A DNA stretch of 64,000 nt from Bolinopsis microptera. Taxonomy: Eukaryota > Ctenophora > Tentaculata > Lobata > Bolinopsidae. Below the pieces are notes generated by a model. The model saw only the letters and a program-made list of their open reading frames with translations. It was not told where the DNA came from and did no database searches. Where the stretch lies: assembly GCF_026151205.1 (NCBI RefSeq), contig NC_087072.1, positions 1,569,375 to 1,633,374 on the forward strand, written 5' to 3'. Below are positions 1 to 64,000 of this stretch, piece by piece; the first letter of the stretch is position 1; each line of letters starts with the position of its first letter. Made by a program: the position numbers and the translations under genes.

Positions 1-3000
1 TTAAAAAGAAGATTTCGACGGTTTCTGCTACTTTTTAAAGAAGGCTGAGTTAAATACACTCTAGGCCCGGGGACTGGGTGAAACTGTTTTTTCTAATTTT
101 GGGGTTTGTTCCCCAAACCCCCAGGGGTGTTTTTAGGGCGTGAGGATTTACTTTTAAAAAAACTACTCCCCTTTGTGCAAAAAAGGAAAAAAGGCGAGTC
201 GTTTCCCATGGTTAAATTAGTCTTGTGGCTGGGGTTTTTTAGCAATTTATCCTTTGTTTATAAACTTTATATTCCAATTTTTTTACCTTTTCTTACTTCC
301 TTTTTGAATCAAAATGGGTAAAAGTGGGGTGTACTGAATATTTTGGGGTTGTTAGAAAAACTAAATTTTAAAAACCTTTTGGGTGGTTAAAGGGCTAGCA
401 TTAGGACCGGGAAATCGGTACGTTAAGTAAAACACTTGAAAAAAATGACACAGCTAAATTTGAAGTTTTCGAAATCCCAAGTTTTAAAAGAAATGTATGG
501 TTTTGGGGTGTAACGAAGTTTCGCGAAGGAATAAAAAAATTTAAAACTTCACATAATATTTATTTTTTAAATTGTACATGTAAAGCCAATTAAATCAACA
601 ATACTGTAAACCCGAAGGGAGTAACTTTTAAACCCAATATTTAACCCAAAAAAAAAATGTTAAAAACCAGTGTTAAAAACATTTATTTAAAAAACCTAAA
701 ATTCTACAAATTTGCTTTAGGGTTTACAGTAAATTTTCGGTACAAAAACCCGTGTTACAGGGTTATTGGTCCAATTCATTCGCTTTGGGGCCCCTCATTT
801 TTCCCCTTGGCATAAAACCCCGTGATGGGAAGTAGCAGTTTCATAGTAACTTTTCAACAAGGTTTTTTTGTTAAACTTTTTAACCCCCTTTCCCTTTGGC
901 CCTCTGCCAAAAACTTCTTCATTTTCCCAACAAAACCACGCAATATATCTATATATAATATACGGGACGTGACAGTGTACCCTGGAAATGAAAAAACGCA
1001 GTGCAAAGGCCCCGACTTTAATGAGTTTTAAAAAAAAACCCAAATGAAAAATTTTTAGAAATGGACTACATGAAACCGCTGCGCATCAGTAAACCCCTGG
1101 GGTCCTGGGGTTTTAAAAGATTGGTGGGGTTTTTGACAGGCGTGTCCGGCCTGGTTGTGGGGTTTGTTTCCCCCAAAGGGCTTATATCTGTCCCCAGTTT
1201 TTTGTCTAAAACGGGTTTGCCCGGTAGGGGGTTTTAAATGCTTTCATCTTTCATCTTTAAAAAAACATTTTTAAATTAAAAAAATTTCCCAAAAACAATG
1301 CCCAAGTTAATTGTTCCCTAAAACAAATAACTGAAAGTAAAGCTTTGTGTTTGCCAATATTTTTTTTCATATAAGGTCATTTTTATTTAATTTTTATTTC
1401 CATTTCATAAATTTAATAAATTAAAGTGTAACCCCTGCCTTTTGGCCCGGGGTTCACTATCGCAGTTGAATTGGAAAATTTTTAAAAGGTGCCCAAAGCT
1501 TGGAAAAATCGCCCCGTCGAAAACCGGGGAGATTATAGTAATTTTTAAATTTTGAGCGCCCAAAGGGGGCACGGATCCCAAAATTACGTAAACCCAGGCC
1601 AATCTTTTGGGCCCCTGGCTCTACTTTCCAAATTTTTCCCTTTAAAAAATTTTGCCCGGCTGTAATTAGGGGAGGGTTTAAAAAGGGGGGAGATGTGTGA
1701 GAGAGGTGTGAGAAAAAGTAGGGCCTTTAGTAAACCCCATTTGGGGAAACAAAACCATAATTAAACCCCTTTCCCCCCGGCCGATTTAAAAAGCTTGTTT
1801 TTCAACTTCCCTCAGATTTTTTTTATAAATTTCCGAAAAAACCCCCGCCCACAACTTTAGGTTTTTTTGTTTAAAAACCCCTTGGGGAAAATTCCCACAA
1901 CCCCACACTTTTGGGATTTTTATATAAAATAGCAAAAAAAATCATAATTTTGTATTATTATTAAACGTGGACCTTTTGTAAGGGAAACAAATTTAAAGGG
2001 TTTGTTAGCCATCCTTTAGAAACATCGCAAATCTTTTTTTTGTGCACTTTAAATGATCCTTATTCCCTTTGTCACCTTATAGTTTTATTTTTGGCCCCAG
2101 TCCCCCAAAAACCCGGAAAGTTATCTGTTTCTGGGGGAAATGACTTAACTTTGTAAAGACCTTTTAAATTTTTAAATTTAAAATAAGTGGGCCCTTTTGG
2201 AAAAACCCCCCAAACATCTGAATACTTTTTACTGAAAATTTGTGTTTTAAAAATTTCCGAAAAAGATATAATAGAGATAACCCCGGGTATTCAATATTTT
2301 TCGGGTGCATTAACTAAAAAGTTTTCACTTTGTTTTAAAATTCTAATGTTTGGGTTTTTTTTATAATATCCCGGGAATGGGACAAAGGTTTGGACAAATT
2401 GGGCAAGTGAAAAATTTCTATTAAGGAGGAAAAACTAAAAAATGTAAAAATTTTAAATTCTAAACAGTAGTTTCACCCGTCCTACCTATCCCCACTACCG
2501 GGTATTTCCCCAAAAATCTTAATTTTTATCATGAGAAAAAAATAAACAGCGAAAAACCCCTTCCCAAAAATTTTAAAAATTTTTTTAAAATCTATTATAA
2601 ATTTATATTTCTTAAAGATTTTTTTAAATTACTTTCTAATTTGTCTAAATTTAAAAATACTTGAAGGCTATGTTGTTATGTATTTCCCGGTTTAATGAAA
2701 AATTTAGAAATGTCAGGAGAAGTTCGTGTTTAAAACGATGTGGAATACTGATAATTTTCTGGGGGCACGAAAACTTGTAAAGGGACCCGCTATTTTTTAA
2801 AACTAATCTGCAGTCAGTGTAACTTGGGCCCCTAGCCCTTCTATTCCCAAAGAAGGAAAAAAATTGGGGCAAGGTTTTTAGAATGTTTTTCCCCGAAAAT
2901 TATCATTATCTGTTTTTTTGAGAAGGGCCTCTTAAAAAAAGTATTTGCAAAATTTTTTTTTTAAAAGAAAAGATCACAAAGGGGCAGTCTTTAAATTTTT

Positions 3001-3719
3001 CCCAGATCATAGCCCCGTTATTTGTGAAACTAAAAGATTTTAAACCCAATTGGGGTTAAAAGTTTTTGGGCTAGGATTAGACCCGTTAGAGGGTTTTGGG
3101 TAGGATTTTTTGGGGGTAAGCAAAAGTGTTGGTGTAAACAAAAGTGGTTTGGGGTAAGGCTTAAAAGTTATAGGCCTTTTAAACTAATTTTAGAAACTCG
3201 ATGAGGATTCCCCAATCGAGATTCAAAAATTTCCCCCACGAAAGGGAAAGAGAAGGCCGTCAGTGGGGGGATTTTTAAAGTGGAAATTGGGAAATTTTTT
3301 ACCTGCACCCCTTTTTTAATTTTACCCATAAATAGTGTCATTTTTGGGGGGATAAATTTTTAAAAAATATAAAAAATCCCAATAAAATAAATTTTCACAT
3401 AACCCCCTTTCCCGGTTTAAAAACACCTTGATTAATGAAATTTTAAAATTTTTTTAAAAACAAAACGAATAGTTTAAAACATCCCTATTTTTAGTTATAA
3501 GGGACCCAATTTTTTTTGCGGGGATTGGGGTCCCCTCCCTAATATTCAGGGCCGTCATAAAAGTTTGGGTTTTCGGCCCACAGTTTTTGCCCTTTGGGAA
3601 GTTTCTTTTAAAAACCCCCCCTTAAGAAACAATTTGTTAAAATTTTTACATTTATTGTTCGTGTTTTCGAAAATCATTATGTTTTTTTACAATGCTTTTT
3701 GAAATGTACAATACAGCCC
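1..3719. other. Gene-free, homopolymer-rich stretch of doubtful sequence quality
   Basis: This stretch is full of short homopolymer runs (ttttt, gggg, cccc, aaaa) in almost every line, unlike the rest of the window. No ORF in it is longer than about 90 codons and none resembles a protein domain. It ends at a gap of Ns. I infer unpolished or gap-filled sequence rather than a biological feature. No genes, RNA genes or clear repeats were recognised. Confidence 0.55.
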
Positions 3720-3819
3720 NNNNNNNNNNNNNNNNNNNNNNNNNNNNNNNNNNNNNNNNNNNNNNNNNNNNNNNNNNNNNNNNNNNNNNNNNNNNNNNNN
3801 NNNNNNNNNNNNNNNNNNN
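3720..3819. other. Assembly gap of exactly 100 N
   Basis: One hundred consecutive N characters, the conventional length for a scaffold gap of unknown size. The real distance between the two sides is unknown. Confidence 0.99.
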
Positions 3820-3931
3820 GATATTGTGGATATATCCCGAGTTTCCTGGCGACGAGATAAGCTCGGTAGATATTGTGGATATTGTGGATATATCCCGAGT
3901 TTCCTGCCGAGAGATAAGAGGCTCGTGCTGC
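3820..3931. repeat. Two copies of a ~50-bp tandem repeat beside the gap
   Basis: The segment GATATATCCCGAGTTTCCTG appears twice (first copy about 3829, second about 3888), each followed by a GAGATAAG-containing stretch and separated by GATATTGTG repeats. It abuts the N gap, so the array may continue into it. Confidence 0.7.
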
Positions 3932-5331
3932 AACTAGTAAAGCAGTAAAGCCCAAGTATTTATTCTGTTTATACATACAGATCAAATACTGGGGACGATT
4001 CGTGTCGTAAAGATGTTAGACAATAAACAGAATAAGTGTTTAGTTGTATAACTAGTTGGTATAACTAAATAAAGGATATGATAATGATTATCTCCTGTTA
4101 TTTATCATAAAGAAGGTTAGTAATAAATCCAAACAGCCCCAGACCGATGGTGATGATCGCAAAATAATCGTTAATTTTAATAATAAAAAGAAGAGTCCCC
4201 TGCAGCCAGACTTTTTTTGGGACACATTATGTCCTACACTTAACGCTGAGATCAGAACGCAGATTTTAATTCTGATGGAAAGGTTAAAAACGTATCTAAA
4301 CAAAGTCAAGACTGGAAGGGGGGAAGCCTGAAGAATTGTTGATATTTGGAGTTGCTAAATTTGTGTTGTAACTATTTGGCCTTGCAGGTAAGGATGGTTA
4401 GTGGTTAGCTCAGGTCGGCTAATGGATAGTTCCTGTTGTCTGACTCACACCCGCCAATGATGTAATAACAAGCCCTGATGTAGTCTTTTCACTCCGATTT
4501 GTTGCTCAACGAGAGTGCAGTTTGTTTGGCAGGCTCCTGGGGGACATGTTCAAAACAAACAGAGAGACGAAAATACGGCTTATTCTTAATTCAGGATGTA
4601 GTATGCGATATATGTGTACTGTCTAGTTGATTGTTGGAGGCAGATAGGAGGCACTAACTGCGGCACCAATGGCAAATAAATTAAATGCACTTCGAGCAAT
4701 CTGTTTGACAATTAGAATCGAAGTCCGTCTAATTTACCGATATATCAATACCGTGTTTGAGAGGAGTTTGATCTCGCGGAAACATGGAAATGGCAGAATC
4801 AATTGTAAGGAACGTACGCAATTTGCATATGCTGTTAAAGTGATAAACGATGGCACAAAAAATTTTAGCATTCTTAAATTTTTCAGCGTTAAACATAAAA
4901 AATACGAAAGTTATTGCTTTTATTCATCTAAATTTTGCTGGGCAATTTACTGTACCCTTTACGAGAAAGAATGTGATGAAATGCTGCCATATGCAAAGAC
5001 ATTCTGAGAATCTCTTCAGCAATCTGGCTTAGTCATAGTGACATTTGATTACAGTGATATTGATTACGCACTATATTGTATATAAGTCATATGGTTGTGC
5101 AACTTTCAAGAAGCCCGACGCAACTGGAAACGTTCGGCCACTAATTAAAGTAAAGGTAAAGTTCCGCTAATTTCGAGAAAAGGGTTCCAGTTGAACTTCT
5201 AGTTAAAAATAACTCTAACAAGCTGCACATTAATTGGGGTTTGTAAGACACTTTGCTGCAGCTGACTTAGTTCCTCTGTACTAAACCTACGTTCGTGATT
5301 TTAATTCGCGGTCAAATTGGTAGGACTAAAT
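3932..5331. other. Intergenic sequence, nothing recognised
   Basis: No supportable gene. The longest ORF (112 codons, plus strand, 4669-5007) has no recognisable domain and a composition typical of random AT-rich sequence. No splice-bounded exon or repeat family was recognised. Confidence 0.5.
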
Positions 5332-5341
5332 GTATTTCTAT

Positions 5342-8300
5342 GCCTGCCTACCTGCCTAGGTCGATCCAGATGAAATCTGGAACGAGTTTCGTGTCAACGC
5401 TTCTCTCCATTTATCCCTATCACACATGAGTAAACGCAGCTGGTCAGGTTCCATTCCAGTGTCTTCAAGTAGGACGTCTGGGAAGGTCTTATGTGGTCGT
5501 CCTCGATAACGCTGGCCATAGGATGGTTGCCAGAAAAGGAGTTGTTGAGCAGGTTGGTCCTGTAGACGGTAGACATGTCCTGCAAAACGAAGTCTTCGTG
5601 TCTTTATAGTATCTGTCACCGATGGAATCTTTCCGTAAAGAACGGAGTTAGGTGTATGTGATTTCCATGAGATACCAAAAACCCTTCGTAGCATTCTAGT
5701 ATAAACACCGTCTAGTGCTCTGCTATCAGCCTTTTTAAGAGTCCAGGTTTCTGCACCATACAGCAGAACAGGTTCTACTGCAGTTCGAAAAATCTTAGTC
5801 TTGATCTTCCTGGACATATTAGATTTCCAAAAAGCATCTAGACTCTGTAAAGCTTTCCATGCGAGGCCTTTCCTGACATTGATGTCTCTGCTTGTTGAGG
5901 CTATAAAGGATCCTAGGTATTTAAAGTCATGAACTTCTTCTAAAGGGTTGCCGTTAATAAAGACTCTATCGTCTGAGTTGACAGGTCGCGGGATGTTATA
6001 GGACATGTATTTGGTCTTTCCGATGTTAATAAGGAGACCATAACGGGCTGCTATGTCAGAGATGCTTTGGCAAAGGCGGCCATTTTCGCTGAAGCTGTCA
6101 GTAATTGTTGCTAGGTCATCGGCGAAGTCCAAATCAGCAATGTAGTTACTTCCAACTTTAAATCCATCACGTGGCCCTATTGCTAGTCTTAGTATGAAAT
6201 CCAGGACGATGATAAAAATGAGAGGTGCAAGAACATCGCCCTGGAGAATTCCGAGGTTGGTAAGGAATTCTAAGGTTATACCTTCAGGGGTCATGATTTT
6301 AGCCTTGGTGTTGATGTAGAGTGACATAATGGCTTTTATGATTTTTTTAGGAAAGCCGTAGGAAGCCAGGATGTCGGGAAGATGCGATCTGAAGATGCAG
6401 TCAAAGGCCTTTGAGAAGTCAATAAAGGAGATGACACAAGGAAGCTGGAAGTTCACAACCTCTTCGATGATACGTCTAAGAGCCAGAATCTGTTCACGAG
6501 TCCCTCTTCCAGGCCGGAAACCATTCTGGTTGTATCGGAGGCGAGGTTCTATGTGGCTCCTGATTCGGTTTAGAAGCAGCCTGTTGTAGATTTTCGTGGC
6601 AACAGGGAGGATGGAGATGCCTCTGCTATTTTCTGGACAGAACTTTTTAGCTCCTTTGGGTATAGGAAGAATGGCAGTGACAAGAAGCTCTTCCGGGGCT
6701 TTACCAGTAGCTAGCATGTTGTTGAACAGAGATAGTAAAGTAGTGTCCAAGTCAACACACTTGTACAGCAGAGAAGGAATTCCGTCATGACCGTACGTGT
6801 CCTTTGTCTGCTTGAGAGCTGTAGATAGTTCATCTGCTGAGAACGGTGACGTTTCAATTGGGAGTTCTGGCTTTTGGACTTCAAAGCTACCCATTCTGAT
6901 GTTGTCAGCAGGATTGTAAAGCAGTTTGCTGTAGTGGTCAGTCCACGCCTTTGCTCGATCTGCCTTGTTTCTATATCCAGGTAATGGAGACATAGATTTA
7001 GGCTTACGATTGGTAAGGTCATTTATAAGCTTCCACGCAATACCAGAGCTGTTTGATTTCGTCTGCCATGCTGCATACCCTGAGTGGTTTGCGGGTTGCG
7101 GAATAAACAGCTGATCTACTTGATCAATTGTCTTATTAACAAACGCTTCTTGTATGCTGGTTTCGACCTTCCTGACTTCAAGGGTGGCATCACGGAGGGC
7201 TTTAGTAGCAGCTCGTGTCTTTCTTTTGTGACTATCTTTCAACGCAGCATCTCGTGCCTTGACAGCAGCCCGGTACTCAGGATTAGATGAAATCTGAGCA
7301 GTTAGACTAGTCTTCTTCCTTTTGGGAAGTACTTTCTCTGCTGTGTCATTAATAGCACTTATCATGTTGGTGTATGCATGCTGGTTGTGTTGGACGAGGT
7401 CATCAGTCTCGTTCTCTTCATCCATTAAGGCAGTGAACCTGTTCTGGAGCTGGAGTTGGAAGGCTGTTGAAGTTGCAGTGTTACTTTTTAACTCCTCCCA
7501 GTCATACTTGATTACCTTAGGTCGGACGATGTTGGTCCTTATTGACAGCTTGATAGTCGCTGTGACAATCCGATGGTCAGATTGAACCGAGGGATTAATG
7601 TATGACTCACAGTTTTTAAGTGAATTCTGCCATTTTGAGCGAATGAGGATGTGGTCATTCTGATGCAGTTGACCATTTGGTGCTGTCCAAGTCACCTTTT
7701 TAGAATGCTTTTTGTTAAACTTTAGCGCACCGATGGTGAACGCGTTTTCTTGGGCAAAATCAAGAAGATGCTGTCCGTTTCGGTTTGTACATTCATAAAA
7801 TGCGTTGGTGTTGCAGGTGTCTTTTCCAAGGTGAGCATTCAGGTCGCCAGCTATAGCTACTACGTCATGAGGTGGAAAAGATCGGACACAAGAAGTTAAC
7901 TCTGCATAGAACTGTTCAACTTCAAGGTCTGTAGACACATTAGTAGGTGAATGACAAGTAACTAAGTGTGTGCAAACTTCACCGGTAAAAGAAACAGACA
8001 TTATCCTGTCTGAAAAGACGTTATGGTCGATGTAGCAGCGTTGGGCCCAAGGGGAAAGGAGGAAGCCAAGTCCGAGGAGTGTTCTACTTTTAGGGGGAGG
8101 AGATGCTAGGAGGAACTTGTAGCCATCACGCATTATATAAGGAGTCTTCTTAATACGATGCTCTTGAAGTGCAATCACAGGTATGTCAAAGGCTTTGGCT
8201 TTGCACACAAGTTCCCATTGCTTCCATTCTTCAGTGAGAGATCTTACATTGTAAGTAGAAAGGTAAAAGGATTCTGAGATTTTTTTGTTAATTTTTGGTT

Positions 8301-8929
8301 TTTTGATGGTCCTTCTTTTAACCCAGATACCATCAGCTGCTTCTCTCCCCGAAGGGTTTAAAGGTGCAGCGTCATCATGAGCTGGACTATCAGAAGGAGA
8401 GGTAGGGGCTGAAACCCTAGTGCTGTAGTTGTTTAGTTCTTTGTAATGTTGATAAACGGGTGCGTGGCAAAAAACTTTGCGAGTACCAGAGTAAAGCTAG
8501 GGGTTGGTAGCCCACTAGCAACAAGTCCAAGATCTCGGGCAACCAAAAATGACTGATAAGAGAACTGAGGGTCTGCAGCCACACACAGACAGTGAGGGAG
8601 AGTAAAATAGGGGGGTTTTGTGCCTCAGTACACAGAACCGTAAGTCATCAAGCTGTGAGGAGGTTCTTACAGCAGAAGTAGGCTAGAAACTGTGACATCA
8701 ACATGTTTCTAGTTAAAAGGGAGAGTGTTCTGAATAACTCTGATGGCCAGACTGCCATCTTGATGTCCGCTGGAAGTAGTGCGCTTGTCGCATCTGCCAC
8801 TCAGCATACCTGCAGCAGGCAGGATCCTCTGAAGCTCTAGCTACACGGCGTTAACTGTATCCGTGCATTACCATTCCCGGGTGTCAGTAGCGCGAGTCTA
8901 CTGCTCGGACCCACTTCAGAGAGAGGAAC
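5342..8929 (-). mobile_element. Full-length RTE-like non-LTR retrotransposon (LINE) with target-site duplications
   Basis: The element runs on the minus strand, with its 5' end at about 8929 and its 3' end at about 5342. The flanks carry the same 10 bp, GTATTTCTAT, at 5332-5341 and 8930-8939, which I read as a target-site duplication. The 3' end is a short tail of AGGC units, in keeping with RTE elements that end in microsatellites instead of poly(A). About 430 bp of 5' untranslated sequence (8497-8929) precede one long ORF for endonuclease plus reverse transcriptase. No separate ORF1 was seen. Both ends and an open ORF suggest a young copy. Confidence 0.82.
5356..8496 (-). CDS. RTE-like LINE polyprotein: AP endonuclease plus reverse transcriptase
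   Basis: The frame is open for 1046 codons from just after the TAG at 8497-8499 to the stop at 5356. It contains no ATG before the endonuclease; a GTG lies at 8206-8208, so the true start is unsettled. The endonuclease begins with STYNVRSL near residue 80 and continues with LQEHR, AGDLNAHLG and SDHRI. The reverse transcriptase shows PKGAKKFCPENSRGI, NGFRPGRGTREQ, FIDFSKAFD, GILQGDVLAP and LDFADDLA, with FADD near residue 793. The C-terminus has the RTE-like LRRLRFAGHVYRL segment. It would nick target DNA and copy its own RNA by target-primed reverse transcription. No internal stop or frameshift is seen, so this copy may be competent. Confidence 0.88.
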   Translation of the reverse strand, partial: LYSGTRKVFCHAPVYQHYKELNNYSTRVSAPTSPSDSPAHDDAAPLNPSGREAADGIWVKRRTIKKPKINKKISESFYLSTYNVRSLTEEWKQWELVCKAKAFDIPVIALQEHRIKKTPYIMRDGYKFLLASPPPKSRTLLGLGFLLSPWAQRCYIDHNVFSDRIMSVSFTGEVCTHLVTCHSPTNVSTDLEVEQFYAELTSCVRSFPPHDVVAIAGDLNAHLGKDTCNTNAFYECTNRNGQHLLDFAQENAFTIGALKFNKKHSKKVTWTAPNGQLHQNDHILIRSKWQNSLKNCESYINPSVQSDHRIVTATIKLSIRTNIVRPKVIKYDWEELKSNTATSTAFQLQLQNRFTALMDEENETDDLVQHNQHAYTNMISAINDTAEKVLPKRKKTSLTAQISSNPEYRAAVKARDAALKDSHKRKTRAATKALRDATLEVRKVETSIQEAFVNKTIDQVDQLFIPQPANHSGYAAWQTKSNSSGIAWKLINDLTNRKPKSMSPLPGYRNKADRAKAWTDHYSKLLYNPADNIRMGSFEVQKPELPIETSPFSADELSTALKQTKDTYGHDGIPSLLYKCVDLDTTLLSLFNNMLATGKAPEELLVTAILPIPKGAKKFCPENSRGISILPVATKIYNRLLLNRIRSHIEPRLRYNQNGFRPGRGTREQILALRRIIEEVVNFQLPCVISFIDFSKAFDCIFRSHLPDILASYGFPKKIIKAIMSLYINTKAKIMTPEGITLEFLTNLGILQGDVLAPLIFIIVLDFILRLAIGPRDGFKVGSNYIADLDFADDLATITDSFSENGRLCQSISDIAARYGLLINIGKTKYMSYNIPRPVNSDDRVFINGNPLEEVHDFKYLGSFIASTSRDINVRKGLAWKALQSLDAFWKSNMSRKIKTKIFRTAVEPVLLYGAETWTLKKADSRALDGVYTRMLRRVFGISWKSHTPNSVLYGKIPSVTDTIKTRRLRFAGHVYRLQDQPAQQLLFWQPSYGQRYRGRPHKTFPDVLLEDTGMEPDQLRLLMCDRDKWREALTRNSFQISSGST

Positions 8930-8939
8930 GTATTTCTAT

Positions 8940-9082
8940 AAGTATAATGTATAATTTAAATTAAATTTTTTGTTCAAAGTGTAAATTGGCCATTTGGCCC
9001 GGGATTAGCTAGGTTCTTTTTATTTCTTCAAGAAATAAGAAAGAGCCAGAAATACAAATAACAGGTAATACTCAAGAATATT
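8940..9082. other. Short spacer between LINE and minisatellite
   Basis: AT-rich sequence between the LINE target-site duplication and the 35-bp array. Nothing recognised. Confidence 0.5.
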
Positions 9083-9276
9083 TCCGGTTATAACAATTAG
9101 AAGAGATAGATACCGGACGGAGTTTTAACATTTAGAAGAGATAGATACCGGACGGAGTTTTAACATTTAGAAGAGATAGATACCGGACGGTTATAACAGT
9201 TAGAAGAGATAGATACCGGACGGAGTTTTAACATTTAGAAGAGATAGATACCGGACGGAGTTTTTGTTTATAACCG
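9083..9276. repeat. 35-bp minisatellite, five copies, with inverted ends
   Basis: The core TTAGAAGAGATAGATACCGG recurs at 9097, 9132, 9167, 9200 and 9235, so the period is 35 bp with one 33-bp unit. The array is bracketed by CCGGTTATAAC on the left and GTTTATAACCGG on the right, which are inverted copies of each other. The whole could be an expanded interior of a small foldback element. Confidence 0.9.
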
Positions 9277-10194
9277 GGTAGAAAGGGGAAAAAATACTTT
9301 TAAAATTTGTTCAACATAAAATTAAAATATAATCAGTGCTTAAAATAATTACAAACGAATCTCCGGAATAGCTGCAAACAAACGTTTAACAAATCACCAT
9401 AACTGACATTAAGTTACTTTAATGAATGTACATGATTACTGAAGAAGTTTTAGATCCATAATTTGGTTAATTTTAAACAACAAAATAGTTACCTACAGTT
9501 ACACACCAACTCTAAAGTCAAACCCGGACGACTTTGACAAGTTTTTGTCCGGGTACGTTGTACGTGTACGTATGAACAGTTTCTCAGCTAGGCAAAAGTT
9601 ACAGTTCCTCTCTCCGGTTCTATCCAGAGAGTGGACTGATTAAGTATGATGAGTGATGACAGCAGAGTTGTGTGTTATCGTCATACTCAAAGCCTGACCA
9701 AGTTGAACGATTGGGGGATTCTTTATTGGCAACATGTTACCCGTGTTTATCATATTTTCTAGGTATTTATCTTTTGAACAAGTATTACACGTACGACGTT
9801 TTAATGATATAGGTTGATGGATTACTCTGTAAAAACGTCTCAAATGTCAGGTTAAAACAGCAGTGTTGAGAATACCTAGCTCCACCCAAGTTGGATTCTT
9901 ATCCAGTGTCTACTATGTCAAATACACTGAGGAATCTAGATTTAGTTTTTACTAAATCATGGTACATGTGACGTAAGTAATATAGCTTGGAGGACATTTT
10001 ATCAGCTTACATAATAGTATTACATAATAGTATTGTGAAAATATACTGAGTAGAGTTGAGAAATTAAGGTTCGAATCTTTCTGTGCGCTGAGTTTGGCAA
10101 TACATCATCCTAATCCAATACATCGTCCTGATCCAATACATCGTCCTGATCTGATCAAATATTGAGCATTTGGTTTGCAATCAAAGTTTCAATT
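9277..10194. other. Intergenic, with a short AATACATCGTCCTGATCC repeat
   Basis: No gene recognised. Around 10098-10155 a roughly 18-bp unit (AATACATCGTCCTGATCC) is repeated about three times with variation. The ORFs here are short and show no domain. Confidence 0.5.
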
Positions 10195-10665
10195 TTTTCC
10201 CAGAAACCAATTAGTCAGTTAATTGACGATGGTATGAAACCAAATTCAGGTACTGGAAGTCAAAATCCCGATAAAAATTGTAAAATTGTAAAATCGTATT
10301 GTCCCATTCTCTGTCCCATTTTAAGTTTTTGAAGACGAAATTTCCAGGACCGAAATTTTACAGTTTTGACTGAATTTTTCACCTGCAACCAATTAGTCAG
10401 TCAACTATGGATGGCAAATGAGACAGCAGAAGGATTAACAAAACGAAAATCTGTATTTTCCAATTCTGTCCCATTTTCAAATATGAAAATTTCTGAACAC
10501 AAATGTGACAGATTGGACGAAATTTTTGCCCAGAAACCAATAAGTCAGTTAATTGACGATGGTATGAAACCAAATTGAGGTACTGAAATTCAAAATCCCG
10601 AGAAAAATTTAAAAATCGTATTGTCCCATTGTCTGTCCCATTTTCAGTTTTTGAAGATTCCTACT
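10195..10665. repeat. Dispersed repeat, internally duplicated with a ~331-bp period
   Basis: The segment containing CAGTTAATTGACGATGGTAT occurs at about 10214 and again at about 10545, each followed by matching AAATCCCGA and CTGTCCCATT stretches. A related copy lies at 27838-28160, with the same order of ACCGAAATTTTACAGTTTTG and GCAGAAGGATTAACAAAACG blocks. This is a dispersed non-coding repeat family. Superfamily and ends are not defined. Confidence 0.75.
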
Positions 10666-10978
10666 GTCAACTGTTTTGATCTTTTTATATCTATAAGATT
10701 GAAATTTTGATATTAAAGCCTATTTATTTATGAATTTTCTAAGGCCAAATCTCAGAAAACGATATAAAATTCTCGGCTTAACTTCTTGTAGCGAGTTTCA
10801 CATTATAAAACTGAATGTAAAAGGTTACAAAGTTATATGAGCCTCCTTGTTTCATTGAATGATTAGATATTCATATCTCAGGGGCCTTATTGTCGGGCAG
10901 GTCAACTAAGAGGGTAATGTTTTTAGGATTATAATCTCGCTGTCAAAGGCATCTTTAACAAACAACATGCTATTATTA
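10666..10978. other. Intergenic, nothing recognised
   Basis: AT-rich sequence without a supportable ORF or repeat. Confidence 0.4.
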
Positions 10979-11545
10979 TTGAAAAGGGCGGAAATTGAGG
11001 ATTTATCGAGACCAACACGATACAAACTTCGATGTGTGTGCTATCTTTACGTCAGCTTTATCTGCTTCTTGCTCTGTAATCAGGTGTTAAAACCTCCCCA
11101 TCCCCAAAAATTAGTTTCAAGAATTGACAAGAATATTAAATTATATCCACTACTACTATACACTGAAGCTAAATTTTATTTAGATATGATTCAAATGATA
11201 AATTGGTATTATAAGTTTCCACTATAGATTGTTTTTCAGAAGAGTCGAATCGAATAATTTTATAAACACAATCAGTAAATTTTAAATTTTAAATCTTTAA
11301 ATTTAAAGAATTAAATGCACGCAGCTGTATTTGTCAGTGAAGACTACTAAATTCTAAAATTACTGTTTTTTAACATCCAAGTACCTGAAAAGGGGAGAAA
11401 TTGAGGATTTATCAACCAACACGATGATGTGTGTGCTATCTTTACGTCAGCTTTATCTGCTTCTGTAATCAGGTGTTAAAACCTCCCCATCCCCAAAAAT
11501 AGTTTCAAGAATTGACAAGAATATTAAACTATTTCCACTACCTTT
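10979..11545. repeat. Local duplication of a ~160-bp non-coding segment
   Basis: 10979-11155 and 11387-11545 are near copies. Both contain GTGTGTGCTATCTTTACGTC, then ATCAGGTGTTAAAACCTCCC and AAGAATTGACAAGAATATTA. The second copy has lost several short blocks (for example near TATCGAGACC and CTTGCTC). About 230 bp of unrelated sequence separate them. Confidence 0.85.
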
Positions 11546-11920
11546 TAGATTACCAAGTTCCTCTGTTTGAATTACTGTTTCTCCGAGATTGAAAAAAATA
11601 TATTTTAAACTTCAACACACATTTCTGTTTATGCAAAGACACTGATTGACCGCCTCTTGTCATTCAATGTCTTTAAATAACAGACATTATTAGTTTCTTA
11701 CCTATAAGCACACATTTTGGCAGGACTGTATAGGAAAACGCCGACCCTGAAAAAGATCACTATCATTCTAAAGTTCTAAAGCTTCTATGAATGACAGAAA
11801 TTTTGTTTCAATATTAATGAAATTAGGATAGTTCATTCACTGTTTTTACTATTTAAGATATTATTATTCTTCATTAAATGCCTAACCTAGTTGACAAGTC
11901 AGAGTCTTATAAATAGAGTC

Positions 11921-12020
11921 CGTCCGTTTAAGGTCCGTCCAATTTAAAAAGTACGTTGAGATTTTTTCCAAAATTGATCCACTGAGAACTCATGTTTAGG
12001 ATATGACAACTTTTTAATTT
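11921..12020. mobile_element. Fragment related to the pogo-like element at 26505-27387
   Basis: This stretch has GTCCGTCC repeats followed by GTTGAGATTTTTTCCAAAAT and later GGATATGACAACT. The same order (GTCCGTCC, GTTGAAATTTTTTCAAAC, AATATGACAACT) occurs inside the left end of the element at 26505. It is probably a decayed or internally deleted relative. Confidence 0.5.
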
Positions 12021-12233
12021 CAGTCAATTGTAATTTCTATCATCGGATTCGGACTTAACTATATCATTGGATCAATGAAAAACTAGTTTAACTTTAAGTA
12101 AGGTAACTGCACCCACACGCAACCTTTCAAATTTCGGAGCTGAGAGTATAGACATTATAGACACACGCCACACATGATCTCAGCTATAATATTATGAGTA
12201 TTTATGATTTAGTTTGAATATCAAAATGATTAC

Positions 12234-12988
12234 CACTGCATGTAGGTATATCACAGTACTCCCATCGAGGCAAAGTTCCCTCAGCATTATAACACCAGGC
12301 GCCTGATTCACTGAGGAAAATGACGACACATGTTATAATGAAGAATTTCTAAAAGTAAAAAGAAATTTCACAGATCATTTATATTCCAAAGCCCCTTCAT
12401 TGCAGTTTTATTGTACTTGTAGATACAATAAATGTTTGTGCCCCTACCTTGTGCTCGACTTGATAACAATGATTATGGAACATTACCAGATATCAGATAT
12501 TGAAGACTTACCCGTCTGGATTTCTGCAATAGTTCTCTTGCAGTCCTGAATCAGAGTATCTGAAAATGTTTTTGTAATAAGCTATTTTCCTAAAGTAGGT
12601 AGTGTTGTGAATCGTAACTAACAATTTGGCTTCTGTCGAGAGCCCTTTTATAAACATTTCGAAGTTTGGGTGTAAAATGATTTAGGACACTTGATCGAAT
12701 AGAGTACATGTCTCATCTTCCAAAATCCGAATAATCTGGATAACAATAAATCCAAATCTGGATTATGCCGTATTGTGGCCGCCTGTGGGCGAGACTAGCT
12801 TATACTATACCTGCTGTGCCTTAGAACTTGAAGAAGCACCAAGAAAACTTACCGCTCAAGAGTTCTGTTGTGTACATTAGGTGATTGAGAGTCCCATCTC
12901 TGGCAGACGAGTCCTGATTCTGTGACAGATGCAGTTCCCCTGTAGTCTGATCCATCGTCATCCGCTTTATCAACACACTCGTATGGAG
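12234..12988 (-). CDS. Kringle domain encoded by three exons (continuation of the 13729-14401 gene)
   Basis: Three exons on the minus strand join in phase: 12853-12988, 12512-12559 and 12234-12310, each with AG before and GT after. Together they read as one kringle: YECVDKADDDGSDYRGT, then SGLVCQRWDSQSP, ENYCRNPDG and GAWCYNAEGT ending in WEYCDIPTCS. All six kringle cysteines and the typical CQRWD, NYCRNPDG and WCY blocks are present. Kringles bind proteins or lysine-like ligands outside the cell. The first of these exons starts with the two bases that complete the codon left open by the exon ending at 13729, so I place them in the same gene. The last exon ends in phase 1, so more exons should follow to the left; I did not find them. 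Confidence 0.8.
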
Positions 12989-13049
12989 CTGGAGTTAATC
13001 CATTTGTTATTCTTTTTAGAAACGTTAATAATGAATAAAATTAGATTGG

Positions 13050-13112
13050 GGTTTGCGGTAAATTGGAGCGCAGTAAATCTGCATTTGCGGTAAATTGAAA
13101 CGCAGTAAATTG
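13050..13112. repeat. Two short direct repeats inside an intron
   Basis: GTTTGCGGTAAATTGGAGCG is followed about 30 bp later by a near copy (ATTTGCGGTAAATTGAAACG), each ahead of CAGTAAAT. They lie in the intron between the lectin exon and the first kringle exon. Confidence 0.7.
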
Positions 13113-13543
13113 GAATCTGTAAACAAGGCCAGGGCGGGGTAAATCGGACATCTGTGAATCGGATCGCGCGGAGAATATCGTATATGATTTATAAAGGCTG
13201 TACGACCTATAATATGGAGTCGATGCAAACACTTAAAAAAACATATTTTCCAATATCTGGCATTCTGGCTCATTGTTTATACAAAGTGGAAATCATACGA
13301 TGTCAAGTTTAAAAACAATCACTAAGCCCTAAGGTATTCTACCCTAAACTTAAAATTATATGCAAAAATATTTGTACGTCATTATCATCACTCGATGGAC
13401 GATGACGTCATCAAGTTGAGCATGATTTTTGACAAAGTAACAACTTTTAAATCAAAGTCGATTAAAATCACGCATTTTGTGATTTAGTATTCTCTGCTGT
13501 TGGGTCATCTTTTGGTATGTAGGGAAGTCTGGTTTCTTTACTT

Positions 13544-13665
13544 AGGGATCGTTCACATATTACGTTATCAATATTTTGGAAATTTGTACTCCCTCCCCCC
13601 TCGATAATCAACCGTAATCAAGACCCAACCCCCCTCCTGACAGTGATATTACGTAATCATGGCCT
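13544..13665. mobile_element. MITE-like fragment with TTACGTAA motif
   Basis: The segment starts GGGATCGTTCACATATTACG and ends near GATATTACGTAATCATGG, with a C-rich interior (CAAGACCCAACCCCCCT). Very similar stretches occur at 45170-45225, 45380-45475 and, more loosely, 55545-55645. I infer a dispersed small non-autonomous DNA element. Exact ends and target duplication were not resolved. Confidence 0.5.
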
Positions 13666-13728
13666 GTTAGGTTTGACTACCTACTTTATCAAAATTTAAA
13701 AATAGTTCAATTTTAATTTAGACAGTAC

Positions 13729-14401
13729 CTTTGCCAATAATTTCTACTTCAGTCACAGCTATGTGTCCTGTACTCTTGCTGAGTTTCAGAGTGTTTCCTT
13801 CAGTGTTACAAATCAGTGTGTAGATCTGGTCTGCCTGCTCTAGTCCGTATGTTAGTTGGAGTGTTCCACAAGACTTCTGTTTTACCTCTCCCTGGTACAC
13901 TGACACATCTACGTTGGTATGAGAATCTACGCATATCTTGAAATTAGCTTCGCTTTGAGCACAATGATCACCAGGATTGTACCAGTTGTTGTAAAACACG
14001 CGGTAGATAAGGACCTTGTGGATAAAATAAGTTCTATCAAATTCTAGTTTTAACCAGCCTGCTCCGTTATCAGTTTCAGTTGCTGCTACTGTTGAGAGGT
14101 CCTTATCAACTGCATGTGCTACACCATCAATCGCCTCGTTTCCATTTAAAGTCTTTCCGTGTGTAACTCTTGTAGGAGTTATCTCTGCCATCTTTACCTT
14201 CCGAACTGAAATATTATTATAATTTGTAAATTCACATATTTCGGACACTTTGTCACTTCTCATTTCCAAAATGTTGCCCTCTTGACTGCTAATTGCTGAA
14301 AACCTTGACTTAATGGACCTACCCTTTGTAAGTTCACCATCTGATTCACCAAGAACAGTCCACGCCATCATTATAACGAACAGTATGAGTTTCGGCATCA
14401 T
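13729..14401 (-). CDS. Secreted F5/8-type C (fucolectin-like) lectin domain, first exon of a lectin-kringle gene
   Basis: The ATG at 14401 opens a hydrophobic signal peptide (KLILFVIMMAWTVLG), followed by a linker and, from about residue 80 to 223, a discoidin/F5-8C or fucolectin-type galactose-binding domain. The visible signatures are NEAIDGVAHAVDKDLSTVAA, ETDNGAGWLKLEFD and a C-terminal IAVTEVEIIG strand. Such domains bind sugars or lipids outside the cell. The exon ends at 13729 before a GT donor, in phase 1, and joins in frame to the kringle exons at 12853-12988 and beyond. The combined known part is 311 codons and open-ended. The product is most likely an extracellular recognition or matrix protein. 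The start choice rests on the signal peptide. Confidence 0.8.
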
Positions 14402-14846
14402 ATGTCGTGCTGAAACTGCCTTATCTCGTACTATGTACTATAAATAGACTTTAAGATAAACTAAACCAGTGCCACAAAACCAATGCTGTAAAGATAAATG
14501 TGAGCTAGTGTGCCTCTACAGAGAGCACCTCAACTCGACTAATAGTTTCCTTATGTATCATTCCTAGAGCCCTGCTCTCTTATCTGAACTCACAAAGGAC
14601 GGACTGGCTAAGCTGAGTAATTAACTCTTAGTATTATATAATAGTTTAATGACCATTGTTCTCTGGGTCCTGGTAGGTCGAGGAACCTTAGATCTACAGA
14701 TTCCAAGGGTGTGTGGTAGTTTTCAATTAGGAACTGAATTTCTTTATATTATTGAATGAAGTTTTAAGCTTAATAACTAATAAGCTTTCAGTTCGGAACT
14801 TGGTCGGACCATTATTTTTGTGACACAGAAATTATGTGTCTCAATT

Positions 14847-15040
14847 TAAGAAGACAAATGCCTGCCTGCCTAGGTCGATCCAGATGAAATCTGGAACGAT
14901 TTTCGTGACAGCGCTCCATTTATCTCTATCATTCATGAGCCAACGTAACTTATCAGGATCCAATCCAGTATCTTCTTGTAGGACGTCCGGAAAGGTCTTC
15001 TGTGGTCATCCTCTATACCGATGGCCATAAGAAGACAAAT
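14847..15040 (-). mobile_element. 5'-truncated RTE copy (about 168 bp) with 13-bp target-site duplication
   Basis: 14860-15027 matches the 3' end of the full LINE at 5342: the same TGCCTGCC tail, then CCTAGGTCGATCCAGATGAA and the region encoding the last ~50 residues. It is flanked by the identical 13 bp TAAGAAGACAAAT at 14847-14859 and 15028-15040. This is a dead-on-arrival insertion from 5'-truncated reverse transcription. It is clearly diverged from the full copy, so it did not come from that exact element recently. Confidence 0.9.
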
Positions 15041-15474
15041 ACCGTGATCACTAAAAATATAAGTATCACAAACAGATATAAATCGCATTATATACACATT
15101 TTACAAAACTTTTACTCTTATCATTTAAAAGAAGAAACAGCTATCATTTATAAATTAAACAGTTTTATCAAGTTACTGGATGTCAAATGCACTGGCTTTC
15201 AAATTTGCGATGCAATTCTAAAAAAATCCAAAATAAGTAAAAAATTTCATTCAGCAACGAAATAAAATATTGTTAGTGTGACGATTTTCACATCTATCCA
15301 CTTTAATCCGGTTAAATTATTATATTTGATCTTGTTTCTTTTTCGTACAGACTGTAGTGAAGTTAATTTTTTTTAAACGTGTTTTGGGTCTTATTTATGA
15401 TTTTTTTATAATTATCTTATTTATTTCATTGATGTATTGTCACGACGGGTTCGTTAGTGTTCCCTCTGACTATT
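15041..15474. other. Intergenic, nothing recognised
   Basis: AT-rich sequence; no supportable gene, repeat or RNA. Confidence 0.4.
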
Positions 15475-15641
15475 TAAGTTTAATTCCAGTTTAATTCCAG
15501 TTTAATTCCATCTATAAATCGATATCTTGTACTGCAAATGAAGATCCTGGTCTTAGAAACAGATTAAAATATTATTCAAATGTTTAACTAAGATGAGCAT
15601 GAATTAAACGGAATTAAACGGAATTAAAACGGAATTAAACG
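15475..15641. repeat. Foldback element: GTTTAATTCC repeats facing GGAATTAAAC repeats
   Basis: 15477-15510 contains three tandem GTTTAATTCC units. 15604-15641 contains four GGAATTAAAC units, the exact reverse complement. The arms could fold into a hairpin with a loop of about 90 bp. A related motif (ACGGATTAAAACGG) ends each copy of the 3.2-kb tandem repeat at 33290 and 36520. Confidence 0.8.
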
Positions 15642-16010
15642 TAAAGTTGTCGGAGATGGCACTAACACCATCGTCTCGACTATACATGAATGAATAACAT
15701 ATCTAGAGTAAGTAAAATTCGAGATTCAAGAATCATGAAAATTTAGAACAAAATTACTTAAAATTTAACTCCCGTACAAACAACCGAAATAGAAATAATT
15801 GCTGAAATAATAATTTAACATAAGAGGAAGTAGTAAAAGGCAACTTCAATGGTCACTAAACTGCGATATTAGTATTCAAGTCCACAAAAGACACATTCAT
15901 ACTCAAACAGTCCTCCCACTCACAGTCACAACGTACTGGAAACAGTAATCACTAGTGTTCCATGCTCGTACAACAGATCGTGAAATCTGCATAATGATGG
16001 TTGATCTGTA
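15642..16010. other. Probable 3' untranslated part of the LINE at 16011-18233 and spacer
   Basis: No ORF of its own. Since the LINE is on the minus strand, its 3' end should lie here, but I could not identify a tail or a target-site duplication. Confidence 0.4.
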
Positions 16011-18233
16011 TTATGTCTGTTGAGTTGGTAGTCCTGATGGGGTGACAGGCAGTATTGGCGTCTTTTTCGGGTTCCTGATGCGGTGACAGTTGCAAAGGAA
16101 TTTGCCCAGTTCTTGCACATGGGCAGAATTCATGATAGCTCCGTATTCCTTGAGCAGCAAAAGACTCTTAAGGTTTTCCGACAGTGAGAGTCTCGCTGAG
16201 TGGTACATTGGACATTCAGTGAGGCAGTGTTCTTCATTTTCAATGATTGTTCCTTCGAAAAAGGGGAGATATTCTAAGCCTTGAACGTTATCCTTGTTGC
16301 AGCAGAATCTGCAGGCTCTCGTCCACGTTCCAGTTTCTTTTGTGTATCTCCCTCTCTCAATAAGAAGGTCATGGCTACTGGAGCGGATTTTAGCTATGTG
16401 CATGCGACATTGACTATTCTTTAGATTGAGATACTGCTCCTCTCCGAATACCTGTTTGATAGTGCAGTAAAATTGCATTTTCTTTTGGGATGCTAAATCT
16501 GTTCTCCAATCTTTTACAAAGTGATCAACCAAATTTCCATGTGCAGTTGAGGTCGTTCCTTCTGCTCTGTGTTGGTCGGATCGAGCGAATTTGGCCGCTT
16601 TGGATTCAGACTGAGCGATCGAGTTCCAGGTCTTATACCAAGAGAGGTTTAGATTCTTCTGCTCTTGGAATGTCTGATGTACAAGAAAGTTGACGCTGCT
16701 CACGTCGGGTGATGTCTGAGACAATCTGTCGAAGTATCTCAGGCATTGTGGTAGTACCGACAGGGCCCATGGTAACCTGCCCGTATCTCCGTAACAGAAG
16801 TTGTTGTTAGCTTTCTTGTGTAAGCCGAGCACCCATTTCAGCATTTTCAGGTGTGTTGTCTCAAGTGCGTCCTTTGTTGCAGCTCTAGCAAGGTTCTGTC
16901 TTGAACCATCAGCGCAAGCCATCTCCTTTGCCATTTTTGTACACGGTAGCCATATCTGACAGGCGTACGTAGCGACTGGTTTAACGAGGCTGTCTATAAG
17001 CTTGAGCATGGTTTTTGTTGTTAATGCTCGAGTGTCGACCATGCGTCTGATCGAGAAAAATGCTCTTAGTGCTTTTTTCCTCAGTTCGTTCATGGCACCT
17101 TTAAATGAACCGTTGAGACTGAATTGAATGCCTAGATAGCAGTAAGATTTGGCCGATGAGATGTCCAGGTTCCCTAGTTTGAACCCGTAGGAGCACTTCA
17201 GCAAACGAGAGCTCGAGTTGAATACCATGATTTTGGTTTTGTCGATGTTAATTGACAGTTCCCATTTACTTGCAAATTCGTGCAGGCAATCAAGTTGTTT
17301 CTGCAGGCTTTTGGCGTCGAGTGCCAAAAGTATCAGGTCGTCTGCCCACAGAAGATGGCTGACCGGGAAGCCGTTCAGTTCTGGAATTGACAAGTCCTCA
17401 AGAGCTGCTAGTCTAATGGAGAGGTCATAAATGTATACCTTGAAGAGCTCCGGCGACATTGGATGTCCCTGTTCGGTACCAATGGTGACATCGATGGTGT
17501 CCGACAGCTTCTTGCTCAGTTTGATACGGGTAACTGAGTTGCTGTACATGTTCTGGAGGCAAGAGAAGAAGCTTCCTCCGATACCAAGTCTACTGAGTTT
17601 GTACATGAGAGCCTCCCTGCAGACTGTGTCGAACGCCTTACGATAGTCCACGAAGCAAGCGAATATTTTCTTCTTCAGCTTCTTTGTATACTTCTCGATG
17701 ATCGTTGTAAGGGTCAGGATATGGTCAGAGCACTGGGCACCAGCTCTGAATCCGAGTTGGTGAGGGAAGTCGGGACAGACGACTTTACGGAATTCGATCA
17801 GCCTATCAAGGAGGAGGGATGCAAAGAGTTTTCCAAGGCAACTTCCTACTGTGATTGCTCTATAGTTATCGGGGTTCTGCTTGTCCCCCTTTTTGTGTAG
17901 GGGGGTAGTTATTGAGCAGTTCCAGGGGTAGATTCCTTGCGTTAGGCAACCATTGAATAGTTTCAGAAGGACTTTTTGGAGACCGAGTTTGGAGCTCTTG
18001 AGCATCTCGTTGGAGATAAGATCACATGAAACGCTTTTGTTATTCTGGAGCTTATTGGTGACTTTCTCCAGTTCTTGGATAGTAAACTCTGTGTTGAGTT
18101 TTTCAAGTTCGACTGATGGCTCGAGGTGGTACTCGGTTCCCTGTTCATGAACAATATTACAACATGGGAGCGATCCCACAAAAATAGAAAAAAAAGTAAT
18201 CTGGATAAGTCCTTTTCTGAATAATATGTCCAT
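16011..18233 (-). CDS. 5'-truncated LINE reverse transcriptase with WADD motif
   Basis: This 740-codon ORF encodes a reverse transcriptase without its N-terminal endonuclease. Motifs in order are TTPLHKKGDKQNPDNYRAI, LGFRAGAQCSDHIL, CFVDYRKAFDTV, GTEQGHPMSPELF and LLWADDLILLA (near residue 298), followed by INIDKTKIMVF. The C-terminus has a CCHC-like C-x2-C...H-x4-C segment (RACRFC ... EEHCLTECPMY). The first ~45 residues do not look like LINE protein and are probably flanking sequence read in frame. It is clearly related to the ORF at 36699-39896. I place it among APE-type LINEs near CR1/L2, clade not settled. The copy lacks endonuclease and is presumably dead, although the remaining frame is intact. 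Confidence 0.8.
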   Translation of the reverse strand: MDILFRKGLIQITFFSIFVGSLPCCNIVHEQGTEYHLEPSVELEKLNTEFTIQELEKVTNKLQNNKSVSCDLISNEMLKSSKLGLQKVLLKLFNGCLTQGIYPWNCSITTPLHKKGDKQNPDNYRAITVGSCLGKLFASLLLDRLIEFRKVVCPDFPHQLGFRAGAQCSDHILTLTTIIEKYTKKLKKKIFACFVDYRKAFDTVCREALMYKLSRLGIGGSFFSCLQNMYSNSVTRIKLSKKLSDTIDVTIGTEQGHPMSPELFKVYIYDLSIRLAALEDLSIPELNGFPVSHLLWADDLILLALDAKSLQKQLDCLHEFASKWELSINIDKTKIMVFNSSSRLLKCSYGFKLGNLDISSAKSYCYLGIQFSLNGSFKGAMNELRKKALRAFFSIRRMVDTRALTTKTMLKLIDSLVKPVATYACQIWLPCTKMAKEMACADGSRQNLARAATKDALETTHLKMLKWVLGLHKKANNNFCYGDTGRLPWALSVLPQCLRYFDRLSQTSPDVSSVNFLVHQTFQEQKNLNLSWYKTWNSIAQSESKAAKFARSDQHRAEGTTSTAHGNLVDHFVKDWRTDLASQKKMQFYCTIKQVFGEEQYLNLKNSQCRMHIAKIRSSSHDLLIERGRYTKETGTWTRACRFCCNKDNVQGLEYLPFFEGTIIENEEHCLTECPMYHSARLSLSENLKSLLLLKEYGAIMNSAHVQELGKFLCNCHRIRNPKKTPILPVTPSGLPTQQT

Positions 18234-18252
18234 CTGGAAATACTTCTATCAA

Positions 18253-18450
18253 TTACCGACAAAAAGAAACAATAATGGTTTCCCAAAATAGTCTGTGAAC
18301 AGTGTGCTTATATGCGTAATGTTCCAGGACCATGGTAAGATGTCTGAGATTAGATGCTGTATAGCTAGCTGTAAAGTCTCCTTTTGTAGGTTTCCTCTTC
18401 TCGGGTAAGGCAGGTAAAACTTCTGGTAGTCTCTTGTAAGTTGTGTTCAT
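18253..18450 (-). CDS. Possible exon of an unknown gene
   Basis: An open stretch follows a good acceptor (TATCACTTTTCCAG) and an ATG, reading MNTTYKRLPEVLPALPEKRK and ending in LFWETIIVSFCR before a stop, or before a possible GTAATT donor. The composition is protein-like but I recognise no domain. It lies immediately upstream of the truncated LINE, which may have landed in or next to it. It may be a terminal exon or a chance ORF. Confidence 0.3.
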   Translation of the reverse strand: MNTTYKRLPEVLPALPEKRKPTKGDFTASYTASNLRHLTMVLEHYAYKHTVHRLFWETIIVSFCR

Positions 18451-19978
18451 TATCTGGAAAAGTGATAATTGTTAAGGAAAGGAACTCTATCAGCTTCAAA
18501 TCAGTTATTAGCGGGTTCTCTGCTGATGTTCTTATAGTTGGAAAATATTTCAAGTACAATAATGCGAAAGTTATCATTATACAATATACATGGACGATTT
18601 CAATGTAGGTGAGTGATAGTGAAAGTGAGCTACCTTCAAGCGAGTACGTTGTCTGGAGTTGATAGCAAGGTGCTTACTACTCATCTCGTTTGGAGACTGG
18701 TACTTTCTTCTACTTTGTCTGAACCTGTGATATATATATTGCGTTAAATACTTTCAACACTACTATATAACAAATAATTTGAGCCTGAAGATGGCGTTGA
18801 CGCCGAAAATTTGCCCTTACTCCTAACTTCCTTGTTTCACTTGTCCTTGTCTCTTCCAACCGGATATTATCCAACTATCAGTATTTAAATAGAGTCCACA
18901 AAATACTTCAGCCCCTCACCCCAATACTTAAATCCTCCGCTCATTGATTTCAAGCCAATAATTGAGCGATTATCTTCCTCGAAAATATCATAACTCAGAT
19001 AATATGTTCCAAATACAAGCAAAATGACCTACTTTGATAATTGTGAAGATGTCACCGACCGAATCTTTGTCTTAGGAGTTTTAGACCAAAAATTGGAGAA
19101 CTATCCTGTCGGATGGTTGTACATTATTATAGTCAGTGTTAGTTGTTAGTATTAATGAGCTACTAATTAACCATTTAATACACTAATTTAACTTGATCAG
19201 TAAAGAATTAAACTTAATCAGTGAAGGATGCAGGCTGGTGTATTTCTCAGTAGAGACTTCTAAAAATCTTTTAATAGTCCATAACATCTGATCTTTTTCT
19301 CAAACGGCACCTTGTTCTCCTTATTGTGCTAATTCCGGGAAGCATTCTCATGAATTTTGCTTAAGCGATTTCAATTAACTTACGTTTTATAAAGTTACAC
19401 TTCCATTTTTTATCAATTATACCCATGGTTTTCCAGGCACTGTGTCCACGAGAGTTCAATTCAGCGATTCATATTGTTTAACTTTTTCTATTTTTGTTTT
19501 ATGAAGTGATTGTGTCAACCCACCAAAATGAAAAGTCTTAAACGCAAATACAATGACGACTGAAATAACGACTGCCCTCCCATTGAGAGGCTCCCAACGC
19601 AACCGGCCACAAATTATGCTCGTGTATACGCGTAGTGTATCGTTTATACACTACACATAATACATAATTCACTACACATAATACATAATAAAGCCAGTAG
19701 TTAGTCTAATGATGCGTAAAGCACAACATCTTTCGTCATAATATCATTATTTCGTAGTCCAGTGTAAAATATTGCATCATAAACTTTGTTTAGATAAATT
19801 ATTGATGTCATATGTTTTTCAATATGCGTTGCGAGCTCCCAAAAGGGTTTATATTTTAAGTAGACCATTTGAAAACATCTTTTACTGCGGACTGCCGTCT
19901 GCCACATATATACAGTTAGCTTACTTTGAATTCTTTCATAATTTTATATTTAGTGTTTACCGTGACTTATGTTACACT
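18451..19978. other. Intergenic, nothing firmly recognised
   Basis: No supportable gene. Short ORFs are random-like. Near 18785 the sequence CTGAAGATGGCGTTGACGCC is more GC-rich than its surroundings and may be repeat-derived. Confidence 0.4.
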
Positions 19979-20743
19979 CAGTAGGCACCAATGTTTTGGA
20001 TCAGCCGAAATAGATTTAACAAATGTTTTTTAACAAAAATTACATCAGATGGCAAGATTGATAAAGAAATAAGTGTCAGGATTAGAAAAGCAACCGGAGC
20101 TTTTAACCAACTCAACAACATTTGGAAGAATAAGAACATAAGCATTAACAACAAAGTGCGAATCTACATCGCAGCTGTTCTTACCATTCTGACCTATGGA
20201 TGTGAGATATGGAACACGACTCAAGTGCAGACAAGAAGATTGGAGTCTTTCCATCAGTAGGTACTGCTTAAGAAGAATCCCGAGAGTGAGGTGGTTCCAT
20301 CGAGTAAGTAATGAGGATGTTTTAAGAAGGGCATCAATAACTGCTCTTGCTGACATAATAACAACAAAACGGCTGCGTTGGTTTGGACATGTCAGTAGAA
20401 ATAGAATGCCTGAAGATCGGTTACCCAACTATTTACTCGAATGGAAACCCAAGCATGGGAAGAGATCAAGAGACAGGCCTAGGAAGAGCTTAAATGATGT
20501 ATTTATTGAGGATGCTGAGCAGAGATTGGATCGTAATGGACTCACGATTCATGATTGTATAAGAAGATTAGCTGCAGACCGAAAGGGATGGAGAAATGTT
20601 ACCCGCCGAAGTTGTATAATACAAAATAATGACGCAGTCGACGCAGACTAATCCTTTTGGATGGAGATCTCGCCATGTAACATGTATGTATGTAGGCAGT
20701 AGGCACCAATGTTTTGGATCAGCCGAAATAGATTTAACAAATG
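19979..20743 (+). mobile_element. 5'-truncated LINE insertion flanked by a perfect 47-bp target-site duplication
   Basis: 19979-20025 and 20697-20743 are identical over 47 bp (both begin CAGTAGGCACCAATG and end GATTTAACAAATG). Between them, 20026-20696 is the 3' part of a plus-strand LINE ending in a short GTAT-type repeat tail just before the second duplication. The long flawless duplication shows the insertion is recent and complete at both ends. Confidence 0.92.
20028..20651 (+). pseudogene. C-terminal fragment of a LINE reverse transcriptase, frameshifted
   Basis: The first frame reads ITSDGKIDKEISVRIRKATG and YGCEIWNTTQVQTRRLE, the thumb region that follows the catalytic core in RTE/CR1-like LINEs. 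Near 20250 the reading jumps to the other plus frame, which continues YCLRRIPRVRW, TKRLRWFGHVSRN and DRPRKSLNDVFIEDAEQRLD to the stop at 20651. The endonuclease and catalytic motifs are absent. It belongs to a different family from the element at 5342, though the C-terminal WFGHV block is shared. Confidence 0.85.
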
Positions 20744-22096
20744 GTTTGCACAAGTTTTTCTCACTCTGGAATCTAGCTGCAGTCTGGTGGTGTTGAGTTT
20801 CATGAATATTTCTCTAACCTTCATAATTACTAAGTCATGCTGAATTGCTTCATTGCAGATATTTTGGTCTTGTGTAATGTGTAAATGTAATTTACAAATT
20901 TAATTTACAAATTGTAAAATAGTAACATTTATTTGAATTTTGACTTGAAACTAGACCGAGTTACATTATTTTACCAGCTAGCCAGCGCAGCGGTAATTAT
21001 TTTTCTTGGTAACCCTACACCTAAAATATGTACTTCCTTCATGTTGTAGGACTAGGCGATGACGTTCTGAACATGCTGTAGTTTTGAACTTTTATTGATG
21101 ATTTGCCACATCGACTGTGTTTCGTTTTCCGTGTAAGCCTGTACTTAATACTTTAATAGTACCATTCCAGATTGGAGCAAGTTAACCGGTCTTGTCCCTT
21201 GTTTAGTCATTAACCAGGCTGGTACTGGCGACTGATTGCTGATACGTCATTCTTGTATTTTTAAAACTTATATCATATATTGCATTATTGACAAACATTC
21301 TTACTTATTACACTCCACACCTGGTGTATTAATATTATACACTCCGTGGTATTTAATTGAAACTTAATCTCACGCTAGATTTTCACTCACTATACATTTT
21401 GTACTATAGCTTCCAGAATTTTCAGTCTGGCTTTTAGTTTGGGTTGTATTGTGTTTGTTTGAGAGTTTGGAAGTCTTTAGACTGTTCATGGTTTACTCGA
21501 ATTATTCAGTTATGAGCTCAAGGATAAATACACCACCAGCTTGCTTGTACTTGGTGCTATGCACTTACAGCACGGAGATCGAACTCCTAATCTCTCAGTT
21601 GTAAAATCCCATTCACGCCAACAGACCACTGTCCACCAAGCCCGACGGCATTCCACATTTATGACAATATAATAAATCTTGGTAATAATTAGTAATTATT
21701 ACGAATATCAATTATTATCAAAAATTGATTTTAATTTCAATATCATTGAGTTTTACAATACACCAATATTCAGTGTCTAGTGTTTATATATGAGACAATT
21801 GAAGTGATATGTGACTCAGTTTAGTGCAACGTGGAGTCGTTAAATCAGCTACCCAAAACACAGGTTAACATATTTTTAGTTAATTACTGACAGTAATCAG
21901 CATGTAGTGGCATCTGATTGAATATGTAAAAAATATGCTATTCCTATCCGTTCTAATTGCCTTGCTGTCAAAGATAACGTAGGCATTTTCAGAAATCGAC
22001 ATACAGAGAATAATGTTAAATCGAAGAACAAAAGCCGATTACATCAGCAAATAAAGGTAAGAAAAGAATATATTGGACAAAAAAGATGCGTGACAC
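20744..22096. other. Upstream intergenic region of the NERD-helicase gene
   Basis: No supportable ORF. A tRNA-like segment (about 21570-21640) is listed separately. The promoter of the downstream gene should lie in the right part, but no clear element was identified. Confidence 0.4.
21570..21640 (-). repeat. Possible tRNA-derived SINE head
   Basis: On the minus strand, TGGTCTGTTGGCG (A-box-like, about 21616-21629) is followed about 30-40 bases later by GAGTTCGATCTCC (B-box-like, about 21574-21586). This is the spacing and motif pair of an RNA polymerase III internal promoter. A complete cloverleaf was not established, so a SINE remnant is more likely than a functional tRNA. Confidence 0.4.
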
Positions 22097-22099
22097 ATG

Positions 22100-22186
22100 A
22101 CTGACATGTCCCACACTGACATGTCCCACACTGATATGCCCCACACTGACATGTCCCACACTGACATGTCCCACACTGATATCACA
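22100..22186. repeat. 15-bp minisatellite at the 5' edge of the NERD-helicase ORF
   Basis: About six copies of CACACTGACATGTCC with minor variation. In the frame of the downstream gene it would encode repeated TDMSH, but I regard it as 5' untranslated or promoter-proximal because a better start lies at 22262. Confidence 0.9.
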
Positions 22187-22261
22187 GTATTTTTTAACAC
22201 AAATAATAAAATTACAAATGGTGACAATCAACTGTTTCAGATAAAGTTCTCTTCAAAAACG

Positions 22262-25200
22262 ATGTCGGAAAAAGATCTATCAATATCTGGATCAGTTGCT
22301 ATCACGATTTGCTATGGTATCGTCGGTGCATTTTTTATGTTAAACTTTTTGTCAAGAAGAAGATATAACTACTCTTTACTCAAAAAGAAGATTTATGAAA
22401 TCCGGTTAATTATCACAAATGCAAAACGAAAATACATCGATGATTGGTTGACAAAGCTGAAGAGAGACGGTGAAGATATCCGTGCAAACTACCTCCCATC
22501 ATCGGAACCACTACCAAAAGATCAGCCATATAAGTACTACCCTATCATGATCCCACCAACACCTCTCTCACAGTATGTTGACAGAATGAATATGAAACTT
22601 CTAAATGAACTGAAGAAAAAGGATAGGGTAAAGTACGATGGTATCATAAAACAACGATTAGATTCCAAGGACGGTTACGAGGCCGAAGTGAAAGTTTTTC
22701 GGGCCCTTGAAAGATTGAAACTGAACGAGAACATGATATTCGTTCTGCATAGTTTAAAGTACAGTGATCAGAGGGATTATCATTATTTTGTTGGAGAAGT
22801 ACAACAAGGAGAGTGCGATTTTATCATAATGGGAAGGAACTATTTCGTCATCATAGAAGTTAAGAAAAATCATGCAGACGTGAAAAACGCTATGGATCAA
22901 GCTAAACGAACTGAGAAGCTTATTGCAGGCATTATGGCTCAAATTACTGATAAAGTAAAACCTCAGATTTTGAACTTCGCTGCATGTCCCTTCTTCGCAG
23001 GTGTGAAAGATGTAAAAAATGCAAGAGTTATAACAAAAGAAGATCTAAAAGATGACAGGAGCTTTTATTCATGGTGGGAAAAAAACGTTATCGACAACGT
23101 AGATCAGCAAACTTCTTCTACGTATTATGAAGAAACTCGAGACATTCTTATCGCGTTGTGGGCCATGAATAAAAACAATAAATGTGAGAAAGAAAGGTGC
23201 TCCTTGGAGTGGAACGTACTGAAGATTGATAAGGAACTAAAAGATGGCCTGATCACATTTGAGCCGAAAAAAGACAAGGGGACAGCAAGCCTAGATGTTG
23301 TTGAAGCACCCGAGGTAATCAGAAAATATTGTGGAGTTAAGTACCTGACAACAGAGCAAAATAAAGTATGGCAACGTTTCAGTTTTCTAAAATACAAAAC
23401 AGAGCAAAATAAGGTATTTCAGTGTCTCGGTTTACAAAAATACAACGTATTTGAACGCTCACTAAGATACAAAATAGATCATCAAGATAGGGTATCTGAA
23501 TTTGTATTAAGAATATACGAAGAGAGGATACTAGGATCAAATCGTGAAGATGAGTTATATGAACGTTTACTAAGATGCAAAACAGAAGAAGATAAGGTAT
23601 TTGAATGTTTTCTAAGATACAAAACAGAAGAAGATAAGGCATTTGAACGTTTACAAAGTTCTGATACACTGATATCCCGTACAACCATTAACGACAAATT
23701 TAGAAATGAGTTTGAAGTTTTGCTTAAACTCAAAACAGAGAAAGATTTGGTATTTGAACGTTTGCATGGATACCGAACAGATAGAAAAAATGAGTTATTT
23801 GAACGGTTACTAAGATACAAAACAGAAAAAGAAAGTTCTCTGAGAGACCACACAGAGGAAGATGAATTATATGAACGTTTACTAAGATACAAAACAGGGG
23901 AAGATAAGGTATTTGGATGGTTTCTAAGATACAAAACAGAAGAAGATAAGGTATTTGAATGTTTTCTAAGATACAAAACAGAAGAAGATAAGGTATTTGA
24001 ACGTTTCCTAAGTTCTGATACACTGATACTCCTTACTGATATTCCTTACTACGACAAATTTAGAAATGAGTTTGAAGTTTTGCTAAAACTCAAAACAGAG
24101 AAAGATTTGGTATTTGAACGTTTGCAAAAAGACAAAACAGAGGAAGATAAGGTATTTAAACCTTTACTAAGAGACAAAACAGAGTTATTTCAACATGCAT
24201 TAAGATCCCACATACCATTTCTAGTATGGATTGATGGACCAGCTGGGAGTGGGAAAACTGTGCTTCTGGCAGGGAGACTGCTACAACTAGCTCTGCAATT
24301 AGATACAGTACAGAGAAGAAGTGTTGTTTTCAAATTCATTGAAGGAAACAGCGACACTGACTCTACAGAAGGAGAAGAACACCTTACAATATATCAAAGA
24401 GCATGTCAGGAAGCAGGCGTGGATGTCAAGCTTATCTTTCCTTCTAACTCTGGAGAAATACATTCATTGGCAGAGCAGATAATGAACAGTAATAAAACTG
24501 TAACAATTATAGAGTTGAAATATGTTGATATCAAATATCTGAAATATACATTTGCTAATCTTGAGTGCTTTGAGTCGAATGTGATTATAGATGATTTTCA
24601 GTGCCTGTTACGTTGGTATGGCAAAGCTGATATCGGTGACCTGCTGAATAAACTGAACAGATTTTATAGAGTTTCAGGGTTTAGTCTGCTAATAGCATGT
24701 GATTTAGGACAGTGGTATTGGCGTGACAGAGAATATATTGAAAGTGTAAGAAATTGCATTGAAAGGTATTGGACTTTTGGAAAACAAGAGTTAAAAAAGA
24801 ATCTTAGGAACACTTGTGATATATCAGATGTTTTATCCGTTTTTAGAGATAAATACATAGAATCTGCGCTAGACTGTGACATGTTACCCAAGCAACTTCC
24901 GGGTCATTTCATCCGTGGCCCACTAACTGAATTTCATATATTTGAAAAGTTTGATCGTGATTTAATCACGATTAAATTTAATCAAGAATTGATGAAGTTA
25001 TGCAGAATTAACGATTCAGATAATTCTAAATATGGGACTGTAGTTTACAATGATGTTAACGAAGCACTAATTGAAAGCATATCGGAGGTGAATAAAGAAA
25101 AGATAAAGGTGTGTCACTGTTCACAAATCAACTCAGCTGAATGGCCGGCTGTTCTTGTGTTACATAATATATGGGGCGTTAACTTAGTTAGTTACCGTAA

Positions 25201-25381
25201 CTATGAGAAAGAGGACTTTACTCAACTTTATCTTATGATATCGCGAGCTCGGGTAAAGTGTTCCGTTTTGATGTATAAAGGAGGAAGGCGAAAGAAAGAG
25301 AAATCTTATTCAAGACCGATGAATACAATGTTACTATTGCTTGAAAAAATAGAACCTTTAGCTCGTGTTATCAAATATTAG
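22262..25381 (+). CDS. Membrane-anchored NERD-type nuclease / SF1 helicase fusion
   Basis: An intronless ORF of 1039 codons from the chosen ATG; the frame extends 55 codons further up through a minisatellite. Residues ~8-29 form a hydrophobic segment (AITICYGIVGAFFML) followed by SRRR, so probably a membrane anchor. Residues ~138-235 match a NERD/PD-(D/E)xK nuclease: GYEAEVKVF, then GECDFIIMGRNYFVIIEVKK with D186, E199 and K201. Residues ~370-640 are charged repeats (RYKTEEDKVFE). The C-terminus is an SF1 helicase: Walker A DGPAGSGKT (K665), VIIDDFQ (D777/D778), ACDLGQ, LKKNLRNT (R849), a motif-V-like INSAEWPAVLVL and LYLMISRARV (R995). The predicted role is nuclease plus ATP-driven nucleic-acid remodelling at a membrane. 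The layout recalls bacterial NERD-helicases and, more loosely, Schlafen proteins; the function is unknown. Confidence 0.8.
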   Translation: MSEKDLSISGSVAITICYGIVGAFFMLNFLSRRRYNYSLLKKKIYEIRLIITNAKRKYIDDWLTKLKRDGEDIRANYLPSSEPLPKDQPYKYYPIMIPPTPLSQYVDRMNMKLLNELKKKDRVKYDGIIKQRLDSKDGYEAEVKVFRALERLKLNENMIFVLHSLKYSDQRDYHYFVGEVQQGECDFIIMGRNYFVIIEVKKNHADVKNAMDQAKRTEKLIAGIMAQITDKVKPQILNFAACPFFAGVKDVKNARVITKEDLKDDRSFYSWWEKNVIDNVDQQTSSTYYEETRDILIALWAMNKNNKCEKERCSLEWNVLKIDKELKDGLITFEPKKDKGTASLDVVEAPEVIRKYCGVKYLTTEQNKVWQRFSFLKYKTEQNKVFQCLGLQKYNVFERSLRYKIDHQDRVSEFVLRIYEERILGSNREDELYERLLRCKTEEDKVFECFLRYKTEEDKAFERLQSSDTLISRTTINDKFRNEFEVLLKLKTEKDLVFERLHGYRTDRKNELFERLLRYKTEKESSLRDHTEEDELYERLLRYKTGEDKVFGWFLRYKTEEDKVFECFLRYKTEEDKVFERFLSSDTLILLTDIPYYDKFRNEFEVLLKLKTEKDLVFERLQKDKTEEDKVFKPLLRDKTELFQHALRSHIPFLVWIDGPAGSGKTVLLAGRLLQLALQLDTVQRRSVVFKFIEGNSDTDSTEGEEHLTIYQRACQEAGVDVKLIFPSNSGEIHSLAEQIMNSNKTVTIIELKYVDIKYLKYTFANLECFESNVIIDDFQCLLRWYGKADIGDLLNKLNRFYRVSGFSLLIACDLGQWYWRDREYIESVRNCIERYWTFGKQELKKNLRNTCDISDVLSVFRDKYIESALDCDMLPKQLPGHFIRGPLTEFHIFEKFDRDLITIKFNQELMKLCRINDSDNSKYGTVVYNDVNEALIESISEVNKEKIKVCHCSQINSAEWPAVLVLHNIWGVNLVSYRNYEKEDFTQLYLMISRARVKCSVLMYKGGRRKKEKSYSRPMNTMLLLLEKIEPLARVIKY
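23370..24190 (+). repeat. Coding repeats: 14-residue units with a ~354-360-bp higher-order duplication
   Basis: Inside the NERD-helicase ORF, 42-bp units encoding variants of LRYKTEEDKVFECF recur. A larger block (from TEEDKVFECF through SSDTLI to DKFRNEFEVLLKLKTEKD) appears twice, at about 23575-23770 and 23930-24130, the second copy 6 bp longer. All length changes are multiples of three, so the frame is kept, which suggests selection on the protein. Confidence 0.85.
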
Positions 25382-26444
25382 ATTTCTTTCTTATTTGCTA
25401 ACAGTGCATGGGAGCCCTTCAGAACAGAGACCGGGACATTCTGGCCGTAGGATACTAAAGACTTCAGAGTTCAGGGTCCATACCTTTAAACATTTTTTCT
25501 CGATGTTCAAGAACATCAAATATACGAACATTCATAACATACATGAACAACTTCTGAAGCTGTTGCATGTTCGATCAAGACTAAAAACCTGCAGGCAGTG
25601 TTGATCTGAGACCGATGAAAGTGACATTAGCTTGTGCGGCATCTGCAGTGAAATTGGTCCTTTCTCGAGCAAGTAATCTAAAGAAATCTCAATCAGCCAT
25701 GAAATGTACCACAGTTGGTTACATCACAACTGACAGAAACAAAGAGGAGAGAGCAGCTCATCAGAAACCTTTTCTCAAAATAAAGGATATGATCATTGCT
25801 GAGCCAAAAAAGTATCACTATCTTAGGCAAGATTCTAAATATAGATAAGACAGTAACTGTCACCAAGATAGTATTAGTCACCAAGGTGTAACAATCAGCG
25901 CATTGGTTATCTATAGTACTTTGTTTTGATTGTATGCAAGCATGTAAAACTGTTAACTGATTCGTAAATTTGATGATTTTTTGTGAAAACTTTTTTAAAT
26001 GAGGAACTTTTTTGTGAGTCTTAAAACTGCAACCGTGATTGTAACTCAGGTATGTGATGACTTGTGGATCGCACATCGCTGAATAGCAATCGCGAAGCAG
26101 GTTTCACCCAGGTCAGGTTTGTCTAGGCTATTCTCTGAGGGCACACTGTGTTTATGTTTTGTGTTGTGTGCCAAGGTACATCGTTTGATTTTGGATATTT
26201 TCGTATGTCTTACAGTTACGGGTATCAATATCTATCATATATATTCTATGCAATTCAATTATTTTTCGAGTAAACATTAATCGGGGAACCAAAACCCGAT
26301 TCCCAATCAATCAGGAATAATATAATTTTTAATTGTCGGTGGAATCCAAATTTTTGATGGTTAAAAAGGGGGCATAATAGTAGTATAGGGAGTATAATTA
26401 TAGGTCACTATAGGTGATATAAGAGCAACAGTCGTGCTTTTCAG
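25382..26444. other. 3' flank of the NERD-helicase gene, no further gene recognised
   Basis: Short ORFs only. An AATAAA about 400 bp past the stop (near 25779) could be the polyadenylation signal. The 77-codon plus ORF at 25615-25848 and minus ORFs around 25693-26228 show no domain. Confidence 0.4.
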
Positions 26445-26504
26445 CACTGTGAATCCCCTGTAAGAAAATGAATTATGTTCAATCCCCTGTTAAAGAGTGA
26501 GTTA

Positions 26505-27387
26505 CCTTATCGGACCTTATTTGGACGGACATTACTTGAACGCTGGAGGCCCTAGCGTTCATCTTAATGTCCGTTCAAATAAAGTCCGTTCAATTAATGT
26601 CCGTCCAAGTTAAAGTCCGTTGAAATTTTTTCAAACATTTTTCCATTTCGAACTTTTTGTCCAGAATATGACAACTATGAGAACTTTATTGTGCCGTAAG
26701 TTAACGACGGAAAGGTTCTCCTTGGTCTGCCGGAGGCACAGAAAACTTTACTAGTATATGATGTTTTCAAGGGTCACTTGGCGGAAAAATTCAACGAAAT
26801 TATGGCACTCAGAAGAAATGAACTAGTCCCCGCCAACATGACAAACTTGTTCCAGCCTCTAGATATTACGGTAAAATCGTGTTTCCAAGGACATTGTCCG
26901 ACGTTGTTATAGTTCATATTACTCAGGGGAGGTAATGGAACAGTGCTAGGAAAGCTCCACGTGATGTTAAGGTTAACCTAAAGTTGTCTAAGATAAAACC
27001 ACTTCACGCCGAATGGCTTGTAAAAGTTAACACTGAAATGCAGGACCAGGGTAGTTTGATAAAAAAAGGTTTCCATAAAGCTAGAAATCACTGATGCTTT
27101 AAGCATGGACTATTTCATGCACGAAAACCCATTTGATGAAGATGATATGTGATATTAGACACTGATCATGTACACATGTTTTAAGAGTTTTACTGCTTAA
27201 TGACTGCTTTTCTTACTTACTGTATAAAAAATGGATTTAAAAATCATTTACTGAAATTAAAAAACGTCAAAAAATTGAAAAAAATTCGGATTTTTGATGG
27301 TTTTGAATGCCTTCGAGCGTTCATATTAATGTCCGTTCATAATTATGTCCGTTCATGTAATGTCCGTCCAAATAAGGTCCGATAAGG
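26505..27387. mobile_element. Degenerate pogo/Tc1-mariner-like element with terminal inverted repeats and TA duplication
   Basis: The ends are perfect inverted repeats beginning CCTTATCGGACCTTATTTGG and extending about 30 bp, with further subterminal GTCCGTTCA repeats on both sides. A TA dinucleotide flanks each end (26503-26504 and 27388-27389), and minisatellite sequence continues on both sides. The interior carries a broken DDE-transposase remnant. At 883 bp it is too short to encode a full transposase. Confidence 0.85.
26715..27110 (+). pseudogene. Remnant of a pogo-type DDE transposase
   Basis: The frame at 26715-26912 reads LLVYDVFKGHLAEKFNEIM, then NELVPANMTNLFQPLDITV before a stop. 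This matches the block holding the last catalytic acidic residue of pogo/jerky-like DDE_1 transposases (D-x-F-K-G ... VPAN-T-x-x-x-QPLD). A later frame contains LSKIKPLHAEWLVKV and IKKGFHKA, typical of the C-terminal region. The N-terminal DNA-binding part and first catalytic Asp are missing and the frame is broken, so it is non-functional. Confidence 0.75.
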
Positions 27388-27837
27388 TAGGTTGAATCCC
27401 CTGTTAGAGACTGAGTTATGTTGAATCCCCTGTTAGAGAGTGAGTTATGTTGAATCCCCTGTAAGAAAATGAATTATGTTGAATCCCCTGTTAGAGAGTG
27501 AGTTATGTTGAATCCCCTGTAAGAGAGTGAGTTATGTTGAATCCCCTGTTAGAGAGTGAGTTATGTTGAACCCCCTGTAAGAGAGTGAGTTATGTTGAAT
27601 CCCCTGTTAGAGAGTGAGTTATGTTGAATCCCCTGTTAGAGAGTGAGTTATGTTGAATCCCCTGTTAGAGAGTGAGTTATGTTGAACCCCCTGTTAGAGA
27701 GTGAGTTATGTTGAATCCCCTGTTAGAGAGTGAGTTATGTTAAATCTCCTGTTAGAGAGTGAGTTATTTTGAATCCCCTGTTAGAGAGTGAGTTATGTTG
27801 AATCCCCTGTTAGAGAGTGAGTTATGTTAAATCCCTC

Positions 27838-28160
27838 TGAACACAAATTTGACAGATTGGATGAAATTTTCTACCAGAAACCAATAAGTTAGTTAGTTGA
27901 CGATGGTATGAAACCAATTAGAGGTACTAGAAGTCAAAATCCGGGAAAAATTGTAAAATTGTATTTGAGGACCGAAATTTTACAGTTTTGACTGAATTTT
28001 TCGCCTGTAACCAATTAGTCAGTCAACTTTAAATGGCAAATGACACGATTTAGGTGGTGGAAGTTTGATTTCGGTCGGAGAAAGCTCACAGCAGAAGGAT
28101 TAACAAAACGAAAATCTGTATTTTCCAAACTCTGTCCCATTTTCAAATATGAAAATAGTA
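27838..28160. repeat. Second copy of the dispersed repeat seen at 10195-10665
   Basis: It shares ordered blocks with the first copy (GACGATGGTATGAAACCAA, ACCGAAATTTTACAGTTTTG, GCAGAAGGATTAACAAAACG) with small insertions and deletions. It directly abuts the 29-bp minisatellite. Confidence 0.8.
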
Positions 28161-28248
28161 GTATACATATTCATACACCTGGCCGGCAATCACCTAGGTG
28201 TGAACTGCCCCCGGGGCCTCCCCCGGGCTGAGCTGCCCCCGGGAGCTG

Positions 28249-28370
28249 CCCCGGGGAGCTGGGGAACTGGGCTGCCCCGGGGAGCTGGGGAACTGGGCTG
28301 CCCCGGGGAGCTGGGGAACTGGGCTGCCCCGGGGAGCTGGAGAACTGGGCTGCCCCGGGAACCTCACCAG
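28249..28370. repeat. GC-rich 26-bp minisatellite
   Basis: About four copies of CCCCGGGGAGCTGGGGAACT plus GGGCTG, in a local GC island (28200-28440) that contrasts with the AT-rich surroundings. The central CCCCGGGG is palindromic. ORFs across it are repeat artefacts. Confidence 0.9.
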
Positions 28371-29068
28371 GGGCAAATAATCGCAACAACAATCACCACA
28401 GCAATAGCCCGGGAATTCCCCGGAACGGGCTCTCTGTGAGCCAGGTGTGAAATATCCTCGTAACAGGCTCCGGGGACCCTCGATAGATTAATCGTTCATT
28501 TGTTGTTGAGTTCGATTGTTTAGTTTCACACCTTACTCTCGGACTGGAACAAGACATCTCAGATGTAAGTATATTTTTATTTTGTAGCGAATATTCTGTC
28601 CACGGGGCACACAAAACTGTCCCGGGCCCTTGTTCCTAAGATCCGCAAGTCCGGTGTGATCTTTCTTAGAGCACGAAGACTTTTATTGCAATAAATCCCT
28701 CGGTGTGAACCCGACCCTCCCAGAGCAATAGGTCCCGCAATTTGCAGCTAGTACTTGCTATATCAAACTTTGCCTCATCCCTTGTAATATGAACATGAAT
28801 TTGCAGCAACTACTTAGTAAAACCAAATGTTTTCAGAATACTCAAGTATCTCTGTGGTTTTAGACAGCAACATGCAACAGTCATCCTATCTAGATAGAAT
28901 TAACAACTCCACTGTTTAAACACATGGTAATACATGAGAACATTTTTCGTTCACCTAGCTGCTCACGAGAACAAGGTGTAAACTTGACATGTTAGTAACA
29001 TTTTCTTCATATCAACTTGTAAAAATCCTGCAACAGTATGTGAACATATATGCTCACTATAAATTCTC
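28371..29068. other. Intergenic, upstream of a small gene model
   Basis: No supported coding exon. A donor-like CATCTCAGATGTAAGTATA at 28556-28574 could end an untranslated 5' exon of the gene starting at 29316. GGTGTGA motifs occur at 28197, 28444 and 28651 and may be transposon ends. Confidence 0.35.
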
Positions 29069-29290
29069 CATCACGCTCTAATTCTCCATCAGTTCCTATA
29101 CAGCTTGTTCTGTCTCACGCTCTAATTCTCCATCAGTTCCTATACAGCTTGTTCTGTCTCACGCTCTAATTCTCCATCAGTTCCTATACAGCTTGTTCTG
29201 TCTCACGCTCTAATTCTCCATCAGTTCCTATACAGCTTGTTCTGTCTCACGCTCTAATTCTCCATCAGTTCCTATACAACTTGTTCTGTC
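29069..29290. repeat. 44-bp minisatellite, about five copies
   Basis: Units beginning TCTAATTCTCCATCAGTTCC and continuing TATACAGCTTGTTCTGTCTC with ACGC. The copies are almost identical, so recently expanded. It lies just upstream of the ATG at 29316. Confidence 0.93.
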
Positions 29291-29315
29291 TCTGCTTGTT
29301 CTGTCTCTGCTTAAT

Positions 29316-30105
29316 ATGTCAAAAAGACCCGAACCACACCCGATACGAGAGTTAGTTTACCTTTTCATTGACCTTTTTAATTATGTTTCGAAATTGTATG
29401 AACCTCACTGTTAATTTATCCACTTGATTTTATTATCACCGATTTTTTAAAAAGTAGGTGCGCAGACCACAAAGAAAGCTGCAAGCGAAAACATATCAAA
29501 GTACTAAAGGAGTCGGGTCGTGGGTGGCCCTGTTGGTGTCCGTAAGTATTTACACATGTTTACAACTTCTTATCTAAGGTATTAATTTCAATACTTTTAA
29601 AACAACTAGCTCTCCGTCAAATGAAGTAATACTCATTGATCTATGTTTTTAAACTTAGATTTGTATTACTTCATTTGACGGAGAGTTAGTTGTAAAAAAC
29701 CATTTCAGTGAGCGGACCACCGACACTGGAGAACCAACTTTGAAGATACCGAGAATCCCGTAAGTAGCTTTGACCAAAAAATTTACTACAATTATTTCTA
29801 ACTCAAATATAACGGCACCAAAATAGAGCCATAATGATCAAATAATAATTTTTTCAGGGTAACCTCAGCACCCGACGTGGCCGAAGACTTCGATGAGCTC
29901 GAGGAACTCTTGAGTAGTGTGTCAAGGTGAGACTATTTAGAACTCTAAAATGATACCGACCACTTCCAAATACTAAACAACTTTCAAAGTGTAGGTGCTC
30001 TATCTAGATTAAAGAGATTCAAAACTGAGGCTTTATCTCAACTCATATATCTTCAGCGAGATCCAGAAGGGGGAGTGTTCAATAAAACCAAAACCCCTAC
30101 CACCC
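29316..30105 (+). CDS. Unknown small multi-exon gene, 3' part caught in a tandem duplication
   Basis: Five exons join in phase: 29316-29350, 29455-29541, 29709-29759, 29858-29926 and 30057-30105 (or 30008-30105 with an alternative acceptor). The first introns are all phase 2. The product starts MSKRPEPHPIRD, has a basic Cys-containing part (CADHKESCKRKHIKV, WPCWCP), then a Thr/Pro-rich and acidic part (DVAEDFDELEELLSSVS). With the last exon read as 33237-33269 (IELLYGTTIS and stop), the protein would be 107 aa. I recognise no family. The 3,229-bp duplication begins at 30066 inside the fifth exon, so the final intron and exon are present twice, but the second copy lacks an acceptor for its partial exon. 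Confidence 0.45.
29602..29693. repeat. 31-bp inverted repeat (hairpin) in an intron
   Basis: ACAACTAGCTCTCCGTCAAA (left arm 29602-29632) is matched by its reverse complement at 29663-29693 with one mismatch; the loop is 30 bp. It lies between the second and third exons of the small gene model and looks like a minimal foldback element. Confidence 0.9.
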
Positions 30106-30286
30106 GTAAGTTTTCATACCGTTTAATATTTAATTTTTACAAGGTAAACACCTTAACATATATTTTTATAAATAGAAAATTAGCGTATAGAGTATCAACA
30201 TTACACAAAACAATTTCATGATAACTGTCTACCTCAACATGTTTCCGTATTATTAAGGAATAAAATTTATGTAAACCGTATACATC

Positions 30287-30640
30287 TTACAAATATTTAT
30301 GGAAACGCTTAGCAAGCAGTCTCTTGGGTATCTTAGACTTTTTCACCAAATCTAAAACAGTCTTATAACCCTTTGGTGGTCTTTTTCGCCCATCTACTAG
30401 TCCATAAACTACCTCATCAAAGTGAATTTCGGGATAGTTCCTTGGACCGTGGGATAGAGTTCCATCCTTTGCTCTGTACAGTTTCATGGCTGCGAAATAA
30501 TCCAACAATGTTTTACATCGTTTAGGGCTTTTACTGAGCTGTGGAACATCTAACGATTTATATGCAATAACATCACTAGGAACTATAACCTTGATAGTTT
30601 CCAAGTTTTTATCTACAGGAACAAGCTTATATTCTGTCAT
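30287..30640 (-). CDS. Unknown basic 117-aa protein ORF
   Basis: An ATG-started ORF of 117 codons with protein-like composition. It begins MTEYKLVPVDKN and ends in a basic tail (LVKKSKIPKRLLAKRFHKYL). Two segments resemble each other (RCKTLLDYF and GYKTVLDLV), hinting at an internal repeat of a helical unit. Despite the first seven residues it is not a Ras-type GTPase, having no P-loop. No signal peptide or membrane segment is seen. It lies about 140 bp from, and divergent to, the retrotransposon fragment at 30783. It may belong to a mobile element or be a young host gene. Function not recognised. Confidence 0.5.
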   Translation of the reverse strand: MTEYKLVPVDKNLETIKVIVPSDVIAYKSLDVPQLSKSPKRCKTLLDYFAAMKLYRAKDGTLSHGPRNYPEIHFDEVVYGLVDGRKRPPKGYKTVLDLVKKSKIPKRLLAKRFHKYL

Positions 30641-30782
30641 TGTCTATGTGATCAGTGAAACAGTCTACTTAAATAGCAGAGATTATACTAGCAACAACCA
30701 GTAAAATGAAACGTAAGATCTTTGAAATTCCTTCTCCCTGGTGTCTAAAAGTTACTCTCTAAAGAACAGCAAGGATCCTTAA

Positions 30783-31945
30783 GTTAAGGAGGTCTACGAG
30801 CACAGGGCCAAGAAACAAGAAGGGAGCAGTCGGTGGGGTTACACTAATGAGCTGAGTACTAGAGAAAGAGATCTTTACTTCAGAGAGTTAGTAGGGGTAA
30901 CAGTGCAAGGCAGGATGGGCCTGGGATCCAAGAGGAGTGTAGCCAGTGAAAAGGAAAAACTGGAAGAACTGGTATCCCACATCTCAGAGCAGGATATCCT
31001 GTTGACACTGGTAGACAAGAGAGTTCAAGGACAATTCTTAACATGGGAAAACACCATGCAGCTAGACCTAGGTTGGAACAACCTTATTTACAACTACAAG
31101 ATGAGCCCTGCTCTTCTTAAGTTCCACCTCAATGCAACCCATGACGTTGCAAATACTCCAGCAAACATGAGCCTGTGGAACTATGCTGACACAGGACACT
31201 GTCCACTTTGCGGATGGAGACACTGCAACATTAGGCACATTTTGGTAGCTTGCAACTTCTCGCTGAACAACAAACGATACAATTGGAGGCATGACAACGT
31301 GCTGCGGGGACAGCGGGTCATTGCAAAATCCCTACTGGATCAAATGGAGAAGTTCAACAACAAAGACTTTGAACTTGAAGTTCAGGACTGGACAGGCTTC
31401 ATATCAAGTCATCTATCAGCTGTTACCAAAAACCAAAGACGAAGATGAAAAGAGAGAGCCCTTTTGAGAAAGACCAAGATGGGCAGATTATCTGGGACGA
31501 AGATGACCTCCCAGCATAGTTCCCCCAGCACATCTACGGAACTGCAGAACGTCCTGATATTGTAGTCTGGTCTGATAAAGGAAAGGTGGTCATATTAGTA
31601 GAATTGACAGTTGGTGACGAGAGTAACTTTAGTGACCAAGTAGAACGTAAACAAGCACGTTACAACAGAGAGCTTATTCCTGGGCTGCATGGCAGTGGTC
31701 GGAAAGCTCAGCTTTTTACGGTAGAGGTTGGGTGTAGAGGCTTCTGGCATCATACCTTACCAGCCCTACTATATATACTAAACTACTTTGGTGTTACAAA
31801 GAGAGTAAAGAAAGCAGTGTTCCAAGAGGCGGCTTTGGTTGCTCTCAGATGTTCCTATGCAATCTGGTTAGCAAGAGAAAACAAGAAGTGGAGTCCCTGC
31901 TACAACATCGCACAAAGACCCACTGTTCTACCATCAACTGAGTGA
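30783..31945 (+). pseudogene. 3' end of an R2/NeSL-type retrotransposon: zinc knuckle and restriction-like endonuclease
   Basis: The first frame is open from 30783 (after TAA) to the stop at 31448 and contains HCPLCGWRHCNIRHILVACN and NKRYNWRHDNVL, the CCHC knuckle and RYxWRHDxVL block after the reverse transcriptase of R2-like elements. A second frame, interrupted by TAG at 31517-31519, then reads AERPDIVVWSDKGKVVILVE and RKQARYNREL up to the stop at 31945. This fits a PD-(D/E)xK restriction-like endonuclease with its PD, E and K residues kept. The reverse transcriptase is absent, and a frame change plus a stop separate the two domains, so this is a truncated dead copy. Confidence 0.75.
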
Positions 31946-33236
31946 GCTGAGTGTTGGGCCCTTAAAACATTGTTTAAAGCCACACCTGGAATCTCAAGTA
32001 CCAGGATCAGAGATGGAAGCTAAGCAGATACATAGATGGAGTTGCTATCGAAAGATATAGAACTCAGGTATCCAACATCGTACCTTGATTATATTGTGGT
32101 ATTTTCTTTCTTAACACTTACTGATGTGATACACTACCTTAAGCCTGCGCTACACATAGCTATTGCGTCAAAACTACACTACCGTAATCATTTGGAAACC
32201 CCCCTAGCTCAGCTAGCTGATTATGTAATATGTAAACGACCCCTTATGCTAATTTGTAGTTGATCCTAGCTAGCGCTAGCCGACGAGTAATACTTCACAT
32301 AGCCATTATATGTGTATACCGATACGCGTACTGCCTTCGGCGGTCGCGCGCTACTGCAAGCGAGAGGGCTCTGGTTAGAGCAAACTTCTTAGTAATATCG
32401 CAAACATTTAAAACCGATACTTAGGGATAGTTAGCGCTGGCCAACGCTTACCTGGGGACCCCAGGCTATCATGTTCATAAACACAGAAAATAGGAATTAG
32501 GCCGAATGACAGGTTGAGCTCCGCCTAGCTAGTAAGCCAACGCTAGCTGACGATTGTAATTTATGTTTATAACCGTACATTTACAAATATATGCGCACCG
32601 AGTTGGACTTGGATTTGAAAAAAATATTTCCAATTTTAAGATTATCACCCGTTAACTTACAATGGTTTTGCAGCCGTACAAAACGGTTTTACATAAACCC
32701 TAATCCCAATTCAATCCTAACGACCTAACCCTAACCATAACCCCGAAGCTATCCATAACCCTTACCACAACCCTAACCCTAACCCGAACCCTAAACAATC
32801 GAATTCATGTTTTACTAACCTGTCACGTGACCAAAACGGTTTTTTGCCCATAACTCTCCAGGGAAACAATTTTACCCTACGTACTCATGGGGGTGATTCG
32901 GAATCAGCGTCCAAAATACTTATACACCGATTTAGATCAAATTCATACCCAAAGGGCCTTTTCACAAGAATTTTCTTAAAATTTTGGCGAGCGATTTAGT
33001 AGGAGCTGTTGACATGACTCCAGCTCCATTAAATTAATTAATTACCACTCGAAGTGTGCAAAAACAATAAAAATTGTGTCAAATATTTAGTGGAAATCTT
33101 TTTTTTTTAATTTAATATGTTTTACAAATGTTCAATTCTCGGTTTTTTTGTTTTGGATATCTTCGTTAAGTGAAATTTCTATAAACTTTAAGCTAGAGCT
33201 TATGTTTGAATTGATTGACGATGTCAACCCTTCCAG
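31946..33236. other. Non-coding part of the tandem unit
   Basis: After the endonuclease stop comes an AT-rich stretch with several GCTAGC/AGCGCT palindromes (32265-32280, 32430-32450, 32530-32550), then the telomere-like tract listed separately. The 75-codon ORF at 32036-32263 has no recognisable domain. Confidence 0.45.
32690..32965. repeat. Degenerate telomere-like tract plus conserved flank (copy 1)
   Basis: Irregular CCCTAA/CCTAACC repeats (32697-32795) followed by CTGTCACGTGACCAAAACGG and GATTCGGAATCAGCGTCCAA. The same order of motifs is found in the foldback element at 52543-53622, so this is a shared mobile module rather than a chromosome end. Confidence 0.8.
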
Positions 33237-33515
33237 ATCGAATTGCTCTACGGAACAACGATCTCGTGATAAACGGATTAAACGGATTAAAACGGAAGGG
33301 GGAGTGTTCAATAAAACCAAAACCCCTACCACCCGTAAGTTTTCATACCGTTTAATATTTAATTTTTACAAGGTAAACACCTTAACATATATTTTTATAA
33401 ATAGAAAATTAGCGTATAGAGTATCAACATTACACAAAACAATTTCATGATAACTGTCTACCTCAACATGTTTCCGTATTATTAAGGAATAAAATTTATG
33501 TAAACCGTATACATC

Positions 33516-33869
33516 TTACAAATATTTATGGAAACGCTTAGCAAGCAGTCTCTTGGGTATCTTAGACTTTTTCACCAAATCTAAAACAGTCTTATAACCC
33601 TTTGGTGGTCTTTTTCGCCCATCTACTAGTCCATAAACTACCTCATCAAAGTGAATTTCGGGATAGTTCCTTGGACCGTGGGATAGAGTTCCATCCTTTG
33701 CTCTGTACAGTTTCATGGCTGCGAAATAATCCAACAATGTTTTACATCGTTTAGGGCTTTTACTGAGCTGTGGAACATCTAACGATTTATATGCAATAAC
33801 ATCACTAGGAACTATAACCTTGATAGTTTCCAAGTTTTTATCTACAGGAACAAGCTTATATTCTGTCAT
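33516..33869 (-). CDS. Unknown basic 117-aa protein ORF, second copy
   Basis: Identical in every residue to the ORF at 30287-30640, displaced by 3,229 bp. Identity is expected from the tandem duplication and therefore says nothing about selection. Confidence 0.5.
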   Translation of the reverse strand: MTEYKLVPVDKNLETIKVIVPSDVIAYKSLDVPQLSKSPKRCKTLLDYFAAMKLYRAKDGTLSHGPRNYPEIHFDEVVYGLVDGRKRPPKGYKTVLDLVKKSKIPKRLLAKRFHKYL

Positions 33870-34011
33870 TGTCTATGTGATCAGTGAAACAGTCTACTTA
33901 AATAGCAGAGATTATACTAGCAACAACCAGTAAAATGAAACGTAAGATCTTTGAAATTCCTTCTCCCTGGTGTCTAAAAGTTACTCTCTAAAGAACAGCA
34001 AGGATCCTTAA

Positions 34012-35174
34012 GTTAAGGAGGTCTACGAGCACAGGGCCAAGAAACAAGAAGGGAGCAGTCGGTGGGGTTACACTAATGAGCTGAGTACTAGAGAAAGAGA
34101 TCTTTACTTCAGAGAGTTAGTAGGGGTAACAGTGCAAGGCAGGATGGGCCTGGGATCCAAGAGGAGTGTAGCCAGTGAAAAGGAAAAACTGGAAGAACTG
34201 GTATCCCACATCTCAGAGCAGGATATCCTGTTGACACTGGTAGACAAGAGAGTTCAAGGACAATTCTTAACATGGGAAAACACCATGCAGCTAGACCTAG
34301 GTTGGAACAACCTTATTTACAACTACAAGATGAGCCCTGCTCTTCTTAAGTTCCACCTCAATGCAACCCATGACGTTGCAAATACTCCAGCAAACATGAG
34401 CCTGTGGAACTATGCTGACACAGGACACTGTCCACTTTGCGGATGGAGACACTGCAACATTAGGCACATTTTGGTAGCTTGCAACTTCTCGCTGAACAAC
34501 AAACGATACAATTGGAGGCATGACAACGTGCTGCGGGGACAGCGGGTCATTGCAAAATCCCTACTGGATCAAATGGAGAAGTTCAACAACAAAGACTTTG
34601 AACTTGAAGTTCAGGACTGGACAGGCTTCATATCAAGTCATCTATCAGCTGTTACCAAAAACCAAAGACGAAGATGAAAAGAGAGAGCCCTTTTGAGAAA
34701 GACCAAGATGGGCAGATTATCTGGGACGAAGATGACCTCCCAGCATAGTTCCCCCAGCACATCTACGGAACTGCAGAACGTCCTGATATTGTAGTCTGGT
34801 CTGATAAAGGAAAGGTGGTCATATTAGTAGAATTGACAGTTGGTGACGAGAGTAACTTTAGTGACCAAGTAGAACGTAAACAAGCACGTTACAACAGAGA
34901 GCTTATTCCTGGGCTGCATGGCAGTGGTCGGAAAGCTCAGCTTTTTACGGTAGAGGTTGGGTGTAGAGGCTTCTGGCATCATACCTTACCAGCCCTACTA
35001 TATATACTAAACTACTTTGGTGTTACAAAGAGAGTAAAGAAAGCAGTGTTCCAAGAGGCGGCTTTGGTTGCTCTCAGATGTTCCTATGCAATCTGGTTAG
35101 CAAGAGAAAACAAGAAGTGGAGTCCCTGCTACAACATCGCACAAAGACCCACTGTTCTACCATCAACTGAGTGA
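34012..35174 (+). pseudogene. R2/NeSL-type retrotransposon 3' fragment, second copy
   Basis: Same content and same disabling changes (stop ending the first frame at 34677, TAG at 34746-34748) as 30783-31945. The shared lesions show the fragment was already dead when the unit was duplicated. Confidence 0.75.
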
Positions 35175-35918
35175 GCTGAGTGTTGGGCCCTTAAAACATT
35201 GTTTAAAGCCACACCTGGAATCTCAAGTACCAGGATCAGAGATGGAAGCTAAGCAGATACATAGATGGAGTTGCTATCGAAAGATATAGAACTCAGGTAT
35301 CCAACATCGTACCTTGATTATATTGTGGTATTTTCTTTCTTAACACTTACTGATGTGATACACTACCTTAAGCCTGCGCTACACATAGCTATTGCGTCAA
35401 AACTACACTACCGTAATCATTTGGAAACCCCCCTAGCTCAGCTAGCTGATTATGTAATATGTAAACGACCCCTTATGCTAATTTGTAGTTGATCCTAGCT
35501 AGCGCTAGCCGACGAGTAATACTTCACATAGCCATTATATGTGTATACCGATACGCGTACTGCCTTCGGCGGTCGCGCGCTACTGCAAGCGAGAGGGCTC
35601 TGGTTAGAGCAAACTTCTTAGTAATATCGCAAACATTTAAAACCGATACTTAGGGATAGTTAGCGCTGGCCAACGCTTACCTGGGGACCCCAGGCTATCA
35701 TGTTCATAAACACAGAAAATAGGAATTAGGCCGAATGACAGGTTGAGCTCCGCCTAGCTAGTAAGCCAACGCTAGCTGACGATTGTAATTTATGTTTATA
35801 ACCGTACATTTACAAATATATGCGCACCGAGTTGGACTTGGATTTGAAAAAAATATTTCCAATTTTAAGATTATCACCCGTTAACTTACAATGGTTTTGC
35901 AGCCGTACAAAACGGTTT

Positions 35919-36194
35919 TACATAAACCCTAATCCCAATTCAATCCTAACGACCTAACCCTAACCATAACCCCGAAGCTATCCATAACCCTTACCACAAC
36001 CCTAACCCTAACCCGAACCCTAAACAATCGAATTCATGTTTTACTAACCTGTCACGTGACCAAAACGGTTTTTTGCCCATAACTCTCCAGGGAAACAATT
36101 TTACCCTACGTACTCATGGGGGTGATTCGGAATCAGCGTCCAAAATACTTATACACCGATTTAGATCAAATTCATACCCAAAGGGCCTTTTCAC
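35919..36194. repeat. Degenerate telomere-like tract plus conserved flank (copy 2)
   Basis: Copy of 32690-32965 in the second tandem unit; the compared sequence is the same. Confidence 0.8.
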
Positions 36195-36698
36195 AAGAAT
36201 TTTCTTAAAATTTTGGCGAGCGATTTAGTAGGAGCTGTTGACATGACTCCAGCTCCATTAAATTAATTAATTACCACTCGAAGTGTGCAAAAACAATAAA
36301 AATTGTGTCAAATATTTAGTGGAAATCTTTTTTTTTTAATTTAATATGTTTTACAAATGTTCAATTCTCGGTTTTTTTGTTTTGGATATCTTCGTTAAGT
36401 GAAATTTCTATAAACTTTAAGCTAGAGCTTATGTTTGAATTGATTGACGATGTCAACCCTTCCAGATCGAATTGCTCTACGGAACAACGATCTCGTGATA
36501 AACGGATTAAACGGATTAAAACGGATTAAACGATTCAAAAGTCAAATTACAATGGTAATGTCTGACCAGATATAAAAATTAAATTTACCCAAAAGTCATA
36601 AAGTATATATATACAATGAACCCCGTAAATCTTAAGAGTTAGATTCAAAATACTTAATAATTTAAATGAACTTTTCTGAAAGTGTTCCGAGTCATAGA

Positions 36699-39600
36699 TT
36701 ATAATTTGGCAATATTGTTAATGTTAGGAATTTGTTTGGGGGACGCTTTAGGGAATCTTCGTTCATGAGCTTTGGTAAGGAACCTTCCTAGGTCTCCGAT
36801 GGTTGTAGGGTGTGCGAAGATCTGTCCAATGTCAGAGAAGAGTAATGTTTTACTTTGTTGGGACAAACAGTGGCGGAGATCTTCATAGAGAGGGCAAGTA
36901 CGCAATACATGAAGTTCATCTTCGATGATTGGATCAGGGAAAGGAAGCTCTAGAAGAAGATCGAGTGACTCCACATCTGTAGTAGAACAGTGTTTGCATG
37001 CCCTATTCGAAAGTTTTTGTCGATGCATGCCGTGTCTTCCAGTTTCGATGTTGTATTGATGCGAGCTTGTTCTGAGTTGCGCAAGTCTCCTAGTCTGCTG
37101 TGGCCGTAGGTTGATCGACAGGTATGTTTCGCAACCGAAGCTTGCCTTGATGAGGTTATAGAATCCTAGTTTTCTGTTGAGTTTTCGCTCTTTGTTCCAT
37201 TGTTGAACGAAAAGGGTTTTCATAGCCTCGCTGATTTTGAGCGGGTTTGAAATATCACTTCCTCCTGTCAGTTCTTTCACTGTGTTCTTAGTGGATTCCA
37301 GCCGGGAGAACCATAACAGTTTCAGATCCCTCTGCTCGGCGTAAGCGTGCCTCACTAAAGAAGAGCATCCCTCTTTGTCCAGTCCCTCCAACCTCCCGAG
37401 GTAGCTATAGACTTGGGACGTAAGCTCGATGGCAAGCGGGTATCTTCCAGTGTCACCCCACACAGCGGTGTTTGAAGTCGATTTGTTGACATTCATAGTC
37501 CATTTCATAAATGATAGGTGAACTTTCTCCAGGGGGTCTTTTGCTGTATCCTGAGTAGCCGGATAACTCCCCGAAGCAAAGATAGACATGAAATTTGTCA
37601 TGGGAAGCCAGATCTGACACCCGTAGGATAGAACAGGAACAATCAGAGTGTCGAAAAGCTTAAACACAGTTGTCTTCCGGAGGTATCGAAGGTCAAGCAT
37701 ACTCTTGAGAGAGAAGTAGCTCCGGAGCCCTTTTTGTCTAAGCTTTATCTGAGCAAGTTTTAATGATCCCGTGAGTGTGAACGTAATTCCAAGATATGTG
37801 TACTCACGCACTGATGGCAAGGTCATTTCCCCGTAGACAAAATTAGTACTGTCCTTGAGCACCCGTCCTGCCCGGTTAAACACCATAATTGCTGTTTTTG
37901 ATATGTTAACCGATAACCCCCACTCTTGACAGTAGGTGTGTAAAACTTCTAACATTCTTTGAAGACTCTCTTGATCGAGAGCCAACAGAATCAGGTCATC
38001 GGCCCAGAGGAGGTGGGTTACTCTAGTACTTTTCAGTAACGGTACTTCGACATTTTCCATAGAATTAAGGTCTTCTGATAGCTGGTGTATGAAGCATTTG
38101 AAGAGTTCTGGAGACATGGGGTGTCCTTGTTCAGTCCCGCAAAGAACATCGATCTTTTCAGAGAGCTTGTTCAAGAGCTTGATTTTTGCTTTGGAGTTTG
38201 TGTACATGAACTCCATGCAACCAAAGAATCTTCCTTTGATGCCTAGTTTCCAGAGTTTGTACAAGAGTGCCTCCCGGCAGACTGTATCAAACGCTTTGGC
38301 GTAGTCAACAAAACAGGAGAACAATCTGCCTTTGTTAGCTTTTACATATTTTTCTATGCAAGTCGACAGTGTCAATATATGATCTGCTGTTTGCGCGTTT
38401 TTGCAAAACCCCAGTTGATTGGGGGTGTCAGGGTTTGTTTCAGTACAGAATTTTGTTAGTCTCTGGAGGAGAATACTTGCAACCAGTTTTCCCACGTTGC
38501 TAGCTACTGCGATTGCCCTATAGTTGTTGGGATCGTAGATGTTGCCTTTTTTGTGCAGAGGCGTCACAACAGATGTTCCCCAGGGATAAACTCTGTGTGA
38601 TAAACATAGGTTAAAGAGATGCAGTATAGCGCACTGCATATGTTTTCCAGAGAGTTTGAGAAATTCATTGGGGATTAAATCCTCCGACACTGCTTTCCCT
38701 TTCTTGAGCACTCGAGTACAAGCCAACAGTTCTTCGGAGCTTATGTCTTGGTCAAGGATTTCTGTGAGTGTTTGCTGGGTGGCATCTCTGTCCATTTCGT
38801 CTTGTAGTTCTTTTATTTTCTTAGGGCTGATCGATGGTTTACTATACAGCTCTTTGAAGAATTTGCTGAAGTTAAGCATATCAAAGACGTCCAATTTGCT
38901 TCCATTTGTCTTCATATCTTTAAGCCTCTTGAAACGGGACCAGTTAATATTTTTGCCTCGTTCGATGTCACTACATAGGTCCTCTATGAATGCAGACTTT
39001 TTAAGTTTTATGAGTTTCCGATATGATCGTCGACTTTCATAGTAAGAGTCTCTGAGTTTTTTATTCGTAGGATTTTTGCCGTAACTTTTGGACAGTTTGT
39101 TCAACTCCCGCTTGCCGTTTATACAACTTACATCAAACCACGGAGCTTTGGGCTTCATCCTTTGTCTCCTTTTTCTTTTTCCGCTCACTATTTTCCTATC
39201 TGGCTTGTTCCTCGGACCCTTTGTCGGAAGAATAACATCGGCAATGTCTTGGAAGATAGATACGAGTTCTTCATTAAGACACAAAACTTGTTCTCTGTCT
39301 GTGCATTGGGTTTCCGCGATTCGGGTTATTTTCTGAACAAATTCTGGCGAATTCTGGATCGCATGAAACTGAAATTGAAGTTTCTCGTCCTCATTATCCC
39401 ATTTGTATTTTTTAGGTGCGTCTTCTAGTGTTTCAAGTAGATCCTCTGCATCAACCAAGTTGTGTTTGTGCTTTATTTTGCAGATGCACGGCTTGTGGTC
39501 AGAAAATTTGTTAAGATTCTGCACTTGGAAGGACAGCACTGATTCCAACAATTCAGGTGTGACTGCCATATAGTCAACTACGCTGGCACCATTGTAGTTG

Positions 39601-39896
39601 ACAGAGGTATATTCCCCAAAGATGTCTCCCAGTGTATTACCATTTAGCAGCGATAGTCGATTACAAGCGAGGAAATCTAACAGTAGGTTACCCCTAGAGT
39701 TAAGTACTTGATCCTTGCTTACTCTCCCACTAGTCTTTGGATGGCTGGAGGGGATTTCATCTGGTTCAGAGTTAGGGTCGTCATCTTCAAAGTCGAAGTT
39801 TGTGTTTCCAGTACGGGCATTTAGGTCACCCACCAGCAAGATCTTGCCAAGATCGGGGTTCTGAGCGTGATATGCATGGCTGGACGTGATATGCAT
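36699..39896 (-). CDS. LINE polyprotein with endonuclease remnant and WADD reverse transcriptase
   Basis: A 1065-codon ORF. The N-terminal ~150 residues are the C-terminal part of an AP endonuclease (KILLVGDLNARTG, later SDHKPCICKI); its catalytic N-terminal part is missing, so the copy is 5'-truncated near 39880. The reverse transcriptase follows: TPLHKKGNIYDPNNYRAI, LGFCKNAQTADHIL, CFVDYAKAFDTV, GTEQGHPMSPELF and LLWADDLILLA near residue 633. The C-terminus has RACKHC ... DELHVLRTCPLY, a CCHC-like knuckle. It is the same family as 16011-18233 (both have WADD and GTEQGHPMSPELF) but clearly diverged. There are no stops, yet it lacks a complete endonuclease. Confidence 0.85.
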   Translation of the reverse strand: MHITSSHAYHAQNPDLGKILLVGDLNARTGNTNFDFEDDDPNSEPDEIPSSHPKTSGRVSKDQVLNSRGNLLLDFLACNRLSLLNGNTLGDIFGEYTSVNYNGASVVDYMAVTPELLESVLSFQVQNLNKFSDHKPCICKIKHKHNLVDAEDLLETLEDAPKKYKWDNEDEKLQFQFHAIQNSPEFVQKITRIAETQCTDREQVLCLNEELVSIFQDIADVILPTKGPRNKPDRKIVSGKRKRRQRMKPKAPWFDVSCINGKRELNKLSKSYGKNPTNKKLRDSYYESRRSYRKLIKLKKSAFIEDLCSDIERGKNINWSRFKRLKDMKTNGSKLDVFDMLNFSKFFKELYSKPSISPKKIKELQDEMDRDATQQTLTEILDQDISSEELLACTRVLKKGKAVSEDLIPNEFLKLSGKHMQCAILHLFNLCLSHRVYPWGTSVVTPLHKKGNIYDPNNYRAIAVASNVGKLVASILLQRLTKFCTETNPDTPNQLGFCKNAQTADHILTLSTCIEKYVKANKGRLFSCFVDYAKAFDTVCREALLYKLWKLGIKGRFFGCMEFMYTNSKAKIKLLNKLSEKIDVLCGTEQGHPMSPELFKCFIHQLSEDLNSMENVEVPLLKSTRVTHLLWADDLILLALDQESLQRMLEVLHTYCQEWGLSVNISKTAIMVFNRAGRVLKDSTNFVYGEMTLPSVREYTYLGITFTLTGSLKLAQIKLRQKGLRSYFSLKSMLDLRYLRKTTVFKLFDTLIVPVLSYGCQIWLPMTNFMSIFASGSYPATQDTAKDPLEKVHLSFMKWTMNVNKSTSNTAVWGDTGRYPLAIELTSQVYSYLGRLEGLDKEGCSSLVRHAYAEQRDLKLLWFSRLESTKNTVKELTGGSDISNPLKISEAMKTLFVQQWNKERKLNRKLGFYNLIKASFGCETYLSINLRPQQTRRLAQLRTSSHQYNIETGRHGMHRQKLSNRACKHCSTTDVESLDLLLELPFPDPIIEDELHVLRTCPLYEDLRHCLSQQSKTLLFSDIGQIFAHPTTIGDLGRFLTKAHERRFPKASPKQIPNINNIAKL

Positions 39897-40773
39897 GGCT
39901 GGTCATACAATTATCTAAATTCTCACGTGAGTAGGTTTGATTTGGGTTCGAGAACGTTTTTTGGACGTTTTTTAAAGAAAATGGTAAAAGTTGCGTTTTT
40001 TAAAGATTCCATTTGCGTTTTTCCCAACCCTGGTTTAAGTCCTCCAAATGTTTGAATTATTCGTATTATTAATAACCGAGTTTTATGGTCTCATGCATGC
40101 TGCGCTCAATTTTATAAAGATTAACGTATTATTATACAATGCATTATTATTAATACCTCGTTACAACTCGGATCTCGTTATGACGCGTTTTGAGCAAATA
40201 GTTTCCGCCCTCATTTACCCTATTATATATGAAAAGTGTACCATGTCCAAGAATAACGATAAATTCACCTGACGTATGGCAATCTACTTGTCGTATATTC
40301 GTCCTCTTACGAATGCGATGGTAGATACGACAGTCAATTATTGAGTTGACAATAGTTCACTGAGTAAACACATGCCTTAAGTGACGTAAATAAGCAATAT
40401 GACATGACAGTTTGAGTTAACACGCGCGACTATAACAGCTGTGGTAAATAATAAACGATAAATATCAATGATATGCCATGCTGTAAACACAACCTTTATC
40501 TCAACAAAACTGTTGTAGGAGGAGCATATTACTATATTACAAAGTTACGACAAGTAGATCACCATATGGAAAAGCTTAATATAGTATGGAATATCATAAA
40601 ACAATACGTTGCACCAAACATTGACCTATGTACGTACTGTAACTGTAAGACTAGTCCTAACTCCTAAGTGTAACCCTGTTTATGTTACGCGAACCTCGCT
40701 ATTTTTCCCTCCATCTATGTTGTATGCGCGTTATTGCGAGGATCTACAGTACATTTAAGTACTGAAAACTCAC
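39897..40773. other. Spacer between LINE and the secreted-protein gene
   Basis: A short tandem (GTGATATGCATGGCTGGAC, then GTGATATGCATGGCTGG) marks the truncated LINE end at about 39869-39902. Further exons of the minus-strand gene at 40774-42387 should lie to the left but none was recognised here. Confidence 0.4.
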
Positions 40774-42387
40774 CTAATTCTACACAAGAAGGAGTTGTGG
40801 CACTGGAGAAGGTGGTGCCCTCAGTACAGGTGATAGTGTTGCTGCCTCTCAGTAGGAACCCTTCTTCACATGACACTGTCAGCACTGTTCCTGCTTCTAC
40901 CGGGAATGTTACCTCTGCTGTGAGCTGGTTCCAAGCTGGGTTCAGACCAGTGCATTGTACTTTTTCTGTGGGACGTGTTACTTCAGTGGAATTGAAAAGT
41001 TTAAAACGGGGTTCATAATTTAAAATCATAAATTTGGAGTTAAAATATATAACTAGTAACTTTCTCGAATCTTATTAAAGTAGAGCTCAAAACGCTATAA
41101 AGCTATAAGAACAATGACATTAATGCAAACAAATTACCAAGTTCATATTTGTAGTGTGTGGAGACTTTATCGTATTTATGGCTGGTTTGAAATTTCAGTC
41201 CAGTCATAATGTTCTTTATTGCACACCTACTACCGTCACTGGTATCCTCATAAACCCAGGTCACCTCCAGAACATTATCAAACCAGACTTGCAGCTGAGT
41301 GGTAGTCTTCAGGAAGGTCATAACACCAGCTCGTTGGAGGAATCCCTCTGTTCTTTTCAGATAGTAACTCTGGCATTTGGAGGCCTCTATAGATCCTGTT
41401 GTGAACGTGAACCAGCCTACTCCTCCCATCGTCCATCTGATGTCTTTAGATAAAAGTATCTTCTTATCAGTCTGCATCTGGAACTTCTTACCCTCCACTA
41501 TTTCGTATACATATGTGCTTTTGTCCTCGGGAACTGGAATCCACTCACTGTACTGCGTTCCTGAAAAGAGACTATTATATATATAGAATTAGAACTATTA
41601 TTATTTGGAGAAAATGAATACCAAAATGTTGAAATTTCGGGTTACATTGAAGTGCAAACACTTTTTAGTTTTATATCTCATTAAAGTACTAGAAAGCCCG
41701 TGGTCACAGGGAGGAAACTAATAGTATTCTTTGGTAGACAGTTTTTATCGCATCAAAAAATATTCATCCCAACCGAAGATACAGCCGATTAAAATGTAGC
41801 TCGCACTGAACACAACGTAATTCGACAAAACCGATCAAAATGCCGGTCGCAAATCTTTGCACGTGCACGTGAGCTTTTGAACACCGTTACCATGGTTACT
41901 ATATAACTTCCTATTTCTCACCTAATTTGCACGTGGGCGGTCGTACATACAAAGATAATTCTTTGAATTATAGTAGAGACTAGAAAGCCCGTGGTAACAG
42001 GGACGAATCTAGTAGTATTCTTTGAAAGAAAGTTTTAATCGCGTCAAAAAATATCCTACACAACCGAAGATACAGCCAATTAAAATGTTTCTCGCACTAA
42101 ACACAACGTAATATCAACAAAAACTATAAAAAATGCCGTTTTATAACAATCTTTGCACGTGCATGTGTCCATTAAAACACCGTTGCTATGGAACGTTTTG
42201 GTTGTTACCTAAATTCCTATTTTTCGTTTGTTTTGCACGTGGGCGGTCGTACAGACATACAGACAGACAAAAATAATTCTCTGAATTATAGTAGAGATTA
42301 AAACTAAAACATACCTTCAGTTATAGTGGTGATCAAGAGCTCAACAAACACTGAAGCAATCAGTAAAGAAAGTGATATCTTTCCCAT
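40774..42387 (-). CDS. Secreted protein: signal peptide, farnesoic-acid-methyltransferase-like domain, sushi domain
   Basis: Three exons join in phase 1: 42315-42387, 41138-41560 and 40774-40980. The first encodes a signal peptide (MGKISLSLLIASVFVELL). The second encodes a farnesoic-acid O-methyltransferase-like (Methyltransf_FA) domain: GVGWFTFTTGSIEASKCQSY and QLQVWFDNVLEVTWVYED. Despite its name, this domain is usually a non-enzymatic extracellular module in animals. The third is a sushi/CCP module with four cysteines (VQC, VSC, ITC, PSC) and the usual phase 1-1 boundaries. The last exon ends in phase 1 at a GTGAGT donor, so the gene continues beyond what I can identify. The known part is about 234 aa. 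The likely role is extracellular recognition or adhesion. Confidence 0.8.
41690..42297. repeat. Two tandem copies of a ~300-bp element in the first intron
   Basis: ACTAGAAAGCCCGTGGTCAC at about 41689 and ACTAGAAAGCCCGTGGTAAC at about 41987 open two related copies. Each contains CAACCGAAGATACAGCC, TCGCACT, CAACGTAAT and TTTGCACGTG, and ends TTGCACGTGGGCGGTCGTAC followed by GAATTATAGTAGAGA. The copies have diverged by substitutions and small indels, so the pair is not recent. It is probably a non-autonomous transposon that duplicated or inserted next to itself. Confidence 0.88.
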
Positions 42388-43712
42388 TCTTTACTATGGA
42401 ATATTTATTTAATTTGATTGATAGTTGATGATGTTATTGACAATAGTCAGACATGAGACCTACTATAATAGTATAATACGTGGATTATGGGATTAAATAA
42501 TGAAGGGCTCAAAACTGGTCAAGGGAGTATTTTAGCTTTTTAGTTCTACCTGGCTCTTAGTAGGGGCTGTTACGAGGATTTTTCTCATACTTTCATTGTA
42601 TTTGATTGTATACGATATCTTAGAACTTTAGAAGCCATAATAAACCCCAATTGATATAATACATTAAATAAATATTGGTGAGCTTGGGCCCGAAATATCT
42701 ATCACAATTACTTATTAAATCGATAAAGGATTATAACTGCGAATTGATTAACAACGCGTGCACTTGAACGAAAAGCAGACATATGAAATTCTGTAGGACA
42801 AACTTCTACAAAGTTATCAAATGTATTAAAATTCAAGAATGGTAACCGTACATCCGGGTTAATTCTTACGTTAAAAAACAACTACTTAAAAACACCTACT
42901 AAAAAACACCTACTAAAAACACCTCCTAAAAAAACTCTGCACTGAAAAATACAAATGCTTATGATATAATTTAGTCGTTTCAAAACAAGTGATTGTTAGT
43001 CCATTCAGCTTGTTGAAAATTTGAACACCAGATGCTGAGAAAATAATCTCCTGCAGAGCACAATTCTAGGAGTGAGGTGAGAAACTAAGCGAGTTAATTT
43101 TCCAAGCCTCGACTTGAAAAATCGTAATCGACAATATTTTGCTCTCCTTTTTGCCGTAATTATTTTCTTTGAAAATCATGTATTTAGCCACAAAAGTACC
43201 ATTACCGACTTGCTGAAGCATAAAGCTGGGGATAATTTTCCAAGAAACGTTCATGGATGAAAATTGTTCCCAATTTTAGACTAATGATTACTTTTAGATT
43301 TTTTGAAAAATAGATAATAATGATCGTAAGTTATAAGAAGAGGACACTGTTATGAAAATTACTAAGACATTACTGTACAAGTCCGGCTCTTTGTGGGTGA
43401 AAAATAGTAACAAGCACTCGTACAACGTCTTAGTTGAAAAATAGATTATAATGATCGTAAGCAAGGTTAGACCAGGACCGCTGTTTTGGCCGGGACCAAC
43501 AAAATATATCTGTGTCCACCTCCTACCTCAGTCGCAAGTGAGGGAGCTTTTAACTTTTCAAGGTGGCGAAAAATATAACAGACTGCAGAGAATAACAGAC
43601 TGAGCCTCTGGCCGGACATCGTAGAAATTAACTTGTTTTTTAAATACAACTTAAGAACAATAAAATAATAAATAGATCAGCTGAAGTCCCCACTTGATGG
43701 TTACTTACCAAG
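42388..43712. other. Intergenic 5' flank of the secreted-protein gene
   Basis: No supported gene. A short array of AACACCTACTAAAA units lies at 42889-42940, and the segment TAGATAATAATGATCGTAAG recurs at about 43310 and 43443. Confidence 0.45.
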
Positions 43713-43763
43713 TACCAGGGTCGTACTTTCACAACACATAACTGTGAAATTACAACCCTGGTA
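43713..43763. repeat. 21-bp hairpin
   Basis: TACCAGGGTCGTACTTTCACA faces its reverse complement with two mismatches (TGTGAAATTACAACCCTGGTA), around a 9-bp loop. It lies at the start of a hairpin-rich region (43.7-44.8 kb). Confidence 0.85.
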
Positions 43764-44068
43764 TCCTCTACGAAAGGGCGTGTAGGTTGTCCCGGTAAAA
43801 GCCTCCTTCAATTATTGATGCACGATCTTAAAGATCGTAATTTGGTTATAAATATCTCCGGGATTTCGACGCGGGATCATATTATCACTCAGCCCGGCCC
43901 GCTGTTAGATAAACATCTCAAGGTGATATCATCCCGCCCCGGAAATTTGTATAAACCCGGCCCGCTTTTTAGTCGTAACTGATGTTTATCATTCAATTCT
44001 CCGACTTACAATAATCAATGATACTGCTGATTAGAACTCGATAATAGTAGAACAGTTAGACGCGCGAT

Positions 44069-44152
44069 CACGTGGGCGCGTCACGTGCGTACCACGTGCC
44101 ACCAATAGCATACGCCGAGTCTATACCACGTGACACGAAAGCGCACCACGTG
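44069..44152. promoter_or_regulatory. Cluster of five CACGTG (E-box) motifs
   Basis: CACGTG occurs at 44069, 44082, 44093, 44127 and 44147, five times in 84 bp, within a GC-rich stretch. The flanks (ATCACGTGGG, TCACGTGCG, CCACGTGAC) fit bHLH-ZIP binding sites. It could be a promoter or enhancer, but no gene start is obvious nearby, and CACGTG also occurs inside transposon-like repeats here. Regulatory function is inferred. Confidence 0.4.
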
Positions 44153-44727
44153 ATATGAAACATCGTAACCGTCCACTTCTTTTACACGCAAATTCCTGGG
44201 AACGTTGCCAAAGCAGCTAATTCTTGGAATTTCTCCAACGCGTGGCGTGAGAAGTTGGCGACTAGCCAGCTACCCTTGTCCGTGCCCTAAAAATAGTATT
44301 GTTTTGCTTGCTCTCCTTCCAGCTCTTGTTCCTGCTAACGTTCAAGCTATTGCTCCACTATGACAGATCGGTATAGCTTGCTTTTCATCGTAAATATATT
44401 TTCTATTGCTTGTTTAACCGGTATAACTTCAATTGTGCTACTTAATCTTAATTTACTACTGTTAGTACGTTATCGTATTACTTGTTATCACCATCACAAA
44501 TAGAAATGAAAATATTACTAAAATCAGACCCGTATTCCGAAATAAAAACTATTTTATCACTCTCTTCTAAAGTATAAATCCCTTGTCGAAATCGCCGGAG
44601 ATAATTATAATCCATAAACACTTCACGCTCAGGGCTAAATAAATGTAATCCCTCAGCTGGCGCTTCGGGATTACATATTAACACAAAACTCGTGCGCTGC
44701 GCGCACTCGTATGTCGTATGTGTTTAT

Positions 44728-44757
44728 CAGATCATCCCGCTAGCGCGGGATGATCTG
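44728..44757. repeat. Perfect palindrome with 13-bp arms
   Basis: CAGATCATCCCGC, loop TAGC, GCGGGATGATCTG. The same GCGGGATGAT/ATCATCCCGC words also face each other at about 43872-43938, so the two ends of this ~0.9-kb region share sequence. Confidence 0.9.
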
Positions 44758-44957
44758 TTATATATAAACCCTTTGCGTGGCGGGTTTATGTTATTATGAA
44801 TACTTTAGAAGAATTGATTGAAATAAAGGATATTGTCCGCTGTAGGCAATGTTGGAAGAACCTTTTGTAGTTGTTTGCGCAGTTGACGGTGTGAAGATGT
44901 TTTTACCACGGTAAATTCTATTTGTACTGCATGATCCAGTTAATAATAATATTAATA

Positions 44958-45010
44958 ATGTTTTCGGAAGAATCAGAGCAACTAGATTCAACTTTGGTGA
45001 CAGAAGTTTT
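44958..45010 (-). pseudogene. Short fragment related to the zinc-finger ORF at 48956-49921
   Basis: TCGGAAGAATCAGAGCAACT and the following GGTGACAGAAG match, with a small gap, the zinc-finger ORF around 49628-49685 (TCAGAAGAATCAGAGCAACT, GGCGACAGAAG). On the minus strand it encodes SCSDSSEN, as in the ORF. It may be a remnant of a paralogue. Confidence 0.5.
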
Positions 45011-46529
45011 CTACTCCTAGTCCTAAAAAGCCAAAAGTTTCCGCGCTAAACAAAATGATATTTTGGCTGCATTTAGAGGCTTAGAGCTCAGGAATTTAGT
45101 TCACATATTCTATTTAATCAATTTGTCTTGAAATATTCACCCCCTCACCTCCGAAACGTTTAATGAACCGTATCAAGACCCAACCCCCCTGTCGGCAATA
45201 TTATTATTACGTAATCAAGGCCTGACCCAAATTTTTAAATAGGCATACATTTTTCCGAAAAGTTTTGACATCTTCGACTTCTCATGGTTAGATGACATTA
45301 TATACATCTTTTTGAAATTTCCCGCGAAGCAGCTTTTAAACCGGGCTGTTACCGGATATTGAAGCCGAATATTTAGTCCCCCGTTCGCCCAACCCCCTCC
45401 CTCGTAGTCGTAATCAACCGTCAGCATTTGAGAACCCCATCCCTGATCCCTCTTGCTGATTACGTAATATTTGAAAATACCTAGCTTAATAAACTTTTTA
45501 CGCCATCATATTGGATTTAGAAACGTATCAGTTACGTTATCAAAATGCAAAATATTGACTATCAACTTAATCATAATTAATCGTTTACCTCGATACCAAC
45601 TATTTTATACATTCCAACCAAAGGCAAATCAGTGCAGCGCCAAAAGTTCATCTTTTGATGAAACATAAAAAAGGGATACAATCTTGCTCTCAAATCATAG
45701 TAATATTTTTTTATTATAATATATAAATGTGTGTTAGCTTTGATGAAATATGGGCGCTGAGTAGCAACCATTTTGAGTATGCAGGTGGTGTAAATTTTGG
45801 GTAAATCAAATTTCTTTGGTGAGTAAATATACATTCCAACGATCCCAACGTGACTATTGCACTCTTACAGTTACAAATCACAGCGTTAGAAGAATCACAT
45901 CATCATACCAATGAGATAACTTATATCAGACTGTATTAAAGTATTAAAGACTGATCAGAGTTATAATAATCATATTCCTTATCAGTTGCTCTTTTGTTGT
46001 TAGGGAGTGTTCATAGTTTTTTGGCTATTTTTACAGTCACTTATGAAGACGTCAGCAAGGCCCAAACCCGCAAAGCCCAGTCCAGCAAGACATGGACTTG
46101 AGCCACACTATTCGCCAAATTTGCCGCACATTAAACAATTTTAGGCAAGTGCGGAATCGCACTTTTCGCAAGATTTTGTTGTACTTGTATAGTTGTATGT
46201 AATGACCTGACGCGCAAAATTTTGTTTCGCTTTCATTAATTATAAAGTCATCAAATTTAAAATCGTTTTGCGTTTGTCAAACTCAAAATTCAATCATATA
46301 GAACTTGCTTTATTTAAATTACTATCATTATCAATTGTTTTGCTACTGTAATATTTCGTTTATGTCTGAAGCTTTAACGCATGCACGTGTAAACAGTAAA
46401 GTCGACCTTACAATCGATGAAGTTACATAATACATGTGACAATTCAATCTTATCATCAATCTCATTACCACTAACCAAAACTACAATGTACCGGCTTTCT
46501 TAGCGTGCTGATAAGCGATCTTATCAAGA
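45011..46529. other. Intergenic with two MITE-like fragments
   Basis: 45170-45225 (CAAGACCCAACCCCCCTGTC, ATTACGTAATCAAGGCC) and 45380-45475 (CAACCCCCTCCC, GATTACGTAATATTTG) resemble the element at 13544-13665. No coding exon was recognised. Confidence 0.45.
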
Positions 46530-47609
46530 ATGAAGCTGTTTGCCCTATTGGCGCTTTTTAGAGGAGTAGCCCTCGTCGCACAAGCAACAGGTTGTTTAAT
46601 ATACTGAATATGATGATTTGGTCTCCAAAAATGTTTAAAATTCTCGCATGCGCATCTTTTAATTAACTCTTACGCCTAAGAAATAGTAATATGCCTAGAT
46701 ACGTGCTCGAATTAGAATTTATAGCTTTTGGGTATTATTCTAAAAACGTTTAAAAATGGAGCGATCGGGTATAGTATTAATAGGAGATATGAAAAAATTT
46801 AGAACTACAAATATTTAAAGATCAACTCTGCGGTCGTTATTTAATAATCATTTTTTAGAATTAGACGAAGATTCTTATCCTGAAATAAAAATAAAATGTA
46901 ACAAACAATCGAGTGGCTACTAAACTTTTAAATTTAAGGAAATAGCCGGGAAATTGATTAAACACGGTTAAATTTGTTAAAAGAAATGAAACCAAACAAT
47001 GTTTCCATGCAGATACGGGTTCAGCTGCTGTCGAGGACAAATCTGATGATGGTTAGTTATTCGTAATATTGTGGTAGATTGAAGGTTATTACCTACTTGT
47101 GCTACTCCTTTTAATGTTATTATGAAGCATCAGTTTAATTGTTCACAAAAACTGATTTAGGGAAACTGTTCATCACAATGGTAATTTCTTCAAAATCCTG
47201 AATATAAACTTACAAATATATTCCTAGGTATACTCACTGTCAAGCCTACAGCTACTTACATGATGCCAGAGTTGGAACCTACCTCCTCATCATCTTACAG
47301 CTCCTTTCAATTTCAGACACCCATTTTTCATGAAGGTCCATTACTATGTATTCTCAAATCTTATCAAAGAAAACACAATATTTTTCATCCGTGCATGTGT
47401 GGGTATTTCATGCTCAGTTTTCAAATTCATTATTTTATTGGCGAATTCTTGATAACAAACTGAAAGACAATATGAAGATTTGTAAGTATTTTCCAGTTAT
47501 TAATTTATCCTTTTCAGAACTTTTTGAAGACGCTGATGACGGAGTAGACGATCTGAAGCCAACTTTGCTGTTACTAGCCCCTATATTTGCAAGTCGATTA
47601 CTGATCTAA
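46530..47609 (+). CDS. Model for a 99-aa secreted, possibly GPI-anchored peptide (four exons)
   Basis: The exons are 46530-46590, 47013-47051, 47228-47335 and 47518-47609. All introns are phase 1, and the total of 300 nt gives 99 residues plus stop. Exon 1 is a signal peptide (MKLFALLALFRGVALVAQAT). Exons 2-3 are polar and Ser/Thr/Pro-rich (GSAAVEDKSDD, ELEPTSSSSYSS). Exon 4 is acidic and then ends in a hydrophobic tail (LKPTLLLLAPIFASRLLI), as expected for a GPI-attachment signal or a C-terminal membrane segment. Acceptors in front of exons 2-4 are good; the donors after exons 1 and 3 (GTTGTT, GTCCAT) are weak, which is the main doubt. No cysteines in the mature part and no known family. Confidence 0.5.
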
Positions 47610-48639
47610 ATATGGCAAGACTTTGGGCTGCCAATTTAATACTTAATTGTTGTGTGTCCTGTTGTGATAATTTGGCTTTAATAACTGTCGTTTTTGTCAT
47701 TATATTTTTCGGAACAAACATGGTCTAATACCTTGTAGTAGTACTCTTGTACCACCTTCAATATGTTGGGAAAATATATTAATTCACTTGATTTTTTAAT
47801 AAAAAACTCTTCTAAATTGTAGAGTTTCTAATTTTTAGTCAAAAATTTTCTTAATTTTGAATAAGTAAGCAAAATTAAAATCGATTAAACAAAGGATATA
47901 AGTAAATTCAGTTTGTCAAATTTTCGATTCATATTTCTTAAACAATGTTCTCACATAATAAGTTATCACCAATATTGCAGTATCATCAATTAGGTTACTG
48001 CCATAATTTAACATAGGGGGTATTCAGCTGCCAGCAACTCTTGAAAAACAAGTGCTTCCAAAAAAGGGATGAAGGCCATCGGAAAATATTTCGGGAAATT
48101 TGATTTCAGGATTTAGTATGATAAGAAATGCAATGATAATTCTAGCAAGAATATGTTATATTTGGGTCTAGATCGAAGTCCCGTAGATTAGAAAAATATT
48201 TTACCATATAACTCCTAAAAATGGACTGTAGGAGAACCTAGGGTAAATTTTAAGGAAATGCTGATGATTCTCCGTTTATCAAACTCAAAGCTTTCTTTGG
48301 TAAACTAACTTTCAGTTCCTCAATCGTGTATTGTACCATCCACAATGAACTCATTAATTGGTCATTGAAGAAAAACCCAGTAAAAACAGTGAAATTTAGG
48401 GGCGAGGAAAGCTGATAATGTCCTTTCGATATTGATATGGGATTCCCTAAAAGTTAATTGGAATCGGTACTAATAATGTTTATTTTCTACTAATTCGTCC
48501 TCACAATTAATATACTAATCCCACAATTTCAAATCATTACGTGTATTAAGAAAACCATAAATCTTTACGCAAAGTTGTTTCTATGTGTCCTGACCAGGGA
48601 GTCTCAACTCTTTAAGACCCCCTAAATACGATTTAGTAA
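47610..48639. other. Intergenic, nothing recognised
   Basis: AT-rich sequence between convergent genes. AATAAA-like signals occur but no exon or repeat was recognised. Confidence 0.4.
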
Positions 48640-48969
48640 TTAGGGGCTTAGCTGTAATGGCTCCTTAAAATGATATTGAGATAAATACCAATACCAATAT
48701 AAGCTGTCCTTGCTGTACTGACTGGAGCCATGACAAGGGGGAGGATATGTTGTAGAGTAGTTGGGTGGGACAGTGGGAGGATATGTTGTAGAGTAGTTGG
48801 GTGGGACAGTGGGAGCTGATGTGTGATCAAGACAGGACGGTGAGATAGGAGCTGGTGACTGTTTCGTGGGAGCTAACAACATCGAATAACTGTAAGAAGA
48901 ACCGGGAGGTAAGCTGGAACTGGCGAGAAAGGGCTCAGCTAACCAAACTGTAAGTTCAGAGGCTAACAA
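48640..48969 (-). CDS. Pro/Ser/Tyr-rich ORF, possibly the C-terminal exon of the zinc-finger gene
   Basis: About 105 codons ending at 48640, low in charge and rich in Pro, Ser and Tyr (SSLPPGSSYSYSMLLAPTKQ). A 36-bp duplication encodes TVPPNYSTTYPP twice. Such tails are common in transcription factors. The ORF lies directly downstream of, and slightly overlaps, the stop of the zinc-finger ORF in another frame, with acceptor-like AGs (CTTACAG, TTCCAG) near its start. It may therefore be spliced to the zinc-finger exon. A chance ORF is possible. Confidence 0.35.
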   Translation of the reverse strand: MLASELTVWLAEPFLASSSLPPGSSYSYSMLLAPTKQSPAPISPSCLDHTSAPTVPPNYSTTYPPTVPPNYSTTYPPPCHGSSQYSKDSLYWYWYLSQYHFKEPLQLSP

Positions 48970-49921
48970 ATATAAGAGGCTTTACGAAAACGGGTTCCTC
49001 ATTGCTTCCGATTTCAGAAAATTTATACTGTTTTTCACTGGAGTGAGTTCGCCGATGGCGACTCAAATTTGAAATCTGGTTAGAACTGTAAGAACATTCA
49101 GAGCATTTATACGGTTTTTCACCGGAGTGGGTTCGCTGATGCCTTTTTAAAGTTGATTTCCATTTTGAACTGTAGGAACATTTAGAACATTTATACGGTT
49201 TTTCACCGGAGTGGGTTCGCTGATGCCTTTTTAAAATGGATTTCCATCTTGAACTGAAGGAACATTCAGAACAATTATACGGTTTTTCACCCAAGTGGGT
49301 TAGCTGATGACAAACTAAGTGAGATTTACTGCTTGTACCACTGGAACTTTCAGAGTATGATTTTAGTGTCAATCCGGCGCAAGTCTGCTGATCGGGTGGT
49401 AGAACCGATTTTATGTTTTTGTTGTAAGAATCTGCGGGTAATTCTGGAATTTCTTTCATACATTCTGTTTTGACAACTAATGATGACTTTTGCTTAGCAC
49501 TGTAGGAACAATCGGAACATTTATGAGGCTTTTCTCCGGTATGAGTCCGCTGACATTCAGGGCATTTGTACTGTTTTTTGCTGCTTTGACTCATCTTATC
49601 GGCAGGTAAAGTAGGTTTTATGCTTGCACTGTTTTCAGAAGAATCAGAGCAACTTAATTTCATCCATTCAGCTTCGGCGACAGAAGCTTGGTGGGGTTTT
49701 GAATGAGGGTTCCTTAATGCACTCTGTAAAGACGTTTTGGCTTCATTTGTATCACCAGCTATCATAGAATTATAGTGTTCCGTGAATGATTCTTGTTTCA
49801 GGAACTGAATTTGAAAATTTTGATCATACACTTCTGTTTTGACATGATCAACACCATCTTCCTCATTCTTGATATCTGTCTTTATCAATTCTGGTGGTAT
49901 GTAATCTTCCTCCATTTCCAT
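48956..49921 (-). CDS. C2H2 zinc-finger protein
   Basis: A 321-codon ORF with an ATG at 49921. The N-terminal ~110 residues are acidic and polar (MEMEEDYIPPELIKTDIK). Three complete C2H2 fingers lie near residues 217-237, 245-265 and 273-293, with the linker HSGEKPYKC between them; each has C-x2-C-x12-H-x3-H. Earlier fingers are broken: around 120-140 a finger has lost its histidine half (CPECQRTHTGEKPHKCSDC), and a partial finger at ~200-209 lacks its cysteines. A last one (QYKFSE) has Phe in place of the first Cys. The protein is presumably a nuclear DNA-binding regulator. The finger repeats at DNA level suggest expansion and loss. The start is the first ATG of the frame. Confidence 0.8.
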   Translation of the reverse strand: MEMEEDYIPPELIKTDIKNEEDGVDHVKTEVYDQNFQIQFLKQESFTEHYNSMIAGDTNEAKTSLQSALRNPHSKPHQASVAEAEWMKLSCSDSSENSASIKPTLPADKMSQSSKKQYKCPECQRTHTGEKPHKCSDCSYSAKQKSSLVVKTECMKEIPELPADSYNKNIKSVLPPDQQTCAGLTLKSYSESSSGTSSKSHLVCHQLTHLGEKPYNCSECSFSSRWKSILKRHQRTHSGEKPYKCSKCSYSSKWKSTLKRHQRTHSGEKPYKCSECSYSSNQISNLSRHRRTHSSEKQYKFSEIGSNEEPVFVKPLIFVSL

Positions 49922-52542
49922 CTTATATTTTAAATTTGGTACTCTCTGCTGCTCCTATTAGACTGAAAATTCAACGGTCGTAAAAATTCGAGCTGGCATT
50001 CAATAATGGACAAAAGATTAATATAAGTTAGAGAAAACTGTGCAGTGGGCACGTAAACTAATACAGTAATATAATAGATGACCCGGGACCCCCTCAAATA
50101 CAAATTTAAACTTTAATCTTATCAATGTTGATGTGATAATTATAAGTGCTCTTTATCGTTCTCTTTTCTAGATTTCTTAATTAACGAAATAAAGAAGTTG
50201 GTAGAGGGTTAATTTAAACAGAACTCATTTCACCCCTATTCGATCGGAGAGGTGCTCGAAAGGACGGTAGAGTGAGCAGTGATTGGTATTCATATTAATG
50301 GTTAAATCAAGGCTCTCATTATTAATCACAAATGATAAGATGCCGCCGACTAAACCACCGTTTTAGCCAAATAGCACATCAGCACCTGGTAGAAGTACAA
50401 TTACCAAATTGCAGTCTTAATCAGAGTAACAGTATTGTTATATTACCAAGAAACAAGGACAAAAGAAAATCGCGATTATTTAGGCCAAAAATCGCGGCGT
50501 CGCGACAAGTCAAACTAGGTAAAATCGCGGTGAATTTACGGCGAAAGATAATGTATTTGCAGAGCTAAGTTAGATGTCATAAATTCGTTAACTAGCTTGT
50601 TAGTATAGATAGATTAGGGAGCGACAGGCTCGTCACTCGTCAGGCAAAACAATAGCATCAGTTTTAATAATCTTAAGTGTTAACTTTAAGATCTAAACAG
50701 ACTCTTTTTCATGATGTTGTTACACGAATTATGAATTAGGGATGCACTGGTTCACAGGATTGCAGTAACGACTATTACTAGTTGGTTTGTGTTTAGATAG
50801 TAGATCCGTCTATGCGGCTTCTAGTTATAATAGAAAATTATTATAATTATTACGTAAGAATTATTATAAAAGTTATGTTTAAATAGAAACAAGGAGAGCA
50901 ACTTACATATTGAATGACTCTGACCGAAAATTTTCTTAATCGAAATTATTTTCATAGTTTTTCTGGAAACTACTTTTGTTCATGTTTCATGCTGCCCTGA
51001 GCATTATGAGCCGAAAATACTTTTTCTGTCCGTACCTACATTCGGAAGGCTGTGGATGTGATTAGTTCCATATAATTATAAAGAACGTGATATTTGGCGA
51101 TTTGTCGCAGAGAATGAGAAAAATCGCGATTCTGCACGTGCCGCGATTTCCTTTTGACCTTGCCAAGAAATGGTAATCATCTGCAAAAGTCGAGACTTGG
51201 AAGTATTTAAGAACCACGTCAACAAAATAAACAGTAATTTAGAAAGAATAACTGCCACAAAATTTCTGCCTGATTAGCTGGTCTGCAGGTACTATTAGTA
51301 TTTAGCAAATATCTCGCCTAACTGCCTAGCTGTGTCCTTTGAGGCTTATTACTCAGTTCAAGCTCAGTCGAATTTCCGCAAAAACCGTAAAAATATACAA
51401 ATTAAACTTTTTTGACTGGTTCAAATGCTTTAATGGCCTTCAAATCAGCATGAAAAAATAAAAATTGGCCAAGAATAAGAATTTTAGTGGTGTAAAAAAC
51501 GCGAATTAAATTGGTAATAATAATTTTAGTCTCTTGGGTCTTGACACCACTTTAGGGTTAGACGGGTTCCTGCTAGTTAAGATAAAATGTTGTCATACGT
51601 TGTATGACCCGCCGCGCACGAGTGCGCGGCTCCCCCTGTATCGTCGAAACTCTACAGTGAAGCTCTATAGTGAAGCGACAGTGGGGGTCACCACGTGATA
51701 CAAGATAAAATGTAAATTACCTTAAGAACGATAAATTCAGTCAACCATAATGCATAAATTTAGTCAAAATTGGGATTAAAATTGTTGTAAACCAAATTTA
51801 TTGAGACTACATTTTTCGGCGACTAATTAAAATTTCAGTAGATCATAATATATGACATGAATATTACTGAGCTTACATTGTTAATATTAATAATTGATAT
51901 AATGATGCATCACCGTTCCTACTGCTGAACTACTTTGACTATATTACATGTGAAATCCACTGCTTTTATGCTTTCACATTCTTTTACTTCCTTTTCCCAT
52001 CAGGCAGTATCTGCATATTAGTTTAACTCATTGAAGTAATTATGTGAAACGACCCCTTCTAGAATTTAGCCTTTAAATAATAATAATAATAAATAATTCC
52101 AACAGAGAAACTTGAATTTCAGCTAAAATAACAAAATTCTAAAGCGTTGTAAAATGTGGTGAACTGGAGTACAAGCTCATTCAGCTCCAGCAGTTTATAT
52201 TTAATTTTCGTGTAAGTTCCAACCATAATGACTAATGTGCGGTGACTCACGTTTCTCAATCAGTGACGTTTGATTTATCATGTGCTTTGAACAGTTATTA
52301 GTGATCGGAAAATTTGCGAAAACAAACAAGCAAATAGAACGGACAAGGTGTACACTGTTTGCCGTAAAAGGTTAAATTAGCAACTAGTTCCAGCAATCCA
52401 GCAAGACAATAAGAGTAAGACAATACACACCACATCAAAACTAACCTTTAGAATCACAGAATCACAAGATCTCTTGTTCATGTTAACGAAGAATTGCCTA
52501 CATTTACATCTTTGTTGGTTTAAGGAGGGGGGTCTCACTTCT
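49922..52542. other. Intergenic, no gene recognised
   Basis: AT-rich sequence with short ORFs only. 51610-51690 contains a hairpin (CCGCGCAC/GTGCGCGG) and a GTGGGGGTCACCACGTGAT stretch, possibly a small transposon. AAATCGCG words recur at 50467-50530 and 51117-51147. Confidence 0.4.
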
Positions 52543-53622
52543 CAGTGGCGTAACGAAGGGCCCTGCTGACCCCGCTGTGCGGGGGGAGGGGGGGGGGCCG
52601 TCTTAGTATAGGGGGGCGCCAAATCGTCGTTTGAATGTGGGATAATTTCAAAAACGTAACTAAAGTACTAGCAAAACTGCGCGTACTTTTGCTCTAGATA
52701 CACACCTTTTAGCGAGCGTGCTAAATCACTCTACAGTCGATCTTCGAAATTGTTCTACAAGGGCCCCCGATAGTTGCAGTTGAGACCGGATGATGATTAA
52801 TCACTCTACACTCGACTGTCACGTGACTTTTTCAACCCGTTCTCTAGCTGGTTCTGAACGACTTTTCGAAACCCTAACCCTCTAATCTGATCCCAACCCT
52901 AACCCTAACCCAATCCTTAACAAAAACATATGCTGAAACTCTAACCCTAACGAGAAATTAGACTAACTTCCTTATACGGTCATATCACGTGATCGAGACA
53001 GTTTTTCGCCAATTCGGAATCAGCGTCCGAAAATACATCGATTGAAGTTGGTTACAACATTCGGGGGCCCTTTTAGAACAATCTCGAAGATCGACTGTAG
53101 AGTGATTTAGCACGCTCGGTTGAAACCAATCTCAATCGATGTATTTTCGGACAATGATTCCGAAACCCCCCATGACATAGGGTTAAAATGCTCCCCTGAC
53201 GAGATATTGGCGAAAAACTGTCTCGCGCTCGATCACGTGATATGATTATGAGTCATCCGTATAAGGAAGTTAGTCTAATTTCTCGTTAGGGTTAGGGTTT
53301 CAGCAATTAATGCTTTTGTTAAAGATTGGGTTAGGGTTAGGGTTGGGATCAGATTAGAGGGTTAGGGTTTCGAATAGTCGTTCAGGGTCAGCTAGAGAAC
53401 GGGTTGAAAAAGTCACGTGACAGTCGAGTGTAGAGTGATTAATCATCATCCCTTTTTTAGAGATTTTACCGGTGTATACTCTAAAATCACCTAATTTGTT
53501 CAATTTTAAGGAGGGGACCCAAAATGGGAGGCCAGGGGGCGCCAACATGGGGGCGCTTTTTCGGCGGGGGGGGGGGGGGGGGGGGGGGGGCCGGGGCGCC
53601 AACAGGCAACGTTACGCCACTG
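52543..53622. mobile_element. Foldback element with hAT-like ends and telomere-like arms
   Basis: Terminal inverted repeats CAGTGGCGTAACG (52543-52555) and CGTTACGCCACTG (53610-53622) match the usual start of hAT elements. GGGGGGTCT occurs just outside both ends but is not perfectly adjacent, so the target duplication is uncertain. Inside, 52713-52768 is inverted at 53063-53118, and 52790-53050 is inverted at about 53119-53450. The long arms contain CCCTAACCCTAACCC and, opposite, GGGTTAGGGTTAGGG. No ORF encodes a transposase, so the element is non-autonomous. Confidence 0.8.
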
Positions 53623-53630
53623 GGGGGTCT

Positions 53631-54269
53631 TCATCAAAATTCTCTGGAAATTGACTTTATAATTGTTTCTGATACAGGGGAGTGATATTTATCAGCTGCT
53701 ATTGGACATTGGTCTCATGGAAAAATATTGTTCCTAGCCGAAATTATCGCCGGTCAAACACAATACAAAGGTTGCAGCGCTTATTAATATTAATCTCATT
53801 AAACTATATAAAAAAATAAGTATAAAGAATAAGGAAAAGGAACGGGAATGAAGCCAATACCAGAAGTGAAACCCCACCAAAGAATAATTGATCCTTAGGT
53901 AGACCTGGTGAAATAAAGTAACTGAACTGTAAGTTTAAGAAAAGACGGAAGGAATAAAGGAGAGAGGAAATAATGTTATGTGAACATCATCAGCAGATGA
54001 CTTGGCACACCGGTTTCGGGGGTTTAATACCTGTACCGGTTTAATGTGCCAAGACCCCCTAGCAATCACTCGTCAGTGATCACCTGTTCACGTTAAATGT
54101 GATGTCAAGGATGTCGCTGACATCAAGTCTGTATTTGTACATGAATACTAGGTGTATTCAGAAGCTTTTGCTGTATTGACTCTTCAGGGCGTCTTTCATT
54201 ATAATTCTTGTAAGAAGTGTCATATAAGGGTGTTGGTCGAACAAGAAAAGAATTCAAGTGTCAGAGATA
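53631..54269. other. Intergenic with a small hairpin
   Basis: 54001-54053 folds: CTTGGCACACCGGT faces ACCGGTTTAATGTGCCAAG. Nothing else recognised. Confidence 0.5.
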
Positions 54270-54710
54270 ATGAAGGTAACGAAGGACCTGTCCGTAAAAA
54301 AAATTAACCCACAGAAGAGGAAAATATTACTGTTAGGAAAGTGTACATGTCCACAGGAAAGTTGAGTCCATCAAGGTTTTGTTGTAAAGCTTGGTGGCGA
54401 CGTGTCCGGGGTTATTCATCGAGATGTTGATGTTAATATTATGTGTAATTCAGTAATTGTATTTGCGCGATCAGCGATTATTGCAGTTATGATTGTGCTG
54501 GCATATTTAATAATTTGGATCGATATCAAAATAGGGGTACCCTGTACCCACATCAATTTAAATGGACACAATGGGGTACGATCAAAACTTGATTCAAGTA
54601 CCACGAATACGAAACATTCGCTGTGGAACAAACGTCTGCCTCAAAAATTGTATAGCGTAGTTTTCTCTCTTCTAATATCGACCCTTACGTGCGTAAATAA
54701 TACATTGTAA
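54270..54710 (+). pseudogene. Possible degraded membrane-protein ORF with one in-frame TGA
   Basis: From the ATG at 54270 the same frame runs to the TAA at 54710 with a single TGA at 54363-54365. It reads MKVTKDLSVKKINPQKRK, then after the TGA a hydrophobic segment (IIAVMIVLAYLIIW) and a hydrophobic C-terminus (LYSVVFSLLIS). No domain recognised. It could be a decayed single-exon gene or a chance run. Confidence 0.25.
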
Positions 54711-55727
54711 CAGTAAGACGGAGAATCGTGGGTTTGGTATTCTGAGTGGTTTTTATCTGATCTTGGAACTGTTGATCATGATGATCCTTAGACACAGCAT
54801 GCATGAAACCGAGTCAGGGCACCCAACACCATTAACTGCCATCCAAGAGTGGTTCCAAATTATGTTGTTTGATTTCGTTCATATTATGTATTAATATTAT
54901 GAGTAACGTAACGGCAAAATTTTGTGAAAAAAAACTACATTACTTCTGGGAGTTGTTATCCAGTCAAACAGCTTTTTGATCAATAAATTATTTTACAATG
55001 CATATAATATAATATAATTTGATCGCGCGTGATACTGCGCTGCTAGTATTAGCAATTTATTGTTTGGCGCCGGCGCCCTGAAAACTTTTTTCACTTCAGG
55101 AATGTAGATTGAGATGTCACATATTAAGAGACAAAGAATTAGATTTGATCAAAACACAGTCGGAAGATTATAAATATTAAATTACAAGTCCACACAGGAG
55201 TACACAGGCTCGCTGTGATACAGAAATTACAAAAAATATGCTACAAAACAAGAAAAAGGATCACGTACAATAAAGATATTAATGAAAAAAAGAAATCTTT
55301 ATATACATCGCAAAAATGTGGAATATCTCCTTCAAAGTTAAAAAAGCATTGTCCCGTAGCGAACGTTGTTCACTATTCTTGTAGAGTATAAGATAGCCAC
55401 TCTCGTGAGGCCCGTCATTCGGTTAGCCCCGTGTAATAGTAAGAAAATAAAACTACGGAAACTAAAATCTCTTTATGATAACAAAATTGAAAATATGTGA
55501 CCAGGATTAGCATAACACTTGATTGGTGATGCCCACATAGTTAGGGACAGTTCACATTGCCCCCCTCCTATTAAGCTATTACGTAACGAAACTAAGAAGG
55601 ATTACGAAATAGGGGGGGGGGGTGGGGACCCCTACTTATCCCGCGTGAGCCTTTCCCAATTCGGTTAAATCACTGAGATCCTGGAGTTAATTTAACTTGG
55701 ACAATTAGAAATTTAAACAGTCCTAAC
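54711..55727. other. Intergenic with a TTACGTAA-containing MITE-like segment
   Basis: 55545-55645 has GGGACAGTTCACATTGCCCC, CTATTACGTAACG and a G-rich run. It loosely resembles the family at 13544 and 45170. No gene recognised. Confidence 0.4.
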
Positions 55728-55843
55728 CTGATTCGCTTCTCAATGTGAAGTGCAATGGAGGGACCCGGAGCTCATAGCCAAGCATGGAAATCAGTTCGTC
55801 CCAAACTCCGTCAAACAAACTGATACGTGTTGTAACTACCAAT
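55728..55843 (-). CDS. Splice-bounded exon, possibly of the sulfotransferase gene
   Basis: A good acceptor (CCTATTTATTTCAG) and donor (GTTAGG) enclose 116 nt with one open frame: TTRISLFDGVWDELISMLGY and ELRVPPLHFTLRSES. The pattern could correspond to the late FDE-LL-LG block of galactose-3-O-sulfotransferases. Its entry phase (2) does not fit the phase-0 end of the exon at 57575, so an intermediate exon or a sequence error is needed. Confidence 0.4.
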
Positions 55844-56129
55844 CTGAAATAAATAGGTAGATTTAATTCTACTAAGTTAGTTACTACTACTAATCTGGTA
55901 AGAACTTACAGAGACTGTTTAAAATCTCTTAATTATTAATATTAAAACATTTGATCAGTAACTTAGCGAAACTTGAGGTTCTTACCTGGAGGGGGATATT
56001 TAAAACATATACGTGATACGAAAGATTACATAACTAAAAACCTAGGCTTGTGAGGTAGTTAGAAAAAAAGAATGCCAGTTGGCCACTGGTCTTGAGGGAT
56101 GAAGCGATCTTCTTACCTGTCTGCCTGCA

Positions 56130-57275
56130 TACACACTTACTGTGCATCATATTGTAGTGTTCTTTAAATCTCTCACACTCTTACTGTCTGCCGCTACACA
56201 CTTATTGTGCATCATCTTGTTGTGTTCTTTTTAAAACTCTCAACTCTTTCCTGTCTGCCTTGCAACACACTTATGGTGACATCCATCTTGTTGTGTTCTT
56301 TAAAACTATCAAACTCTTACATGTCTGCCGCACACATTATGTGTATTCATCTTGTTGTGTTCTTTAAACTCTCAAACTCTTTCCTGTCTGCCTGCTCACA
56401 CTTATTGTGCATCATCTTATTGTGTGCTTTAAAACTCTCAAACTCTTACATGTCTGCTGCAACAAACTTTTTGTGCATCATCTAATTGTGTGCTTTAAAC
56501 TCCAAAACTCTTACCGTCTCGCCTGCAACACACTTTATTGTGCTTCATCTTGTTGTGTTCTTTAAAACTCTGAAACTCTTACCTGGTCTTGCGGTACACA
56601 CTTATTGTGCTTCATCTTGTTTGTGTTCTTTAAAACTCTCAAACTCCGTACTGGTATGCCTGCAACACACTTATTGTCGCAGCATCTTGTTGTTGTTCTT
56701 TAAAACTCTCAACTCTTACCTGTATGACCTGCAACAACACTCTATTGTGAGCATCTTGTTGTATGCTTTTAAAATCTATCAAACTCTTACCTGTCTGCAT
56801 GCAACAAACTTATTTGTGCATATCTTGTTGTGTTCTTTAAACCTCTCAAACTCTTACCTGTTGCCTGCAACACATATTGTGCATCATCTTGTTGTGTTCT
56901 TGTTAAAAAACTCTCTAACTCTTTACCTGTCTGCACTGAACAACTTATGGGCATCATTTGTTAGTGTTGCTTTAAAACTCTCAAATTCTTACTGTCTGCC
57001 TGCAACACACTTATCTGTTGCCACTTCATCTTGTTGCTTGTTCTTTAAAACTTCTCAAACTCGTACTGTCTGAACTTGAGCAACACACTTATTGTGCATC
57101 ATTTGTGGTGCTCTTTAAAACTCTCAAACCTCTTACCTGTCTGCCTGCAAACAAACTTACGTGCATCAGCTTGTAGTGTTCCTTATAAGAAAACTCTCAA
57201 ACTCTTACCTGTCTGCCTGCAAACACACTTATCGTGCATCATCTTGTGTGTTCTTTAAAACTCTCAACTCTATCC
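56130..57275. repeat. ~67-bp satellite, about 17 copies, in an intron
   Basis: Units of the type ACTCTTACCTGTCTGCCTGC, then AACACACTTATTGTGCATCA and TCTTGTTGTGTTCTTTAAAA. The copies differ mainly by single-base insertions and deletions, more like unpolished long-read sequence than normal divergence. ORFs across it (56207-57258) are artefacts of the repeat. Confidence 0.92.
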
Positions 57276-57574
57276 ATGATTACCATTTCTTTACTTAACA
57301 AGATCCAATAAAGTGTTGTTGTAAAAGTCATAAATCACTGCATCAACATGCTGAAACTCTAGACTGTTCTTTTTTTGTTGCATCGCTGACAACGGGCTTT
57401 TTGGGCTCGCAAACTCCTTGAAATAGGTGATGTCGCTCGATTGTCCAGCAGTAACGACGGGCTAGTAAACTAATGACTGATCATTATCTCGCTGCATCAA
57501 AACAGGTCGATTTCTCTTTAATTTCCTCAGAAAGTGTCCTAAAAACACTTATTGTCCCGGCTGCGTTGACTAAC

Positions 57575-57924
57575 CTTAAACTCCGAACCTAAATCATGAG
57601 CCACAGAGTTACCGTTTCTTGAGCAATGTTCACACTTAGCAGTGTTCACTAGGTACTTCTTATTAGCTGATATATGGAGGTTTATAGCGTTGTCAAAATC
57701 TTTACCATCGTACACTTTATCAAGTTTAAAGAAGTTAAAAGCAGAGATGTATCTGGACACGGGGTTCCTTGTGAAAGTGAAGAATTTAGTGTTATAAGGG
57801 AGTTTGCTCATCAGGAACTGGTAGTTGTACTCAGCGTGCATAAGGAAGATATTGTAGTGCTGAGCAGGGGAGGCGGTGGGTAAGGTGTTTGGAGAGGTCC
57901 CGGTACTCTGTTCCAGTAGGGTAC
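57575..57924 (-). CDS. Exon of a probable galactose-3-O-sulfotransferase
   Basis: This exon lies between TATTTTCAG and a GTTAGT donor. It contains AQHYNIFLMHAEYNYQFLMS, then LPYNTKFFTFTRNPVSRYIS and AFNFFKL, and later AHDLGSEFK. This fits the block of Gal-3-O-sulfotransferases (GAL3ST family) around the 3'-phosphate-binding site (xRxPxxRxxSAF). These are Golgi type II membrane enzymes that transfer sulfate from PAPS to galactose on glycolipids or glycans. The 5'-sulfate-binding exon was not found. The first ~75 bases also read well in another frame (YPTGTEYRDLSKHLTHRLP), so a one-base sequence error near 57855 is possible. If the exon at 58528 is joined directly, the phases fit. Confidence 0.7.
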
Positions 57925-58527
57925 CTGAAAATAGAGGAAATCAGGGGTGTGAGAACTGGTATAACTTGTGTACTTCAACTTATACACTACAGGGTGAGTT
58001 GAAATAGTGTGTGGAAAGTAATGGCTCTACTTTTTTTGACAAATTGGAATTTCCACTTAATTTTTGCATATTTAGGTATTGTAAATATATACTTTTTATA
58101 ATATTACATTAAAATACTTATCAATTAATAACTTTGCTCAACCTCGTCCTTTTATTAGCTGGACATATTGATAACGTGTAAGGCAATTGTCTATAGCCGA
58201 CTTGACTTGTATTATGGGGGCATATATATATATACAGCTGTACAAATTTATATAGCATTCAATTTCAAGCATTCTAAAATATCATATTTTCCTCGAAAAA
58301 GTAAAACAGTTTCTATTGAAGTAAATATTTAGTTGAGAAAGAATTAGACGTAAGGAAAACCGACCTGCGATTAGCTGATTCAGCTTGTGATCTCATGAGT
58401 ACTTATAAAATATTAATCATTGTACTGCTGCCCGTTTGTGTGTCTTGACAAACACAAAGTCCTTAACGGGCACAGTATCTTGGTTAGAGTTTGCAGGGGG
58501 AGGATCACATTCACTCGGTCTCCATAC

Positions 58528-58633
58528 CCTCATTTCTTATCTCAATCTGGTATCTGTATCCTGACTTCCACACCAGGAACAAAGTGAAACCGCCAAGAGA
58601 AATGAGATACTGCGTGAGAATGGATTTCTTCAT
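58528..58633 (-). CDS. Possible first exon of the sulfotransferase (type II signal anchor)
   Basis: An ATG at 58633 opens MKKSILTQYLISLGGFTLFL, continuing VWKSGYRYQIEIRNE to a GTATGG donor in phase 1. A short basic N-terminus followed by a membrane segment is what a Golgi type II transferase needs, and the phase fits the exon ending at 57924. The 5'-sulfate-binding loop (K-x-x-S-S/T-T) that should lie between them is missing from the intervening 600 bp, so the gene may be incomplete here or this exon may belong elsewhere. Confidence 0.45.
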
Positions 58634-59330
58634 TTGGTCCGGCAGGTTTGGTTACACGATCATATTACAACAGCGTGCAGCAATGGTCGTTTGTTTGATC
58701 TGACATTGCCTAGGACAAAGAGGGCACATTGAAATAATTTGCCAACTTTAACGAACCAAGAGTAACAAGATAAATAGTGTTGAGGAACCATTTGATGAGT
58801 ATTCTGTAATGAGATAAAATGAAGAATTTTGTAGATTCAAAGATAAGAACAACAACTTATCAAACTTTTCAAAATTCATAAAAACTAAAATGGTGAACAT
58901 TTATACTGAACAGAAATATTTCCTCTTAATCTAAGTCGGAGCTCTCATGATGAAGCTATGGACTTATGTTAAAATTTATGAATAATTCAAACGAGGCAGA
59001 AAACAACAATACCCACCATAAAATACAAATTTAATAAGTTATAACAGCAAGTTAATACGATCTTCATTATAATTTTTTAAAACCGTGAAAGGCAGTTAGA
59101 GAATATACGTCTATTCCACCGCTGAAATGTTATTAAGAATATCAGTGATATCAAATCCGGGCGATACGGCTGACGAGAGTTTATCAGTTTCAACTTCATG
59201 CAAAGGGATTGACTTTCGTTTCACGGTAAAATCATAGGCATCAAAATAAGTTTCATCTTTAAAACCTTATACTGGAGTCAGAGATGAGCCTGAATTTCTT
59301 TTTACGAGACAACCAATATTTTTCTGAACT
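58634..59330. other. Intergenic, nothing recognised
   Basis: AT-rich sequence without supportable exons or repeats. Confidence 0.4.
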
Positions 59331-59612
59331 TCAAACTTCATCGATCTGCACAATTTCGATCTTATCGTTCCAAGAATCCTCCAGCTTTTTCGCAAGAATT
59401 TTGACGTGTGTCAGGATTTACTGTCAGGTCATATCTATCAGATCTTGTCACAACCTTTTGAAAAAACGGAGCGGCACTCTTCTGTTTTATAGCAGCTTGT
59501 TTGACACGTCCATCATTAGATTTGTTTCCTGGCAACAACTCTTGATGTTGTCATTATTATCATCATCAGATTCAGAGTCGCTAAAGTTGGTTATAACTTC
59601 GTCCTCCTTCAT
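59331..59612 (-). pseudogene. Frameshifted ORF for an acidic/basic protein of unknown family
   Basis: Starting at the ATG at 59612 the minus strand reads MKEDEVITNFSDSESDDDNN. A frame change near 59527 leads into KQKSAAPFFQKVVTRSDRYD, continuing LTVNPD. Another near 59417 leads into HVKILAKKLEDSWNDKIEIV, continuing QIDEV to a stop at 59331. Each piece is strongly protein-like and they follow one another without gaps, so this is one coding sequence broken twice. It may be a processed pseudogene, or two sequencing indels in a real exon. I do not recognise the family. Confidence 0.5.
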
Positions 59613-60892
59613 ATTGCTGAGTAATATAAACTAAATGGTTGGTTAAGTAGCTGTTTGAAAGTATGCATACCATTCCTGACCATACAGAGAAAAATTGTAG
59701 ATAAAGCTGCCAAGTTGTAAATTTTTAACAGTGTTGAAATTTTAAATGAAGATTAGGTATTACCCGGAAAATCGGTTAAGATAAGGAGCAATTTATTATA
59801 TAAAATTGTTCTGAACTAATTAGTGCTGTGACGATGTGTTATCAAAAGTAAGGACAAATTCTATGGCGTACTACATTTGACTACATTTTACCAATTTAGA
59901 TAATTTCACATGAAACGAACTCACCTCACGATTCTATAATTGCGTGTGCATTGTGCAATTGCATTAACATACTCGCTGGACCTTCACAGACCCAAAATTT
60001 TTGGGTTCTTGGATCCATATGTGAGGTTAAGAGTTATGATTGCAAAAGTTAAGATCATGGTCATGCAGTTATGTCTAAATTTGTTGTTATGGACCCCTAT
60101 CTGTGTCGGTGATAATTGATTTGATTTGACGATCACAATTGCGACATTGAACACAAGAGCGATCAAGTTGAATAGTTAACCGAATACATGACATTAACTT
60201 AGCACTGCAAAATACATTATCTTTGTCTGCGAAGTTCTCCGCGATTTTTTAAAAAATGTTCGCCGCGAAAATAGGCGGCGGCTTTCGAGATTTTTTGCGC
60301 GATTTGCTTACTTTGGCTTGTCGCGCGCGTTTATGTGTCCTTGTAGCAAATAAAACGAATAGCTTAACATTTTATTTTTTGGTTATAGTCAAATATATAT
60401 TAGAATTCAATATAAGTTTAATCACTTATATTGGTATAAATAGCTTTTGTAAGTCACTTCAATTACATACATGATCATTTTAAAGATATCTACACACTGA
60501 ATAACAAATCCAAAAATCAAAAAAACTAATAAACGTGCAATTCTAACGAGGAATGAAACCCCATTTAATAACCAAAGGGTACAATAAAATCATTTTAAAA
60601 ATACTGGATGACGGTACAGAGGTCACAAAACGATCTGTCACATGGACATTTATCCAACTTTATTAGAACTACACGTGTACAGAGACATGCATGCCGACAT
60701 TGGCAACAGTATCCTGGCGGACACCGTGTTTCTCCTGACAAAACACACACACTGGCCTAGCCTCGTCTCCATGGTACTACACTCTGTACAATGGTAACAC
60801 TCTCATTTCTCAAAAATTATCAGCTCGTTTGAGTATCGGCTTGTTTCCGTGCAGTGTTCGTCTTTATGTGGAACACTGTCAGAAGATTCCAC
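59613..60892. other. Intergenic, nothing recognised
   Basis: AT-rich; a small GC-rich patch with CGCG words lies at 60225-60330. No supportable gene. Confidence 0.4.
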
Positions 60893-61030
60893 GATCTTTG
60901 AGTTTAGAGTTTAGAGTTGGTGTTTCGAGGTTGAGTAGCTGTAGAGTTAGACGGTAGAGTTGGACGTTAGAGTTAGGGTTAGAGTTAGTGGTAGGTTGGA
61001 GTTAGAGTTTAGAGTTAGAGTTAGAGTTAG
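60893..61030. repeat. Degenerate GTTAGA/GTTTAGA array (telomere-like variant)
   Basis: Irregular units of GAGTTTAGAGTT, GTTAGAGTT and GTTAGGGTT. It resembles interstitial telomere-like sequence but is too irregular to be a chromosome end. Confidence 0.8.
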
Positions 61031-61095
61031 AAAGTTGCTAGGTGTGGGATGACAAACTCACGGTACAAGAGAACTAACCAGCGGTACGGTCTTAC

Positions 61096-61407
61096 GTGGA
61101 GGTGAAGCCAGGTTTTGCTCCATATTTGGGGGAACTTTAACTGGTGTGTACCGGAGCCATGAACGACAAGGTTCATCCAGGACTGATATAGCATTTGAGG
61201 ATACTGAGATACAATTTGTAAACTAAGAGGACACGTGGACGCTGTGACGTCACACGTGTAGCTGTGAGTCACTCCGTTAGTTCCTAGAGTCAGAAGTGCC
61301 CGTAAATTAGTCCCCACACCCCAGAAATATTGAACAGAAACTTTCAAAACACTCAAACTCCAGCGAATTCCCTCAACCAGACTGTCGTAGCACAACTGAT
61401 GATACTT
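61096..61407 (-). CDS. Splice-bounded exon of an unknown gene
   Basis: After the acceptor CATTACCTTTTAG the minus strand is open for 104 codons (KYHQLCYDSLVEGIRWSLSV ... WGVGTNLRALLTLGTNG ... FPQIWSKTWLHLH) and ends at a GTAAGA donor. Composition suggests a beta-rich extracellular or lumenal domain with several cysteines. The same frame continues upstream across the TAG at 61408-61410 into a hydrophobic stretch (ILLLLLYLVFLLFFVSH) and LNLDERPQCSFSPVSITF. That may be a preceding exon or evidence of a disabled gene. No family recognised. Confidence 0.4.
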
Positions 61408-62244
61408 CTAAAAGGTAATGGATACAGGTGAAAAGGAGCACTGGGGTCGCTCATCTAGATTAAGGGTCTGGTAGTGGCTGGGGAAGTCGTCAGCATTGTG
61501 AAAACCTCTGTGAGAGACGAAAAACAAGAGGAAAACTAAATAGAGAAGAAGAAGAAGTATATTATGGGGAGGTAGACGGTGTAATCCTCGTCAGGAGGAG
61601 ATCAAAGTCCTTAACCTTTGGCGGTGGAATCATGACGTGTACCTAGAAAGAAAGGGTGGGTTAACGGGTAAACAATGATCAAAAGAAAGTTTTCGTTTCT
61701 TTCAAACTTTAATATCATCATATAAACCACCAGAATAAGAAGTATTGGAATCTTTCTTTTTAAGCGATTGCTTTCTCTATAATTACTTGTCTACTACCTA
61801 ATGTTCTATTTAGATGAAAAGAGGTCAACAACCGATATGAGATTAAAATGTATTACACATTGTATATTGCAAGGCAACATGTCAATCTTAAAGTGGCATA
61901 TCAACCATCGATTAATTAGTTTTGAAACAGCAATTAAAATTGTTATGTTACTTGATTTAAAATTATTATTTATAAGTTACAGTTTTGTTAACATCTCAAA
62001 ACACTCGTGAGTGCATTTATTGATGAGATGTGTCCACAGCATGACTAAGTGCCAGGATGAAGTTTTTTCACAGACTCAAGATTTTCACACCCGTTCTTAA
62101 AAAAAGTTCGCAAATGTTAAATTAAAAGTGATCCCTCGCCTTCCTTTCTGCAGTCTAACAGAGTGGGATGTAGGCGCCCATCTCTCAGCCACCCACTTCG
62201 TAGTGGGACATCCACTGTAAAGAGTGGATGTCAGTGACTCTCAC

Positions 62245-62340
62245 CTTTTGCCTCAGTTTTCCAAGGTCTGTACGCTGATCTGGCGGTAACGTTTTTCGTA
62301 GTTAGCAATAAGGTTCCAATATCATCGTCCACTGGCAAAC
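62245..62340 (-). CDS. Small splice-bounded exon of an unknown gene
   Basis: A 96-nt exon between AATTTTCCAG and GTGAGA, phase 1 at both ends, reads LPVDDDIGTLLLTTKNVTAR and SAYRPWKTEAK. It could belong to the same minus-strand gene as 61096-61407, but the phase of the next candidate acceptor (about 61641) does not give an open frame. Confidence 0.45.
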
Positions 62341-64000
62341 CTGGAAAATTAGGTTTTATAATTATTACATTATATAAATATAACGAATAGCTTAGCCACA
62401 CCCGACCCCACTCAGGATTTAGCAACTTCGGTTGACCATCACTATAAACTTGAATATAGTTATAAACATTAACCATTATCCAATTAATTCAGTCCTTGGT
62501 TGATTTAGCTGTGAGCGGAATTGATATGAGGGGTAGTGTCCACTGTCCAGTAAGAGATAGCCTACATTTAGCTCATCCAGGAACGATCACAATTAGTCTT
62601 ACGACTCCATCCAATCTCAGTTATTCTAGTTATTTGATAATATAGCATTTGTGCCATTTACAACACTATATTATGTCACTATAGGGGTGTAGAAGAGGAG
62701 GGGCAGGTGGGGGGGGGGGGGGCGACCGCCCCCCATAAAATCTGGAAAAGGGGCCGAAAAGGGGCTACTTTTTCAAGTAAATTTGCAGGATTACAATCCA
62801 GCGGTGAGCTGGCATATGAACAGGAAATTGATAATTTATATTACATATTCCGCTTATTACATGTAAGGATTATCAGAAGTCAGGAACCTAGCGATTACAA
62901 ATTCAGATAATATTGCTGGTTACCTTTCTATGCGTGTTCAGTATTTTCAATACCAGAATCTTTCAATGAACCAGAAATTGTTAATTTATATTACCTATTA
63001 TTCTGATATTAAACGGGTAGCTTATTTTGATTAAAAATAAACATCGTGATCGGCGTGATCAATTATTTTAATTGAAAGTACAACGGCTGCACCCTGACTT
63101 TTTAACTTAATAAGAGACGTATATATAGGACATTTGTAATTTGATAAAATTTAAGTTTTGGTGACTCGTGAATTTAAATGTATTTAAAACAAAAAATATT
63201 ACATGTCGGTTATTAAGAATCGAAGCCTAGCAATTATAAAATCAGATAACATTATGGATTACTCTTTTTGCCGTGGGAATACGCCCCCCACACTCCCCCC
63301 CACCCCCCTGGCCCCGGCAACAAACCCCATCCCCGCCCGTCCCCTTCCCCCCCCTATCCCCCCTTCAGGTCCAAATTTTCATTACATTCATGGCTAGAAT
63401 TCATTCCTTAAACCAAATTTTCCAAAGAATTGTTCCATTTCGCCTCCTTGCATGTTGTACGTCTTTTTAGTGTGAAGACCTATTACTGTACGAATATTTT
63501 CAACATTTGCAGATTTTCCTGTGACCATAATTAAAATGGCACAACAAAATCTTTCTGGATTTATCATTTTCACATTGCTAGATTTTCAATTCTGGAAAGC
63601 AAATGTTCCTGAATTCTTTTCGAGAGAAACTGCAATATGCAATCCTTTTCGACTACACTTATTTCGCAGAGCTGCTTGTAGGGCCCTAATGGCATTTAAA
63701 ATCGTATTATTTTAATCGTTCTTGAAAACTGTGATTGAAAATTATCTCTATTGCCAAATTGCTCAGCTGGTAGGGGCTTTACACACGTTTTGCGGTTTTG
63801 ATAATTCGGCTGTGGCAAAGCGGTGCTATAATTAGAAAAACTCTAAGATTTTGGCATGACAGCAAAACATCTCTACACCCGGCACCTGACTGTTATCGTT
63901 ATTATTTTAATAAGTGCCCATCGTTCTGTCTGGAAGAGGTATCTCAATTCGCAATTTACGGGGTTGATGGAATCGGCCAAAATTTATTTTTATTCTTATT
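62341..64000. other. Intergenic with poly-G and poly-C tracts
   Basis: A G-rich run lies at 62706-62724 and a C-rich low-complexity tract at 63281-63362; ORFs across them are artefacts. No supportable gene was recognised. Confidence 0.45.

Follow-up and report, generated by a model that had tools for sequence, protein, structure and literature searches.

On a chromosome of the comb jelly Bolinopsis microptera, a single intron-free reading frame joins a nuclease domain to a helicase, an architecture best known from bacteria. The locus raises the question of whether such a gene is truly part of the animal genome, whether it stands alone there, and what role it could play in a ctenophore. An immune-domain survey of Mnemiopsis leidyi (PMC11797021) reports that canonical TLR gene models are lacking, as is an NLR structure of the canonical vertebrate type, with one NACHT+LRR candidate and many NACHT and TIR2 genes; this prompts the question of how ctenophores sense nucleic acids. 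A preliminary description, made from the DNA letters, proposed a membrane-anchored NERD nuclease and SF1 helicase, possibly gained by horizontal transfer. Here we follow up that proposal at the level of the gene, its genome and its relatives.

Gene structure and genomic context

The window, i.e., the whole 64,000-nucleotide stretch of DNA that was analysed, covers positions 1569375-1633374 of contig C1 in an assembly of 264.65 Mb and 232 contigs. The ORF listing gave one open frame of 1094 aa at 22097-25381 on the plus strand, in which a NERD nuclease domain of the PD-(D/E)xK type is followed by an SF1 helicase with intact motifs. Translation likely starts at Met56, on the basis that a paralogue on contig C7 retains MSEKDLS without the upstream repeat peptide. 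The main features are as follows.

22097..25381, + strand: complete reading frame of 1094 aa, translated probably from 22262 (Met56)
22100..22179, + strand: 15-bp tandem repeat at the 5' end of the frame, probably untranslated
22625..22987, + strand: core of the NERD nuclease (model residues 177-297; Pfam NERD residues 193-272)
22988..23344, + strand: linker between nuclease and helicase, mostly helical in the model
23345..23368, + strand: SF1 Q motif LTTEQNKV with Q421 (Q in 105 of 105 covered database proteins)
24236..24259, + strand: Walker A or motif I, GPAGSGKT
24590..24601, + strand: motif II, DDFQ, with DD replacing DE
24701..24712, + strand: motif III, DLGQ
24800..24814, + strand: motif IV, NLRNT
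24902..24919, + strand: GHFIRG box, near-invariant in family alignments, its H and second G invariant
25133..25147, + strand: motif V, SAEWP
25241..25252, + strand: motif VI, SRAR

The nuclease had been called NERD-like, and this stands: PF08378 scores 23.0 bits, above its curated cut-off of 22.1, the catalytic residues D241, E254 and K256 are present, and the predicted models contain an alpha-beta-beta-beta-alpha-beta core that fits the PD-(D/E)xK-type fold, a call taken from their secondary structure. The complete SF1 motif set that had been listed is likewise there, from the Q motif through motifs I-VI, with the predicted helicase fold supported by structural matches that include Dna2, UvrD, Upf1 and AddAB. 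In place of the canonical DE of motif II, the window protein carries DD, as first reported. No Pfam helicase profile passed its curated cut-off on this protein, only sub-threshold P-loop families being found, and an NCBIfam search gave no useful name. Among the profiles proposed for checking, NERD was found above cut-off, while the helicase profile, PF09848 and the Schlafen core were not. Judged by its sequence, the gene is a genuine nuclease-helicase of the comb jelly chromosome, and this molecular part of the account is much firmer than its biological role.

The gene shares the window with RT-bearing ORFs and a zinc-finger ORF. Among the ORFs of at least 200 aa in the window, none of the five others looks like a defence gene by Pfam.

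A large family in ctenophore genomes

The gene is not a lone enzyme: protein searches of the window's own genome found at least 83 distinct loci on contigs C1-C13 (15-26 Mb for the eleven whose lengths were read), and some family neighbours lie less than 50 kb apart. This count is a lower bound made up of 78 loci found with the window protein and P0092 as queries and five more with P0029, and it omits a TIR-only match from the P0092 search. Open frames reach at least 600 aa in 70 of the 83 loci and measure 700-850 aa in 59; some loci are truncated or contain stops. The lack of an intron was correctly observed, and an intron-free coding frame is common in the family. Since uninterrupted frames are so common among its members, this is no evidence for a recent transfer of the window gene.

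Three protein searches returned 107 proteins, of which P0106 and P0107 were set apart at the bottom of the profile search, leaving 105 family proteins; the database search needed shared 5-residue words and scored the best 7990 candidates. Of these 105, the ten proteins with a source name all come from ctenophores (eight Bolinopsis microptera, two Mnemiopsis leidyi). PF08378 matched 16 of 27 relatives at E<=1e-3.

Residue conservation was counted over the 105 database members, with the members covered at each site as denominators. In P0029 numbering, the nuclease residues are D118 (103/103), E131 (101/102) and K133 (91/103). On the helicase side, the Walker lysine is kept in 103 of 104, the motif II DD in 101 of 101, the motif III Q in 96 of 100, the motif V E in 89 of 94 and the second R of motif VI in 93 of 94, and the DD of motif II is a family trait. 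Ninety members were covered at all sites; 79 carry the nuclease triad, 85 the helicase set and 75 both. For the fetched genomic ORFs (n = 41), both residue sets occur in all 26 that are covered at all sites, and Q replaces the motif V E in 12 of 36 covered.

The family is apparently undescribed and so far without a name. No description of it was found by title and abstract start in short open-licence literature listings, and the words 'nerd' and 'nuclease' are absent from the searched parts of PMC11797021, of PMC6005172, on horizontal transfer in ctenophores, and of PMC13231562.

Comparison with known systems

The architecture had been called bacterial in type, and the domain order bears this out. 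A profile of 77 family members aligned collinearly with the bacterial NERD-helicase P0106 (Mailhella sp.) over 382 columns that run from the NERD domain as far as motif IV (probability 98, E 2.9e-13), and the NERD protein P0107 aligned over 75 columns, the NERD part only. Among 27 members compared with PADLOC at E<=1e-3, eleven matched the NERD+UvrD system C3a187, nine Nhi, seven RTasNERD-Hel and six AbiO, with matches also to GajB and mad8. Most of the matched stretches shown cover the Q motif and Walker A region, and so are better evidence for the helicase than for the complete architecture. For the window protein itself, the best match was mad8 at E 0.03. Phage records searched by tblastn with P0029 held no relative, nor did viral contigs in a profile scan with the Walker A stretch as pattern. 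Prokaryote genomes gave two weak matches around Walker A, and P0107 gave two weak bacterial matches among plasmids.

Nhi, AbiO, C3a187 and RTasNERD-Hel resemble the family in having NERD and then an SF1 helicase in a single chain, in the same order. They differ in that the ctenophore genes form an animal multigene family, remote in sequence, with DD in motif II, a predicted anchor and an array of Q-motif repeats in the window clade, and ankyrin or TIR tails in some relatives. The review PMC12904381 describes Nhi as a single-gene nuclease-helicase and gives detection of phage SSB, DNA nicking and unwinding for it. By analogy, the family may work most like such Nhi-type anti-phage enzymes, the sequence link being remote. 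The architecture could plausibly have come from bacteria, in which case its origin would be old; an old transfer is one possible route.

A parallel with long Schlafens (SLFN11, SLFN14, SLFN5) had also been drawn. It holds at the level of the helicase fold, where SLFN11 and UvrD tie as structural matches, but not for the nuclease, which is NERD (PD-(D/E)xK) rather than a Schlafen core. The Schlafen core (AlbA_2) was absent from Pfam scans of the window protein and the relatives scanned. PF09848 (SLFN group 3 helicase) was not listed for the window protein and lay below cut-off in the relatives with scores shown. Animal NLR/STAND proteins are similar in forming large lineage-specific families around a P-loop NTPase, and one clade of the present family shares with them C-terminal ankyrin repeats or TIR; the centre here, however, is an SF1 helicase with motifs I-VI and not NACHT. 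Weak Pfam matches to NACHT and NPHP3_N span the P-loop region, with NACHT below cut-off on the window protein (15.6 against 26.7 bits).

The window clade: a predicted anchor and a repeat array

The window gene forms a clade with L011, L012 and the database protein P0001 (support 1.0). L011 is a paralogue on the same strand, approximately 91 kb upstream, with 93.6% protein identity to the window protein, and L012 is the paralogue on C7 (79.6%). Three further features mark the window gene.

22295..22351, + strand: predicted membrane anchor (residues 67-85; Kyte-Doolittle 2.08) with a basic stretch just after it
23350..23445, + strand: 48-nt direct duplication including Q-motif DNA, two copies 81% identical (repeat family D8, TRF)
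23390..24211, + strand: degenerate 14-aa (42-nt) repeat array between the Q motif and Walker A

The N-terminal anchor of the preliminary description is retained as a prediction, but as a feature found only in these four members. The 19-residue mean hydropathy is 2.08-2.09 in the window gene, L011 and L012, while the other fetched ORFs reach at most 1.72 near the N-terminus; hydropathy was computed for fetched genomic ORFs only, and P0001 was judged by eye to have the same segment. The basic flank SRRRYNYSLLKKK after the anchor suggests, by the positive-inside rule, that the enzyme is cytosolic. Membrane insertion and topology of the clade are predicted from these sequence features.

The Q motif and Walker A lie 19 aa apart in 30 of the 34 genomic copies that could be measured and 33 aa apart in one; the spacing is 297 aa in the window protein, 232 in L011, 224 in L012 and 278 in P0001. 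Twelve array units in the window protein have at least 6 of 14 identities to the consensus, although shuffles place 6 identities at the 95th percentile, with 7 as their maximum, which leaves the weakest units without significance. The Q motif is the most likely source of the array, since the first units are the 48-nt duplication that includes it, and this duplication is the probable seed. The likeness between the Q-motif peptide and the late-repeat consensus is weak (best 5 of 14 in the window, 6 in L012). The insert is probably a tolerated, length-variable spacer at the surface.

An ExS clade with C-terminal modules

Eleven database proteins have ExS in place of ExK; without its lysine, a PD-(D/E)xK enzyme should be inactive. 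Ankyrin repeats follow the helicase in P0019, P0021, P0047, P0088 and P0089, and TIR_2 does so in P0092 and P0095; six of these tails passed Pfam cut-offs and that of P0047 comes from precomputed Pfam. All seven fusions seen carry ExS. In a midpoint-rooted tree of 129 sequences, with a coverage limit of 480 columns below which P0106 and P0107 fell, exactly the ten ExS proteins present form one clade with support 1.0; the eleventh, P0102, is a 447 aa piece too short for the tree.

The converse fails: P0025 and P0056 lack the triad yet have no tail. Within the ExS clade itself, P0020, P0040 and P0093 have no tail, P0020 ending early. P0092 and P0095, the two TIR proteins, closely resemble each other, and the TIR part matches (71%) a B. 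microptera locus on C1 that has no NERD-helicase match and, in stretch L054, no ORF of 300 aa. The link between ExS and tails rests on few events in one clade. As all cases fall in that clade, the swap may have been a single event, in which binding or signalling modules would have taken over from the nuclease output.

Selection

Selection was assessed by counting methods in ten disjoint paralogue pairs drawn from 30 frames that measure 600 aa or more, with codons three or fewer from a gap dropped. Pooled pN/pS was 0.36 for the NERD half (p 6e-22), 0.50 for the linker and 0.26 for the helicase motifs (p 3e-15); for the inter-motif stretches it was 1.15 (p 0.073 for >1). By region, inter-motif values were 1.52 for III-IV (p 0.045), 1.39 before motif V (p 0.054), 1.50 for V-VI (p 0.28, few codons), 0.90 for I-II and 0.62 for IV-V. 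Without the gap filter, III-IV gave 1.40 and V-VI 1.76, with 90% bootstrap intervals above 1. Two of the ten pairs exceeded 1 between motifs, L027/L036 at 2.84 (p 0.008) and L024/L029 at 2.47 (p 0.006), these p values being uncorrected.

Catalytic sites are constrained, and much of the inter-motif surface is free or diversifying. The pooled inter-motif excess over 1 is not significant and is explained equally well by relaxed constraint and by an arms race. The contrast between motifs and inter-motif stretches is weaker in the window clade: the window and L011 show no inter-motif excess (0.81), and dN/dS between the window and L012 is 0.38 for NERD, 0.95 for the insert and 0.81 for the helicase. 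Between the window and L011 the insert reaches 1.73, from few changes; values around or above 1 fit a spacer that is tolerated.

Discussion

The best explanation, to which we give about an even chance, is that these genes form an unnamed ctenophore family of NERD/SF1 proteins that most likely serve as cell-autonomous factors for the restriction or sensing of nucleic acids. Enzyme activity, substrate and immune role are here proposed from sequence. The SF1 motor would load on foreign or aberrant DNA or RNA, be it viral, bacterial or from transposons, and ATP turnover would drive it along the strand while the NERD domain cleaved the substrate. In the ExS clade, ankyrin or TIR modules for binding or signalling would stand in for the nuclease, and the window clade would be tethered to a membrane by its N-terminal anchor, the enzyme facing the cytosol. 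Gene families also become large and clustered for reasons other than immunity, and four other readings were weighed.

The family could instead be genome-maintenance enzymes, ctenophore-expanded nuclease-helicases for DNA or RNA repair or processing, built like Dna2 or AddAB and taking no part in immunity. Repair enzymes, too, join a nuclease to an SF1 motor, and the structural matches include Dna2, UvrD, Upf1 and AddAB. We consider this unlikely, as at least 83 loci with rapid inter-motif change are unlike repair genes, and both the ankyrin/TIR fusions with an altered NERD triad and the profile matches to anti-phage NERD-helicases speak against it.

A selfish or mobile-element gene, its copies spread as transposon cargo or as a core gene, would account for the dispersal of copies over C1-C13, mostly as a single open frame, and for the RT-bearing ORFs in the same window. 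Recent copies also share kilobases of flanking non-coding DNA: the region 19238..27835 (no strand assigned) has coding and non-coding pieces in common with L011, the three longest blastn matches having 90.5-94.9% DNA identity, and L019 and L021 likewise share non-coding flanks. These flanks imply that both pairs arose by DNA-level duplication, and so argue against their retroposition. Bracketing inverted repeats were absent from the two stretches examined (one paralogue's and the window's), the family proteins scanned have no transposase or integrase domain, and neighbours are clustered; we rate this reading quite improbable.

It is more doubtful still that the family is decaying or drifting neutrally, with little present function and with anchor and insert as by-products. 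Truncated loci, loci with stops and the insert's dN/dS in the window clade would fit such decay, but long frames persist in most loci, the motifs and the NERD half are strongly constrained, and catalytic residues are near invariant. A bacterial contaminant contig, which the preliminary description had named as a possible refutation, is rejected, and very recent transfer is likewise dismissed as extremely improbable: the bacterial-type architecture and intron-free frame might suggest them, but the gene lies on a chromosome-scale ctenophore contig of 26.2 Mb, close to RT and zinc-finger ORFs, its family extends over C1-C13 and into Mnemiopsis, and the nearest bacterial relative found is remote.

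Returning to restriction or sensing of nucleic acids, a wider reading can be offered tentatively. Ctenophores, which are candidates for the sister group of all other animals and have few canonical TLRs and NLRs, may hold an immune-receptor-like repertoire of bacterial-type NERD-SF1 nuclease-helicases. Each would combine a motor-sensor core with fast-changing surfaces and, in most genes, a nuclease effector; one clade would have swapped its effector, losing the lysine and gaining ankyrin or TIR, and the window clade would be a membrane-stationed version whose spacer arose as its own Q motif, which binds ATP, was duplicated in tandem. If this is true, the 83 or more loci of anti-phage nuclease-helicase type, with one clade that has swapped its effector, would offer a concrete candidate for nucleic-acid sensing in ctenophores and would tie animal immunity to that of bacteria at one more point.

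Sequence context of the NERD-helicase gene

The NERD-helicase gene is flanked by three long reverse-transcriptase open frames, all assigned by Pfam, which are predicted from their sequence to be LINE-like elements; a weak endonuclease match was found by Pfam in one of the three. The window also holds two further open frames and several tandem arrays, and the start of the 227-aa frame resembles a signal peptide when judged by eye.

Features of the window
5356-8208, minus strand, long reverse-transcriptase ORF (RVT_1)
13718-14401, minus strand, 227-aa ORF, sub-threshold Pfam matches to a galactose-binding domain
16011-18233, minus strand, long reverse-transcriptase ORF (RVT_1)
27391-27835, tandem array with 15 copies of a 29-bp unit, located 3' of the NERD-helicase gene
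32724-32794, degenerate CCTAAC array (tandem-repeat search)
35953-36023, degenerate CCTAAC array (tandem-repeat search)
36699-39896, minus strand, long reverse-transcriptase ORF (RVT_1)
48956-49921, minus strand, C2H2 zinc-finger ORF, 321 aa (Pfam)
49013-49309, 84-bp tandem array inside the zinc-finger ORF (tandem-repeat search)
56111-57271, 69-bp tandem array, ~17 copies (tandem-repeat search)

The 29-bp array is longer in L011, the same-strand paralogue upstream, since numerous overlapping blastn matches to it extend there over ~1.5 kb. The two CCTAAC arrays, separated by 3229 bp, share an identical degenerate unit, whose sequence is telomere-like.

Unusual family members

The database protein P0051 appears by eye to carry a tandem pair of N-terminal NERD-type halves, the second of which was detected by Pfam. 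L046, a genomic copy at G000:C12:1535000-1540500, is broken into two overlapping frames by either a frameshift or an assembly error, and protein searches of the genome showed stops in further family copies.

In a protein search of the genome contigs, a 2311-aa frame on contig C1 (TIR domain at G000:C1:21994593-21994952, minus strand) gave no NERD-helicase match; its TIR domain is 71% identical to that of the family protein P0092.
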